Assembly: GCF_000003815.2 (NCBI RefSeq)
Contig: NC_049986.1
Span: 1,239,781-1,303,780 of the forward strand
Origin: Branchiostoma floridae
Taxonomy: Eukaryota; Chordata; Leptocardii; Amphioxiformes; Branchiostomatidae
Length of the DNA: 64,000 bases
Reading direction: 5' to 3'
Shown here: piece after piece, positions 1 to 64,000 of the stretch
Layout of the letters: each line of letters begins with the position of its first letter
How positions within the stretch are numbered: position 1 is the first letter of the stretch
Made by a program: the position numbers and the translations under genes
Notes under the pieces: model-generated
What the model saw: only the letters and a program-made list of their open reading frames with translations
Told to the model about the DNA's origin: nothing
Database searches by the model: none

Positions 1-1
1 C

Positions 2-71
2 GCTGATATACATGAGCTCCGGATTCCTCCAGGCGGTCTACATGCAAATCCGATGTACGCTACGAGCCCTG
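2..71 (+). CDS. Possible cytoplasmic-tail exon of the lectin gene (partial)
   Basis: The frame from position 2 is open and contains ANPMYATSP, a short Tyr-containing stretch of the kind I associate with cytoplasmic tails of amphioxus type II lectins. It would end at a weak donor (CCCTG|gtcaat) in phase 1, which matches the phase-1 entry of the transmembrane exon at 1167 and would make a Gly codon across the junction. The exon runs off the left edge. Another splice-flanked segment at 186-226 (tacag ... gag|gtaggt) does not match this phase. The phase agreement is seen; the membership is inferred and weak because the donor is poor. Confidence 0.33.
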
Positions 72-514
72 GTCAATAGGCAAAGAATGGTACGACGACC
101 ATAGCTATCATGTGTAATGTTCTGTGGTGCTTCCTTTTAACCATAACGACCATGATTGTTGACCTTTGCTCCTTGTGTAATACAGATAACTATGGAATTC
201 CTTATATGATCCGCAAATTTCGAGAGGTAGGTTCCCTTTTTTATTTAGAGTGACAGGGATTGTATATTCCCTTATACTTTGCCTCTATCTCCACGTTGAA
301 ACCAGTGGGGTTCGAGGTCTAGAACAGTTGTGGATTTGGGATTTGATAAAATTATCCCTACTTGTGTTATAAGTCGTGGAAACTATTAGCTAGCGTTAGG
401 TATTTTATTTTATTTTTTTTATTGCCAATGATACAACTCATTACACGGATCTGCCTAGGCAGCTTTGGGCTGGTAGCGGCAGATCCACAGAGATGCAGAC
501 GAACATACATGTAC

Positions 515-777
515 ATAATCGGTCGACGTGATCGCACATGTTCGCACATGTTTACACACGACGGGGTTATACCGCCCCTTGCGGGTTGACATACCCTTTC
601 ATACGCGCCAGGTCTCCCGTCCGGGTGAATGATGTAAATCATTTTCACCTGAGTATAGTGAGGAAAGCCGTGTAAAGTGCCTTTCCCAAGGGCACTTTAC
701 ACGGCAGGTGGATTCGAACCCGCAACCTCTCGGTCACGGGCCGAACACGGTCCCACTGCGCTACCCGGTCCCACGAA
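515..777 (-). mobile_element. tRNA-derived SINE
   Basis: Read on the minus strand it starts near 777 with GGGACCGGGTAGCGCAGTGG, a good pol III A-box match, followed about 40 bases later by a B box GGTTCGAATCC (710-720), then a tail with a GTAAAGTGCC/GGCACTTTAC inverted repeat. The 3' part (about 515-600) recurs at 3885-3935 plus 6091-6126. No matching cloverleaf acceptor stem, so not a functional tRNA gene. Confidence 0.65.
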
Positions 778-1166
778 TATGTAATATACTTTGTACTTTT
801 CTTTTAGCGATGGTCTCACTGATGTATGTGTTGCTGCAACTGGGGCTGTTAAAGTAACATTTTACAAATTATATGCTGTGCATTTGTAAGTTAATAACTG
901 AGAAGCATCATATTTACTTGTGCTTACATTGCTAGAAATTTCAATGATGCAATATTTTTTGTCTGTTCCTTTGTTATGTATGGAAAAGAAATCAATGCAT
1001 TGCTGTTATGTCTGTTCGTTTTATCTGATATTCACAATATGCACGACGCAGCCTTTATGACACTGTAAGGTTTGCAAAGAATCATATTTGTAATTCTCAT
1101 TTTCTTTTTGTTCGTTTCTATTTTTTTATTATTGTTATCCTCTTACTCTTCTAACTATTTTCACAG

Positions 1167-1285
1167 GCTCTTATTCCATTGGGCGTTGTTTTTGCCTTGT
1201 TGCCACTGTTGTCCTGGTAGGATCAATTATTGCTGGAATCCTCATAGGGGTTTATCATAACACAAAGGAGCAAGGCCTTCAAACG
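1167..1285 (+). CDS. Lectin gene: transmembrane exon
   Basis: Acceptor ttttcacag at 1158-1166 and donor acg|gtaagg at 1285/1286 bound 119 nt. Entering in phase 1 it encodes a hydrophobic run ([20 protein letters not shown]) followed by the polar [12 protein letters not shown] single membrane span upstream of stalk and lectin domain fits a type II signal anchor. The exon leaves in phase 0. The other frames contain stops. Confidence 0.7.
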
Positions 1286-4200
1286 GTAAGGTGTACAATC
1301 ATACTAATAAATCATTTACAGTACTACTCACATTCTTTCGTCACGACAAAAGTCCAATACATACGTTTCGACTTGCTTCAGCTACTTTTGCTTAGTACAG
1401 CAGTAATGAAGGAGGGTTGGGAAGTAGACCCAGTCTCGTTTAGGACCATTTTCTTCTGGACCCTTAAGGTTGGAAAATTATGTCACTCTGTGGCCCATTC
1501 CTATGCAGGGCCCCCAAAATTGGACTACCTTCAAGGTTACTGCTGTTGCCATCTCCAGCACCGACAGTAAGTTTGTATATCTCTCTTGAGTTTTAAGCAA
1601 ACACGCACTTATCAAATTAAACCCAATTCTGATTATTCATACTGTTAATAATGCTATTAGCTTAGTCAGAGATGTACATAATAAAGTTTTAAAGTTTTAA
1701 GTTCTATTTAAAATAAGTTGCACTTCATTACGTACATATACACATTTGTACAACTTATGCAAATTTCAATTTGCATATGTTGCAAAAAAGTATACATACA
1801 TATAACCATATAACCAAGCATAGATTATGGAGATGTGGACGTTATTTGCATAATCAGAATATTTCATGGAGATATAAGGTCCCCGAACAAGATGATTAAA
1901 AAGAACAAGATTAAAACTCTGTCTGCATATAGCCTTTAGACGCCCACTTTTAAACGTAATTGCAGGCGGATCACACTACAAAGTCAGTTACATCATCGGT
2001 CGCATTAATACACGAACTGGAAAACCTGAAAAATCACAATTAAGCAGTCTCATTCGATATGTTTCTTGACCACATAGCATTGTTTATGCATGGCTGCCTC
2101 TGCGTACTACTTACGGTAGCTGCGTCATAGACCCTCGGGAATCTGTGATAAATATTAGATGCTGCTACTTTTTTTGTCTTGAAATTTAGCATGCATCTGA
2201 TCATAAGAATGAATGGTAAGAATAAGTGGTAAGAATATTTTGACGGTAAGCATACATTTGCTCACACAAAAACTCGCAAACACACAGACTGAAACACACA
2301 TGCCCATTTGATATGGCCTATATTTGATGTTACAGAACTTGCCACCGTTGCCACTTTTGTTGATACCAGCACCTCCGCTCTCCATAGCACTACTGGTAAG
2401 TATATTTACCTTTGCCAGAATGGCAAGGTTATGTTTTAGGCTTGTACGTCTGTCTGTCTGTCTGTCTGTCACCGGGATAACTCAAGAAGCCTTGGATGGA
2501 TCCTGATGATATTTGGCACATGGGTAGGCGTCTGGAAAACGAAGGTCAAGTTCGATATAATGGGCCCCTAGCGGGTTCCTAATGTACTGCAGCGGAACTT
2601 CCATTTTTGATAACTCGTGTTCTGAACATGCTGTGGTCGTGATTCTTGGGTGTTAGATAGCCTTTGGAGCAGAGAGTAGGTGTTGTGATTGGGCCCCCTA
2701 TCGGCTTTTTGGAACTACAGGTGCCGGTTTCCTTTCAAAGTTTGGACTAGAATAACTTGAGAATATGTTGACAGATCGTCATGACTTTTGGTATGTGGAT
2801 GGCCTAAGTGATAACTTACATAATGTCATGCTAATTATGCAAATCAACAGCTAATTTGCATCATTAGGGAAGAAATTTTCTAAATCCACTGCATTCCATG
2901 ATAGGGCTTTCAAACTTGTACAAAATATGTAGCTGAGGAAGAGAGAAATTTCAATATATAATGATTATGCAAATGGTCTCATTTGCAATAATTTATAGGA
3001 AAATATGAACGTGTTGAGGTTCCGGGTCGGAGTTCAAATCTGACCGGAGTTGGCGAAATGGTGGTGTAATAGGCCGGAAGTGCGCTGTTGTCTCTCTAAC
3101 TTTTGCTCCCTAATGCTTGGTGATCATTAAAGCTGAGCATAGATTTGTCTTATTTCCTGAAAAGCCCGTGGGTTGTATTATCTTTGTGCGAGTAGTTGGT
3201 CGGCCAGCGAAACCATTTTTGTAATAGTCCGCTGCAACGGTAAAGCGTTTTTTGTGACCCAAATAGCAGCGATTTTCATGCGATTTCGATGAAATTACGT
3301 CATCGGAGATTACAAAAAAGTTATCACATGGAATTTCTTTATTTTCATTTTACAAAAACATGAAGAATTTAGCTTCTCTACCACGTAGGTACTTGAGGAC
3401 TGAGAAAGTGGGCAGAAAGTAAGAGGTGCATGTGTGGGTCCCCTAGCGTCTATTTTGGAACTGCATGAGCCGGTGTGCTTGAGACAAAAATTGAATATTA
3501 GTTATGTAAATTGGCATCTACTTAGCATAATTAATGGCGAAATTTTATGAATCAACTCCAATCATATAAAATAAAACGTAATGAGTAATATGTTTATATC
3601 TACAGACATTATTGTACATAAAAAACTGGTTTCTTTGGCAAAGGTATGTACATGTATTGTGTTCGTGGAACTCTAGGTAACTTGATATTTACAGCATGTA
3701 TCTCAACACACACCCACACACACATATATACACAAACAAGGGACTTTAATATGGGCTAAATTTATCGTTACAGAAACTGTTACCGTTGCCAGCTCTGCCC
3801 GTACCAATAACCCCATACTACACGGTACTACTGGTAAGTATCATAGCTCCCTCAATACTTATGAGCAATGCTTTTTTCTTGACCGCATCATCATCATCGG
3901 TAGACGTGATCACATGTTCGCACATGTTTACACACAAGCTGGGATATTGTCCTCACCCGGTGCCTTCCCACTTGACATGGAGTCAATGGCTTTACTAAGC
4001 TCTTCAATGGTGGGTTCAGCATCCAGCTCTACAAGGACAGGTAAGTCTTCAATGTTGTTTAGTACATCTTGAGAGACTTGGTTTTCTGTTGAGTAGATGT
4101 CCAAGTAATGTTCTACCCAACGTGCCATTTGTTTGTCTTTGTCAGCAATGATCTCTCCTGACTTTGCTTTTAGGGGTGCACTCTTTTTAATTGGTTTTCC

Positions 4201-7200
4201 CGTGGCTTGTTTGATGCCCTCGTACATCCTCCTGATGTCTCCAGTTGCTGAAGCAAGCTGGATGCGCTCTGACAACAGGAGCCAGTAATTGTTTGCACAG
4301 CGGCGTGAGACCCGCTGGGCTTCGTGTCGGGCGGCTTTCAGTGCCTGCAAGTTCTGAAGGAAGGCACCGGGTGAGGACAATATCCCAGCTGAGATCATCA
4401 AGTGTGGAAAACCTGCCCTGCTAAAACCACTACATGAGCTGCTATGTCTCTGCTGGAAAGAGGGCAAGGTACCCCAGCCAATGCGTAACTCAAAGATCAT
4501 CACTCTGTATAAGAATAAGGGAGACCGCACTGATTGCAACAGCTACAGAGGCATATCTCTGCTAAGCATCGTGGGAAAAGCCTTTGCCAAAGTAGTCCTC
4601 ACCAGACTTCAGGTTCTGGCCGACCGGGTCTATCCAGAATCCCAGTGCGGTTTCCGTGCCGAGAGGTCTACAACAGACATGATTTTCTCCGTACGCCAGC
4701 TTCAGGAGAAGTGTCGGGAACAGCAGCGGCCGTTATATATAGCCTTTATAGACTTGACAAAGGCTTTTGACCTCGTCAGCAGGAAAGGCCTGTTTCAACT
4801 CTTGCACAAGATTGGTTGCCCCCCACAGCTGCTTAGCATCGTCATCTCCTTCCATGAGAACATGCAGGGTGTGGTTAGTTTTGACGGGGAAACCTCCGAA
4901 CCCTTTGCAATTCGGTCTGGTGTGAAACAAGGGTGTGTCCTGGCCCCAACCCTGTTTGGAATTTTCTTCTCTCTCCTGCTGAAGTTTGCGTTTGGTAACT
5001 CCACACAAGGTGTCCATCTACACACCCGCAGTGATGGGAAGTTGTTCAACCTGGCCCGACTGAGAGCCAAGACAAAGGTTCGCTCAGTCATGATCAGGGA
5101 TCTGTTGTTTGCTGACGATGCAGCACTGGTCGCACATGCTGAGCATGAGCTACAGCAGATGATCAACCAGTTCTCTCATGCCTGCAGGGAATTTGCGCTG
5201 ACCATCAGCATAAAGAAAACGGAAGTCATGGGTCAGGATGTCCCACAGACACCCATCATCACCATAGGCCCAGAAGTGCTTGAAGTAACAGAGCACTTTA
5301 CATATCTTGGCTCTACAATCACAAACAACCTGTCCTTAGATAGGGAAATAGACAGACGGATAGCTAGGGCGGCGGGGGTGATGACTCAACTTGGAAAGAG
5401 AGTGTGGAACAACAACCACCTGACACTTCACACAAAACTCGAAGTGTACCGTTCATGCGTTCTCAGCACGCTTCTATACGGTAGTGAGACCTGGACCACA
5501 TATGCCAGACAAGAAAACCGCCTGGAAAGCTTCCATCTACGATGCCTAAGGCGCATTCTTGGCATCACCTGGAGGGACAGAGTGCCCAACACCACTGTTC
5601 TGGAACGTTCCTGCTCCTTGAGTATCCATCTTCTTCTCTGCCAGCGACGTCTACGCTGGCTGGGACACGTATCCCGTATGAAAGATGGGCGCATTCCGAA
5701 GGATATCCTGTTCGGGGAACTAGCAGCAGGAAAACGCCCAGTAGGCCGACCGGCACTGCGCTACAGGGATGTCTGCAGGCGTGACATGAGACTAACTGAC
5801 ATTGACCCAACCAGCTGGGAACAGATCGCAGAAGACCGCACCAGATGGCGCAACACAGTCAGGGAGGGTCTTGCCAAGGGTCAGGCGAGACGAATGAAAC
5901 AACTAGAGTCAAAAAGACAAAGACGCAAAGAAAGACTGCAACCTGGCAATTCATCTGAATATATATGCCCAAACTGCGGACGCGACTGTCATGCGAGGAT
6001 TGGGTTACAGTCCCACAGTCGACGCTGTCAACCGCCCTAATTTCAAGGAGAGAGTGCTACCATCATCTGGAAAGATGGAAGGATGCCTACTACACACGAC
6101 GGGGTGATGCCGCCCCTTACGGGCTTGACCACATAGCATTGTTTATACATAGTTTACTCTAAAATAAGGCTTTGTACCCTGTCATCAGCAATTTTATCCC
6201 TACTACTTTTGCTACCCGCGTCATAGACCACCAGGAATCGGGGATAAATATCACATGCTGCTACATATACTTGTCTTGAAATTTAGCATGCTTCTGATAA
6301 CACAAGAATAAGAACTAGAAAGGCCGACATTTGCTTGAGAAGTTGAGAGCAAATACAGCATATTTCAGCCATCTCCCTCTCCAGGTCGTTGACCCCTGTG
6401 GACATTGGAAAATGACATGAAAAATCCTCAAATATATAATTTTAAGCGTTTCATGCCGCAAATTATATATGAGTCATTTGAATTAATATTTAGAGCACCC
6501 CTTTACCGAATTTCAGGTCATTTGGTTGTAAAATGAGGGTACAGGAGACAAAAATGTCCTATTTTTGTCAAAAGATGGCCAAAAAAAACGCAAAATTTGC
6601 ATTTTGTTGTACTGTATGCCAAAATTGTTATTGACTATATGTGCACATGTGTGTAGGGCACTCCTATACCAAATTTCAGGTCATTTAATTGTAAAACGAG
6701 CGTACGGGAGCCAAAAATGTCATTTTTTGGCAAAAAATGGCAAAAAAAATCGCTAAATTAAGAATTTTGTTGTACCTTATGCCAAAACTGTTATTAAATC
6801 TATGTAGACATGTGATCAAAGCACCTCTGTACAAAATTTCAGGTCATTCGGCTGTAATACCAGGGTACAGGGGGCCAGAATATACATAAAAATTGCCAAA
6901 AAAACCAATAAAATCGTTTTAACGAAAGATATGAAAAAATGGATATGAAAAAAATACCTAAGGGTATTGGCCCACTCTACCTTTGTGCTAAATTTCAGAT
7001 CATTTGGTTTAGGAACGACGGAGATGATTCGATTTGAAGATTTGACAGGAGAAAGAAGAAACATTACGAATACAACATATTTCACCATACCTATGGTATG
7101 GCTGAAATATAATAAGTGGTAAAAATAAGTGGTAAAAATATCTTGACGGTAAGCATACATTTGCTAACACAAAATCTCGCAAACGTACAAACTAAAACAC

Positions 7201-7377
7201 ACACGTACATTTAATATGGGCTATATGTAACATTACAGAGCTTGCCACCGTTGCCGCTTTTCTTGATACCAGCACCTCCGCTCTCCATAGCACTACTGGT
7301 GAGATATTTAACTTGATATTTACCTCCATTAAATGTCACGGAGGTTATATTTTCACTAGTGTGTGTGTGTGTGTGTT

Positions 7378-7408
<31 letters not shown>

Positions 7409-10400
7409 ACGCGCGTGTGTGTGTGTGTGTGTGTGTTTGTGTGTGTGTTTGTGTGTATGTGTGTGTGTGAACAAGGTAAGTCAAGAACGGCTAAGTGGAT
7501 TGCTTTCATACTTAGTGTGTTGGTATGGTATGATAAAAGCTGGAAATGATTAGATGTTGAGCCCCGTAGCTGCTTCGTTGGTACTGCAGCATAACTTCCG
7601 GTTTCGCTATCTCGAATTCTGAACACGCTGTGATCATGATACTTAGTTGTTAGATAGCTCTTGTGTTCAAGAAGAAGTGACATAAGTTTGGGCTCCCAAG
7701 CGACCAGGGTAAGATAGTAGGGGCATTTTTGTTAAAAAATTCTTAAGGCGACAACTCAAAAAAGGAACAACGGATTTCTATTATTTTGGGCATGTACCTT
7801 TGACAATGTAGTGCAAAATACAATACTAATCATGCAAAATAGGAGTACATTTGCATAGTTAATGAGAATATTATATCATATCAGTTTCTGCAATGTATTT
7901 CTTTTTCCGGACATGATATGGTCACACACACACACAAACGTTGTATATTTAACGAGTATATTTAACAGAGTACACACACAGAATCGCTAGTACCACACAA
8001 CGATTATCACCGCACTGCTGGCAAATATTTGTTGCATACATCTCACACAAAAATACCTAATATGGGCTATATTTTTCTCTGCTGTACTTTTTGTGTTTAT
8101 CAACATCTTTCCGTTAAGTCAGGCTAAGTTTGCCCGAACTAGCTAAGCTCACGGCACTGTCTTTTTTGAAGCCCTACCGGTACCATGTCAGACTGGGTGG
8201 AGTGACTACAAGAACCACTGCTACATGTTTCTAAGAATAAAACTCAGCTGAATCCAGGCGAATAAAGAATGCAAACAACATGGTGAAAATCTTGCTTCTT
8301 TCACCAGCTTTTGTTAGATTTAACCCGATTCTGATTATGAAGACGGAAGGAGGGCTGCTCTTTTGTAATTGTCTGAATCTTCCAAGGGTAATAACGTATT
8401 ATATATAACTGGAATACCTTCAAAGTCAAAATCAGAGTCTCAGTCGATAAACTCCTTGACTACATAGCACTTGTTTGTTTGTCTGAACTTTGTTTATTCA
8501 TGAAAGCTCAAATCGACCTGCAGGCTGCTTTTCATTGAGGTCATGATGAAAGAGGCAACAGTCAGACAAAGTATACAACAGAGATATAGTTTACATCGTT
8601 TAAAGTCCTTATATGGATGCCTCTAAAATAAGGCTTTCTACTCAGAATCAGCCATCAGCAATTTTTCTGTACAACTTTAGGTACTCACGTCATAGAACAC
8701 AGAGGGTCGGGAATGAATATTGTGATCTGCTACATATTTTATATATTTGTCTTGAAATTTTGCATGTATCTGTTCACACACACAGTATTACAAAGACACT
8801 TATAAAGGTACATAAAACACCCCCAATACACACGTGCACACAAACGCACACACACACACACGAAATCACAAAGAAACTCTAATACACATAATTGACTCTA
8901 ACTACATGTGTAGATTTAACGTTACAGAACATGATGTCATCGTCAGCTCTGCTAGCACCAACCCCTCCATTCCCTACAGTACTGACAGTAAAACTAATTT
9001 TGACGGTACCGGTAAGCATGTATTTGCATGCACAGAACTTGCTCGCAAACACACAGAAAAACACACATGTACCTTTAATATGGGCTACATTAACGTTACA
9101 GAACTTGCCACCGTTGCCAGTTTTGTTAATACTAACACTTCCACTTTCCACAGCACTACTAATATGTACATTAATTTTACCTTGATATTAAGCATGTATC
9201 TAAGCACACACACGTGCACGAGCGCACACACACACACAATGGACTTTAATTTGAGCTACATTTATCGTTACAGAAGCAGGTTTTGTTGCCAGCTCTACTA
9301 CTACGAAATACTCCATACTACATGGAACTACTGGTAAGTATATCTCCGTTAACATTTATCAGTGATTTTCTCTGCATGCCTCAAACATACATGTCATTAA
9401 TATTGATTCCTTCCTATTAACCTTATTAACAACATGGCAACACAAAAATGGAAAATTTTCCAAACTTTGTAACTACATTTTAGGAAAAGTCACTAAATTT
9501 GGTGGTTCTAGCATTAGCCTTTCCGGCGTTATTATGACACATGAAAGTTGGCACAGGCCTCGAAAGGACCCCCCCCCCAAACACATCGATTAGGGTTAAG
9601 TCAGACTGAAAATGAGCGCATTCCTCCCGAAACATACCCGTGCTGAAAACCATGTATCAGACACTATTACTGGCTCATCTGGAGTATTGCGCCACAGCAT
9701 GGCTACCAAGCCTTGCACAAGGCAACAAAACTCTTATGTTACAGCTGGATAGACTGGTAAACAGGGCTGCAAGGCTCATCACAGGACACAAACTCCGAGA
9801 CCACGTGACAGTCGACAACTTGAGAGCAGAGGCAGGGATAGACTCTGTGCGTAAACGGACAGAAATTACGACTCTTGTGACTGTCTTTAAGACAATTCGT
9901 GGAAAGGCGCCGGCGTACTTGGCATCTTTGTTCAAGTGGGAGGCTCCACCAACAATGAGTGTACGCCCTACTCGGTCAGAGGTAAAACGTCTAAGGGACT
10001 ACGACCCTCACCTACTCTGCTGTCCACCAGCAAGAGTCATTGCATTCCGAAACAGTCTACAGTCCTACGGACCTTTCCTCTGGAATTCACTACCGCTAAA
10101 GCAACGGCAATTGGTCAGCCTCAGGACTTTTAAGAAGTTCATTGAGAATTAGAACTGGATCTGGCTGATGCTCCGTAGTCTGGACTTTGATAATGGATAA
10201 TTTTTATTATGTATTGTATATGTGCTATGTGTACTTTGTACTATGTCCAGGATTACCTGAAAAGCAGGCCGATTTCCGGCCTGAGATGTAATTACTGGTA
10301 AAATAAATAAAGTGAAAGTGAAAGTGAACATCGTAAGCTCACAGAACTCTCGTTTTATTTTCAAGCCCTACCATGTCAGACTGGGTGGAGTGGCTACAAG

Positions 10401-13400
10401 AACCACTGCTACCTGTTTGTAAGAAACAAAGTCAACTGGTTCCAGGCGGACAAAGAATGTAAACAACACGGTGCAAATCTTGCTTCTGTCACAAACGTCG
10501 ACGAGAACAACTTCATTGCACGTCTCCTCACCGGTCCCGGTGGTGGGTTGGCCGTCTTTGAACGTTGATACTTTTCATCTACATATCTCTAGTAGATTAA
10601 TTACTAATAAAAAACTACTGCTCAGCTGGAAAATTAAGAAAACAGAATCTGTGAAAAATGTAATATGTTCTAAAATTTATATAAGCACACAATTTCGCAT
10701 TTCATTATATTTCAGCCATACCATAGGTATGGTGAATTATATTGTATTCGTAATGTTTCTTCTTTCTTCTTCCTCTTCTTTCTCCTGTCAAATCTTCAGA
10801 ACAAGGTATCTCCGTCGTTCCTGGACCGAATGACTTGAAATTTGAAACAAGGATAGAGTGGGCCAATACCCCCAGATATTTTTTTTTTTTTCATTTTTTT
10901 TCATATCTGCCCCTAAAATGATTTTATTGAGTTTTGGGGCAATTTTTAGACCAAAACAGTATATTTTGGCCCCCTGTACACAGATATTACAACAGAATGA
11001 CCTGAAATTTGGTACAGACGTGCCTTGATGATATCCCAGCATAAAGGCAATAACAGTTTTAGCATACAGTACAGCAAAATGCTTTATTGTGCAATTTTTT
11101 TGCCAATTAAAAAAAAAAAAAACAGTACATTTTTGGCTCATGTACCCTGGTTTTACAACCAATTGAGCTGAAATCTGGCATAGAAGTACACTTTACATAT
11201 GCGCACATGGTTTCAATTACACTTTTGGCATACAGTACAACAAAATGCGTAATTTTGCGATTTTTTGGCTGTTTCTTTACAAAATAAGGACACTTTTGGC
11301 TCCTGTACACTGGTTTTGCAACCAAATGACCTGATTTTTGACAGATGGGGTGCACTAGATATTCATTCAAATGACCAATGTATTATTTCTGGCATGAATT
11401 ACTTCAAAACAATTTTGGGGGGATTTTTGGGTCATTTTCCGATGGCCACAGGGTTAATGACCTCAATGTTGTTTATCCATTTTCAGGCTTTCTCACTTGC
11501 AGGAATGTATGCCAGTGTCAAAGTGTTTTTAGACTGGTCTATTATACCTTTTCATGCACGGGGGACCTTTTTTTGCTAACTTCAATTTTGGATTTGGTTT
11601 CTTATTCAAAAGGCCATGTCTTTAAGTGGGAGTATTTCTGGACTGGTCTGTAATGTAAATTCACATGGGGTGTACTGGAGTGCATTCTTGCAAAGGGAGA
11701 TTTTATAAGATTTATTTTTGCGTTGAACTCTCATTCAAATTGGTTATTTTGTTGTTGCATGTGGAGGGAGATGGCTTAAATATGCTGTATTTGCTACCAA
11801 ACAAATGTCGCCTTTGTAGTTTGCTATTTTCTTTTTTAATCTTTCAAAAATCATGTAAATAACCTGGGAATCTAAAAAATAGATTCTGAATATGTTAACA
11901 AATCGTCATGACTTTTTAGTCTACTTGGCTTTTGTATTGACTTACATAGAACATGAGTTTGGGGTTTGGCGCCACCATTTTAGGTCAAAGGTCATTCGGA
12001 GCACCCCAAGCCTAATCATGCTAATAGTTAAGGCGTTTGGTGCAAAAACGAAGAATACAAGCATTACATTTTGCATTAAATTTCATAGTAATAACAACAT
12101 AAACACAAATAAACATTTACATGGCAACCGTTGCTAGGAAACATTCTTCCTTGACAACCTGTGCTCTTAATTACCAGTGTTGTGTATATCCTGTTAAGAG
12201 GGAACTATCATATTACATGTATATATAGTAATAAGACAAGCACTTAGCTGAAAGAACAAGAGAATAGAACACCTGTTCTAGATTCTATAATTCCGTTCTA
12301 GATCTTATCCGTTACAGATTTAAAACATTTTACCTGTTTGCACCTGTCAGTTAGTCGTGTTTCATCAAATTACACGGTATATAATGTGTAATTTGACGGT
12401 ATATGACAGCGGCTTACTGTTTTTAGATACAAACAATCCCCTATTTGTCAAGTCAAGACCTTATTTGCATGATTAATAAAGAGAGTTTATAAACCCACTG
12501 CATTCCATGAGAGAACTCTCAAAATCATCACATATGTAACTGATACCAGCGTAGCAAACTCACATCCACTGTTGAAAGCCCTGTGTGGTTGCGGCTTACT
12601 ATTTCTAGATCTCTACTGCCCCTGGGTTCAATTATTCGTGACTTTGTCATCAATAGGCAGCTTTCAGAAGCACTTTATATGTATGTGACATCTACCAAAA
12701 GATCCACTTTCAGCCGTGCTAGCTTTAACGTTACCTGTTTTTAATTTTAATTTTCTTATACATATTATGTACATATTTATTTTGTATTGTAATGTATATG
12801 TTTGTGGTCACGATACCAGCCTGCTCCCTAGTATCCACAATGTATTATACTTGAATAAAGTTAAAGTTTATAATCATTTTAAGTCAATCAATGCCCTCGT
12901 ACAAAATTTGGACGAGGATTGAATATTCCAGGTGTTAGAGATGTCCATGTTCCCAGAGGGCATATCAGAGAAGCGACGGTATATACTGTGTATGATAAAC
13001 GTTGTAGCAATAAGCTAGTTATACTTGATCTGGTCATTATGATGATATGGTCCGCCATTTTTTTGTATTTTGACTGATGGCGTCATCCATTACCATAATT
13101 TAGATAGGAAAGATATACTAAATTATGTAACAATTTATTCAATAAAATTACATTAATTTGATAATGTGATGAAATAGTATTAATGTAGCAAAACATCCTG
13201 AAAAAAATACATTTTTTAGAACCGAAGTCAGAGATTTTTTGTTTATATACTACGTCTACAACTGGTTGCCATGGCAAAAAATAGCGCGAAAAATAGAAAG
13301 CATTCCAAACTTTGTAAAACTGTTGCCATCTAAATTTGATACAAAGTTAGTAAATTTGCCGCGGGCAATCCGCCCCCCAGTCTGAATATGTTAACAAATT

Positions 13401-14199
13401 AAAAATTGTTTTTGTTTATTGCAGCCAAGGACCGTGATCTTGTCTGGTTTGGACTAAAAATTCAGCATAGACAATGGGCGTGGGTGGATGGTTCACCGCT
13501 TATCTACACAAACTGGGCTCCGGGTAAACCTGGCAACGAACTACGTGCTTATTATGGATGTGGTAATGTGTACGCCAAGGTAATTGATGTTTTTACCATC
13601 ATCATTATCATCATCAGTCACTGCATTCTGCATCTATGGTCTTTAGAAAGTCCTAAAGCTGCATTCAGTCTTTCTTTTTTTTTTTCACCATATCCCTCAA
13701 TTTCTTATCACTTAACAGGACACACTATCATTTTTCATGAGCATAAAAGCATTTCTTTCCATTTCTCTATACATTTTAGTGTCATAGGAATTCTTTCTTA
13801 TTTATTATTATTACATTCATTACTGAACCCATTACTCTATCAGTTATAGAAATGGATTATATAGTTCAGGATTTCTACGATGTTTATTTACGATATTGAC
13901 ATTAGATTCCAAGCTTTCATTCAACATAGAGCAATAATGGGCAGTACGGCGGAAATTACAAATGTTTGATAGCTCTCTAGTTTAACTTTTGCACGTTTTC
14001 TTAAGTGTTTAAAGGTGCACAATTAATTGATTGACTAAAAGTCACAGGGAAGAGAAATTAAGTATACCAAAGGAATCTTTCATTTTTGTGACAGACTGGC
14101 AGAGGTTTGTCATTTCCGACTGAAATGACGAATGGAGAGTGGTTCAGCGGCATCTGCTCCTACGTTCGTCCCTACATTTGCAAGACCCCAACGGGATAA
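1167..14199 (+). CDS. Type II transmembrane C-type lectin gene (multi-exon, 5' end outside or unresolved)
   Basis: Genomic span of a gene read from splice sites and matching phases: transmembrane exon 1167-1285, adapter exon 1509-1566, stalk exons at 2336, 3774, 7239, 8928, 9102 and 9274 (60 nt each), lectin-domain exons 10366-10542, 13425-13579 and 14095-14199, stop TAA 14197-14199. Phases chain without conflict: TM exon leaves in phase 0, the adapter converts 0 to 1, every stalk exon is 1/1, lectin exon 1 is 1/1, exon 2 is 1/0 and exon 3 is 0/stop. The predicted protein is a single-pass type II membrane protein with a Thr/Ser stalk and a C-terminal C-type lectin-like domain exposed outside the cell, so a recognition receptor is likely. 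Which stalk exons are used cannot be told from DNA. The initiating Met was not found with confidence. Confidence 0.75.
1509..1566 (+). CDS. Lectin gene: first stalk (phase-adapter) exon
   Basis: Acceptor ctatgcag at 1501-1508 and donor gaca|gtaagt after 1566 bound 58 nt. Read from phase 0 it gives [19 protein letters not shown] plus one base, so it converts phase 0 of the transmembrane exon into phase 1 needed by all later 60-nt exons. Its end ([10 protein letters not shown]) resembles the later modules, so it may be the founder of the stalk array. The phase logic is seen; the founder idea is inference. Confidence 0.6.
2336..2395 (+). CDS. Lectin gene: stalk module 1 (60-nt exon)
   Basis: Acceptor gttacag, donor ctg|gtaagt, exactly 60 nt, phase 1 in and out. 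In this phase it reads [19 protein letters not shown], rich in Thr/Ser and therefore a candidate O-glycosylated stalk segment. Phase 0 is also open, but phase 1 is the one set by the adapter exon. Confidence 0.6.
3774..3833 (+). CDS. Lectin gene: stalk module 2 (60-nt exon)
   Basis: Acceptor cgttacag, donor ctg|gtaagt, 60 nt, phase 1/1. Translation [19 protein letters not shown]. It belongs to a second sequence subtype with module 6 (both end ILHGTT), while modules 1, 3 and 5 share an LATVA start. A SINE fragment begins 52 bases downstream. Confidence 0.6.
3885..3935 (-). mobile_element. SINE 3' fragment, left half of a split copy
   Basis: Matches 519-560 of the first SINE copy (gacgtgatc ... 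acatgttcgcacatgtttacacac) and begins with an ATC repeat that may be the element's 3' tail. It is cut at 3935 by a LINE; the rest continues at 6091. Confidence 0.6.
3937..4358 (-). pseudogene. Inverted 5' piece of the same LINE open reading frame
   Basis: On the minus strand from 4358 to 3937 it encodes the linker just before the reverse transcriptase: ... [16 protein letters not shown] ... MARWVEHY ... [13 protein letters not shown]. The last nine residues are repeated at the start of the plus-strand body, so the two halves were once contiguous. The frame is open, which suggests a rather recent insertion. Confidence 0.7.
4359..6040 (+). pseudogene. LINE reverse transcriptase, C-terminal body
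   Basis: About 560 codons open from the inversion point to the stop at 6040. Seen: the finger/palm start YRGISLLS, the palm strand [26 protein letters not shown], the catalytic [12 protein letters not shown] (about 5104-5139), then [14 protein letters not shown] and [12 protein letters not shown], motifs I associate with RTE-type LINE reverse transcriptases. The C-terminus has a CxxC ... HxxxxC knuckle (CPNCGRDC ... HSRRC, 5968-6030). The N-terminal endonuclease is missing, so this copy cannot be autonomous. The clade assignment is uncertain. Confidence 0.75.
6091..6126 (-). mobile_element. SINE 3' fragment, right half of the split copy
   Basis: tacacacgacggggtgatgc followed by cgccccttacgggcttgacc matches 554-590 of the first SINE and starts with the 7-base target duplication tacacac also seen at 3929-3935. 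Confidence 0.6.
6303..7115 (+). repeat. 160-bp-period repeat element, copy 1
   Basis: Four imperfect units of about 160 bp, each with a core like aaatttcaggtcatttggtt and a following ccaaaaatgtc segment (unit starts near 6508, 6670, 6832, 6990). The ends are atatttcagccat (6350) and atggctgaaatat (7098), inverted repeats of each other, and just before the right end lies ccatacctatggtatgg. This suggests a nonautonomous DNA transposon with an internal minisatellite. Other copies: 10707-11466 (inverted) and 50215-51022. Confidence 0.5.
7239..7298 (+). CDS. Lectin gene: stalk module 3 (60-nt exon)
   Basis: Acceptor cattacag, donor ctg|gtgaga, 60 nt, phase 1/1. Translation [19 protein letters not shown], differing from module 1 at two residues. 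The intron upstream (about 7130-7238) is also closely similar to that of module 1, so the duplication carried flanking intron sequence. Confidence 0.6.
7360..7466. repeat. (GT)n microsatellite
   Basis: About 105 bases of almost pure GT with a few TTTG and ACGCGC interruptions, 60 bases into the intron after stalk module 3. Confidence 0.9.
8172..8316 (+). pseudogene. Dead duplicate of lectin-domain exon 1
   Basis: After an AG at 8170-8171 the sequence parallels the exon at 10366: [16 protein letters not shown] is preserved, then the Trp codon of NWFQ is TGA (8249-8251), then [12 protein letters not shown] resumes in the same frame and a TAG ends it near 8315. One segment around the first Pro is extended by two codons. 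The copy lies inside the stalk array in the same orientation, so a larger block including a lectin exon was once duplicated. If spliced in, it would truncate the protein. Confidence 0.6.
8928..8987 (+). CDS. Lectin gene: stalk module 4 (60-nt exon)
   Basis: Acceptor cgttacag, donor gaca|gtaaaa (weaker than the usual gtaagt), 60 nt, phase 1/1. Translation [19 protein letters not shown], the most diverged module and the one with most Pro and Ser. A second possible donor lies at 9012 (accg|gtaagc), but the match to the intron starts of the other copies favours 8988. Confidence 0.5.
9102..9161 (+). pseudogene. Lectin gene: stalk module 5, donor lost
   Basis: Acceptor acgttacag is intact and the 60 nt are homologous to modules 1 and 3 ([19 protein letters not shown] in phase 1), but the base pair that should be the donor GT reads AT (actacta|atatgt). 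Without a donor it should be skipped or read through, so I treat it as a decaying exon. The reading frame is still open for 19 codons beyond. Confidence 0.5.
9274..9333 (+). CDS. Lectin gene: stalk module 6 (60-nt exon)
   Basis: Acceptor cgttacag, donor ctg|gtaagt, 60 nt, phase 1/1. Translation [19 protein letters not shown]. It is the last module before the lectin domain and leaves in phase 1, matching the CC start of the exon at 10366 (G+CC gives Ala). Confidence 0.6.
9640..10328 (+). mobile_element. CR1/L2-like LINE, 3' fragment
   Basis: 170 codons open to TAG at 10150 with features of a LINE reverse-transcriptase C-terminus: [30 protein letters not shown], then [20 protein letters not shown]. 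After the stop come 170 bases of 3' tail ending in aataaataaa and repeated gtgaaa units, typical of CR1/L2-type tails. It is truncated at its 5' end and sits in the intron just before lectin-domain exon 1. Confidence 0.7.
10366..10542 (+). CDS. Lectin gene: C-type lectin domain exon 1
   Basis: Acceptor attttcaag, phase 1. It encodes [16 protein letters not shown] at the domain start, then a helix-1 segment [17 protein letters not shown] and the helix-2 like [10 protein letters not shown], as in the N-terminal half of C-type lectin-like domains. Cys pattern: two N-terminal Cys of the long form (PC, HC) and the first core Cys (EC). The donor is taken at g|gtgggt (10542/10543); another GT three bases earlier keeps the same phase. 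The exon starts only about 38 bases after the end of a LINE 3' fragment. Confidence 0.75.
10707..11466 (-). repeat. 160-bp-period repeat element, copy 2 (inverted)
   Basis: Reverse-complement copy of the element at 6303: it starts with atatttcagccataccatag, continues through repeated aaatttcaggtcat cores (on the minus strand) and matches the unique left portion of copy 1 up to the segment rich in gtggccatcggaaaatgac. It lies in the intron between lectin-domain exons 1 and 2. Confidence 0.5.
11470..13420. other. Lectin intron, no gene seen
   Basis: AT-rich intron between lectin-domain exons 1 and 2. Open frames here are short and lack recognisable motifs. A stretch near 11885-12010 resembles 2755-2830 (cgtcatgactttt, acttacat), a dispersed intronic repeat. 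Confidence 0.5.
13425..13579 (+). CDS. Lectin gene: C-type lectin domain exon 2
   Basis: Acceptor gtttattgcag and donor aag|gtaatt bound 155 nt, phase 1 to 0. It encodes VWFGLKI, matching the WIGL position of the fold, then [22 protein letters not shown] and a core Cys (YYGCGNVY). The loop that carries EPN or QPD in sugar-binding C-type lectins reads KPG here, so classical Ca-dependent sugar binding is doubtful. Confidence 0.75.
14095..14199 (+). CDS. Lectin gene: C-type lectin domain exon 3 and stop
   Basis: Acceptor tttttgtgacag, phase 0. It encodes the last part of the domain with [20 protein letters not shown] and stops at TAA five codons later. The two last core Cys are present (GIC and YIC). 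The WND motif of Ca site 2 is replaced by WFS, in line with the altered KPG loop in exon 2. A polyadenylation signal follows about 100 bases downstream. Confidence 0.75.
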   Translation, partial: TGRGLSFPTEMTNGEWFSGICSYVRPYICKTPTG

Positions 14200-14297
14200 A
14201 AAATGCCACTACTGTTACTGATAAAAATGGCATAGCTTGATCGAAGAAAAAGAAAAGCAATATCAGACGTAAAAGCAATATCAGTAGTATCAGACGA

Positions 14298-14303
14298 AAT
14301 AAA
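14298..14303 (+). terminator. Candidate polyadenylation signal of the lectin gene
   Basis: AATAAA, 99 bases after the lectin stop codon. The cleavage site was not identified. Confidence 0.4.
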
Positions 14304-15217
14304 GCGTAGCTTTATATTTTCGACAAAGTAAATTTTCGTATTGATATCAGTGATGCTTACTTTGTTTTGAAACTCATGATCAGTAAGTAGCAAGCACTCG
14401 TAACATCATATTTTACGCTAGGTGCTTTGCACTGTTTGAAGAAGAAGAATTTTTCTGTAATTTGTATGCGTGCCTCACTAACAAAAATTAGACAGGTCCA
14501 ACAATAGCTTAGACCTAAAGAAAGGAATTCAAAACAAAGGACCCTTACTTTCTACACATTTTAGGAGTACCGCTAGTATCGAAAAGTTCCTCTCAATGTT
14601 ACTTAATATATTATGACGCTTCTCGTAACATTGCTGATGACTACCTATCAATATACAATTTTAATTGAAGTTACTTATCATCAGTAAAATGTTGATTGCA
14701 ATGAAAGTACATGGTGTATAGGATCTAGGACTGATACCACAGGTGGAGATCTCCATAGAATAGCATGTTAAAACACACTAAGACAAGGACTAAAACAAGG
14801 CTTCAGAAAAATACTGACCCGAATTTCAATCTTACATTTTTTTTCTCCACCAGAGAGTCACAAGGTTCATCTTTAGAACCATTAAAGGAAAACTGGTTGT
14901 TGACCACCACAAACTCCGAGGAATCCTCGCTCTATGAAAGAAACCTCACTTTTCACCCCCGTTTTCTCCTGATCCCACCGACAGCTAAAATCCTTTCCAC
15001 CTAAACTGCTAAACTGAGCAAATTTTGACCAAAATGGCAAAGCTTAGACCCTACCTGTTCCTTCTAACCCAAAAAGTCTCTAGGTTGGGCCAAAATTTTT
15101 AAGGGAAAAGCATTAGCATGTTAGGCGCTTATCTGTAATCAAGCTTCGGGAATATTTGTCGAAAACATAATAGCCTATCCTTATCCGAATGAAAGCTCAT
15201 CTGTGTTGATAAAATCC
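14304..15217. other. Intergenic, nothing recognised
   Basis: Short open frames only; no repeat structure or motif that I can name. Confidence 0.4.
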
Positions 15218-15668
15218 ATATTGAAAAAAAAAAGGTTAAAACTTTGTTACAATACAAAAAGGAACTCACCATAAATTTTCGGCCGAACACTCCGACCTTC
15301 TTCAGATGAATGACTCGCTGCACTAATGCACATCTTCAGAGGTATCTCAGCATATACACGTTGAATCTCCGGGCCATTCCGTGTCTCTGGATCAAGTTCG
15401 TATCTTGGACTCTGAACAGGATTGGTTCGTGAGGCGCGTCAAGGAGGCTATTTACATTAAGGCACATCAACCCTCGTTGAACCGTGATGGTAGCAGGTTT
15501 CGCCTTCCCGCTATTTATGATTCGCTGCTACCTGACGTCATCCGACGACTTCTGGATTAGTGCAGCGAGTCATTCATCTCAAGAAGGTCGTTCAAGAGTG
15601 TTCGGCCGAAAATTTATGGTGAGTTTCTGTTTGTGTTGGAACAAAGTTTAAGCCCTTTTTCAATAGCC
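15218..15668 (+). mobile_element. Penelope-like element remnant between inverted arms
   Basis: Arms of about 108 bases at 15218-15325 and 15558-15668 are inverted copies of each other (aaattttcggccgaacact against agtgttcggccgaaaattt, and agtgcagcgagtcattcatc). Between them a frame open from about 15357 to TAG 15558-15560 reads GHSVSLDQVRIL ... WFVRRVKEAIYIKAHQPSLN ... LPAIYDSLLP. This resembles the segment that follows the GIY-YIG endonuclease at the C-terminus of Penelope-like elements. The polymerase part is absent. The arms would be the element's repeated ends. Family assignment from motif memory only. Confidence 0.55.
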
Positions 15669-18339
15669 TATCCTTGCTTACATAGCTTTGAAATATATAG
15701 GGATATGCCGACGATGCACGTGTTCAAATGCACAATAAACGTTTTTTACGCTTACGTTATAATGATTTTTTTGGTGATGCAAAATGGATGAACGTGTGCC
15801 TCAAGAAATAGATGTTCGGCCGAAAAATATGAAATCTACATCCATGATTAAACTCGGTAAAACCGATGCGAATCAATTCGCTTCCAGAGCTGATTCGAAA
15901 AGATTCTAATAAATTTTTCCTCGGTGTAAGCAGTCCAGCTTGTGACTAATGCAAATTGATCCAATCCGAATTCAGCTCCAGTGAATGGATGAGGTGGATC
16001 GATTGGAATTCACTAGCAGTGTTTTGTAGGAGGGATTTGCCAATTCGTTTGAATGCGAATAGCTCCGTTGTCATGTAATCAATATTCATGAACAAAGCGC
16101 AAAGTTTTACATCGAATCTTACCAGCTCTTCCGTATGGTCTGCTGGATCCTATTTTTCCAGTTTTACTTCATGTATCTACTTTACCAGGGCATGCATTAG
16201 TTTGTAGGTGTTCAAAGAGGTGAAGCCCTACATAAGATAACATTTCGTGACGTCAGTCATATTTTGGAAAGACTTGCGCTGCACTCTAATGACCTCTCAA
16301 AGACTGAATGGGGCGAATTGAGTGTGAAAGCAATAGCATGGTTTTATGAGGAAGTATGAACGAAAGTGAACAAGTATCTATTCGAATTTGATATATTTGA
16401 TTTGATTTGAATTTATTCCCCATACTAAGTGCATGGTTAGGATTGTTTTAAACATTATTGAACTTACAGAAAAAAAACTAATTGCAATAAATGACTTCTT
16501 TACTATTGTCCGTTCCCATTCCCAGACGTCCCCCATAGCGTTAAAAGTTCATGTCTAATTATTTGACGGTAGTAGACAAGAAAAAATGTACTAAATAAGC
16601 TAAACTACAACAAGAGTTTAATCAGTCGACTCTGCAGAATGTACAACATAGGCAAAAGATGCTCAAACGTAATAAAGATATGATAAAAGTAAAACACAGA
16701 AAAAAAAATGAGTAGATACTGCTGACAATAGCCATAGTGGCTACGTAAAACTATGGTACATAATCAATTTTGAGATATGTCGTACAACTGAATAAAAATA
16801 ATAATCACTAAAATGTATAAACAAGCATCAGCTATATCCAGCTATCAATACATGTATATGATATAACAAACTACTGACCTTAGCAGAAGTATACCATATG
16901 GACCGATAAACACTTCTTATAATAAACATTTGCTTGATGCTGATGGTCCATACATTACAAATGTCTTTGTGTTGTATTCTTTCAAATTTTTAACGTTAGA
17001 ATAATGCTACCAGACAAAATGCAAAAATTATAACTTGAAATTACATGCAAAGAGTAAGAGCCGTTCTTAGCTCTCAATTAAAGAACTGAGTACTACTATG
17101 ACAAGATAAGTAACCATGATTACAACCTTTAAGGCAATATGTTGTGCGGTACTTAGTCAGCCGGCAAGGTGTTACAGCCAGTGCATTTATTTATTAATAC
17201 CGCGTGCCAGAGGCACCAGTTCAATGGGGGACTTTGTGTTTATAAGTCAACCGAAAGGAGAAATCCCTTAAAGAACCATGAACTGTGACATGCCAGAACC
17301 TACATATCATACGTACAAATCTCTTTGCAACATGTACTACAAAAGTAAGTTCTTTGCCTTGTCTTGATAAACGTCCGTTTCTTCCTGTTGCAGTCTTCGC
17401 GTAGATTTTAGACAGTCACAATCTTTCCATACATCTCTATCCTTTATAGCCTTGGGCAGATCTTCCACTTAGCAGCAAACATCTTCGGAAAGCTGGTATG
17501 TTTTACATGGTCTTCCTTTTCTTGCACGTCCATGTGTACCCATAGAAGAACATCATTATGATCACTTCACCATGCGTGTCCATGAAAGCTGTGGCATCGC
17601 CACGATTTCGCGTGAGAAACTGCACCATGGTTAACAACTGAAGGGTTTGATTCCTACGAACTCTTGCAGCAGTGTCACTCCTAGTCATAAGCTGGTATAC
17701 ATACATGTCTTTCAGTGCCGATTGCTTACAATGTAATCTGTTCGAATATGGATATATCGTACGACATCAGTCCTGTACAGGAAATTATAATTTCGTTGTT
17801 AAAAAAGCTTAGTTGTGAGTTCCCAACTGGTATTGTCTTTGTCATCGCAGACCAAGACGTTTTCGTCAGTGTCTTCCAGAAGTGTGCCGGTGTCTCTTAG
17901 ACTGTCTTCCAGCCTGGGCCTGACGGGTTCGGTTCCCGACATGATTTTCCATAGGAGAAATTGTTACTCATTAGATCACATCATGTCACTTGATAAGGTT
18001 CAGCCGTTGGTTATCGGGAGTTCTGGGTTTGATGAAAGTTGAGTTGCAAATTTCATCTCAACAGAAGTTCGTGTGTTTTCACTCTTCATGAAGTCATTTA
18101 ATCTTAGTAGTGCTCCGATATTTTGAGGCATGACAGTCACAGCTAATTGGTTCATCGTCGCAAAGAGCCTGATATAAATATTATTCCCTAAAACTCTTAA
18201 ACGAATATGATAAACTTTAAGCTTAGTCCCCCATTGAACTGGTTGCCACTGTTACGTGCCAATCTACAATTTCTACACACAAACATCTGCAGACAATGGC
18301 ATTTAATCAGGCCGCCAGCACAAGTAATGTGTACAGCCA
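15669..18339. other. Intergenic, nothing recognised
   Basis: No convincing coding exon on either strand. A third copy of the Penelope-arm motif gttcggccgaaaaa occurs near 15812. A T-arm-like gggttcggttccc at 17926 has no A box, so no tRNA is called. Confidence 0.4.
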
Positions 18340-18840
18340 CACCTTTTTCTACCATTCTTAAACCTTTTTTCTACCATTTGATTGCAGTTTCTAGTTATAG
18401 AGATATACTGATATACTAATGATAGTAACAATGGGTCAAATCAATACAGTAGAACTCTTAACTCTTGTAATGTAAATCTACTCCAAATCAAACATACATA
18501 TATTAATAACGGGATGAACCCCTATGGAAAAATACACATGTAACGTTCTAGTTGCTTAGAGTTGTAGAAACATAAGATAGGCTTTCTGAAATAGTTCTTA
18601 CACGAATCATCCACCTCAAGAATACAAACGACTAAAATTCTTTACCTCAGGCTAAGACATTCCTTTCTTTAGATTACCATTTCTTTCATTTCCAGTGGAA
18701 TGGTGAGAATTTCTTCATTCAGAAACTAACTCCTTTCATGTTAACATACCTCACTCCAGTCGGCCATAATTTCTAAGCTAAATAATGTTAGCTTTTTGGT
18801 TAAGTTTCTTGCAAATTTAACTCGATTTCAACACTCAAAA
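18340..18840 (+). repeat. Tandem duplication, unit 1
   Basis: Diverged direct copy of 18890-19345. Shared landmarks in order: ttgcagttt, atactgatata, aacaatgggtcaaa, aaatctactcca, cttcattcagaaa and cctcactccagtcggcc. Both units are AT-rich and lack coding potential. Confidence 0.6.
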
Positions 18841-18889
18841 AAACCACCATGTCTTGTAACTTTAGTGCTTTCTAATAAATAACAAAAAT

Positions 18890-19345
18890 ATGTGATTTAT
18901 TGCAGTTTATAGTTGGGGTAATATACTGATATACAGATAATAACAACAATGGGTCAAACCAATATTCTAAAACTCAAATTACATGAAATACAAATCTACT
19001 CCAGTCCACCCTCTATTTCTAGCATACAGATATTGATTACTGGATCAACCCCTTTGGACAAAAGCACATATAATGTCTACTTTTTACATTTTATTGCTTA
19101 CGTTCCAGAAATATAAAATACCTCTCTTAGAATAGTCACGACAAAAACAACCTAACTCCTGCATGGTGAAGACTCAAATTTTACATCTGAGGCAACGACC
19201 TTCTTTTCTTCAGATTACTATTTCTTTCATCTCCAGTAGTATGATGAGAATTTCTTCATTAAGAAATTTACTCCTTTATACCTCACTCCAGTCGGCCTTA
19301 ATTGCTAAACTAAAAAATGTGAGCTTTTTTCTTTGATTTTCTTGC
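18890..19345 (+). repeat. Tandem duplication, unit 2
   Basis: See unit 1; the landmarks are in the same order with many substitutions and small indels, so the duplication is old. Confidence 0.6.
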
Positions 19346-19723
19346 AAATCAAGCTGCATTTCTATTTCCTTTTTTTTTTTTTGCATTATCAGTTTCTAAG
19401 AAATAACCAACATATTAGTGGCAGTTTTGTTTATCCTTCAGTAAAAAGTTATGAGATATACAACATGTTCAGATTTTAGAGAAAAATAAGTTGGCCAAAA
19501 ATAATTTCAAAATATTGCAGTTTGAAACAACGGTTCTTCGACTTGCCATCACTAAATACCATGAACTCTGTTTTTGTAATGCAACGGATAAAGGTTAGCC
19601 CCCGGATAAAGTTGAACTAACGTTAGAGATCAAAATTAAATTAGTTGACTTAAAACCGGACGGTGCTCTGCGTCTATTTAAATATTTGAAGGCAATCGTA
19701 TGCAGTAGGCTCATTTTAACAAA

Positions 19724-19867
19724 ATGGCCGCCAAAATGCCGCCGCCGTCAATATTGGATGGTAGTCTACACTTAAATTTGTCAATAAAGAAAATGTATCC
19801 AGGTAATAAGACACAGAAGATAACATTTACTCAAGCAAAGGGTAATACTACTGTAAGCTTTTGGTAA
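19724..19867 (+). CDS. Small open frame, possible first coding exon
   Basis: ATG in an acAAAATGGCCGCC context, 47 codons to TAA. It begins MAAKMPPPSILDGSLHLN. A consensus donor (ccag|gtaata) after 19802 would make a 79-nt first exon. No downstream exon was found on this strand before the window fills with the minus-strand LRR gene, so the partner exons are unknown. Product not recognised. Confidence 0.3.
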   Translation: MAAKMPPPSILDGSLHLNLSIKKMYPGNKTQKITFTQAKGNTTVSFW

Positions 19868-20515
19868 CGTCCATATGTTTCAGGTAGAACCCCCTTACTT
19901 TCAAACCTACTGATCAACAGATTTTACCAAGTGTCGCTGACTGTACGCCATGTTGTGTTAAGGAAGTGGATGCTACCTGAAACGTCTTATTCTTTTTCAA
20001 AATCTCTCCATGCAGTAGGTAATAAGTAACTGTTTTTTAAAGTAGAATTTTAGTTTTACATCCCGTCAGGCAACCAAACATTATAGCCTTATCAAATCGC
20101 TACGCAGACTGCAGCCAGATTTCCCAGTGACAGAGGAGAGAATTTTTGAAACAACGTTGTAGCATATATGATTATGTGAGAATTAGGTTGTAAGCTGTCA
20201 ACGGTTGTTGCTGGAAAAATGTATCGGTTAGAAATAAAATATAAAAAAGACAAAAATCATTTGTTTCCTTTTATGATTTTAAGTAATTTTTTTTGAAGCT
20301 AGAGCCAGGTCCTGCTCAGATAGGTAAAAGACGTCTGCAACTTTTGCAACTTTCAAAAAATTCTTGAATTTCGAGATGGGAGAATTTTGATGTGGTAAAT
20401 GTTTTGGGTTTTGCAAGAGACCTGGGTGTGTAGAAAACTGCAATTTCTGAACCTTTAAAGTGTAATTTCTGAACTTTGAATATAATGTAAACGACTACAG
20501 GTTAAGAATTGTTCC

Positions 20516-23500
20516 TTACTTCGGCATCTCCCAAGGCCAGTAGGTGTTAGGTACTGTGACAGGGGGAAGGGACGAGCGCCGTGTTGTGTTACGGGTTCCC
20601 ACCCCCGGTACGTACCAAGGCCAGTAGGTGTTAGGCAGTGTTACGGATGGAAGTGACTCCCCCCTTGGTCTCATACCGTTTCCCTCCCCCGGTATGTGCC
20701 AAGTCCAGTAGGTGTTAGGCAGTGTTACGGATGGAAGTGACTCCCCCCTTGGTCTCATACTGTTTCCCTCCCCCGGTATGTGCCAAGGCCAGTAGGTGTT
20801 AGGCAGTGTGACAGGGGGAAGGGAAGACTGCCGTGTTGTGTTACGGGTTCCCTCCCCCGGTATGTGCCAAGGCCAGTAGGTGTTAGGCAGTGTTACGGAT
20901 GGAAGTGACTCCCCCCTTGGTCTCATACCGTTTCCATCCCCCGGTATGTCCCACGGCCAGTAGGTGTTAGGCAGTGTGACAGAGGGAAGGGACGCGCGCC
21001 GTGTTGTGTTACGGGTTCCCTCCCCCGGTATGTCCCAATGCCAGTAGGTGTTAGGCAGTGTGACAGGGGGAAGGGACGACCGCCGTGTAGTGTTACGGGT
21101 TCCCTCCCCCGGTATGTGCCAAGGCCAGTAGGTGTTAGGCAGTGTTACGGATGGAAGTGACTCCCCCCTTGGCCTCATACCGTTTCCATCCCCCGGTATG
21201 TCCCATGGCCAGTATGTGTTCGGCAGTGTGACAAGGGGGAGGGACGCACGCCGCGGTGTGATACGGGTTCCATCTCCTGAGACTTCCCAAGGAAAGTAGG
21301 CATCAGGGAATGTGAGGAAAGCGATATGAGCTTCCGTGACGTTTTGACCACTAGACAGAATCGCATCTGTGGCGTTGACATACGTCCTTAAGCCATGGCT
21401 GGTAGCTTGGGATACCAAAGCAGTCCTCGTTTTACTACGGGTTCTTATGCTTTGGGCCTCGGGAGCAGTTCTATAGAAGTTGTTTACCTGGGTCCTGGTC
21501 ACTTCAGCCGACCCATATGCGGCAATGGACCTTCCAGACCGGTGTCTGCTGGAAGCGATGGTGTTATCTCGGAAGGCCCGTCGATTCTGTCGCCTGTTTG
21601 TCACGACATGTAGGGAAAACTCTGCCCCATCAGCATAGAAAGGTATGGGACCGCTATCCTCATCATCTGGGATCTCACTGTAAGTGTGAGGTGGGGCAGG
21701 CATGTGGCGCTGTGTAGCGGCTTCCTGGTCTGGTTCTGGACTGCGAGGGAGAGCTGGCAGGGGGCGCTGTGCAGCGGCTATGTCATCAGGGATCTCAGTA
21801 TAAGTCGGTTCGACAGACTGGAGAACTGCCGGCAATGACTTGCAGGAGGCCGCATCATCGGGTGTTTTCCCTAGAGTGCATGCCGGGAGGGACACTGACC
21901 GTACCACACCGGAGATGACGTCATCTGGGATCTCCCAGTATGTGTGGGGGAGACTAGGCAGAGGTCTATGAGCAGTGGCTATGTCATCTGGGATCTCGCT
22001 GTAAGTAGGATCGATTGTATCGAGTACAGCGGGCAATGACCTACAGGAGGCTATATCATCAGAAGCCGCATTGCCTGACAATGCAGGGAGTGAAGCCGAC
22101 CTCAGCAGGCCGGGGAAAGCAACGCCAGGTGGGATTATCCAAATGTGTGCATCGTCGCTGGCACTCCCATCCTCTGCGTTAAGCCTTGCAGAGCGCAACT
22201 TCCATACCAACACTACAAGGGACGCCACCACAACACTGACCACTGCCGAGACAACAACTGAGATGAGAACATGATCTGTTGCCGGAGGCACCTCTGAATC
22301 ATGAGTGGTGCTCACTTGTGTAGAGGTGTCTCTGGGTTCTGAAGATGTGTAGCCCTTCTCTGTGTGCCTAGAGTTGTGTGACAGGCTGCTGGAGTGGTCA
22401 GTGGTTGTTCTGTAAGTGGTTACTGTAGTGTGTGCCTGGTGTTGGGCCGGATGAATGGTGAAGAACAACTCTGTGTGTTCATCTTTAGTGATCAGAATGC
22501 AGGTGATGTTTTTCATGTCGTCATGAATGGCGTTTGTGTGGGTGGTGTCCTCAGTGTTTGTCGGCGTGTTTGTGCGTTGTGTCTGGACAAATGACATGGC
22601 GACATCTTCAACGGTTGTATTCCCTGTGGCCATGGAAACCAGCTGGAAGATTATGTTTCCCATCAGATCCACCTTGATGCCGTCACCGTATTCCCAAACC
22701 TGCCTGCACTGCTGCTCAAGCTTGTTTGGAACCGTGTTGTCATCCAGAGAGTCACCAGTAGCTAAAACAACCACAGGGGCCTGGACGGAGATGGTGCTCA
22801 AAGAGCGATCCAACTCACCACACGATATGCCAGGGTTGACACCTTCCATCTTGATTTTATCAGACCCATTGTCCGATGTATCAACCATCCACCCAAACGA
22901 GAGTTCATGACTATTCTGCTTGACACAGAAGATGAACTTGGGCACCTCAACTACCATTGTCACTGCATTTCTGAAGACTCTTGCAAGCCGACTCAGACTC
23001 CATTTCATGCTATGTGGCTTAGCATCATGGACAGATGACAACACGCTACTGCTGACCCGCAGGTACAATAACGTAGACTGTCCTGACAACACTTTTTCAT
23101 CCAAGCATGACAGATCATTGCCACGCAGGTCTAACCAGTACAGCTTCAGATGGTGGAACGACGCTGGGGAAATGCTATTGATAGCATTAGAACTTAGATC
23201 CAAGGTCAAGCCACCTGTCGGCCGAATGAGCCAGGAGGGGTCTACAACCTGTAACAGGTTGTTCTCTAGATCCAAACCAACAAGGTACTTTAGGTGCACG
23301 AAGCTTCTTGGATCTATGTGCCTGATGTTATTGTTGGACAAAATCAGCACAACAAGCTTCTCCAAGCCAGTGAACCAGGCCTGCTTGACATGTGACAACC
23401 TGTTAGAATCTAAGGACAGTTTCCTGAGACTGGAAAACCCAGCGAAGGTGTTGTTGTCCACGTCAGTGATGTCTGCATCTATCAGAGACAAAGAACTATG

Positions 23501-23848
23501 CAACTCCGCATGCTCAAGCTGTGCCAGTTTCAAGACCGACAGGACATGAAACGGGTACCCTCTTATTGCTACATCATTGACTTTAGCAATAAGAGGGAAC
23601 GGGCTTCCAGAGGTAACAACCCCATGCACGACACTACAGAAGACACACGTACGAGCGCCATAGGTCGTAACAGAAAGTGCTTTTGACCCACCTGTGATAG
23701 GCAAACACTCCCTCCATCCAGCTGTCTCACACTGAGTATAACCCAAACCATTTTCAGCACAGGCAGCTACCCAGAGAAGCAAGAATAACAAAGCTGTGTT
23801 CTCCTTCGCACCGCCTCTCACACACATTCCAGCTGTATATCCCAACAT
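20516..23848 (-). CDS. Single-exon LRR transmembrane receptor with repeated cytoplasmic tail
   Basis: 1110 codons from the ATG at 23848; the open frame extends upstream to 23938 but without another ATG. Numbering from 23848: signal peptide with hydrophobic core TALLFLLLWVAACA (about 18-31); LRRs about 118-245 (LRKLSLDSNRLSHV, LVVLILSNNNIRHI, LVGLDLENNLLQVV, LYWLDLRGNDLSCL); a Cys-containing region with no family I recognise; a Thr/Ser stalk about 435-520; one membrane span about 525-550 (SVVVSAVVSVVVASLVVLVW) then KLR. The tail has four YxEIPDD motifs, two RPLPxLP motifs and, from about 868 to the end, a 28-residue tandem repeat. So it is probably a surface recognition receptor with a signalling tail. 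The open repeat array argues for selection on the protein. A second Met lies 7 codons in. No canonical polyadenylation signal was seen close downstream. Confidence 0.8.
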   Translation of the reverse strand: MLGYTAGMCVRGGAKENTALLFLLLWVAACAENGLGYTQCETAGWRECLPITGGSKALSVTTYGARTCVFCSVVHGVVTSGSPFPLIAKVNDVAIRGYPFHVLSVLKLAQLEHAELHSSLSLIDADITDVDNNTFAGFSSLRKLSLDSNRLSHVKQAWFTGLEKLVVLILSNNNIRHIDPRSFVHLKYLVGLDLENNLLQVVDPSWLIRPTGGLTLDLSSNAINSISPASFHHLKLYWLDLRGNDLSCLDEKVLSGQSTLLYLRVSSSVLSSVHDAKPHSMKWSLSRLARVFRNAVTMVVEVPKFIFCVKQNSHELSFGWMVDTSDNGSDKIKMEGVNPGISCGELDRSLSTISVQAPVVVLATGDSLDDNTVPNKLEQQCRQVWEYGDGIKVDLMGNIIFQLVSMATGNTTVEDVAMSFVQTQRTNTPTNTEDTTHTNAIHDDMKNITCILITKDEHTELFFTIHPAQHQAHTTVTTYRTTTDHSSSLSHNSRHTEKGYTSSEPRDTSTQVSTTHDSEVPPATDHVLISVVVSAVVSVVVASLVVLVWKLRSARLNAEDGSASDDAHIWIIPPGVAFPGLLRSASLPALSGNAASDDIASCRSLPAVLDTIDPTYSEIPDDIATAHRPLPSLPHTYWEIPDDVISGVVRSVSLPACTLGKTPDDAASCKSLPAVLQSVEPTYTEIPDDIAAAQRPLPALPRSPEPDQEAATQRHMPAPPHTYSEIPDDEDSGPIPFYADGAEFSLHVVTNRRQNRRAFRDNTIASSRHRSGRSIAAYGSAEVTRTQVNNFYRTAPEAQSIRTRSKTRTALVSQATSHGLRTYVNATDAILSSGQNVTEAHIAFLTFPDAYFPWEVSGDGTRITPRRASLPLVTLPNTYWPWDIPGDGNGMRPRGESLPSVTLPNTYWPWHIPGEGTRNTTRRSSLPPVTLPNTYWHWDIPGEGTRNTTRRASLPSVTLPNTYWPWDIPGDGNGMRPRGESLPSVTLPNTYWPWHIPGEGTRNTTRQSSLPPVTLPNTYWPWHIPGEGNSMRPRGESLPSVTLPNTYWTWHIPGEGNGMRPRGESLPSVTLPNTYWPWYVPGVGTRNTTRRSSLPPVTVPNTYWPWEMPK
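20519..21330 (-). repeat. 84-bp coding tandem repeat of the LRR receptor tail
   Basis: One degenerate unit (about 21250-21330), eight full units and a final partial unit. Each 28-residue unit has the frame SLPxVTLPNTYWPWxIPGxG followed by one of two endings, TRNTTRRS or NGMRPRGE. The two endings are interspersed, as if higher-order duplications occurred. All units keep the frame. Confidence 0.85.
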
Positions 23849-23984
23849 TTTATCCGAAGTACACTTACCTGCAGATCCGTGAGTTGTGAACTTCCCCAGC
23901 GTTTTCGGTACATAACAAGATTTACGCCACCGGTGCAACGACGCGTGTGGACACAGTGCCGCTTTATTTGCTACTGGATTGACT

Positions 23985-24265
23985 ACGTAGTTTTATGTTT
24001 ATATGAATTTAAAGCAGCAAGAAGGAATGCTTTTGTGTACAATATAATTGTTAGCGCAGGCAAATCTATTATTTGCCAAAAGAATGATTTTTAATGGTAT
24101 GTTTATATGGATTTAGAGCGCCGAAAAGGAATGCTTTGTTGTACAATATTATTGCAAGCGCTGGCAGATATATTATTTTCCAGAAGAATCAATGGTTAGT
24201 TTTATGTTTATGTGTACATATAGCACCGAAAAAGAATGCTTTTTATCTTCGCCAAGAAGATTTTC
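23985..24265 (+). repeat. 107-bp minisatellite, array 1
   Basis: Three imperfect units, each with tttatgtttatatgaattta, a gaaaaggaatgcttt segment and acaatattattgcaagcgc (unit starts near 23992, 24094, 24202). The same unit recurs at 26243-26635. Confidence 0.7.
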
Positions 24266-24869
24266 TTTTTATGATCAGTTGTGCTATAGTGGACCAGCTG
24301 TGATGTGGGTGTTTATTGAGGTTGATAGCATAGTTCGAGACGTTGTGCATAAATCTTCATAATATCTAGTATCTGAGTAGCGGTTGCAGTACTAGGAAGT
24401 GCACTTCGAACATGGCCCACCTGGCGTTTCCCTATGGTATTTCAGCGGACTGTATATGTTTGTGCTTTTGTTTCTTTGTTTGTTAACAACACGAGTCCAG
24501 AATCGTAGGACGTTTCTTCAAGATGTATGATGGATTGGTAGGGTTGCATAAAAAATGATAATGGCCTTCTAGCGGCGTGTTACGGTACCGCAGTGGGGTG
24601 GAGAAGTTGGAAGTACAACTACACCTACGTGCGAGTTTCATACTTTTATAAGTGGATATGTCTTGGGGCAGGGTGTTACTGTGAGAATAGTAAGCTGGAG
24701 CCCCTGGCGGCTTGTTTAGAACTGCAGTGGGCGGTTTTGTTGTTATCCGGTAGATAATAAGAATATATACACACATTGTTAAAGAGAAGACTGGCTGATA
24801 TGTATATGTTTAAACATTCTTTCATGAATCGTCTGTAGATAATGGCAAGTTAAGATTTTACCATAGTGT

Positions 24870-25240
24870 CAAATCTAAATACTCGATGGAAAACTACTTG
24901 AATCATAATGAGTTTGATGAAAGATCCGCCATATGTAAAATAAGAATTTGTGCACACCAATTAAAAATAGAGAGGGGTCGTTATAGAAAGCTACCTGTCC
25001 ACGATAGTTTATGTAAATGTTTCCTAATGGATGCAATGGAAAATGAAACCCACTTCATTAGTCAGTGCCCTCACTACGAGGCCAAAATAAACAAAATCAA
25101 AATGTTGCCCTAATTTCATCCAGCTTGAGAGGTCAGCAAAAGACTACATTTTTACTTAAATCACAATACACACTTATTTTGCAGAAAGTCGGAGAATTCA
25201 TTAACCACTGCCTTCAAAGAAGAAGTCAAACCCTACAATA
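24870..25240 (+). mobile_element. LINE 3' relic
   Basis: A frame open 24886-25113 reads LNHNEFDERSAICKIRICAH, QLKIERGRYRKLPV, CKCFLMDAMENETHFISQCP. This ... ERGRY ... C ... ENExHFIxxCP pattern is the C-terminal tail of many invertebrate LINE ORF2 proteins. The frame stops early and continues in another frame (about 25150-25240), so it is dead. A tail segment near 25318-25372 (caattagccttcgggca ... aataaa) resembles 63200-63240. Confidence 0.5.
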
Positions 25241-25299
25241 GTAAATTTAGCACCTTGTAGTAGATTAGAAACCAAATGTTATGTACTGAATGACTACTA

Positions 25300-26240
25300 T
25301 TACTATGAGAGTGTACGTGCAATTAGCCTTCGGGCATGATTTGGAAAATAAACTCAATCTAAGTATCTTTGGGAGGGAATAATTTGAGCAGATGGTGCTG
25401 GATGTGCATTGTAATTGTAATTGTACACACCTTAGTTTGTGATCAACATCAGTACAGACGTACAGTCAAGAATATGGAGGAATTATGAGGAAAAGGAGTA
25501 ATTTAATTCAAATTTAGAAAATTAGATGATGACAGGTTTGCGATGGCAAATCCCTATAGTGTGTTATTTTTGTGGCACGTTGTTTGTTTGTTTGCGGGTG
25601 CCATCCACTTTTTGCACCCCTCTAAGTCACAAGTGTATATATGATGGGAAGGAACAGTGATTTAAGTTACTGTAAATGCAGAAACTTTCGTGGTGGGTTT
25701 ATGTTCTTGATTTTCGCGGTGGCCACTTCACCACCATCACAAAACCACCGCGGATATTTCCCCTCTGTCTTCTACTTGTGCCGCCTATGGCTCCCCCTTC
25801 TAGGTTCATGTACGTACTATACACTGTAACAGCGTTGTAATGATGAAATATTTTAGGTACTTGCTACTTGACACATATTATCCATGTTATGTACTGTACT
25901 ACACCGTGATAGAAATGTGGTATCCAGAGGGTTGGATAAGCGACATTTGATCTCACCAACACTGTCAAAGTAAAAACCGGACTGTTCTGTCCGTTAATAG
26001 AGTTCTTTACCTTACAGAGTAACCAGTAAGTGGTTTCCGACTGAAGGTTCGTAGAGGCGCCCTTTTTAAGTATGTGACTATAGTACAGTAATGTAAATGC
26101 ATTTAAGTTCGCAGGATGGCGATGCCAAGAACTGAAAACCACCACGAACACTCCGTTTTCCCGCTAACGCAACGCGAAATTAAATCCATAGGCCCAGCGA
26201 ACTTAATACATTTTGCAAAGATATGGGTTTGTGGAACTCT
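25300..26240. other. Noncoding stretch with dispersed repeat motifs
   Basis: No gene seen. Two similar direct segments, ttactgtaaatgcagaaact (25669) and acagtaatgtaaatgcattt (26083), each followed by a ttcg...gg core, look like ends of a dispersed noncoding repeat. Confidence 0.3.
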
Positions 26241-26242
26241 AC

Positions 26243-26635
26243 TTAGTTTTATGTTTAGATGAATTTAGAGCACCGAAAAGGAATGCTTTTTTGTACAATA
26301 TTATTGCAAGCGCTGCCAAAACGATTATTTGCCAAAAGAATGAATACTTAATATCATGTTTATATGAATTTAGAGCAGCAATAAGGAATGCCTTTTTTGT
26401 CCAATATTATTGCAAGCGCTGCCAGATCTATCATTTTCAAGAGGAACGCCTAGTACTTAGTTTTATGTTTATATAAATTTAGAGCACCGAAAAGGAATGC
26501 TACATTTTGTACAATATTATTGCAAGCGCCGATAAAACTATTATTTGCCAAAAGAAAGACTGCTTAATATTATCTTTATATGAATTTAGAGCAACGGTAA
26601 GGAATGCTTTTATGTACAATATTATCAAAAACGGG
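26243..26635 (+). repeat. 107-bp minisatellite, array 2
   Basis: Four units of the array-1 sequence (starts near 26248, 26353, 26461, 26570). The two arrays bracket about 2 kb that contains the LINE relic. Confidence 0.7.
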
Positions 26636-27073
26636 TGACGCAACAGATACCACCTGCGCCTAGATGGTGGGATTTTACATTTGCAGTTTGGGAGTGGCTG
26701 CGTTAGGAAAGACTCAGACTATACTTGTTGAATCAGTTGTAAAACTTACTTTTCTCCATATCTCTGATGTTTTGCACCCCATATGAAAGTGGCATCATTG
26801 CTCGATAGCTGTTTTGAGCCTAAACAAGGGTTCTGATTAGGGGAGGTCTATCTGCGAACTAGCCGTTAATAAATCCTTGCAAAGTTTGATGAAAGTGGAC
26901 AGAGTGGGCTAGCATCTGATTGCAAGTTTCTATGGCTTGAAGTTTTGGTTCTTGAGATAATGAAACATTTTTTCCTCAATTTTCCTACAGAATTATATGT
27001 AGTACTGGGTGGGAAAATGTAACTTTGTTGTCACCCCTACCCCCCCCCCCTACTTTTTCTGCTAATGGTACAG

Positions 27074-27211
27074 TCAGCACCAAGGACGGGGACAACAGCA
27101 GGCGGTGGCAGGAGTATTGGGGCCGATGTCTGGACCAGGAGGCTCCCACCTACGCGTTCGACCTTGTAGGCTACGTGTGTGAGGAGGCTAGCACATGGCT
27201 TCTTCCCCAGG
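27074..27211 (+). CDS. Unidentified exon abutting an assembly gap
   Basis: A strong acceptor (pyrimidine run, ctaat branch-like sequence, ggtacag) precedes a GC-rich open stretch of 138 nt, phase 1 in and out if it ends at cagg|gt next to the gap. Translation begins STKDGDNSRRWQEYWGRCLD and ends EEASTWLLPQ. Base composition differs sharply from the AT-rich surroundings, as coding DNA does here. No family recognised; the next exon would lie in or beyond the gap. Confidence 0.4.
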
Positions 27212-27213
27212 GT

Positions 27214-27313
27214 NNNNNNNNNNNNNNNNNNNNNNNNNNNNNNNNNNNNNNNNNNNNNNNNNNNNNNNNNNNNNNNNNNNNNNNNNNNNNNNNNNNNNNN
27301 NNNNNNNNNNNNN
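27214..27313. other. Assembly gap (100 N)
   Basis: A round 100 N, so the true length is unknown. Confidence 0.95.
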
Positions 27314-28184
27314 GATTTGATTATATGGATGACATCCGCGCTCGCACCAATTTTGGGCCATTTAAAAAAAAAGTTTTGGACCACACAGTAAATTGTGCAA
27401 AGCAGCTGTAAAATGAGCACAAATATTCCGTAGATTGAAAAAAAAGTATCAGAAAATCGATAACTGATGCCATAGAATACCAAAATAAATATCAAAAGTC
27501 AAAGAATAAGATGTGAAAGGACCGAAAGAAAGAAAAAAAGGATTTGGTAGGGGTTTGTACATGTACCAGTAAATTCACGATAGGTCCCGTTCAGGTCCAG
27601 AGGATCATTTCCAGGTGGACGTGAACCTGGACCTGATTGTCTGTGGAAACTTGAGAACTGATAATACTCAAAACAATGGTAATTGGTCAATTTTGCTACA
27701 AAGGAATCTCTACAGAGGATCATTGGACTACCACTGGCATTTTAAAATCCCATCTTCATGTAATAAAGGCTAACTGTCTCTGTGCCTTTGCCTGTAGAAA
27801 CTTGGTACAAGTGACTATAACCTCTACTCACTTCGCTTTTGTTGTCTTTTTGGCCTGGTAAGACCCCAAACACCCGCCGACATAGTGTGTCCATTTTGCA
27901 ATTGGCGAACCCCTTTCTTCTGATTTTTTTCAGGTCTGTTCATTTCAGATTTGTCCAAGAAGAAAAAAAATGTTTTGCACCCGTATGATGTACTGGTCGC
28001 AACATCTAACTGTTAGTATATCATACTATGTGTTTGTAGTCCTATGTTCAACCTTCCTGGCCACTTTGATTACATACTGAAGCCAACTTTTTTTTTTTTG
28101 GCCAAACTTTTTTTTTATTCGCTCGCTCGCATCAATTTTGGAGTTCCCGGAGGATGTCATCCATATAATAAAATCAACATGGCC
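27305..28184. mobile_element. PIF/Harbinger-like MITE, left end hidden in the gap
   Basis: Right end (28130-28184) reads inward as GGCCATGTTGATTTTATTAT then ATGGATGACATCC; just right of the gap is gatttgattatatggatgac followed by atccgcgctcgc, the inverted partner. The right flank is TAA. The element shares ATGGATGACATC and the GGCC end with the better-defined copy at 36199-36730. Confidence 0.5.
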
Positions 28185-28369
28185 TAACTAATGTCGAGCT
28201 GTAGACCCTAGACAACAACGCCTCCTGGCGACTTGACTAACAAGCACACCCAATGTTATAAGCAAAATTTATGACTGCATGAAAATTGTGAATTTCCTTT
28301 ACCTTAGGAAATCTGTACAAATTCGTATAGTAGGAGGACGCTAAACAGTTACTGTCGGAATCGTGCCAG

Positions 28370-28529
28370 GTACGCTACTACATACCGACAGCCGGTGTAA
28401 CTGCATCAATGGTTGGTTCGGCAGGCACTGCTACATTCCCTGTCCCACTGGTCTGTACGGATGGAGATGTCGGCACGATCGTGGCTGTAAGAACAACGCC
28501 ACGTGCCAGTCTGACGTCTGCGAATCGCT
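28370..28529 (+). pseudogene. EGF-like domain fragment
   Basis: Frame reads CNCINGWFGRHCYIPCPTGL, YGWRCRHDRGC, KNNATC, the Cys/Gly spacing of MEGF/SREC-type EGF-like repeats in extracellular proteins. It has no clear acceptor or donor and runs directly, out of frame, into kinase-like sequence at 28530. I regard it as part of a broken EGF/tyrosine-kinase receptor copy. Confidence 0.5.
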
Positions 28530-28710
28530 CACGGTGACGATGCCGCGCGAAACGTTCTTGTCAGCGATTATGACATGACTAAACTTGCTGACTTTGATTT
28601 GGCCCATGACGTGTACACAGCTACTGCTTACGTCTCCTCAGACCATGACAAATGGGCCGCCAAACTTTTGCCCCTGAAGTGAATGTCTCTAGCTAGAGTG
28701 GCTGGAGTCC
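28530..28710 (+). pseudogene. Receptor tyrosine kinase catalytic-loop fragment
   Basis: One frame reads HGDDAARNVLVSDYDMTKLA, DFDLAHDVYTATAYV, LLPLK-stop-MSLARVAG. This aligns with the tyrosine-kinase signature HRDLAARNVLV ... DFGLARDVY ... LPLKWM. Damage: HRD is HGD, DFG is DFD, and the Trp of KWM is TGA (28680-28682). The N lobe is missing. EGF repeats plus a tyrosine kinase occur in Tie-like receptors, which is why the upstream EGF fragment may belong to it. Confidence 0.65.
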
Positions 28711-29397
28711 TTCCAGAAATCCTCTAGAAACTTCCTACGACTGCCTTAGTCTTCCGTTTACACTGGAACTGGGACCCTGCAGACTTCTGCGGATTAATAG
28801 TGCACTTCTCAACTACCATAAACATGCTGGAAACCTCTTTCGACTGCCCCAGTCTCTTCCGATCGTTGCAGACAACGCCATTGTTACAGGTTCATTAGAT
28901 TGAATGAAGTCGAGACGATACGTGCAAATCACAATCCTTTTTTTATTTGCCACTTCTCTCCAAACGGCAAGATCTTCCCAGTCTCTCTCCTCTGGATCTC
29001 CAATCAGACTCCCCGTCTGACCTACTTCCCTCAGTCTCCACTCCTATCTGAACAGGGGCTGGTTCACTAACCTTTTGGGGGGATACCTTACCAACTGCTT
29101 TTCTCATGTATAGCACTACTCTACTCTAAACTTACAACACATTCCCACGGCTCAGTGTTTTTTAAACAACGCTTCTAGTTCCAACCAAGTACCGGACGTG
29201 ACGATAGTAACTACTATGCTGTAATTCAGTTCCCGTTATTTTTGGACAGTGGAGCCATGTAGTGAGTACACGGCTGAATTAAGTAGCGGTAAATCATAAC
29301 CCACCTTTAAGTTTTTAAAGAAAAAAAATAATCGAGCTTAATATGTAATTTTTTTCTAATGTGTAAGAATATGTACATGTTATACTCACACAGTTAT
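28711..29397. other. Intergenic, nothing recognised
   Basis: 3' flank of ZNF1 (minus strand). No open frame or repeat I can name. Confidence 0.4.
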
Positions 29398-30561
29398 TTA
29401 CACACTTTCACCGATGTGAGTTTTCATATGCGCACGAAGACTACGTGAATGACGATAGCTTTTGTTGCACTTTTCACACGTGTATGGTGTCTCGCCAGTG
29501 TGAGTCCGCATGTGACTCTTCAAATTCGACAACTGAATGAACTGTTTACTGCACTCCTCACACTTGTACGGTTTTTCACCAGTGTGTGTCCGTATGTGCC
29601 TCTTAAGATTAGTCAACTGACTGAACTGTTTGCTGCACTTCTCGCATCTGTACGGTTTTTCCCCTGTGTGAGTCCGTGTATGTCTTTTAAAATGAGTCGG
29701 GTCACTGAATTGCTTGTTGCACTCCTCACATGTGTACGGTTTCTCACCCGTGTGAGTCCGCATGTGTTTCTTTAGACTAGACAGTTTGGCAAACTGCTTG
29801 CTGCATGCCTCACATCTATACGGTTTCTCATCCGTGTGAGTTCTCATGTGATTTTGCAGGATACCAAGTCTACTGAACTGCTTGCAACATGCCTCACACC
29901 TGTATGGGTTTTCCCCAGTGTGAGTCCGCACGTGAGCCTTCAGATGAGCTGCCTGACTGAAGCGCTTGTTGCAATATTCACACTCGTATGGTCTCTCACC
30001 GGTGTGAGTTCTCATGTAGTCCTCCACATTAGATTGTTGACTAAACCGTTTCCCACAATAATCACACTCGTATGGTCTCTCACCAGTGTGAGTATGCATA
30101 TGTATTTTCAGGGTACCAAGCCTACTGAACTGCTTGCTGCATTCCTCACATCTATACGGTTTCTCACCCGTGTGAGCTCTCATGTGTATTTTTAGGATAT
30201 GAAGCCTACTGAACTTCTTGTAGCATGCCTCACACCTGTAAGGGTTTTCCCCTGTGTGAGTCCGCATGTGAGCCTTCAGATGGGATGACTGACTGAAGCA
30301 CTTGTTGCAATATTCACACTCGTACGGTCTCTCACCGGTGTGAGTTCTCATGTGGTCTTTCAGATTACATAGCTTAATAAACCATTTCCCGCAATCATCA
30401 CGCTGGTATGGTCTCTCACCTGTGTGAGTTCGCAGGTGTTGATTTAGGCTACTTTTGAAGGGAAACTCCTTCTCACAATAGCTGCACTTGTGGGTACGGG
30501 GAGAATCCTGTCCACCCTCTCCCTCCATTTGTTTCAGATGAGATCCGGCTGTGGTCGCCAT
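29398..30561 (-). CDS. C2H2 zinc-finger protein ZNF1 (13 fingers)
   Basis: 387 codons. The ATG at 30561 (MATTAGSH) is chosen over one three codons upstream because the two paralogues also begin MATPA. An acceptor (ttctttagtcttgcag) ends at 30581, 19 bases before the ATG, so the coding region is one exon behind a noncoding 5' exon. After a 25-residue leader with SPRTHKC come 13 C2H2 fingers with TGE(K/R)P(Y/F) linkers. Finger 2 lacks its first Cys (YQRDDC) and finger 6 its first His (VEDYMRTH), so about 11 should bind zinc. No KRAB, SCAN or BTB domain. Probably a nuclear DNA-binding protein; the target is unknown. Divergent partner of ZNF2 across a palindrome. Confidence 0.85.
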   Translation of the reverse strand: MATTAGSHLKQMEGEGGQDSPRTHKCSYCEKEFPFKSSLNQHLRTHTGERPYQRDDCGKWFIKLCNLKDHMRTHTGERPYECEYCNKCFSQSSHLKAHMRTHTGENPYRCEACYKKFSRLHILKIHMRAHTGEKPYRCEECSKQFSRLGTLKIHMHTHTGERPYECDYCGKRFSQQSNVEDYMRTHTGERPYECEYCNKRFSQAAHLKAHVRTHTGENPYRCEACCKQFSRLGILQNHMRTHTDEKPYRCEACSKQFAKLSSLKKHMRTHTGEKPYTCEECNKQFSDPTHFKRHTRTHTGEKPYRCEKCSKQFSQLTNLKRHIRTHTGEKPYKCEECSKQFIQLSNLKSHMRTHTGETPYTCEKCNKSYRHSRSLRAHMKTHIGESV

Positions 30562-30570
30562 GTTGGTCAA

Positions 30571-33192
30571 ACTCGAGATGCTGCAAGACTAAAGAAAAGA
30601 ACCAACTAATTACCTCGATGCGACAAGATGAAAGTTTTAGCTTATCGACTGAAAAAAAACTATACCTGCTGTATTACATATAACCTGCCAATAAAATGTT
30701 CCTCGACCGCTGATTTTCTGTAATTAACATAATCCAGGCACTACAGCAAATACATTAAACACAATAGCCAGTTGGAGGGGAAATTTGGGTATTTCCGGAC
30801 ACGCGCAGATGGCCTACTTTCAAAATGATTAGGTACCATTGGCAAAAGTGCCTGTAGAATTTTTTTCTTGGGATATTTTTGGATTTTGGAGGTGAATATT
30901 ACAGTTAAGGGTTGTAACCTATTTATTGTGTTGAAGAAACTGATTTTTAGCAATATTTGTGGTTGCAATAGGTTCTAAACATTAGGTGTTTGGTGTTGTT
31001 TAGAGGCAGTGAAAAGGGTTCAAAAGGTCACCATCTATGTTTTGATCCCGTATAACGTAACTATGACGTAATTTTTTCCTTGTTCTGTCGTCGAATTACA
31101 CTTTAGAGGCCAGACAACCATGCTAATGTTAGTTTTTCATGTTCTCAAACCCAGGTAGGTGACTTTTTACAGCCTCTTTCTACTAATGATTCCCATTGTT
31201 AAGAATAGTCAATGTAAAGACCAAAATTTGCCCTGCAGGTGTTTGAGTACCGATAAAACAGGTTCGGAAGACTCTGTTTGATAACAACATACCCCAGGGG
31301 GAATAGCCACCTTGATTTGCATGGAGAGAGAAAATGGTAAGAATGTCCCGACAAAATCTATGAAGCGCAGAACAGTACATGTAGACTACAAGCCGGAATA
31401 TAAACGTATAGAATGCTAGTCGTACGTGGGCATTAGACAAAAGATGTACAGGACAAAAAGAAGATATACCTGAGTACATGTATTACCTACTATGTGTAGT
31501 GACCTATATAGTGAGATTCGGCATACCAACCAAGTGACCCGATCAACCAGGCCAGCATGCTATCACTTACTATAACAGGCTCACTGTAGACAGCGTGTCG
31601 AATGATACTTCCCTCCCAGACTTCTTGCCAGTTGGAGCAGAGAAAAAGATGTTTTAGATATCATAAAATTTTATCCATGTAAGAAAATAGCAGTAATATA
31701 GCAAATGAACGTTAAAAAACACAGTTAGCAATTTTCGTCAAAAATGCCTGTCAACGAACGATTGCCATGGCAACACGAAAATCAATGCGATTATGTCAGT
31801 GTGACCTTAAAGTTCGCCGGCTATTAAGTGAGGAGAAGAGTTCAATTTCCAGGGGAGTTTGGACACAGTACTACTAGGGTTCATTGACCCGGGCAGCAGG
31901 GTAAAATTAGGGCAGGAGTCCACAATGATCCGTACCCTGTAATTAGTCGGTCTGGTGGAGGCTATTTTTAACTGGGTGTCATCTGCAAGATGGTTCATTG
32001 TATCATTTATGTCACAATATTACATTTCATTTATCCATTTCTTTATACGGGCACAAAAGTATCTTTCGAATATACATAGTTTTGAACTTCGTAGAGCAAT
32101 CACAAAAATAATATTACTTTCCACTTGCTCTAAAGACTTTGCTACGCTCTGTTCGATAGATTAATTCAACAACATTCTGGGAGGCGATTACCCTTACTGT
32201 GTACAAGTAGGCAAATATATCTACGAAAGTTTATACCGTAGGACTAATAGTGTTAATGACATCCTAGAGCCAATATATTGACTTATTCATAACCGTAGAT
32301 ATCCATATATGTCAGTTTAGTTGTACTGTTAATAGTCGTCATAGACCTTAAGAAAGTCGCTGTACTTTTGTCATGACAATAAAGATTTCTCTATTTATTC
32401 CTTGAGTTGTTTCATCTTCTTATATCATAACATTCAAATTATGGCCTGTTTTCAGGTGTCTCTGGACACACAATAATCTCCTTGCTGAGACATTCACACA
32501 AAAGATTACTAGTATTTAGGTCAACGAAAAATAGAAGTATCCTTCTTCAGTCCATTTTTGTGTAGCGCAATGTCCTAAATGCTCCGCAGGGAGTTTATAT
32601 TAGGAAACGCCTACAAAACACATAAATACTTTAAGGTCTTACCTGTGTTTCTACACGTAAAGTGGGACGACGATTCTGGCATGCAGCTTGAGCTTTGTCC
32701 TTCTGTCTTATCTATTACCAGGACGTGGATAGATAATAGGGGTCAAAGTTCATATTGTGGGCCTGGTTACCCATCAAACGTACATTTTATTTCAGATACC
32801 ATTAGGTAGGGATTCCTTGTTTTCTCAAGGTTTTGTACAATTGTATCGGTATTTATGATATCTATATAGCTGTTATAACACACCAACTTTGCAGCCACAT
32901 ACTCAGACTCCGTTGAACCATGTCCCCTAAACGCATAATGGAATGCGCCACACAATTTATTTTTTCTTGCCAAGCAAGTATGCAAATGTGTAGCCATTGG
33001 TGACGGGATTCAATATATTTGGGGTCTGCACGGTCTTTTACGTACTAGGCAGCCTATTTTTATTACCCGTAATTCGTAGGGAAATCATCTTATCTGCGTA
33101 ATTCGTAGCTAGGCGACCAAATTTACCGTAATTGCTTTCCTTGACTTAGCGTAATACTTAGGGGAAACTTTTCAGCAGACAACGACCACAAT
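30571..33192 (-). repeat. Left arm of a large imperfect palindrome
   Basis: Reverse complement of 34437-37293. Collinear anchors: 31020-31160 with 36900-37040; 31370-31400 with 36115-36150; 31810-31990 with 35515-35700; 32130-32200 with 35290-35345; 32450-32610 with 34895-35045; 33040-33190 with 34440-34600. Spacer of about 1.24 kb at 33193-34436. The arms carry the 5' flanks of ZNF1 and ZNF2. Confidence 0.8.
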
Positions 33193-34436
33193 AACCAGAA
33201 TAGTGGACACTATATCTTTTGAAAGGTCAGCAGACAATGGAGAAAAATTGCTGTCAAAGTAGCATGGTTCAGTCATGACCAAGTAGGGAATTATTACATA
33301 AATGCACCAAAATTCAAAGGTCAGTTGTTTTGTCACACGTTAAGAGCAGAATGACTGATTAAGGTTTCAATTTCACGATTTAGATTTCAAAATCTTCATA
33401 TCATCCCGGCCCTGGTATTAGGATAATCCATTAGGATAATTAGGAGATCTTAAAGCTATGCTATGGAAGATTTGGACAATACAAAAACAATTCCCTGCCA
33501 TTTCTTTACATAGTAAGCTAAATTTACTCTTTAGCATTGGATATCAAGACTCAGTGAGAGAAGTTGCAACATCCACGCATCATACAAACATGGACGTGAT
33601 CTTCCTACATGGACCTCCATGCTTCCTAAGGAAACATGCCTACATCTGGCTTATCACTGTGTTGTGTGCCTGACTGAACAGCGGGGTGTATGATGAAAGT
33701 TTCGAATTCACCATAGTTTTTTTCTAAAACTTAATCTTTGCAAAAATTTTTGCAGTATTGGATGGAATGTAACCTCATCTTATTAATATCACAAAATAGA
33801 CGAAGTGCATGATTATATCCTATGAAAAAGTGAGAGAAAAAACGAATGTTTTCAAAGAAGAAGATCTTGCTTGTTTTCCCCTGTAGCCATACTGTAGTGT
33901 GATTAACTGATCACCCCACCCCCTAGCTAGGGTGCCTTCCATAGGCCTGGAAGTTGTTGTTTATAGCAAGGAGGGTGTAATCTAGGTGGTCATTGAAAAA
34001 AAATTACGTAGTATACCTCAACTTTTTACCATTCATATTTCATATCAGCCCGATCTTACCACAGTTGATATCAGCGAACTATAACTTGTATTTCTATCGC
34101 GTCAGTTTAAGCAAAGTGTCAATGAGACAGACTCATTTCAATAACGTCACTTGATCATATGGTTATAATATGAAAGCTGTACATGAAAGATTGCTATCAT
34201 GGATTAAGATCAACTTTGGCAATTGCTGACTTAAAAAAAAATTGACGAAAGCTTTCGTGGTACAAAAACCGTCATTTCGGGTCCTGGCCTATAGACTAAA
34301 CCTGGGTACCAGTCAAGACATCAAATGGAGGGGTTTCAAACTCCCTTTCATAACCTCCTTGATGTGTGGAAGAGCCAGGATGAGGCTTGGTACGCACACA
34401 AAGCTATAAGAGTCTGCATGGGGGGGGGGGGGGATA
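33193..34436. other. Spacer at the palindrome centre
   Basis: No gene seen. A run of 14-15 G lies at 34421-34435, exactly at the inner edge of the right arm. Confidence 0.5.
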
Positions 34437-37293
34437 ACCGACAACGATTTACACTGAATTCAGAAGAACCCCTTACGTATTACGCTAAATTAATGAAGGC
34501 AATAACGCTAAATTTTGTCGCCTCGCTACGAATTACGTAGATAAGATGCTTTTCCCTTCGAATTACGGGAAATAAAAAAAGTCTGCCTACGCCTTACGTA
34601 AAAGACCATGCAGATCCTCATCTGTATCAAATCCTGTCACCAATGGCTACACATTTGCATACTTGCTTGGCGAGAAAATATAAATTGAGGTAATCAGGCG
34701 TATAATATGAACTTTGACCCATATTATGTATCCCCGCCCAGATAATAGATAAGACGGAAGGACAAAGCTCAAGCTGCCAGAATAGTCGTCCCGCTTTACG
34801 TGTGAAAACACAGGTAAGACCTTAAAGTATCTTTGTGGAATGAAGAACTTTCTCTTCGACCATAACATGTTGATAATCTGTGGGCGTTTTCGAATATAAA
34901 CTCCATACGGAGCATTTAAGACAATGCGTTACACAAAAATTGACTGAAGAAGGATACTTCTATTTTTCGCTGACCTAAATACTAGTAATATTTTGTGTGA
35001 ATGTTTTAGCAAGGAGGTTACTGTGTGTCAAGGGACACCAGAAAATAGGCAGCAACCTGATTGTTATGATATAATAAGATGAAACAAATCAAGGAATAAG
35101 TAGAGAAATCTTTATCAACATGACAAAAGTACAGCGATTTTCGTAAGGTCTATAATAACTACTTACAGTACAATTAAACAGGCATACATGGGTATCTACA
35201 GGGATGAATAAGCAAGATATTGGGTCTAGCATGTCATTTACACTATTTATTTTACAGCGTAAACATTCGTGAACAGATTTACATTCTTGTACACAGTAAG
35301 GGTTATCGCCGCCCAGAATGTAGTTATATTTATCTATCGAACAGAGAGTAGCAAATTCTCTAGAACAAGCGGACAGAAATGGGAACAGTTCTATGCGTTC
35401 ATATATTGTATCGTGAACAATCCATAACAGAGTGACTTTCGTCTTCGATCCCATTTGGGCAGAACGGAAAAAACCTCTGGTCACGGGGACTTAATGTGAA
35501 ATAAATGATACAATGAGCCATCTTGCAGATGACACCCAGCTAAAAATAGCCTCCACCAGACCGACTAATTACAGGGTACGGATCATTGTGGACTCCTGCC
35601 CTAATTTTGCCCTGCTGCCCGGGTCAATGAACCCTAGTAGTACATTGGCAACTCCCCTGGAAACTGAACTCTTCTCCTCCCTTAATAGCCAGTCAAGTTT
35701 AAGGCCACACTGACTTAATCGCATTGATTTTCGTGTTGCCATGGCAACCGTTTATTGACAGGTATCTTTTTTGGCGAAAATCGCTAACAATGTATTTTTC
35801 ACGTTCATTTGCTATATTCTATATTCTATAATGAAAAAAAAATCTTACTGTATCTAAAGTATTTTTTCTGCTCCAACTGGTGTTACATCTAGCAAGAAGT
35901 CTGGGAGGGAAGTATCATTCGACACGCTGTCTACAGCGAACCCGTTATAGTATGTGATAGCATGCAGGCCTGGTTGATCGGGTCACTTGGCTTGTATGCC
36001 GAATCTCACTATGTAGGTCACTACACATAGTATGTTTACAATACATGTACTCAGGCATATCAACTTTTTGCTCCGTACAGCTTTTGTCACGAATGCTCAC
36101 GAAAAGCATTCTATGCGTTTATATTCCGGCTTGTAGTCTACAAGTACTGTCCTGCGTTTCATAGGTTTGTCTGGAAATTCTGACTTTTTTTCTCTTAAGG
36201 CCACAGCAAGTAAATTTTATGGATGACATCAGCGCGCGCATTAATTTTCGCCTGATTTCAGAAAAAAAAAGATTTTTTTTCTTCTGCAGGGATGGCCAAC
36301 ATGGCGATAAAGTACCAAAATGAGCAAATATATTGTATTGTAGCCTATAATTGTACTGGTAGAAGTGACACTTGCGAGGTACCAGACTGTAGTTGTAGAA
36401 ATGAAACTTATTGGATAATTGTAAAAGTGACACCAACATGGAAGCCATGAGTGTGGTTACAAACTTTGTTGGTGATGCCAGTCTACCACACTAGTGTCAC
36501 TTTTGCCACAACAGTACATGTCTTAAATATAGGAATGAATGCCTTGTTGGCTCTGATACCACGTTTTGTCCCTTTAATTCTTTTTACAACAGTCATTACA
36601 ACTTTATAGTGCCTATTTTTGAAAATGTAGACATCTTGTTTTTTTCACCCATCCTGTTTTTTTTCGCCCTATCGCACTATTTTTTGCAATCTGCAGATGA
36701 TGCCATCCATAAAATTTACTTGCTGTGGCCTAATGCAAATCAGGTTGGCTAATCCTCCTGGGGTGTTTCGGTATCAAACAGAACCTTCCGAACCTGTTTT
36801 ATCGGTACGCAAACACATGCAGGGCAAATTTTTGTTTTTAGACTGTCTATTCTTAACAATGGAAATCATGGTAGAAAGTTGCTGTCAAAATCACCTACCT
36901 GCGTACTAGTTTTATAACATGAAAAACTTACATTGGCATGGTTGGCCGCTAAAGTGTAATTTGACGACAAAACAAGGTATAATATTACGGCAGAATTACG
37001 TTATACGGGATCAAAAGATAGATGCCAAAACCTTTTGACCCCTTTTCACTGCCTGTGAACAACACCAAACACCTAACTTTTAGAACCTACTGCAACCACA
37101 AATGTTCCTAAAAATCTGCAGTACTAATAATTGCAATGCGGTTTCAAACATGCAGAACACCATATCAGAAGTCCGTCTGTAAGATGGAGGCAATAATTTT
37201 TATAAATGAACTTACAATTGCATGTGCTTGTCAGCTAAGTAGACTTTCCTAAATGTTGGGATTCATTTCCATTCCTGCAGTGTCTTTTTTAAC
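34437..37293 (+). repeat. Right arm of the large imperfect palindrome
   Basis: Partner of 30571-33192. It is longer mainly because of a 532-bp MITE at 36199-36730 that is absent from the left arm. Confidence 0.8.
36199..36730. mobile_element. MITE, PIF/Harbinger-like, with TAA target duplication
   Basis: Terminal inverted repeats of about 32 bp (GGCCACAGCAAGTAAATTTT then ATGGATGACATC), flanked by TAA at 36196-36198 and 36731-36733. A TWA target duplication is typical of PIF/Harbinger. The left palindrome arm has the uninterrupted site (ttttctctctccatgcaaat on the complementary strand near 31310-31335). No transposase inside. Confidence 0.75.
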
Positions 37294-37971
37294 ATGGCGA
37301 CTCCGGCTGTATATCATCTGGAAAAAGAGAAGGGAAGTAATGGACGTGGAGAGGATCTTCCGCGTACACACAAGTGTGGCGAGTGCGGAAAGGAGTTTCG
37401 TCGACTGAGTAATTTAAAGATACACATGCGTTCTTACACTGGCGAGAAACCGTTTAGATGTGAGGAGTGCGGCAAACAGTTTAGTCAGCTGGGTAATCTG
37501 AAGAGACATATGAGAACCCACATCGGTGAGAGACCTTATAAGTGTGATAAGTGTAGCAAACAGTTAAGGGACCATGGCCATATGAAGAGTCATATGAGGA
37601 CTCATACTAATGAGAAACCATTCAAATGTGACGAGTGCGGCAGACAGTTCAGTCAGCTAGATCATGTTAAGAGTCATATGCGGACTCACACCGGTGAGAA
37701 GCCCTATAGGTGCGATGAATGCAGCAAACAGTTTAGTGTGATGTGTAGTCTGAAGAAGCATATGCGGACTCACACTGGTGAGAAACCTTACAGATGTGAG
37801 AAGTGCGGCAGGCAGTTTAGTCGGCTTGATAACCTGAAGAGCCATGTGATGACACATACCGGTGAGAAACCCTACCAGTGTAAAGAATGCAGTAGGAGCT
37901 TCCGTACCTCAAGTAATCTCCGGAGGCACATGCGAACCCACAGTGATAGAAGTTCACAGCTACCGATTTGA
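37294..37971 (+). CDS. C2H2 zinc-finger protein ZNF2 (7 fingers)
   Basis: 225 codons, ATG at 37294 14 bases after an acceptor (ccattcctgcag, ends 37280), the same arrangement as ZNF1 and ZNF3. Leader MATPAVYHLEKEKG ... LPRTHKC, then seven fingers. Finger 1 has Tyr for the last His (KIHMRSYTG) and finger 3 has Leu for the conserved Phe (KQLRDHG). The C-terminus is HMRTHSDRSSQLPI and stop. A LINE begins about five bases after the stop, so the original 3' untranslated region now lies beyond 41368. Probably a nuclear DNA-binding protein. Confidence 0.85.
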   Translation: MATPAVYHLEKEKGSNGRGEDLPRTHKCGECGKEFRRLSNLKIHMRSYTGEKPFRCEECGKQFSQLGNLKRHMRTHIGERPYKCDKCSKQLRDHGHMKSHMRTHTNEKPFKCDECGRQFSQLDHVKSHMRTHTGEKPYRCDECSKQFSVMCSLKKHMRTHTGEKPYRCEKCGRQFSRLDNLKSHVMTHTGEKPYQCKECSRSFRTSSNLRRHMRTHSDRSSQLPI

Positions 37972-37976
37972 GGTTT

Positions 37977-40900
37977 CGGCCGGCCAGGCACCCTACGGGG
38001 ATGATACCCTAGCTTGCATCCGTAGGGGCTGTGAAGGGGGTAACCCTGTTTCAGCCCTAGGAGCAAGTCGGCTTCGGCCCCTGGTCTTTTTATTTGGCTT
38101 GGGTTGACTGCCCAAGTCATCTTATCTCATATTGTCACATTACAATTACGAAAAGCCTCGAAATGGACTGATCTAATGGCGATGACCCTTGCAAGAATTG
38201 ACAAAGATTATGGAATTGTGATCCAATTTATGCTACCCTTTTTTGTGCTGTTCCTTATTTGTGGTGATATTCACCCGAACCCAGGTCCTCAGCAAAATGA
38301 GCTCATTGTTCGATTCACAAACATTAGAGGTTTACGCACTAATCTGACATACCTTGAACACAATCTAGTTGCATCGCATCCTCATATATTTTGTATATCA
38401 GAAACCTTCTTAAGCAGTAAGGTCTATGATGAGCTATTGGTGATACCTGGTTACTCTGTCTTCAGAAGGGATAGACCCAATGACTCTGGTTGGGGTGGGT
38501 TAGTAGTGTACTGCAGTGAAGCTCTTACTGTTGCAAGAATGCCCGACTTTGAGAATCACTACTATGAATATATATGCCTTCAAGTGTCCTTGCCTGGCCG
38601 TAAGATTTTCATGTTTTGTGTCTACCGGCCCCCATCAGATGATGATTCTTTATTTGATGTGTTATCTGAGAATATTGACAATATCCAAGAGCTCCACCCA
38701 AAATCAGAGATTATTGTCCTTGGGGACTTAAACTCTCACCACGAAGACTGGTTAGGCAGCGACAAGACTGACATGCATGGAGAATGTGCATATGAATTTG
38801 CTATTCTGAACAATCTCCAACAACTCGTCGATGAACCTACTAGGCTTGGTACTGACGGCAAGTGCTCCAAACTGGACCTTTTTCTAACTACCTCTCCTGA
38901 TAACCATGCTGTTACCGTCAGCGCGCCTCTTGGGTCCTCTGACCACTGCGTGGTAACTTCTGTGGCAAACTACAAACTTCCAACCCAGAGCAAACCTGGG
39001 AGACGTAAAACATGGTACTATGACAAAGCTGATTGGGACGGAATGCGCTCCTATCTGGCTGACACAAACTGGTCTACTCTCCTAAAAGGCAAAAGTGCTG
39101 ATGCAGCATGGACCTGTGTGAGAGATGTGATTAGTGATACTATGGACATGTTCATTCCTTCCAAAATGACCAAACATTGCTTTTCTGACAAACCATGGTT
39201 TAATGAAGATTGCAAACTAGCTGTTAAACAGAAACAAAATGCATTCAAAAGATGGCAAAACAACCGAACAATGGACTTCTGGACTTTGTATATTAAGTCA
39301 AAGGCAGAGTGCCAACGAGTTGTGCGCCGTGCTCGTGCGCAGTTTTCACTGCACTTACAACAGAACCTCAAGCATGCAGACAATAAGCAGTGGTGGAAGC
39401 TTGTCAAATCAGTAACTGACAGCAAGAAAACGTCTTCTGTCCCTCCATTAGTCAGTGAAGGCAAAACTTACAGTAAGGCGAAAGATAAAGCTGAGTTGCT
39501 GAATAAGACCTTCGCTGCAAATGCTCATCTTAACGACGCAGGGAAAAGCCCCCCGGTCCTGCCACCCAAAACAGATGAAAGTCATGAAACCATCTCATCT
39601 CTGAAATTCTGGCCCAAAACAGTTCTTCGGAAACTACGTAACTTAGACACCACCAAGGCCAATGGGCCAGATGGAATATCGGCAAAGGTACTCAAGAAGT
39701 GCGGCCCGGAACTTGCCCCTGTTCTAGCCAAACTATTCCAAATCTCTCTTGACTCACAGACAGTTCCCTCCGACTGGAAAGCTGCCCAGGTGATAGCTGT
39801 TCCTAAAAAGGGAAACAAGAAAGATCCTTCCAACTATAGGCCCATATCCTTATTGCCGATAATATCCAAAGTTATGGAAAGTATTATGTGCGACCACATC
39901 CGTAAACATCTCGATAGACACCAGCTTCTTTGTGACAGCCAGTATGGATTTCGAGAGAAGAGATCAACAATTGACATGCTTTCATATATTACTCAGTGGT
40001 GGAACAATGCTCTTGACACTCAGAAAGAAATTCGAGTCATTGCCCTGGATATTAAGAAAGCGTTTGATCGTGTTTGGCACCGCGGTCTACTGTCCAAGCT
40101 GATCTCCTTTGGTATCCACGGGGATCTGTACGGTTGGATCTCATCCTTCCTAGCCGACAGATGCCAATCAGTAGTACTGGATGGTTTTACCTCCTCATCA
40201 ATTCCAATAAGTGCCGGAGTCCCCCAGGGGAGTGTCTTGGGACCCCTTCTGTTCCTGATCTTTATAGATGATCTTGAACAACACTTAGTTAATGACCTCC
40301 ACCTATTCGCAGATGATTCAACACTACATGTGGTGATTAAAAGCCCTGGCCTAAGAAACACTTGTGCTTTGAGCTTACAACAGGATCTTGACTCGATAGA
40401 AAAGTGGGCCTCCGACTGGTGCATAACATTCAATGCAGGTAAAACTGAGGAGATGATCATAAGTAGGAAACGGGACCTGACTCATCCTCCGCTGTTTTTC
40501 ATGAATGAAGAACTGAAGCCTACTCAGAGCATAACTTTGCTTGGTGTCACTATCACCAATACTCTAACCTGGACCCCATTCATCAAAAGCCTTGCCACAA
40601 AAACCGCAAGAAGGCTGTTTATCCTAGGACGCACCAGGGACCTTCTCCCTCTCCAAGCCCGGATAACAGTATACAAGGCATATATCCGCCCTCTAATGGA
40701 ATATGCGTCCCCCATATGGAGTGGCGCTGACACAACAGCTTTAAAGATGCTAGATAGACTTCAGAGCAAAGCTCTTCGTCAACTTCAGATTAGGGTCGAC
40801 CCACAGAATGCCGGCATCTTCCCCTTGGACCACAGGAGGAAAGTAGCCAGTCTCTGCACCTTCTACCGGCACATCTTCCTACAACCTTCCCAGGAACTTT

Positions 40901-41368
40901 CAGGAATCATGCCGACACGCGCAACCGGGACACGAGTAACCAGATCATCCACAAGAGCTCACCCTTACCTTGTTAAAGTACCGAGATCAAATACCCAACT
41001 TCACCTATCATCTTATGTACCACGAACTAGTAGACTCTGGAATTCACTTCCAGCATCAGTGTTTCCAGCAAGACCCGACATGAACATTTTCAAGACAGCT
41101 GTTAACAAATTTCTTTTGAACTATAATTCTCAGAGCTAGCTTCATTGCATATGTATATAATTGTATATTTGAGTTGATGTAGACGCTTTTGGGATGTACA
41201 TATGAGCTAATGTAAACGTTTTTGGATCACAATAATGTGCTTAATGTTCGAGGCTACTGTAATGTAAATGTGACGTATGACTGCTTTACTTTGTATCGTA
41301 TGGGCCGTATATCATCAGCATGATGTAAATATTCAGGTCCTTTTGTACTGATTAAAAAAAAAAAAAAA
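37977..41368 (+). mobile_element. CR1/L2-like LINE with an intact ORF2-like frame
   Basis: About 3.4 kb with a GC-rich 5' leader, one long open frame, a 220-base 3' untranslated region and a run of about 16 A. Flanked by aggttt at 37971-37976 and 41369-41374. The homologous ZNF3 3' flank has no element here, which supports the boundaries. No separate ORF1 is present, so it is either 5' truncated or from a one-ORF lineage. Confidence 0.75.
38176..41139 (+). CDS. LINE endonuclease/reverse transcriptase
   Basis: 987 codons from the first in-frame ATG (38176); the frame is open from about 38104. Order: GDIHPNPGP typical of CR1/L2 LINEs; an apurinic-type endonuclease with CISETFL, CVYRPPS, LGDLNSHH and GSSDHCVV; then reverse transcriptase with NYRPISLLPIISKVMESI, QYGFREKRSTIDML, ALDIKKAFDRVWH, AGVPQGSVLGPLLFLIFIDD and the catalytic HLFADDSTLH; then the thumb and the C-terminus (ASPIWSG ... 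RLWNSLP). All expected catalytic blocks are present and there is no internal stop, so this copy may be recent. Function: target-primed reverse transcription of its own RNA in the nucleus. Confidence 0.85.
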   Translation: MAMTLARIDKDYGIVIQFMLPFFVLFLICGDIHPNPGPQQNELIVRFTNIRGLRTNLTYLEHNLVASHPHIFCISETFLSSKVYDELLVIPGYSVFRRDRPNDSGWGGLVVYCSEALTVARMPDFENHYYEYICLQVSLPGRKIFMFCVYRPPSDDDSLFDVLSENIDNIQELHPKSEIIVLGDLNSHHEDWLGSDKTDMHGECAYEFAILNNLQQLVDEPTRLGTDGKCSKLDLFLTTSPDNHAVTVSAPLGSSDHCVVTSVANYKLPTQSKPGRRKTWYYDKADWDGMRSYLADTNWSTLLKGKSADAAWTCVRDVISDTMDMFIPSKMTKHCFSDKPWFNEDCKLAVKQKQNAFKRWQNNRTMDFWTLYIKSKAECQRVVRRARAQFSLHLQQNLKHADNKQWWKLVKSVTDSKKTSSVPPLVSEGKTYSKAKDKAELLNKTFAANAHLNDAGKSPPVLPPKTDESHETISSLKFWPKTVLRKLRNLDTTKANGPDGISAKVLKKCGPELAPVLAKLFQISLDSQTVPSDWKAAQVIAVPKKGNKKDPSNYRPISLLPIISKVMESIMCDHIRKHLDRHQLLCDSQYGFREKRSTIDMLSYITQWWNNALDTQKEIRVIALDIKKAFDRVWHRGLLSKLISFGIHGDLYGWISSFLADRCQSVVLDGFTSSSIPISAGVPQGSVLGPLLFLIFIDDLEQHLVNDLHLFADDSTLHVVIKSPGLRNTCALSLQQDLDSIEKWASDWCITFNAGKTEEMIISRKRDLTHPPLFFMNEELKPTQSITLLGVTITNTLTWTPFIKSLATKTARRLFILGRTRDLLPLQARITVYKAYIRPLMEYASPIWSGADTTALKMLDRLQSKALRQLQIRVDPQNAGIFPLDHRRKVASLCTFYRHIFLQPSQELSGIMPTRATGTRVTRSSTRAHPYLVKVPRSNTQLHLSSYVPRTSRLWNSLPASVFPARPDMNIFKTAVNKFLLNYNSQS

Positions 41369-41441
41369 AGGTTTTAGGCACCAGGGGGAGAAGTAGCACA
41401 AAGGCAGCATGACAACGAGAAGCCACGAAACTAATCTGCTC

Positions 41442-41442
<1 letters not shown>

Positions 41443-41497
<55 letters not shown>
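41443..41497. repeat. (TA)n microsatellite
   Basis: About 54 bases of alternating TA with one C. Confidence 0.9.
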
Positions 41498-42264
41498 GAA
41501 TAACGCAGGTTCTATGCTTCGTCCTAGAATTTAATGTCTGGGCTGTTAAAAGAGACATTTACGTATACCATTGATCTGATTGCATTCATATTTTCTTAAC
41601 CGAGATGGCGACAAAAACTTCAATGTGCTCTTTTTGTTAAATTTGGGAAAAGTGGTGGTTTCGGCATGGGGAAGATTTTTGCCAAATCAACCTTTGTAAA
41701 AATATCGAAAATTATGTGTATTTTCAATTTGTATGTAGTATTGAATACTAGAATGCCAGATCGCGAGGTAACTGTAATTAGGTGGTTAGAAAAATGTAGG
41801 CGTCTCTCTAGATTTTAGATATTTAAGTGTGGATAACAAAGCTACATGGTATGGGCTGGGACTGTTTATTGATTTAGAGTATATAACATGCATGCTTGTG
41901 TGTCATAGACTTACCATTAACCGCCTTTTTAAGATATTGTTATTACTGTTTGTTAGTTATTACGAGTTTGTTATTACTGTTTGTTAGTTATTACGAGTTT
42001 GTTATAGCTGTAATGTTAGATTACATTGACCGCTCTCTATATACATGTACAAGTGTACATGAAATTTGCTGTTGACATTATTAATCAGTATGTAAACACG
42101 ACATGTTTTTGTCGACCATATAACAACTGGAATTCCTCAAGAGAGTTTTTGGTTTGTAAATATGCCGTACCTTCAAATTTAACTCATCTCTGTCGATGTT
42201 AGAATTTAGCTGTAATAGAAAATGTAACATGACATTGATCAACAGAATACCAGACATATCTTCA

Positions 42265-42270
42265 ATAAAA
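42265..42270 (+). terminator. Candidate polyadenylation signal of ZNF2
   Basis: AATAAA conserved at the homologous position of the ZNF3 flank (55148-55153). With the LINE in between, the ZNF2 3' untranslated region would be about 4.3 kb unless an earlier signal is used. Confidence 0.45.
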
Positions 42271-42434
42271 TGCAACATGACTTAAAAGTACGGTTGGATT
42301 GGTATGTTTCTCGATCTCAGTGTCGCACATGTATGTAACGTTACCCTGGTTGGCAGAAAAGCATCGTAGCATACAGACGTCGACGTTTTCCCTGAAGGGG
42401 CTGCAGTGAGCCGAAACAAGGCAACTCTTGCCTG

Positions 42435-42747
42435 CACACCTGCCGCGGGACCTTCCCTTCCTAATCTCATCAAATGGGCTGACCAATGGGCGAGCGCACA
42501 CCTGCCGCGGGACCTTCCCTTCCTAATCTCATCAAATGGGCTGACCAATGGGCGAGCGCACACCTGCCGCGGGACCTTCCCTTCCTAATCTCATCAAATG
42601 GGCTGACCAATGGGCGAGCGCACACCTGCCGCGGGACCTTCCCTTCCTAATAATCTCATCAAATGGGCTGACCAATGGGCGAGCGCACACTTGCCGCGGG
42701 ACCTTCCCTTCATAATCTCATCCAACGGGCTAACCAATGGGCGAGCG
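42435..42747. repeat. 62-bp CpG-rich minisatellite, five units
   Basis: Units start at 42435, 42497, 42559, 42621 and 42686. Each contains CACCTGCCGCGGGACCTTCC (CACTTG in the last) and gaCCAATgggcgagcg. The fourth has a 3-bp TAA insertion and the fifth several substitutions. Confidence 0.9.
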
Positions 42748-42759
42748 CACATGTCTTGG

Positions 42760-43946
42760 CCCAGGGCAGGTCAGGTCGGGAAATAGCCTGATGACTCATC
42801 CACGCCGTATGAACGCATTAGGTCTATATATAGCTACATATACATGGTGTTTACTGGAATTGTTTATTGGTTCCTTTCAAAATATTTAACATGTTGTGTG
42901 TTTTCTCAAACATAATGTGTTCGTATAACTATAAGTTACGAAGCTTGCATAAAATGTAACTAATTTTCGGCTATTAGATTTACCTTTCTCTGTATGCATG
43001 TTCACTATGCCAAAAATGGACTTTAAATCTTTTACACAGTTCTTTATAATTAGCTTCTAGTCATGTGTTTAAAATCAACGAAGTGATGTTCTTTATCAAA
43101 CATTACAATGTATTTTGTATGTAAATACTGTACATGTACTAGTTGTTTTATGATTACAGTAGTGTGTTCCAGTACAGTAGTATGTTTTGGATTCATAAAT
43201 GATAATCAGTTCGACTCATTTCTCTATGATGGCCTATAGTCTAATGTGCTTGTCAAAATGTAGCTCTGAATGACAGCTGGTACAGGTACTAGTTTTACAT
43301 CAAGCTGAAGAAGGTCGCTAAGAAAGAAATGTTGTAATAAGCCTTGTGTACAAGAATATGAAGCTCTTTTTGTTTCACTTTGTTTCATAGAGTGATTGCA
43401 AGTATCAGGTTTCTCAAGTTGAAAGAAAATATGTCTCAGTGGTTATATGTATGTAGTCGTCTGTTTTTTTCCCGCGCTCAATTAGTTGGATTATGTGTAC
43501 ATATCCGGATCGACCCTCGGACACACTGACTTGTCAGGTGAATCCAAACACAAAGACTAACAGATTCCATTCACGTGCACATCCAATCCTCTTAGCCAAC
43601 CAGTCTGTGTGAATTCCCCAAAGTTCTGTCAGGGGCAAAGAAGCAGACATTCGTATTGACTAAAGGTTTGGAAACATACTGATGGGCATTGAGGAATGGT
43701 TAGAATTTTTTACGTTACATGTATCAAAAGCGACCCTTATTAATCACTACCGGTACTGCAGCTTGGCGCATACACTTATTGTTAGGTTGGCTGCAATAAT
43801 TACACCAACAGCTAGGGGTCCCCACTGTGCGTTAACATGTAGCCATCCGGTAAAACTAGTCTCTACCAGACTCCGGATCGCTGGAAAAATCGTAGAAATG
43901 GAACAAATCAGAGGAGTAAGCCGGCCAGAGGAATATAACCGGCCAG
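42760..43946. other. Noncoding up to the gap
   Basis: No gene recognised. Near 43302 a degenerate agctgaagaaggtcgc ... gaaatgttg resembles ends of Penelope-type elements but lacks a pairing stem. Confidence 0.35.
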
Positions 43947-44420
43947 NNNNNNNNNNNNNNNNNNNNNNNNNNNNNNNNNNNNNNNNNNNNNNNNNNNNNN
44001 NNNNNNNNNNNNNNNNNNNNNNNNNNNNNNNNNNNNNNNNNNNNNNNNNNNNNNNNNNNNNNNNNNNNNNNNNNNNNNNNNNNNNNNNNNNNNNNNNNNN
44101 NNNNNNNNNNNNNNNNNNNNNNNNNNNNNNNNNNNNNNNNNNNNNNNNNNNNNNNNNNNNNNNNNNNNNNNNNNNNNNNNNNNNNNNNNNNNNNNNNNNN
44201 NNNNNNNNNNNNNNNNNNNNNNNNNNNNNNNNNNNNNNNNNNNNNNNNNNNNNNNNNNNNNNNNNNNNNNNNNNNNNNNNNNNNNNNNNNNNNNNNNNNN
44301 NNNNNNNNNNNNNNNNNNNNNNNNNNNNNNNNNNNNNNNNNNNNNNNNNNNNNNNNNNNNNNNNNNNNNNNNNNNNNNNNNNNNNNNNNNNNNNNNNNNN
44401 NNNNNNNNNNNNNNNNNNNN
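43947..44420. other. Assembly gap (474 N)
   Basis: Unsequenced stretch flanked by inverted repeats. Confidence 0.95.
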
Positions 44421-44757
44421 TCATGAAGGTGTATTCGGTGTGACCGCTTCTATTGCGACATATACCATGCGACGTATGACATGCGTGACAGTATCTGAGT
44501 GTGTTTAGCCAATTTCAACTATTTTCCTCTTCTCTAAGCGGAAATAACCCAAATAGAAATACGTACTCCACAGCGATCCGGAGTCTGGTAGAGACTACGG
44601 TAAAACCCCGACTACAACTATATCTATTTGCCTCATATCTGCTTCGAGAAGAAGAAAATAGTAGAAATTGGCAAAACACACACAGATACTGTCACGCATG
44701 TCATACGTCGCATGGTATACGTCGCCATAGAAGCGGACACACCGAATACACCTTCTT
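44421..44757. repeat. Palindrome at the gap edge
   Basis: Two arms of about 160 bases (44421-44585 and 44594-44757) are inverted copies: gaaggtgtattcggtgtgac against its complement at the end, and catgcgacgtatgacatgcg against cgcatgtcatacgtcgcatg. In addition 43855-43882 (gtctctaccagactccggat) is inverted at 44575-44600, across the gap. Confidence 0.75.
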
Positions 44758-45105
44758 GAAAATACACGTGAACAAAATACATAAGTGTACCTTCTCATCA
44801 TGTTCTGCGAAACGTTTTTCTCAGACCAATCTGAGCACAGTTATGAAAACAGGAAGTTTCCAGACTGGTTGCCAGATTACATTACGTGAGAGTATCCAGT
44901 GATATCTGCTCTTTCCTCAAACCAATCTTTTAAGTCTAAAACATGGAACTTTCAGATTAGTTCTCAAATAAAGGAACGTGACAGTATTCGCTGAGGTCTA
45001 CTTTGTAATCCTCTCTACAGAGTTTAAAAATGAGTAAGAGACGTCGACTGGCTAATCTTTGTCCTGTAAATGGTGTATACAAAAATAAAAATATAAAAAT
45101 ATCTA
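44715..45105 (+). repeat. Direct duplicate of 53590-53963, left copy
   Basis: Collinear landmarks: gacacaccgaa, gaaaatacacgtgaac, cagaccaatctgag, cagattacattacgtgag, ctctacagagtttaaaaa, ccctgtaaatggtgtata. The copies bracket LRR receptor 2. No coding potential is conserved. Confidence 0.65.
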
Positions 45106-45643
45106 ACGGTTGTATTTCTACATGTGCGTTAATGGAGAGCGTTTTATGATCCTAACATTACCAGACTGGGAATAATAAAAATGTATTTAATGTGGCTCTG
45201 CCTTAACTAGTTGTATGCTCTAAACCAGCCCCTGACGTGTCTAAGGCGTCTACAAAATTGTGCGTGGGTAGACAAGCAGACATATATATGCAATTTCATT
45301 TACTACTTTTCTGTCTGAGTAGATGTTTCAAATCAGGAGGTCTCCAAATTGGTTCTGTGATTACAATACGTGATGGTACTCAGCCTGTAGTCAACAGTGC
45401 AAGATATATAATCAGGCATGAGATACCGTCTTGAGCACGGCAGACATACGTACAGCATGTATGATACACACACGACGCTAATATATTTGCTGAAGACAGT
45501 TTCAAGATCGCACAGTACTTACTTAACCTGCTTTTCAAGGCGATGCGGAGCCCTACATATATATATCTGAGCATTTGAAGCAAACTCGTGGCGTGTACGT
45601 ATCTCTTTCTGACCAGGTGGAACTGAGGACAACTCGTACAGAC

Positions 45644-47570
45644 ATGAAAGAAAGTGGACTGCTGTTGCTCCTTACTTTGATACGTCTGTGGTCAGGTTGT
45701 GCTTGCCGGCTACGTGTAGCATACACTATTTGTCATACTTCGGGACATCGATAGTTCACTGTTACAATACAAACCTTACGGCGATTCCTGACGACATCCC
45801 GGCCAATGCTGACAGCTTTACCTTGTCCAGTTCATGTAGCATCGGGAACGTATCATATCTTCCACCACTACCGCGGCTGCGTGCCCTGGAACTATATAGG
45901 AACTGTATAGATTATTTTTGCTGGATGTCTTTGCGTGCGCTGCCAAATTTAGAATCTCTTTGTCTCCCGGGAAACCGACTTCGGTACGTGAAGCTGGACA
46001 CCGTCATTGAGCATCTCCCGAAGCTGAAAGAAGTTGACCTACGTTTCAACAAATTGGCGTCGTTCTCTGAGTACGAGCTCGGGCGGCCACAAGTCATCGA
46101 TACACTTATCAACGATAACCCATTTCACTGTGACTATGCCCTCAACTGGCTGATTGTCAAGATGGCGTGTTTACGGGACTGTAAGGGGAAAGAACGACAG
46201 AACTCCTGTTGTTCTCGCTGTTCAGCTTGTTTTCTCGTCAGAAGCCTAAAAATGGGCGCTCATGTCTGCTCCAGTCCGCGTGAACTGAATAAGCTGCGTT
46301 TGTCCAACGCGCTCGTGACTGCCAAACTGACGGGCTGTGAGACACACCGCCCCACCACAGAACCTACAGCGATACCGGTGACTTCAGTCGTGTTTCCTTC
46401 AGATGGGACTCAGACCAAGCGTCAGCTGCAGCGCAACGAAACTTCTCTGTCCACGATGCAGACAGGCTCTGCACAGACCGCGACTTCTTCTCTGAACGCC
46501 ACGGACACGACGCGTCAAAACAACTACCAGTTTTGTACAACCCCGTCTCTGCAACTGGTACTTTCTTGGCTATAGCTATCGTACTCTGCCTCGTACTCAG
46601 ACGGTACTACGTTAAAATCAACAACTCCCCGGGAGCTGTCAATCACGGACACCAGCCTGTCAATCAAACTACACCACCGATAGTAAACCACGAATATCCT
46701 ACAGGAGCTTTGGATGGCGGGAATTCGGCAGTCATGGACGGAAGAGAAAGTACAGCATCAACAACAATCCACACTTACGAAAATCCTACAGGAGATTTGT
46801 ATGGCGGGAATTCGGCAGTCATGGACGGAAGAGAAAGTACAGCATCAACAACAATCCACACTTACGAAAATCCTACAGGAGATTTGGACAGCGGGAATTC
46901 GGCAGCCATGGAAGAAAGAGAAAGTACAGCACCAACAACAAACCGCACTTACGAAAATCCTACAGGAGATTTGGATGGCGGGAATTCGGCAGTCATGGAC
47001 GGAAGAGAAAGTACAGCATCAACAACAATCCACACTTACGAAAATCCTACAGGAGATTTGGACAGCGGGAATTCAGCAGCCATGGACGGAAGAGAAAGTA
47101 CAGCACCAACAACAAACCACACTTACGAAAATCCTACAGGAGATTTGTATGGCGGGAATTCGGCAGTCATGGACGGAAGAGAAAGTACAGCATCAACAAC
47201 AATCCACACTTACGAAAATCCTACAGGAGATTTGTATGGCGGGAATTCGGCAGTCATGGACGGAAGAGAAAGTACAGCATCAACAACAATCCACACTTAC
47301 GAAAATCCTACAGGAGATTTGGACAGCGGGAATTCGGCAGCCATGGAAGAAAGAGAAAGTACAGCACCAACAACAAACCACACTTACGAAAATCCTACAG
47401 GAGATTTTGATGGCGGGAATTCGGCAGTCATGGACGGAAGAGAAAGTACAGCATCAACAACAATCTACACTTACGAAAATCCTACAGGAGATTTGGACAG
47501 CGGGAATTCAGCAGCCATGGATGGAAGAGAAAGTACAGCACCAACAACAAGCATATACTCTATTGAATGA
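45644..47570 (+). CDS. LRR transmembrane receptor 2 with ten YENP-type tail repeats; frame broken twice
   Basis: Three consecutive segments in three frames make one receptor. (1) ATG 45644, frame 2: signal peptide MKESGLLLLLTLIRLWSGCA. (2) Frame 1, about 45690 to 46540: LRR N-cap (LPATCS ... VHCYNTNLTAIPDDIP), about four LRRs (LRALELYRN, LESLCLPGNRLRYV, LKEVDLRFNKLASF), LRR C-cap from NPFHCDYALNWL with extra Cys, then a Thr/Ser stalk. (3) Frame 3, about 46530 to 47570: membrane span GTFLAIAIVLCLVL, RRYYVK and a tail of 29-residue repeats. Each break equals loss of one base or gain of two, near 45690-45710 and 46505-46545. It could be a recent pseudogene, a null allele or assembly error. The intact repeat frame argues the gene worked until recently. 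Expected place: plasma membrane. Confidence 0.65.
46694..47558 (+). repeat. 87-bp coding tandem repeat of receptor 2 tail
   Basis: Ten units of 29 residues; nine contain TYENPTGD and the first HEYPTGA. Two subtypes are interspersed: (D/Y)GGNSAVMDGRESTASTT and DSGNSAAM(D/E)(G/E)RESTAPTT. Some units are nearly identical at the DNA level, so array length has probably changed recently. The array is open in two other frames as well simply because 87 is a multiple of three. Confidence 0.9.
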
Positions 47571-47602
47571 GATAGGGATGGGGGACAGGGGACAGTCACG
47601 AA

Positions 47603-47670
47603 TGAAACACTAGAAAGGCCGACATTTGCTTAAGAGCAAATACAGCATATTTCAGCCATACCCCTTCCCA
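47603..47670 (+). repeat. Left-end fragment of the 160-bp-period element
   Basis: ctagaaaggccgacatttgc followed by gcaaatacagcatatttcagccat matches 6308-6365, the left end of copy 1. The rest of the element does not follow. Confidence 0.5.
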
Positions 47671-48904
47671 CGCAACATTGGACTGTTCCAAATCACCCCT
47701 GCGCAAAAATGGAACATCCTCTTAACAGTACATTATCCCCCAAAGTGGACTGGTATTGTGAATTGATTCCAGGTAAAGACAGAGCTTGCTTCTATTTTTC
47801 AGAAAATGACAATAATCACACCTTCCATTCAGAAAATTTTCATCATAACTGAAAATTGTTGAATGACTTCATCATGTAATGTCATTAACAATTTTCAGTA
47901 CGATAACTAGGTGTAAGTTTAAAAAAGTATAAGCTCCTTGTGATGTGGGTACATTTATTATTGCAGTGAACTTTTTTTATTCAAGTAGGGCATACGATTT
48001 AATAATTATCAAGCAGGTGCAGGTACTGTAGGAGCGTTTGTTTTCTTCAAGCTGTAAAACTGTTAAACTGTTTTACTTTGTATGCAATCAGCCATCGAGC
48101 CTATTCTTATTTTAGTTTAACAACTCAGTCCTGCCAGACCCGGAAGATACGATTGAACCTTGTTCGAGGATTTATTTTCGTCTGTCTGGTCAGTCTGTTC
48201 ATACCCTGGCGCTGAGAGTGTTTTATTGGGCTGAAACTCTGGCAGTTTAAAGTTACTTACAATTTAAATGTTCAAAGTTTATGTCAAACAACAACAGCAC
48301 TAGGAACACATACATTTGCTCTGGAGAAAATACAGCAATTTTCGCAAGTTCCAGTCCAGTGATAGAAATGTGGCCACTATAGACAGGTGGTCACTATAGA
48401 GAAAAATGCTGATCTATTGACTAGGAGCCATACGTTACACATGATCAGTACACTGATCATTAATCATATAAACATTGCACAGGTAAGCCAATTGTTTAGA
48501 TGTACAATTAAGTTCAAATAATTCTGAAGAGAAATATTGATGAGAAAATAATCATTCTCGCCACTGTCTAACTTATAATTACGTATCAAAACTAAACGCA
48601 GATTTTCTAACTAACGCACCTTTCGCCGACTTCATCAAAGGACCGCCGGCTATCAATCAAACACGGCTGTTGATTAGACTTAGAGTTTCAAACAGTCATG
48701 TGCTGTGTGCCAGTTGACAGCGAACTTCATGCTACGTGATGTTTTACATTGCTTGGACCTTCTTTCCTACAGCGGTGCTTCTACAAAATATTTAGACTGT
48801 AACACTGAGTCCCACATGTTTTATAGAATAGAATTTGACGCAGAACAGCGTTTTTTGCTGGGTATTTTTCTTGAAACATGTCCGTGGGAATATCAGCGAG
48901 GCGG
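47671..48904. other. Intergenic, nothing recognised
   Basis: 3' flank of receptor 2. A short inverted pair (acaattttcagta near 47888, ctgaaaattgtt near 47848) is visible. No gene seen. Confidence 0.4.
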
Positions 48905-49683
48905 CGACGTAGGGATATCAGACCGTCAACAAAAGTCGCACGGCGGCTAACGGCGCAGCGAAGATACTAGCGCTATAAATAAGCGCTTCAACTAAGGATG
49001 GCAACCCGTACAATATTTTTGTATACTGTTGAGCTAAGTAAAGTTTGTTGTTTATGAGGTTTTAGTTGTCTTTGAAGCTTTGACCCGAAATATTTTAAAG
49101 TCAAACTGCTGAAGAGAAGTAAGTGACTGCTACGATTATCGTAGATATGGCCCTAAAAAAACTGATAAAAGAAGCCTTCTCAATAGTCTAAAATGCAAGA
49201 GCTTCCGGGGGGGTTTCGCCCACCTGGGTCTTCCCCCCCCCCCCCCCCCAACAGTGGCCCTGCCCCTGGACCCCGCCAGGGACATTCGGCGGCCCCTGGA
49301 CCCCTGTCCGACGCTTTGAAAAAATCCTGGCGAGAAGTCTGTACGGCCTGAGTCTTCAAGTTAACGTATTGTGTGGTCCCGCTTATGAATATTAATTAGC
49401 CTTCGCTTTCCTCTTCGCTGATTGGCTGAACCATTAATTGAATTAACTCTTCCTGCCGGCTAGACGCAGGTGCAGATGTCGGCTCTGTGGGGTGAACGTT
49501 CGAAAGGTCATGGCATGGAGAACGAAAGAAAACCAATTTCCCCTAAAAAAAGTGCTGTGATTAAGCCTTATACAGTCCTTTATGCCAAAAATTTTACTTG
49601 GATCATTTTACCAACTATCTTATGCCTATCTATACCAAATGTTACTCATACCAGGGTACAGGGGTGCAAAATATACCGTTATA
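48905..49683 (+). repeat. Tandem duplication, unit 1
   Basis: Shared with 49684-50300 in the same order: gaccgtcaacaa.agtcgcacgg, ctaac.gcgcagcgaa, ctgaagagaagt, gactgct.cgattatc, gcttatgaatattaattagc, cgctgattggct, ctatctataccaaat. Between them runs GC-rich sequence with an 18-C run at about 49232. Confidence 0.65.
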
Positions 49684-50300
49684 AGACCGTCAACAACAGT
49701 CGCACGGAGCTAACAGCGCAGCGAAAATACCATCGCTAGCGTTTCAACTTCGGATAACAAGTTATAAGTACTGTTGAACTCAGTAACGTTAAAGTTTGTT
49801 TTTAGTTGCCTTTGACGGTTTGACCTGAAATAGTGTTACGCTAAACTCCTGAAGAGAAGTTAAGTGACTGCTGCGATTATCATAGATATGCCCCTAAGAA
49901 CTGATACAATATAAAGCCTTCTGAATAGTCTAAAATGCGAGAGCCTTAGGCGGGCTTCGCTCCCCCTGGCGGGAACACTGCTATATACGGGATCATGAGG
50001 CCCCGCTTATGAATATTAATTAGCCTTTGGCCTCCTCTTCGCTGATTGGCTAGGTCTTTGATTCAATTAACTCTCCGGCTGACGCGCACAGTTGTGGCTC
50101 TGTGCGGGGTCACGAAAGGTCACGTCAGGAGGCCAAAAGAAAAAAATTTCCCCTCAGAAAAGTGCCAAAATTAATCATTTTAAAGTTGTTTATGTCAAAA
50201 ATTTTACTTGAATCTTGTTACCAAGTATCTAATGCCTATCTATACCAAATTTCAGGTCATTTAATTGTAATACCAGGTTACAGGAGCCAAAAGTGTCCTT
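49684..50300 (+). repeat. Tandem duplication, unit 2
   Basis: See unit 1. Unit 2 is shorter and runs straight into the 160-bp-period repeats, whose first core (ctataccaaatttcaggtca) lies at its end. Confidence 0.65.
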
Positions 50301-51022
50301 TTTTGGTCAAAAATTGGCCAAAAATCGCAAAAATAAGCATTTTCTTGGACTGTACACCAAAAGTGTTATTGAATTTATATGAAGGGATTATCAAGGCACA
50401 TCTGTGTCAAATTTCAGCTCATTCGGTTGCAATACCAAGGTACAGGAGCCAAAAGTGTCCTTTTTTGGTCAAAAATTGGTCAAAAAATCGCAAAAATAAG
50501 CATTTTGTTGTACTGTACACCAAAAGTGTTATCGAATTTATATAGGGGCATTATCAAGGCACATCTCTGTCAAATTTCAGCTCATTTGGTTGTAATACCA
50601 GGGTACAGGGGCCAAAAGTGTCTTTTTTTGGTCAAAAATTTGTCAAAAATCGCAAAAATAAGCATTTTGTTGTACTGTACACCAAAAGTGTTATCGAATT
50701 TATATGGGAGCATTATCAAGGCACATCTCTGTCAAATTTCAGCTCATTTGGTTGTAATACCAGGGTACAGGGGCCAAAATATACAGTTTTGGTCTAAAAT
50801 TGACCAAAAAATCTCAATAAAATCATTTTAGAGGCAAATATGAAAAAACTGAGAAAAAAGCATCAAGGTATTGGCCCATTCTACCCCTGTGCCAAATTTC
50901 AGGTCATTCGGTCCAGGAACGGCGGAGATGAATCACTTTGAAGATTTGACAGGAGAAAGAAAGAAAGAAAGAAAGAAACATTACGAATACAATATATTTC
51001 ACCATACTATGTATGGCTGAAA
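50215..51022 (+). repeat. 160-bp-period repeat element, copy 3
   Basis: Units start near 50249, 50408, 50569, 50729 and 50890, more alike than in copy 1. Right end ttcaccatactatgtatggctgaaatata as in copy 1, preceded by a (gaaa) run. Confidence 0.6.
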
Positions 51023-51033
51023 TATAATAACCT

Positions 51034-51222
51034 ATGGCGTCGGCACCAAAGATAGACCATATCTACTCTACCGAAGAAGAGGTGGATACATGTACAACAA
51101 CAAACGAGCTCTACTCTATTGACGAACTTCAATGTTTGGATAATCGAACAGAAACACAGAAACAACAGCAACCAATCTACTCTACTGAAAGTTTGACTGA
51201 ACATCCGGCTGTCCCAGATTAG
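51034..51222 (+). pseudogene. Receptor-tail-like fragment with repeated Tyr motifs
   Basis: ATG to TAG, 62 codons, with HIYSTEEEVD, ELYSIDELQC and PIYSTESLTE, three spaced YSxE/D motifs. The DNA at 51098-51125 (acaacaaa ... tactctattga) resembles the end of the receptor 2 array (47548-47568, TSIYSIE). It starts 12 bases after the repeat element and has no signal peptide or membrane span. It may be a detached tail of a related receptor, or a downstream exon; I cannot decide. Confidence 0.4.
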
Positions 51223-52750
51223 TCGAGCTCTACAAGGATTGACAGGACTCTACCATCTAGTCTGTACACGTCACCAACAGTCAACTCTGCAGGCACAGAT
51301 GGTGCATTGTAGTGACCTATACATGAACATAGCGCCAAAGCAGGACATACAGAACCCTTGGAGAGCTTCGGAAGAAAGGTTCCAGTACACCACCAGAATT
51401 ATACTAACATGTACGAACGAAACATGACATTTAGTGAGCACCAGGACAAAGAGCTTCTACAGAAACTCATCAAATTCCAATAGTAACAACCGAGAATAAA
51501 GGACTAGAGCTTCTACACAAACAAAGGGCTTTGTGATCAAACACATATTGGACGCCGCCGCCTGTCACACATTGGGCCTCTGGGTTCAGGACTGCAAAAA
51601 TAACACTTTGGAAGACCGGGATGTCTAGGTGGAAGGACCCTACGTAAATCTCAATCATAGACATTATTGCCATATAGAGAGAGAGCCAGTGTAGTTCTTA
51701 CAGTACTGCGAACAGGTAACAACATACGGACAGTCATGGTATAAGCTATTCAACATTTATCAGACATATTTAGCACCAAGGACAGACCCAAAGTGACCTA
51801 CGACATGGCATTCCTTTAAAACGTCGCCTTTACAAGGTTAACTGAACCCAATTACAGCATACATGAATAGTATTCAGTGACTTTTCCTTTCTTCTGTTCA
51901 ATGACAACATTAGTCTTTTCTTATCTTTAGCAAGCCTTTTCTGTTTCTTATTGATATAGTCTGTAGGCTATAGTGTCTCTTTTCCGAGCCTAGCAACCTT
52001 TCTTACTTGATACACAATACTTTTACTTATGGCACGCCTGAAAAAGTGAGATTAATGATCACAAACTGTGACGTAATGTTTATTTTATTACACCACACTG
52101 ATGTAACTGAGTCAAGTGTGTTTGTTGAGTGCTGTGAATGAAAACGTATTGTTTTGAGTAGGGCTCTGTTTAAAATTGGAGTTACTAATTAAAGAGATTA
52201 GCGAAACGTGAAACTACATTTAGTGGCAATGGTTTTCTGTAATGGCAAAGTAACAGTTCTATATATCTAGAACGTTTAAGGTGATAGAAAACAAACTGTC
52301 GATAGGGCATTCGTTTACACGGACGTAATCATACCCGACATGCAATTGCTTACCAACCTTTTCGACAGTAGGACAAGACAAGACAAAACATAATGGCTAG
52401 AATCGAGTGTTGTTTAATCACACGTTTACTTTTATCGCCATGGTGTTAAGGAGGAAGAGGAATGATTAATTGTATCCGTTATTATGAAAATGAATAGACT
52501 GCACGTTTCACAAAAGCCTACTGTATGTATTCTTTTACTAACGCTGCACTTAACAATCTTCGCAAAATTAATAGCAGTATACAAGAGAAAATCATATTGA
52601 GTATGACTGGGGCATACATTGGCCACCTTTCTATGTGCTGCCACCATGCGGAACCTAACGGCGAAGCATAGGTTTGACTTATTTTGCACTGATCCAGTCT
52701 GATGGTGAAGAAGATGATAAAATTAACAGAAGGGACAAATGGGCGGGTGG
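51223..52750. other. Intergenic, nothing recognised
   Basis: Short open frames only. Confidence 0.35.
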
Positions 52751-52779
52751 CAACATGGAGGCATTCATATACGGAACAA

Positions 52780-53050
52780 CTTAAAAGCGTCGACTTGCGA
52801 GACAGAACACAAGTGTTGATGTCAAGTGTCCACGGCAGCCTAAAAGTGTTCTTTTGTGCGACAGCCTAAGACTGTTAGCTGGTGGGACAGCCTAAAATTG
52901 TTCATGGGGGGGACAGCTTAAGCATTTATGGAAAGTTGGGGGGGGGGGGCAAAAATAAAAGTGTTGATTGTTGGAACAACTGAAAAAAAGTTATTGATGG
53001 ATGACACACATTAAAGCGTCGAAATTCCAGGACAGAACAAAACAGAGATA
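52780..53050. repeat. Degenerate minisatellite
   Basis: Seven or so spaced variants of ggacagcctaaaagtgttc (for example 52834, 52859, 52888, 52911) at 25-40 base spacing, with a G run at 52937. Confidence 0.5.
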
Positions 53051-53384
53051 CTGACATTTCCCTCGATTACATGATCCATAAAATGGCGATAAGTTTTTAA
53101 AATTCGGTGGACACAGTTAGATCGCTTAATACTTTATAGTTATGCCACAAAATGTTTGTTCTTCCCAAGTGAGATTTCCCCCATATCATTAGATAGTGTT
53201 TGCTTTTAACATTCATAAAGCAGACCAGCCAATATGCTTACAGGCGCATGGGCCCATACCGCAAAGTGCAAATTACCGGTGATAGAAGAACTGCGTCTAA
53301 TTCATAACGGAATTAAGTTCGAATGGGCAGATCGACAGCCCCCTGACATCTACGGCAATCCTGTTGCCAGTAATGATCATAGCG

Positions 53385-53440
53385 TTTGTCAGGGACGTCC
53401 CTCGGATAGGATGATATATGGTGGTCCCGTTTCATAAGGA
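53385..53440 (+). mobile_element. SINE fragment
   Basis: gggacgtccctcggatagga ... tggtggtcccgt matches the inner part of the SINE at 54125-54160 (gggccgtcccttggatagga). Confidence 0.5.
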
Positions 53441-53589
53441 AACCTGGTGAGGCAGTATATCGAGCATGCGATACAAACAAAGCATATTAACATCAGACTA
53501 GCATTCCCCCTTTTTGATGCATTTTTGTGTATATTTGTGTCCATTTATGTTTAAACAAATTGACAAGAACACGTTTAATCACTACATAA

Positions 53590-53963
53590 GAAGAGAGGCA
53601 TACGTCGGCAAAGAAGAAGACACACCGAACGCACTGCTGAAAATACACGTGAACGAAATACAAGTGTTTATCTCATCATTGTTCTCCGATACGTTTTTCA
53701 CAGACCAATCTGAGTATAGTTTAAAAAAAGGGCCATTCCAGACGGGTTGACAGATTACATTACGTGAGGGTATCCAGTGGTGTCTGCTCTTTCCTAAAAC
53801 CAATCTTCCAAGTGTAAAATATGGAATTTTTAGATTGATTCTCAGATAAAAGAACACGACAGTATCCGTTGCTACTTCTCTACAGAGTTTAAAAACGCTC
53901 GAGTAAGAGAGGTCGACTGACGAATCGTTGCCCTGTAAATGGTGTATATAAGAAATAAAAAGA
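53590..53963 (+). repeat. Direct duplicate of 44715-45105, right copy
   Basis: See the left copy. A SINE begins directly after this copy. Confidence 0.65.
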
Positions 53964-53965
53964 GA

Positions 53966-54315
53966 TCGTGTGGCACAGCGACAGCGTGTTTACCTCGGGA
54001 CCGAGAGGTCTCGAATTCGAATCCGGCTGCCATGTCACCGAACATGTGCGTTAGGAAAGAAACTCACTTTACACGACTTTCCTCACTTCAGTCAGGTAAA
54101 AAATGAGTACCTAGTTTCGGCTAGGGCCGTCCCTTGGATAGGACGTTAAATGGAGGTCCCGTGTCTGGTAATAGTCATACACGTAAAAGAACCCGCTGCA
54201 CTTATCGAAAAGAGTAGGGGTCCTCCCGCGGTGTAAGTGGATCATACCATTCCGGATAAATGGGGTAGGGAATTTCCCGAGCAGTATCGTAACCAGTTCT
54301 TCGCCCAATGAGTCA
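53966..54315 (+). mobile_element. tRNA-derived SINE
   Basis: A-box-like tggcacagcgacagcg, then B-box-like gaattcgaatccgg (54014-54027), then a body with cactttacacgactttcctc shared with the minus-strand copy at 515-777 (aaagtcgtgtaaagtg core). The end is not sharply defined. Confidence 0.55.
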
Positions 54316-54680
54316 GTTAGTTGAACTTGCTGAAGCTCGATGTTTCTGACTTAGGAGAAGAGATGCCTCCACCGTGAGCGTAGGTCAGTGCCTAGAAGTG
54401 GTCAATGGCCTTGCACTGAGCAAACTCGTTAAAAACAGGCACTTGCAACTAGCCTTGGCAGTTCAGTTACCAAACGATAGGCTGGAAACAAGGCGTTCTT
54501 ACATTTCTTAAAGTGAGCGTTCGCCGAACTCCACAAAACGGTATAACTACCAACAAGCAACATGTGCAGTAACTATGGCTATGCATTCAGGTGCAAACGT
54601 TTCATATTACGACAGGTCGTTTTTGGTCTGGTTATTTGCACAAGTAGACGAAACACCACGACAAGGCAGTTCCATGTACT

Positions 54681-54813
54681 CTCCAAGCAGAGGTTGGTGG
54701 AGAAGATTGTACCTTTTTTCTCATATCTCCCGTTCTGTCTGTTGATTGGGGTGTCCCGACATATGAGATATGAGAAAAGGGCCATAGTCTTCCCCACCAT
54801 CCTCTGTTTGGAG
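54681..54813. mobile_element. Hairpin MITE
   Basis: Arms of about 49 bases (54681-54730 and 54765-54813): ctccaagcagaggttggtgg inverted as ccaccatcctctgtttggag, and tttctcatatctc inverted as gagatatgagaaa. Confidence 0.65.
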
Positions 54814-54819
54814 AACAGG

Positions 54820-55094
54820 TTTCATACAGTGTCCCGGTTTCTACTGTTAATAGGTATGTAAAAACGAGCGAGATCTTGTAACGTTTGTTTGTGTTGAAAT
54901 CATATGGATTTATTATGTTGTCCAAAATGGAACTTATGTGGTCCCATTTTATGGTTCAGTACGTACACTATCGTGTTAGCAACCCTGATACTCATTGGCC
55001 CAAACCGTGATGATGAATACTAGAAACATCTAAATAAGGAAAACGTCCGTATACTGCGATGTCTTTCTGTCAGTCAGGGTACATACTGGTGCGT
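54820..55094. other. Noncoding, nothing recognised
   Basis: No open frame or repeat assigned. Confidence 0.3.
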
Positions 55095-56015
55095 CATTGA
55101 GATATAGAGACATACCAGTCCAACCATACTTTTGAGTCATGTTGCCTTTTATTGAAGACATGTTAGTTATTCCGTTGATAATATAGCACATATTCATGTC
55201 ACATGTTCTATTACAGCTAAGTTATCATATTGACAGAGATGAGTTCACGTTAAAATTACGTCATATTTACGAAAAAAATCTCTAGAGAAATTCCAGTTGT
55301 CAGGATGTCGAACAGACAGGAGGTGTCGTGTTTAGGTACTGATTAACGGTCTCAATGGCACATCTCGTGTACACGTAAACTAAATATATCTATCTATAAG
55401 CAAGCGAGAAAGAGAGAGATAAAAGCGGTACAATGTAATATAACATTACAATACCAACAACCTTCAGGTTTCAAGGACAATATCTTACAATAAGGTCAAT
55501 TGTATGTCTATACCAGACAAGTCTATACAGTTAATAACTAAACAGTCCCAGGCAATGTACATGTAAATACATTCTGTATGTTAGCCACACTCAAATATCC
55601 TAAAACTTAGGGAGACGCCTACATTCTTCTAACCACCTAACTACGATGACCAGGCGATCTAGTATTCAATACAATGTGAAATAAAGAAGAATGCACACCA
55701 TTTTCAATGGTTCATTTGGCGGCAATCTTCCCCATGCATGTCGAAACCATGTGCACCACTATTCCTACATTTCAACAACAAAATTGAAGTTGCAGTCCCA
55801 ACTTCAGTTAGTGTGATCTGAATGCAATCAAATCACGAGTCTTTCTGTCCTTAATTAAATGTCTTTCTAAACAGCCCGCTGTCATCAAATGCTATAATGA
55901 AGCATCGGACTTGCGCCAGTGACTGAAACATACACGCGTAAGAATGTTGGTTCGTGGTCTCTGTTTGTACGTACTTGTTTCTTGCGGCCACCCTCAACGC
56001 AGAACTTGCCTGTAA
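55095..56015 (-). repeat. ZNF3 3' flank, inverted duplicate of 41369-42320
   Basis: See the partner. This copy lacks the LINE, the (TA)n tract and the 62-bp minisatellite. Confidence 0.75.
55148..55153 (-). terminator. Candidate polyadenylation signal of ZNF3
   Basis: AATAAA on the minus strand in a conserved cttcaataaaa context, about 960 bases after the ZNF3 stop. Confidence 0.5.
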
Positions 56016-56112
56016 CTATCATATCGGTAGCTTTAAACATTCATTGCTGTGGGTTCGCATGTGGCTCCGGAGATTGTCTGACTAGCGAAAGCTCTGAGTC
56101 TTACTGCATCCT
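56016..56112 (-). pseudogene. Relic of the last zinc finger of ZNF3
   Basis: Minus strand beyond the ZNF3 stop still reads PYRCKGCSKTQSFR, stop, SDNLRSHMRTHSNE ... KLPI, stop. ZNF2 has the intact counterpart PYQCKECSRSFRTSSNLRRH ending QLPI. A 2-base deletion in the linker (GGTGAAGCCC against GGTGAGAAACCC) causes the early stop, and a TAG inside the finger is further damage. Confidence 0.75.
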
Positions 56113-57015
56113 TTACACCGGTAGGGCTTCACCAGTGTGAGTCCGCATATGGCTCTTCAGTTGACCCAACCTGCTGAACTGTCTGCTGCACTCCTTACAT
56201 CTGTAAGGTTTTTCACCGGTGTGGGTTTTTATATGTGTCTTCAGATTACTCAGCACACTAAAATGTCTGCTGCACTTCTCACATTTGTAAGGTTTCTCAC
56301 CCGTGTGAATCCGCATGTGAATTTTCAGAGAACCGAGGACACTGAACTGTTTGCTGCATTCTTCACACTTATATGGTTTCTCCCCGGTATGAGTCTGCAT
56401 GTGTGTTTTCAGTTTGTCCAGCTGACTGAACTGTCTGCCGCACTCCTCACATTTGTAAGGCTTCTCACCTGTGTGAGTCATTTTATGCTTCTTCAGATTA
56501 CCCTGCTGACTAAACTGTCTGCTGCATTCATCGCACCTATAGGGCTTCTGACTGGTATGAGTTCGCATGTGTCTCTTCAGATTACCAAGCCGACTGAACT
56601 GTTTGCTACATTCTTCGCACCTGTAACGCTTCCCACCGGTATGAGTCCTCATATGACTCTTCATATGGTCAAACTGACTAAACTGTCTGCCGCACTCTTC
56701 ACATTTGTAAGGTTTATCACCGGTGTGAGTCTGCCTGTGCCTCTTTAAATGCCCCTGCTCACTAAACCGTTTGCTACACTTATCACACTTATACGGTCTC
56801 TCTCCAGTGTGGGTTCTCATATGTCTCTTCAGATTACCCAGCACACTAAACCGCCTGCTACACCCCTCACATCTAAATGGTCTCTCGCCAGTGTGAGTAC
56901 GCACGTGTCTCTTCAAGTCATTCAGTTTGTGAAACTCCTTGTCGCACTGGCCACACTTGTGTGTGCGTGGAAGAGGCTCTTCTTGTTTCCGATGAGATAC
57001 AGCCGGGGTCGCCAT
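56113..57015 (-). CDS. C2H2 zinc-finger protein ZNF3 (10 fingers)
   Basis: 300 codons from the ATG at 57015; it follows an acceptor (catccctgcag, AG at 57039-57040) by 23 bases, as in ZNF1 and ZNF2. Leader MATPAVSHRKQEEPLPRTH, then ten well-formed fingers with TGEKPY-type linkers (one TSQKPY, one TGGKRY) and a truncated end GEALPV. All ten keep both Cys and both His. Closest relative in the window is ZNF2; the two are inverted duplicates including the 3' flank. No effector domain visible. Probably a nuclear DNA-binding protein. Confidence 0.85.
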   Translation of the reverse strand: MATPAVSHRKQEEPLPRTHKCGQCDKEFHKLNDLKRHVRTHTGERPFRCEGCSRRFSVLGNLKRHMRTHTGERPYKCDKCSKRFSEQGHLKRHRQTHTGDKPYKCEECGRQFSQFDHMKSHMRTHTGGKRYRCEECSKQFSRLGNLKRHMRTHTSQKPYRCDECSRQFSQQGNLKKHKMTHTGEKPYKCEECGRQFSQLDKLKTHMQTHTGEKPYKCEECSKQFSVLGSLKIHMRIHTGEKPYKCEKCSRHFSVLSNLKTHIKTHTGEKPYRCKECSRQFSRLGQLKSHMRTHTGEALPV

Positions 57016-57440
57016 GTTCGATAGGTCTTGTAGGGTCACTGCAGGGATGAAAATGAATTGAAACATTTAGGAAAAAACAGTTGATTTCTTAAAACATGTA
57101 GTCCACTTAAACGACTCAGTTCTCGAGTACAAGCAACGTTAAGTATTACTAAGTTACTTGATGAAAATTTTTACTGCCTCCTTACAAACGCCAGGATCCG
57201 TATGACAAGCAAAGCGGTCTTGTATGATTGAAAGTTCCTTGCAGTTAGCTTCCTTTGCAGACTTCTAGCAGTGCTGGCTGGGAGTGCAGAGATCTGTCAC
57301 ATTTCCTATCCTAGGCCCTGCCAAACTGTTTGTGGAAACGCAACATTTAAGTTTATGCCAATTGATATGCACGTGGAATGCTGTACAATGATCTTTTCCG
57401 TTTTTTTCCCCAAACTGCTATTTGTGTCTACCCTTTCCGT

Positions 57441-57616
57441 GGATCGGTGGTTCAATAGTAGAAATTGGACAATTAGTCAATAGTACGCTTTGGGATTCAG
57501 CCGACAAGAGAAGTAATTTCCTCACCGCGGGGCCTGGTAGAGGCTACCTCTAGCGGGCCGACTCTCCTAGCGTACTGTTGACTAATTGTCTAATTTCTAC
57601 TATTAGACCACCGACC
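57441..57616. mobile_element. Hairpin MITE
   Basis: Arms of about 48 bases: caatagtagaaattggacaa (57452) inverted as ttgtctaatttctactatt (57586), ending in ggatcggtgg and ccaccgacc. Confidence 0.65.
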
Positions 57617-58167
57617 TCGTAGCCTGGTTGAGGCTAACTTGAATTGTTTTTCATCCAAGACACAAGCCCTTGTCTATTTGAGACGATGACATCTTGTTGC
57701 TTGGTTGGTAGCATATGTCAACACTTTGACCTTTGTACATATGGCATCCGTGGAAGTTAGTCTCCGTGTTTCCAGCAGGTCAGGGCCTACACAGACCAGC
57801 CACTCGGCTCACGGTTGTGCTATTAGGGATAATACGTACGGACCCAAAATGAATATTTACTACGCAAAGGTTGTGGTCAGGTATAACACCCCTACAATGG
57901 GCCAGCATTTCTGAAATCGTGGAATGTGCAAATTTCAATGTGCGAATGCTTACAAGAATAGAGGTTTAGGTACTAAGTTTAATATTAGCCTAACTAGTTT
58001 GACTACTATATATCTGTGCGACGTGATTCAACCTACGCTATATGTGTATATGCTATATAAGTGAGAAAAACACTTTGCATCAGGTTTACAATTACAATTA
58101 CAGATACAGGACTGTGGATACAATGTGTCATGAGTAACCATGTCTAGTTACAAAACAGAGATAGCGG
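57617..58167. other. Noncoding, nothing recognised
   Basis: No gene or repeat assigned. Confidence 0.3.
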
Positions 58168-58410
58168 ATAATCAAAGTATTACACTACAAACTACACAAC
58201 CTTACATGCTACAGAGGGACTATCTAACACGTTAACATACCTGACTCCATAATCAAAGTATTACACTACAAACTACACAACCTTACATGCTACAGAGGGA
58301 CTATCTAACACGTTCACATACCTGACTCCATAATCAAAGTATTACACTACAAACTACACAACCTTACATGCTACAGAGGGACTATCTAACACGTTCACAT
58401 ACCTGACACC
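58168..58410. repeat. 81-bp tandem repeat, three units
   Basis: Units start at 58168, 58249 and 58330 and differ at only a few positions, so the amplification is recent. No in-frame coding sense. Confidence 0.92.
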
Positions 58411-58796
58411 AAGGTGTCGAACTGACTGAGCAGACAAGTGCACCTTCCAAGCTTAACTAACATAACAATAGAAGATCTACTTAGCCAATGAGAATTATGC
58501 TCTCATTAGCTTCAACCAATCAGGACTCAACTCTACTAATGTGTGCAAGCCCCACCTCCCGTACGGTCTAACCTATCAATAGCCCAAATTACATACATGT
58601 ACAACAGTCAAAAGTCATGACCGCTTAGCATGTTCAAAATCTCTTGCTAGAGGAGAAGCACCAATAGTATGCAAGAAGAAGTGCCAAGTGCTCATGTCTA
58701 GCGGAACAATAGACATAAAACAAGGATGTCAACAACAACAGCAAAATCTCCGGGGTTAGGCAGTGTCGATTGATTCCCAATAATGTCACAATGGAA

Positions 58797-58831
58797 TGAA
58801 CTCTCGCGAGATATCCACTTGCGTGAGTTCA
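58797..58831. repeat. Hairpin with TCTCGCGAGA palindrome, copy 1
   Basis: tgaactctcgcgag, 7-base loop, cttgcgtgagttca. It sits in a segment (58771-58842) repeated at 59687-59756. Confidence 0.6.
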
Positions 58832-58844
58832 TTACATGTGATAT

Positions 58845-59033
58845 GTAGGGGCATCTTCTCTGGATAGTTTTAAAGAACGCTTGCAGTTAGATGTGCACAA
58901 GTTAGGTGTGACGGATCGTTCAGTGTAATATAACCAGCTGCTGCCGCGCCGCGTGCCTGCGAAGCTGGTGTGTTACGCCGAATGGCGGTTATACCGGCTA
59001 TATAGATACAGATACAGATACAGATACAGATAT
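58845..59033 (+). mobile_element. LINE 3' end with (GATACA)n tail
   Basis: The frame SSLDSFKERLQLDVHKLGV and stop looks like a LINE ORF2 C-terminus, followed by a GC-rich tail (cgaagctggtgtgttacgcc, gaatggcggttata) and repeated gataca units (59005-59031). Confidence 0.55.
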
Positions 59034-59190
59034 AACTCCCTTAATCTCCAAGCAGATCCTACGGTGCCATAAGATAGTATCAAAGCAGGCCAAGGATTGT
59101 AGCCGGACAAGGGAGTCAAACGGGCACCTACGGGAAGTTTGATACTATACATTACGCACCGTGGATCTGGTTCGAGATTATAACTCCCTC
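59032..59190. mobile_element. Hairpin MITE
   Basis: Arms 59032-59084 and 59139-59190: taactccctta ... cagatcctacggtgc ... gatagtatcaaa inverted as tttgatactata ... gcaccgtggatctgg ... ataactccct. It abuts the LINE tail. Confidence 0.6.
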
Positions 59191-59212
59191 TCATTCACAA
59201 GTTAATCATGAG

Positions 59213-59467
59213 AAGCACGTCACCGGAACGTACTGCGCCTGCGCGAACCCTGGTGGTTTGGGGCTTGGTTTGGTCAACGTTGCATTGAAATACCGCTTGT
59301 TGCACAGTATATGTTAGAGACATGGTTTCATGTAAAACGTACACGGGATTTTACCCTTATATACGCACGTACTTTCTTAAATGCGGCCCTTTAGTAAACC
59401 GGGGGTTTAGCAAGGTTAAGCATGTCTATACTTTTCGCGCAGGCGCAGTACGTTCCGGTGACGTGCT
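59213..59467. mobile_element. 255-bp MITE with 33-bp inverted ends and 8-bp target duplication
   Basis: Ends agcacgtcaccggaacgtac followed by tgcgcctgcgcgaa, exactly inverted at 59434-59467. Flanked by atcatgag at 59205-59212 and 59468-59475. An 8-bp duplication points to hAT or P type transposases. No coding content. Confidence 0.8.
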
Positions 59468-59710
59468 ATCATGAGCCACACGAGCAGGACTTTGCCTTGC
59501 CGAGCCCCTGAAGCGCTATACCCTATACCCGCCATGTGCAAGCCGGTGACATTTTACACTTCGGGGAACGTTTTTGGAAACGTATCTTGCCGGCATCAAA
59601 AGACAGAGTAGTTTCCTATGGATATAGTGTCAGTAGTCTAGAAGGTACGCAGTACTGCGTAGCCGCTTTTTGGCGTGTTCTGCAAGATTCCCAATAATAT
59701 CACAATGGAA

Positions 59711-59745
59711 TGAACTCTCGCGAGATCTCCACTCGCGTGAGTTCA
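59711..59745. repeat. Hairpin with TCTCGCGAGA palindrome, copy 2
   Basis: tgaactctcgcgag, 7-base loop, ctcgcgtgagttca; more symmetrical than copy 1. Confidence 0.6.
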
Positions 59746-59796
59746 TGACATGTGATATAGAGCAGTGAGCACCAATCAGTCTTCCCTATCCTTATG

Positions 59797-60268
59797 AGGT
59801 AGCAGAACACAGTTTTTCGCCTATGGGGATTTCTATAGTTAAGGACCCCAAAGTGAGGTGGTTCGACGACTAAAAAAATATACCAGGGTGCCAAAGTAAT
59901 GAGCAAGAATTCAATATGTTGGAGTTCAGGGTAGAATCTACAAAATATGTGAAAATGAGCATAAGTTTGCCTGCTCGTTTTCCCAGAAAGAACACTTTGA
60001 AATGACCCCCAGCGGAGGTCACCATACTGCAGCCGACACACGGAAGTAGCGGGAACCGGATTCGTCCGCGAAATTCTACCCAGCCAAACAAACATCGTAA
60101 CCCAACTCATATGGCCTCAAAACTTACATATTTCTCTACTATCCACCACAGTTTCCGACTCGCTGACGTGCACAGAAAAATTTCTATGGCTTTTCAAGAA
60201 CTGCGAAGCCCTATTTTGTGCCCGACCTACTTCTGTCCACGGGGGTCGCCCATAAATACTGTGTTATG
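59797..60268 (+). repeat. Direct duplicate, long copy
   Basis: 59797-59953 and 60185-60268 match 60783-60939 and 60940-61026 almost base for base (aggtagcagaacacagtttt ... ; ggcttttcaagaactgcga ...). Confidence 0.75.
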
Positions 60269-60782
60269 CGACCTTAAGCAAACTTAACCTTGGATTTTTT
60301 TTTCGCTCATACAATAAAACTAGTCAAGATACAAAGCCCTACCAAATTTTAGAACAGAAATCCAAATGGTTCCTGAGATATGGCCAACTTTGCACTTCGA
60401 CGCCTAGCACAGGTGTCGGCCCCGTACAAGGGCTATCTGAGGGACCGCTAATTGGTCTCATTATCTCAACAAATCTAATATTCTGGCTGACTTTTTCTTC
60501 TACAATGTGCTTGCCAGACCTTATTCTAACGTTCTGAGTGATTGGGGTTGGGGTTTAGTCTTTTTTTCGGCGAAAAAAAGGGGGGGGGGGTAGAGCGGGT
60601 ATTGGCTCACACTAAGTCCTATACTTAAGCATAGGGCGCGGTCATGGCGGCCGTTGCCATGGTAACGACGGGTCTGACGGTAACAAAAAATGTTACAGTT
60701 CAAGTTAGCCGACATCAGTACCTAACATATCAGTCAAATTCAACGCTATTGTCCGTCCCTGGGGAATCCCCATTTTGGTTAA

Positions 60783-61026
60783 AGGTAGCAGAACACAGTT
60801 TTTCGCCTATGGGGATTTCTATAGTTAAGGACCCCAAAGTGAGGTGGTTCGACGACTAAAAAAATATACCAGGGTGCAAAAGTAATGAACAAGAATTCAA
60901 TATGTTGGAGTTCAGGGTAGAATCTACAAAATATGTGAAAATGGCTTTTCAAGAACTGCGACGCCCTATTTTGTGCCCGACCTACTTCTGTCCACGGGGG
61001 TCGCCCATAAATACTGTGTTACGCGA
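60783..61026 (+). repeat. Direct duplicate, short copy with internal deletion
   Basis: Compared with the long copy about 230 bases (59954-60184) are missing and both sides are joined directly. Confidence 0.75.
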
Positions 61027-61034
61027 CCATAATA

Positions 61035-61427
61035 CACCTTTCTCACGCGGCGGCCATGATAGATCTAAAACGAGTTCAATGTGGCAAACAAAAGGCTGTC
61101 CATCATAATTAGCAGTTCGACCAATGGTAGCCTGCCAATTAGGAAAACGACCAATAAGTGAATGGCTGCAAATTCGTTAAAAATTTGCATTATTATGTTT
61201 TTATTTTGCATCTCTTAAGGGACTATGGGGTCAGTGTACACTACTCTAAATTGCTACATTTTTCGGTGCATAACACCTCTTGTAATATTTATTATTCTAT
61301 CTTATATCTTGAAAATTTGTGTGGTTTGGGGGAAAACTAAATGGGACCAGATTTTAGAAATAAGTTTTGTCTGTTTGCCTCATTGACCTCTTCTTCGATC
61401 TATCATGGCCGCCGCGTGAGAAAGGTG
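61035..61427. mobile_element. 393-bp MITE with TA target site
   Basis: Inverted ends cacctttctcacgcggcggc then catgatagatc, mirrored at the right end; flanked by TA on both sides (61033-61034, 61428-61429), as for Tc1/mariner type elements. Confidence 0.7.
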
Positions 61428-61439
61428 TATACATTTAAT

Positions 61440-61690
61440 GGCAAAAAGAAGCTGTCAAAAGTCACCTACCTGACGTTTCGTCCTTGAAAAACTAACATTG
61501 AGAGGGTAGCCCGGCTTCTAAAATGTCCATTCTCAACTTTTCGGAACTTTCTGACCGCTGAAACACATGTGATTTGCATCCAAACGCAATCTGGTGACCT
61601 TTGACCCCATCTGGCACTACAATGACAGCTACAAAACAAACTTCTTTCTAGTGTTCCAGGCACCCAAAACAGGCTTAAAAGTCTAGTTTT
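61440..61690 (-). repeat. Third copy of part of the ZNF palindrome arm
   Basis: Minus strand matches 31085-31170 of the left arm: aatgttagtttttca ... cag|gtaggtgacttttga, and plus-strand gtgacctttgacccc. It is separate from any zinc-finger gene in the window. Confidence 0.45.
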
Positions 61691-61699
61691 TCGACATAA

Positions 61700-62692
61700 T
61701 AAAAAACCTACAACCCTTACCTGTAGAATACAGCTTCAATATCCAAACATTTCCAAAGAAAAACACATCTTCTGTTACTTTTAAAAATCAATTTAGGGTC
61801 ACTGCCCTATAACGCCCTCTATTCACAAGTGAATTCATGAGCCGGGCGGGGGGACACAGCCTAGCAAGAGTAGACTAATCTACAGTTCACGGTCACGAAG
61901 GAACTGTAGGTTTCTAGTGTAGCCGCTTTTCACTAAAGGAATATCTCCGATCTGTGTGGATTATCCAAAGCCCCGAAGTGATACGCAACTGTATAGTTTG
62001 GTATAAACGGTCAAGGATTGCTAGGCAGGGCTTTACATATCATAGTTAGCATCTGCAATACTTTCCTGTTTAGGCATGCTTAACTGCCACCGAAGTAGTT
62101 TGTAGTGTCATTGTATTTCCGACAAGCATATGAAATGCGCCCAAAGAGTGTATTGCTCCTCGATCCTCATGTGGTACAACAGTCGGAATAAAACCTGGAG
62201 TCAGTTCAACTGTAGATGTCTTTTCTGTGTTATACCGGAACAACAGGGCACAACCCATGATATAAAGTTTCGGGGCAATTGTCACCTTTTCTGCTAAAAA
62301 AGACCCTGTTAGATGGAAGTTAGGAAGGGGAGCATGGGAACGTTCAGTCAGAAATTTTCAGCCCACTCACCCACCCACCCCTAATTAAGTTACGGGTAAG
62401 CATGGAATCTCGGATATCCACGGTGCCTCGGTCTTCTCACCCCAGTCCTTAACTCTCCACTGAGGCAACGTGAGTGGGAATATATTCCTTTTTTTTCTGA
62501 CTATAAGAAAACAGACTTTTCCACGATTTAAGAAATATTTTTTCTTACTGAATTTTCTAGAAGCAAGACTATTTTTCTTACGGGTATCTCATAAAGTTCC
62601 ACTAGAATGTTAGTCTTACAGTAAGATTCTTTTATAAATTTTCTTATGCCTATTCTTTTACTAAATATATAACATACATTCGCATAATTCCA
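61700..62692. other. Noncoding, nothing recognised
   Basis: No gene or repeat assigned. Confidence 0.3.
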
Positions 62693-62877
62693 CCAGGGGC
62701 CATTATACCGCCATCTCAAAAAACGTTGTTATAGAGGCCTTCTCAAGATTGTCACCTAAGCATCTGATTTGTATTACATTTAGGATATCTAACATTTGGT
62801 ATTCAAGACAATCTTGGGAAGACCTCTATACTAGCGTTTTTTTGCGTGGCGGCATTATGGCACCTGGTGGAATTATG
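62693..62877. mobile_element. 185-bp hairpin MITE
   Basis: Arms of about 65 bases: cataattccaccagg mirrored as cctggtggaattatg, and agaggcc...caagattgtc mirrored as gacaatcttg...gacctct. Confidence 0.7.
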
Positions 62878-63189
62878 ATAGTCGATGTTACATATTGTCA
62901 TTTGAAGCCTAGTTTTCAACAATCCTTTTTCTAACATGAAGATCAGAATTTTTTGTGCCTGTCTTTTTCAGTCTATCCAGCTATCCGCCGGCCGGACAGT
63001 TCTGTCCAATGCCAATTACTAGTAACTTCTACTATAGCCATAGGCTTTCATTCCTAACTTGGCTAAAGTCCCCTATTTAATACTACATAGTATTTGGACA
63101 GGCAGGAGTCATATAGACACTAATCTAAAGTGACCAATTTACACTTCATAAATGGTACGGGCCACTACGATTACGGTGAATTAAATTTT

Positions 63190-63255
63190 GTTTGTACCTG
63201 CAATTGGCCCTCGGGCAAGAACTTTGACTTGCAATAAACATTCTTTTTCATAAAT
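63190..63255 (+). mobile_element. LINE 3' tail fragment
   Basis: gtacctgcaattggccctcg followed by ggcaagaactttgacttgcaataaac; resembles 25316-25370. Confidence 0.35.
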
Positions 63256-64000
63256 AGCTCGCTACGTCTCACGGAAAAAGGCATACAAAGTGAAACCCTC
63301 TCTTATGGGTGTTTTTGAGGTTATCTATTCGTCTTTCTTGTGTTCCTTGTTTTTCTCTTTTTGCCTTCCCCCTATCAAGGAGAAATACAATATATGACCA
63401 ATGAGGTTATTCAGAGATAACCTCCTTGGTATGGCCGACCCAACACGTATACCCGAATTCCTTTGTTCGAGAATGTTTTGTCGAGTCAAAAGGTCAATGG
63501 AAGAAGAGCCTATTGCATATTTCAGACAATGGCTTCTTGTTGCTTGGTAGCATAGGGATACTCTCCAAGCAGACGTTAGGCTCTGGTTGTTTTTGACGTT
63601 ATTTAAACGAGTTTTATCGGGCTTTCTTTTTTGCACCGTTTTTTTAGATGTCTCGCGGCCTATATAAACCCTACATGGTCCTACATTGTCAGCATGTGTG
63701 CCATCCTCCATAGTAACCGATGGCTTAATCTTTTTGCTTGTAAACCAAGGCACCCAAGATACTACATGGAATGTACGGATAGTTTAATCTCCCCGGGGTG
63801 AGTCACACACTAGTTTTTGCCCTTTGGATACTGACGGTACGCCAGATACGTTCTGCTCGGATGTAGATAGTTTTCTCACTTTCTACCGGTCAGTGATTTT
63901 CAAACGTCGACACTATATTATATAAACATCGTGTCGAGGCAAATACACACCGTTTCCCTTTGTTAGCCTCTAGCCATAAGTCATAGAAAATACAAGAAAT
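63256..64000. other. Window end, nothing recognised
   Basis: A 142-codon minus-strand open frame (63325-63753) has no recognisable domain and a basic, low-complexity start; I do not call it a gene. Confidence 0.3.

Follow-up and report, generated by a model that had tools for sequence, protein, structure and literature searches.

The tandem repeat array

A 64,000-nucleotide stretch of the Branchiostoma floridae genome (NC_049986.1, positions 1,239,781 to 1,303,780; hereafter the window) carries a tandem repeat array that can be read as a series of YENP tetrapeptides, raising the question of whether the array encodes a receptor's cytoplasmic tail and whether its tyrosines could serve as phosphorylation-dependent docking sites. 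The array (forward strand, coordinates 46689 to 47558) consists of ten 87-nt units, each encoding 29 residues, with YENP in units 2–10 and HEYP in unit 1. Tandem Repeats Finder reported a period of 87 with 9.9 copies, 92% matches and 0% indels (score 1484; coordinates 46690 to 47550), and the unit starts remain in register at 46689+87k with no indels between the ten units. All 8 intervals between successive YENP starts measure 87 nt. The repeat finding and in-register reading both bear out the original prediction that nine of the ten 29-residue units contain YENP. The tail of this copy contains nine Y-x-N motifs.

Across the nine YENP units, the first 23 nt counted from the Tyr codon are invariant. 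When units were compared over 69 nt, 4, 0, 0, 1 and 1 mismatches (mean 1.2) were found between units five apart, versus means of 3.6–5.3 at the other lags (1–4 and 6–8), and units 6–10 seem to have been copied recently from units 1–5; the nine YENP motifs are thus not nine independent observations. The 13 distinct changes within the array (10 non-synonymous and 3 synonymous) are close to the neutral expectation, and there is no sign of purifying selection inside the array. As the array is young, with 23 nt identical and units 6–10 copied, identity between its units is uninformative on selection.

All three frames are long and open over the array (stop-free stretches of 409, 308 and 264 codons), so that an open frame alone is no proof of coding. 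A codon-usage model, trained on the other LRR gene in the window and on the LRR ectodomain of the array-bearing copy, scored the YENP frame at +17.9 over units 2–6 (−23.1 and −30.4 for the other two frames) and at +6.1 over the predicted membrane span and juxtamembrane stretch (−10.4 and −8.5). Codon usage therefore favours the YENP frame for both the array and the membrane-span stretch.

Receptor architecture and the paralogue family

Upstream of the array, on the same strand, a signal-peptide-like start (MKESGLLLLLTLIRLWSG...; coordinates 45644 to 45705) is followed by an LRR ectodomain with an N-cap, LRRs and a C-terminal cap (coordinates 45691 to 46404), a predicted membrane span (PVSATGTFLAIAIVLCLVL; coordinates 46542 to 46598) with RRYYVK directly after it, and a juxtamembrane stretch (coordinates 46599 to 46688) that shares an open frame with the array. 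The last tail codons, with SIYSIE read over the end of the array, and the stop codon follow at coordinates 47559 to 47570. The ectodomain matched Pfam models LRR_8 (1.8e-07) and LRR_4 (3.9e-07) and, in phmmer searches, LRRC4B (8.9e-13) and the amphioxus VLR-like protein Bf66946 (1.9e-09), and its AF2 model had a mean pLDDT of 74.1; by Pfam, phmmer and the predicted model, it is an LRR domain. No WSC domain was matched in the ectodomain frame in a Pfam scan at E ≤ 0.01. The predicted span has a Kyte-Doolittle mean of 2.28 over 19 residues, and 90 of 2243 stop-free segments in the window reach 1.9. When the window ORFs were scanned with Pfam, only LRR models exceeded the cut-off among the receptor parts; the tail ORF gave one sub-cut-off match to DUF6229, and no SH3 or FAT-like domain was found.

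In the window copy as assembled these parts occupy three frames, one for the signal peptide (from 45644), one for the LRRs (open from 45613 to 46572) and one for the span and tail (coordinates 46341 to 47567). The ectodomain frame ends at a stop at 46575 and is not continuous with the array frame, and no single ORF with a signal peptide, LRRs and a membrane span was found in this copy. However, a paralogue on the same contig ~720 kb away (L021; C8:2004500–2010500) has the signal peptide in frame with the LRRs and runs from signal peptide to tail in one 587-codon ORF.

All relatives were drawn from this one genome. A search with two array units as the query gave 26 matches, and a search with the ectodomain gave, among the best 150 of 1017 candidates, 19 rows at 64% identity or above, the next row being at 58%. 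Intact ORFs with a signal peptide, LRRs, a membrane span and a tail were found in 11 paralogues (L021, L022, L023, L025, L026, L027, L029, L031, L032, L038 and L040), and each of the 11 tails contains at least one Y-x-N-P. On their sequences, these 11 genes have the architecture of a single-pass LRR receptor, with capped LRRs and one span in one ORF. In an ectodomain tree of 25 rows, the 12 with YxNP tails (the 11 intact genes and the window copy) formed one clade (100/99). The 13 relatives that come next in score (L050–L062, ~50% identity) showed no Y-x-N-P in the tails read; many of these tails are very short, and some are long with Tyr-free repeats. The intact sister genes indicate that tails with repeated tyrosines genuinely belong to a small group of receptors. 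This group appears to be a lineage-specific LRR receptor family in which tandem repeats have expanded into a predicted multi-phosphotyrosine docking tail.

Two truncated copies, L046 (C8:1.925 Mb) and L047 (C8:3.200 Mb), have equal scores and the same ORF translation as printed and lie on opposite strands 1.3 Mb apart, and L028 (C7) also looks broken; this pair and L028 may be read as signs of birth-and-death evolution.

The window also contains a second LRR receptor gene on the reverse strand (coordinates 20516 to 23938), with an intact 1140-codon ORF, an LRR_8 match (1.6e-27) and a membrane span near residue 556. Its tail has YSEIP/YTEIP motifs and its own array, in which an 84-bp (28-residue) unit with NTYW recurs in 8.8 copies. 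In tblastn, neither its ectodomain nor its tail matched the array-bearing gene. Three C2H2 zinc-finger ORFs (29398 to 30570, reverse; 37294 to 37971, forward; 56113 to 57066, reverse) and two reverse-transcriptase ORFs (4481 to 6040 and 38104 to 41139, both forward, the second with an endonuclease domain) were also present.

Conservation of the tail tyrosine motifs

The tails of 12 paralogues (that of L030 incomplete) and the window copy contain 126 tyrosines, of which 36 are in YxN, 35 in YxxP, 32 in both and 87 in neither. Among 38 units of the YxNP type, N(+2) was present in 35, P(+3) in 37 and E(+1) in 30. The deviating units were two YEHP in L021 and one YESP in L023, which are YxxP only, and one YENT in L022, which is YxN only.

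Y.NP is present in 13 of 13 tails examined for this pattern (the 11 intact genes and the partial genes L024 and L028), which together hold 25. When these tails were shuffled with their composition kept (n=2000), the mean count was 0.54 and the highest 5; on average, ~0.5 of 13 shuffled tails contained the pattern. Taking one Y.NP per tail, the codons were TAC in 10 and TAT in 3 for Tyr, AAT in 12 and AAC in 1 for Asn, CCT in 9 and CCC in 4 for Pro, and CAC in 10 and CAT in 3 for H(−2), with Y, N and P fixed here because the pattern was used to choose the rows, whereas H(−2) was not. The +1 residue was E in 6 and D in 4, then G, A and S.

Tyr was also the most retained residue in the aligned tails (276 of 314, followed by Thr with 1000 of 1219, over 20 non-independent pairs), and the aligned Tyr codons were identical in 121 cases, synonymous in 17 and non-synonymous in 38, the last figure including alignment errors. 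Constraint on the tail tyrosines is visible in these alignments, though not absolute. Outside the window copy, the remaining 100 tail tyrosines have N(−3) in 61, I(−1) in 63, S(+1) in 63, I or T(+2) in 64 and E(+3) in 55, giving a second tail motif that centres on NxIYS(I/T)E.

Candidate kinases and docking partners

On sequence evidence, we consider it rather probable that the array encodes the cytoplasmic part of one receptor in an LRR subfamily whose tails serve multi-phosphotyrosine docking, with the valency set by repeat expansion. The window copy itself is probably broken. In the proposed mechanism, ligand binding by the LRRs would bring a Src- or Abl-type tyrosine kinase to the tail, the tail tyrosines would be phosphorylated, and SH2 adaptors would then dock, allowing the tails to cluster. 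YxNP would dock Grb2-family (pYxN) and/or Crk (pYxxP) SH2 domains and the second motif would dock others, while the number of units would set the valency and minisatellite expansion would change that number. The sequence ahead of Tyr in HTYENP lacks the acidic residues that Src-type kinases usually favour, which counts against this mechanism. The first Tyr of the related motif in APP has been reported as an Abl substrate (PMC10289811), and an amphioxus LRR receptor, BbLcLRR, is described as phosphorylated by Lck, with HDYDDP as one of the sites (PMC8211107).

In the binding data reported for APP, the pY682 peptide pYENPT binds the Grb2 SH2 domain with a Kd of 0.29 uM (PMC9325707), via pY, N(+2) and T(+4), and the same phosphopeptide binds the Vav2 SH2 domain at 0.86 uM. 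Grb2 of amphioxus (B. belcheri) has been cloned and is reported to pull down an LRR protein, FrLRR. As N(+2) and P(+3) are kept in the paralogue tails but E(+1) is not, Grb2 or Crk fits better than a strict pYExP reader. The original prediction of nine Grb2-type sites on one receptor therefore holds in part: the receptor context is real in the intact paralogues and pYENPT binds the Grb2 SH2 domain, but two frameshifting indels part the signal peptide, LRRs and tail in the window copy, and Grb2 is not the sole reading, given Vav2, Crk and the loss of YxN from the YEHP units. By analogy with APP, Grb2 is a plausible partner but not a unique one.

An SH2 search of the genome gave 54 rows at E ≤ 1e-4, of which 42 were read and 5 checked against solved structures. 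None of the 42 SH2 pieces read could be identified as Grb2, which, the exon search being limited, is no evidence of its absence, and the best Grb2 candidate, L073, is nearer to SHP2 (1.5e-20) than to Grb2 (9.3e-15). A Crk-type SH2 exon is present (L064; best match a Crk-like protein, 8.1e-39), as are Abl-type SH2 exons. The names given to SH2 pieces other than L064, L068, L073, L091 and L092 are provisional, having been assigned by eye.

The Crk exon bears on the possibility, which we regard as doubtful but the strongest of the alternatives, that Crk and not Grb2 is the main partner and that the tail resembles the substrate domain of p130Cas, a multi-YxxP array, placed on a receptor. The Crk consensus is YxxP. 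Several YxxP motifs have been described in the cytosolic parts of some choanoflagellate membrane proteins, including one protein with 10, two of whose phosphopeptides bind a choanoflagellate Crk SH2 domain (PMC5043372). In the amphioxus tails P(+3) is missing from only one of the 38 units, and the two YEHP units and the YESP unit keep YxxP while a single unit (YENT) keeps only YxN. However, N(+2), which would be unneeded for Crk alone, is almost as well kept as P(+3), and the numbers are too small to separate the two partners.

Frame breaks in the window copy

The alignment of the window copy with L021 covers 1259 columns at 92.1% identity and contains a deletion of 4 nt in the window copy at 45705/45706 and an insertion of 2 nt at approximately 46515 to 46516. 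On this DNA alignment the two frame breaks are frameshifts, not introns. With two frameshifting indels the window copy probably makes no receptor; it appears to have been broken recently, and its non-translation is likely though not proved.

The window copy has also lost a cysteine of the C-terminal cap, reading HCDY where 12 of 12 other rows have HCDC. A stretch of 3417 nt that is absent from L021 (coordinates 47610 to 51026) begins 40 nt past the stop codon and represents either an insertion here or a deletion there; beyond it the duplicated segment continues (coordinates 51027 to 53714), 99.67% identical over 2692 columns to L021:3310–6001. The lost cysteine and the 3417-nt stretch point the same way, being consistent with a broken copy without proving it. 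This stretch contains internal repeats, including 162-bp units, and is perhaps a mobile element, if not the trace of a deletion in the paralogue.

It is nevertheless conceivable, if rather unlikely, that the window copy is functional and that its frame breaks are assembly errors or the lesions of one haplotype. Its ectodomain substitutions, polarised against relatives, number 19 non-synonymous and 12 synonymous compared with 22 and 12 in L021, so that decay is no greater than in an intact copy. Changes at columns invariant in the other rows (gap columns left out) were found at 3 of 93, a proportion spanned by those of the controls L021 (2 of 96), L022 (1 of 95), L025 (0 of 93) and L032 (6 of 99). 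However, the indels are separate and of 4 and 2 nt, unlike single-base homopolymer slips, and other long ORFs of the window are unbroken. The missing cap cysteine and the 3417 nt that part the stop region from the sequence downstream in the paralogue also count against a functional copy.

Repeat dynamics

The repeat unit is 29 residues long in the window copy, L021 and L023, 25 in L027, ~21 (built on the second motif) in L038 and L040, and 7 in L028 and L029. The 25-residue unit of L027 includes the stretch before YENP and the 29-residue unit includes the stretch after it; as they extend opposite ways, the two units are taken to have arisen when the same YENP core was amplified in separate events. 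The window copy, with 10 units versus 6 in L021, has the longest YENP array among the copies read, and the two sequences are identical over coordinates 46585 to 46775. Rapid evolution of the array, as originally proposed, is supported by this difference in unit number between near-identical copies. The duplicated segment (coordinates 45120 to 53714) is a mosaic when compared with L021. Identity is ~91% as far as the ectodomain, reaches 100% from the membrane span through unit 1 and is 99.67% over 2.7 kb downstream, a pattern suggesting that the 3′ half underwent conversion recently or was exchanged later than the rest.

Tyr-free repeats were also seen in the family. L028 and L029 carry juxtamembrane arrays of the heptad HGHQPVN, nearly all of whose units lack Tyr, with one YENP downstream of the array. 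The tail of the more distant member L061 is built from a Tyr-free, Ser-rich repeat (about NNGDSVVSGENQVSPPGL). Repeat expansion thus needs no Tyr, and the prediction that relatives would not lack Tyr in the unit holds within the YxNP subfamily, where Tyr is kept, but not for these tails.

These repeats lend something to an unlikely explanation, that a minisatellite amplifies in the tail exons for mutational reasons, with the tyrosines as passengers and the tail as a flexible spacer. An array without a purifying signal, the copying of units 1–5 into units 6–10 and the very short tails frequent among members at ~50% identity would all be in keeping with it. However, Y-x-N-P is kept, with synonymous codon changes, in 13 of 13 tails of the YxNP subfamily, Tyr is the most retained tail residue, and each of the 29-, 25- and ~21-residue repeats contains a Tyr motif. 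A switch of the ITIM or ITAM type, recruiting phosphatases or Syk-type kinases, is very improbable, since, although BbLcLRR is described as an ITIM-bearing inhibitory receptor (PMC8211107), I/L/V at Tyr+3 is lacking from YENPTG, which has P there, and among the six commonest letters at this position in the other 100 tail tyrosines E accounts for 55 and I for 5.

Comparison with known systems

The multi-phosphotyrosine docking tail favoured here shares features with several known systems. The cytoplasmic YENPTY of APP has the same YENPT core as the array units, but the APP motif ends in Y and the units in G, and APP has one site where an array tail has up to nine. NPxY is absent from the nine YENP units, all of which read NPTG; without the final Tyr of APP the units can no longer be read as PTB (NPxY) sites, though they can still be read as SH2 sites. 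Nephrin, a partner of Nck, likewise has several pTyr sites per tail and is reported to cluster in a manner dependent on pTyr valency, but it has three sites and these are not described as arising from tandem DNA repeats. In LAT-type multivalent pTyr scaffolds, clustering also depends on valency.

p130Cas/BCAR1 and the choanoflagellate YxxP proteins have many YxxP motifs per molecule, some in the tails of membrane proteins (PMC5043372). The amphioxus family differs in its LRR ectodomain, its near-identical DNA repeats, the N at +2 and the lack of any SH3 or FAT-like domain seen; by analogy its tail may at most work like Cas, without being a member of that family. BbLcLRR is also an amphioxus LRR membrane receptor with Lck-phosphorylated tail tyrosines, but it has a WSC domain, and the available account describes three mapped sites and reports no repeat array (PMC8211107).

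Multivalent phosphotyrosine tails are thus already known, but their valency is usually fixed. We tentatively suggest that amphioxus has an innate-type chordate receptor family in which the predicted number of docking sites is a genetic dial, minisatellite expansion having separately amplified the YxNP core (in units of 29 and 25 residues) as well as a second Tyr motif to give one to nine YxNP sites behind the same type of ectodomain. The gain or clustering threshold might then vary from copy to copy, and perhaps among individuals. A natural series for relating signalling to docking-site number would be formed by the near-identical receptors, whose tails have 1, 3, 4, 5 and 9 YxNP sites and the second motif. 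Of the intact members, L031 has 1 YxNP, L021 has 3 and L023 has 5. On this proposal, a chordate receptor family could alter its signalling output via repeat slippage rather than point mutation, which would have a bearing on Grb2/Crk immune signalling before the vertebrates.
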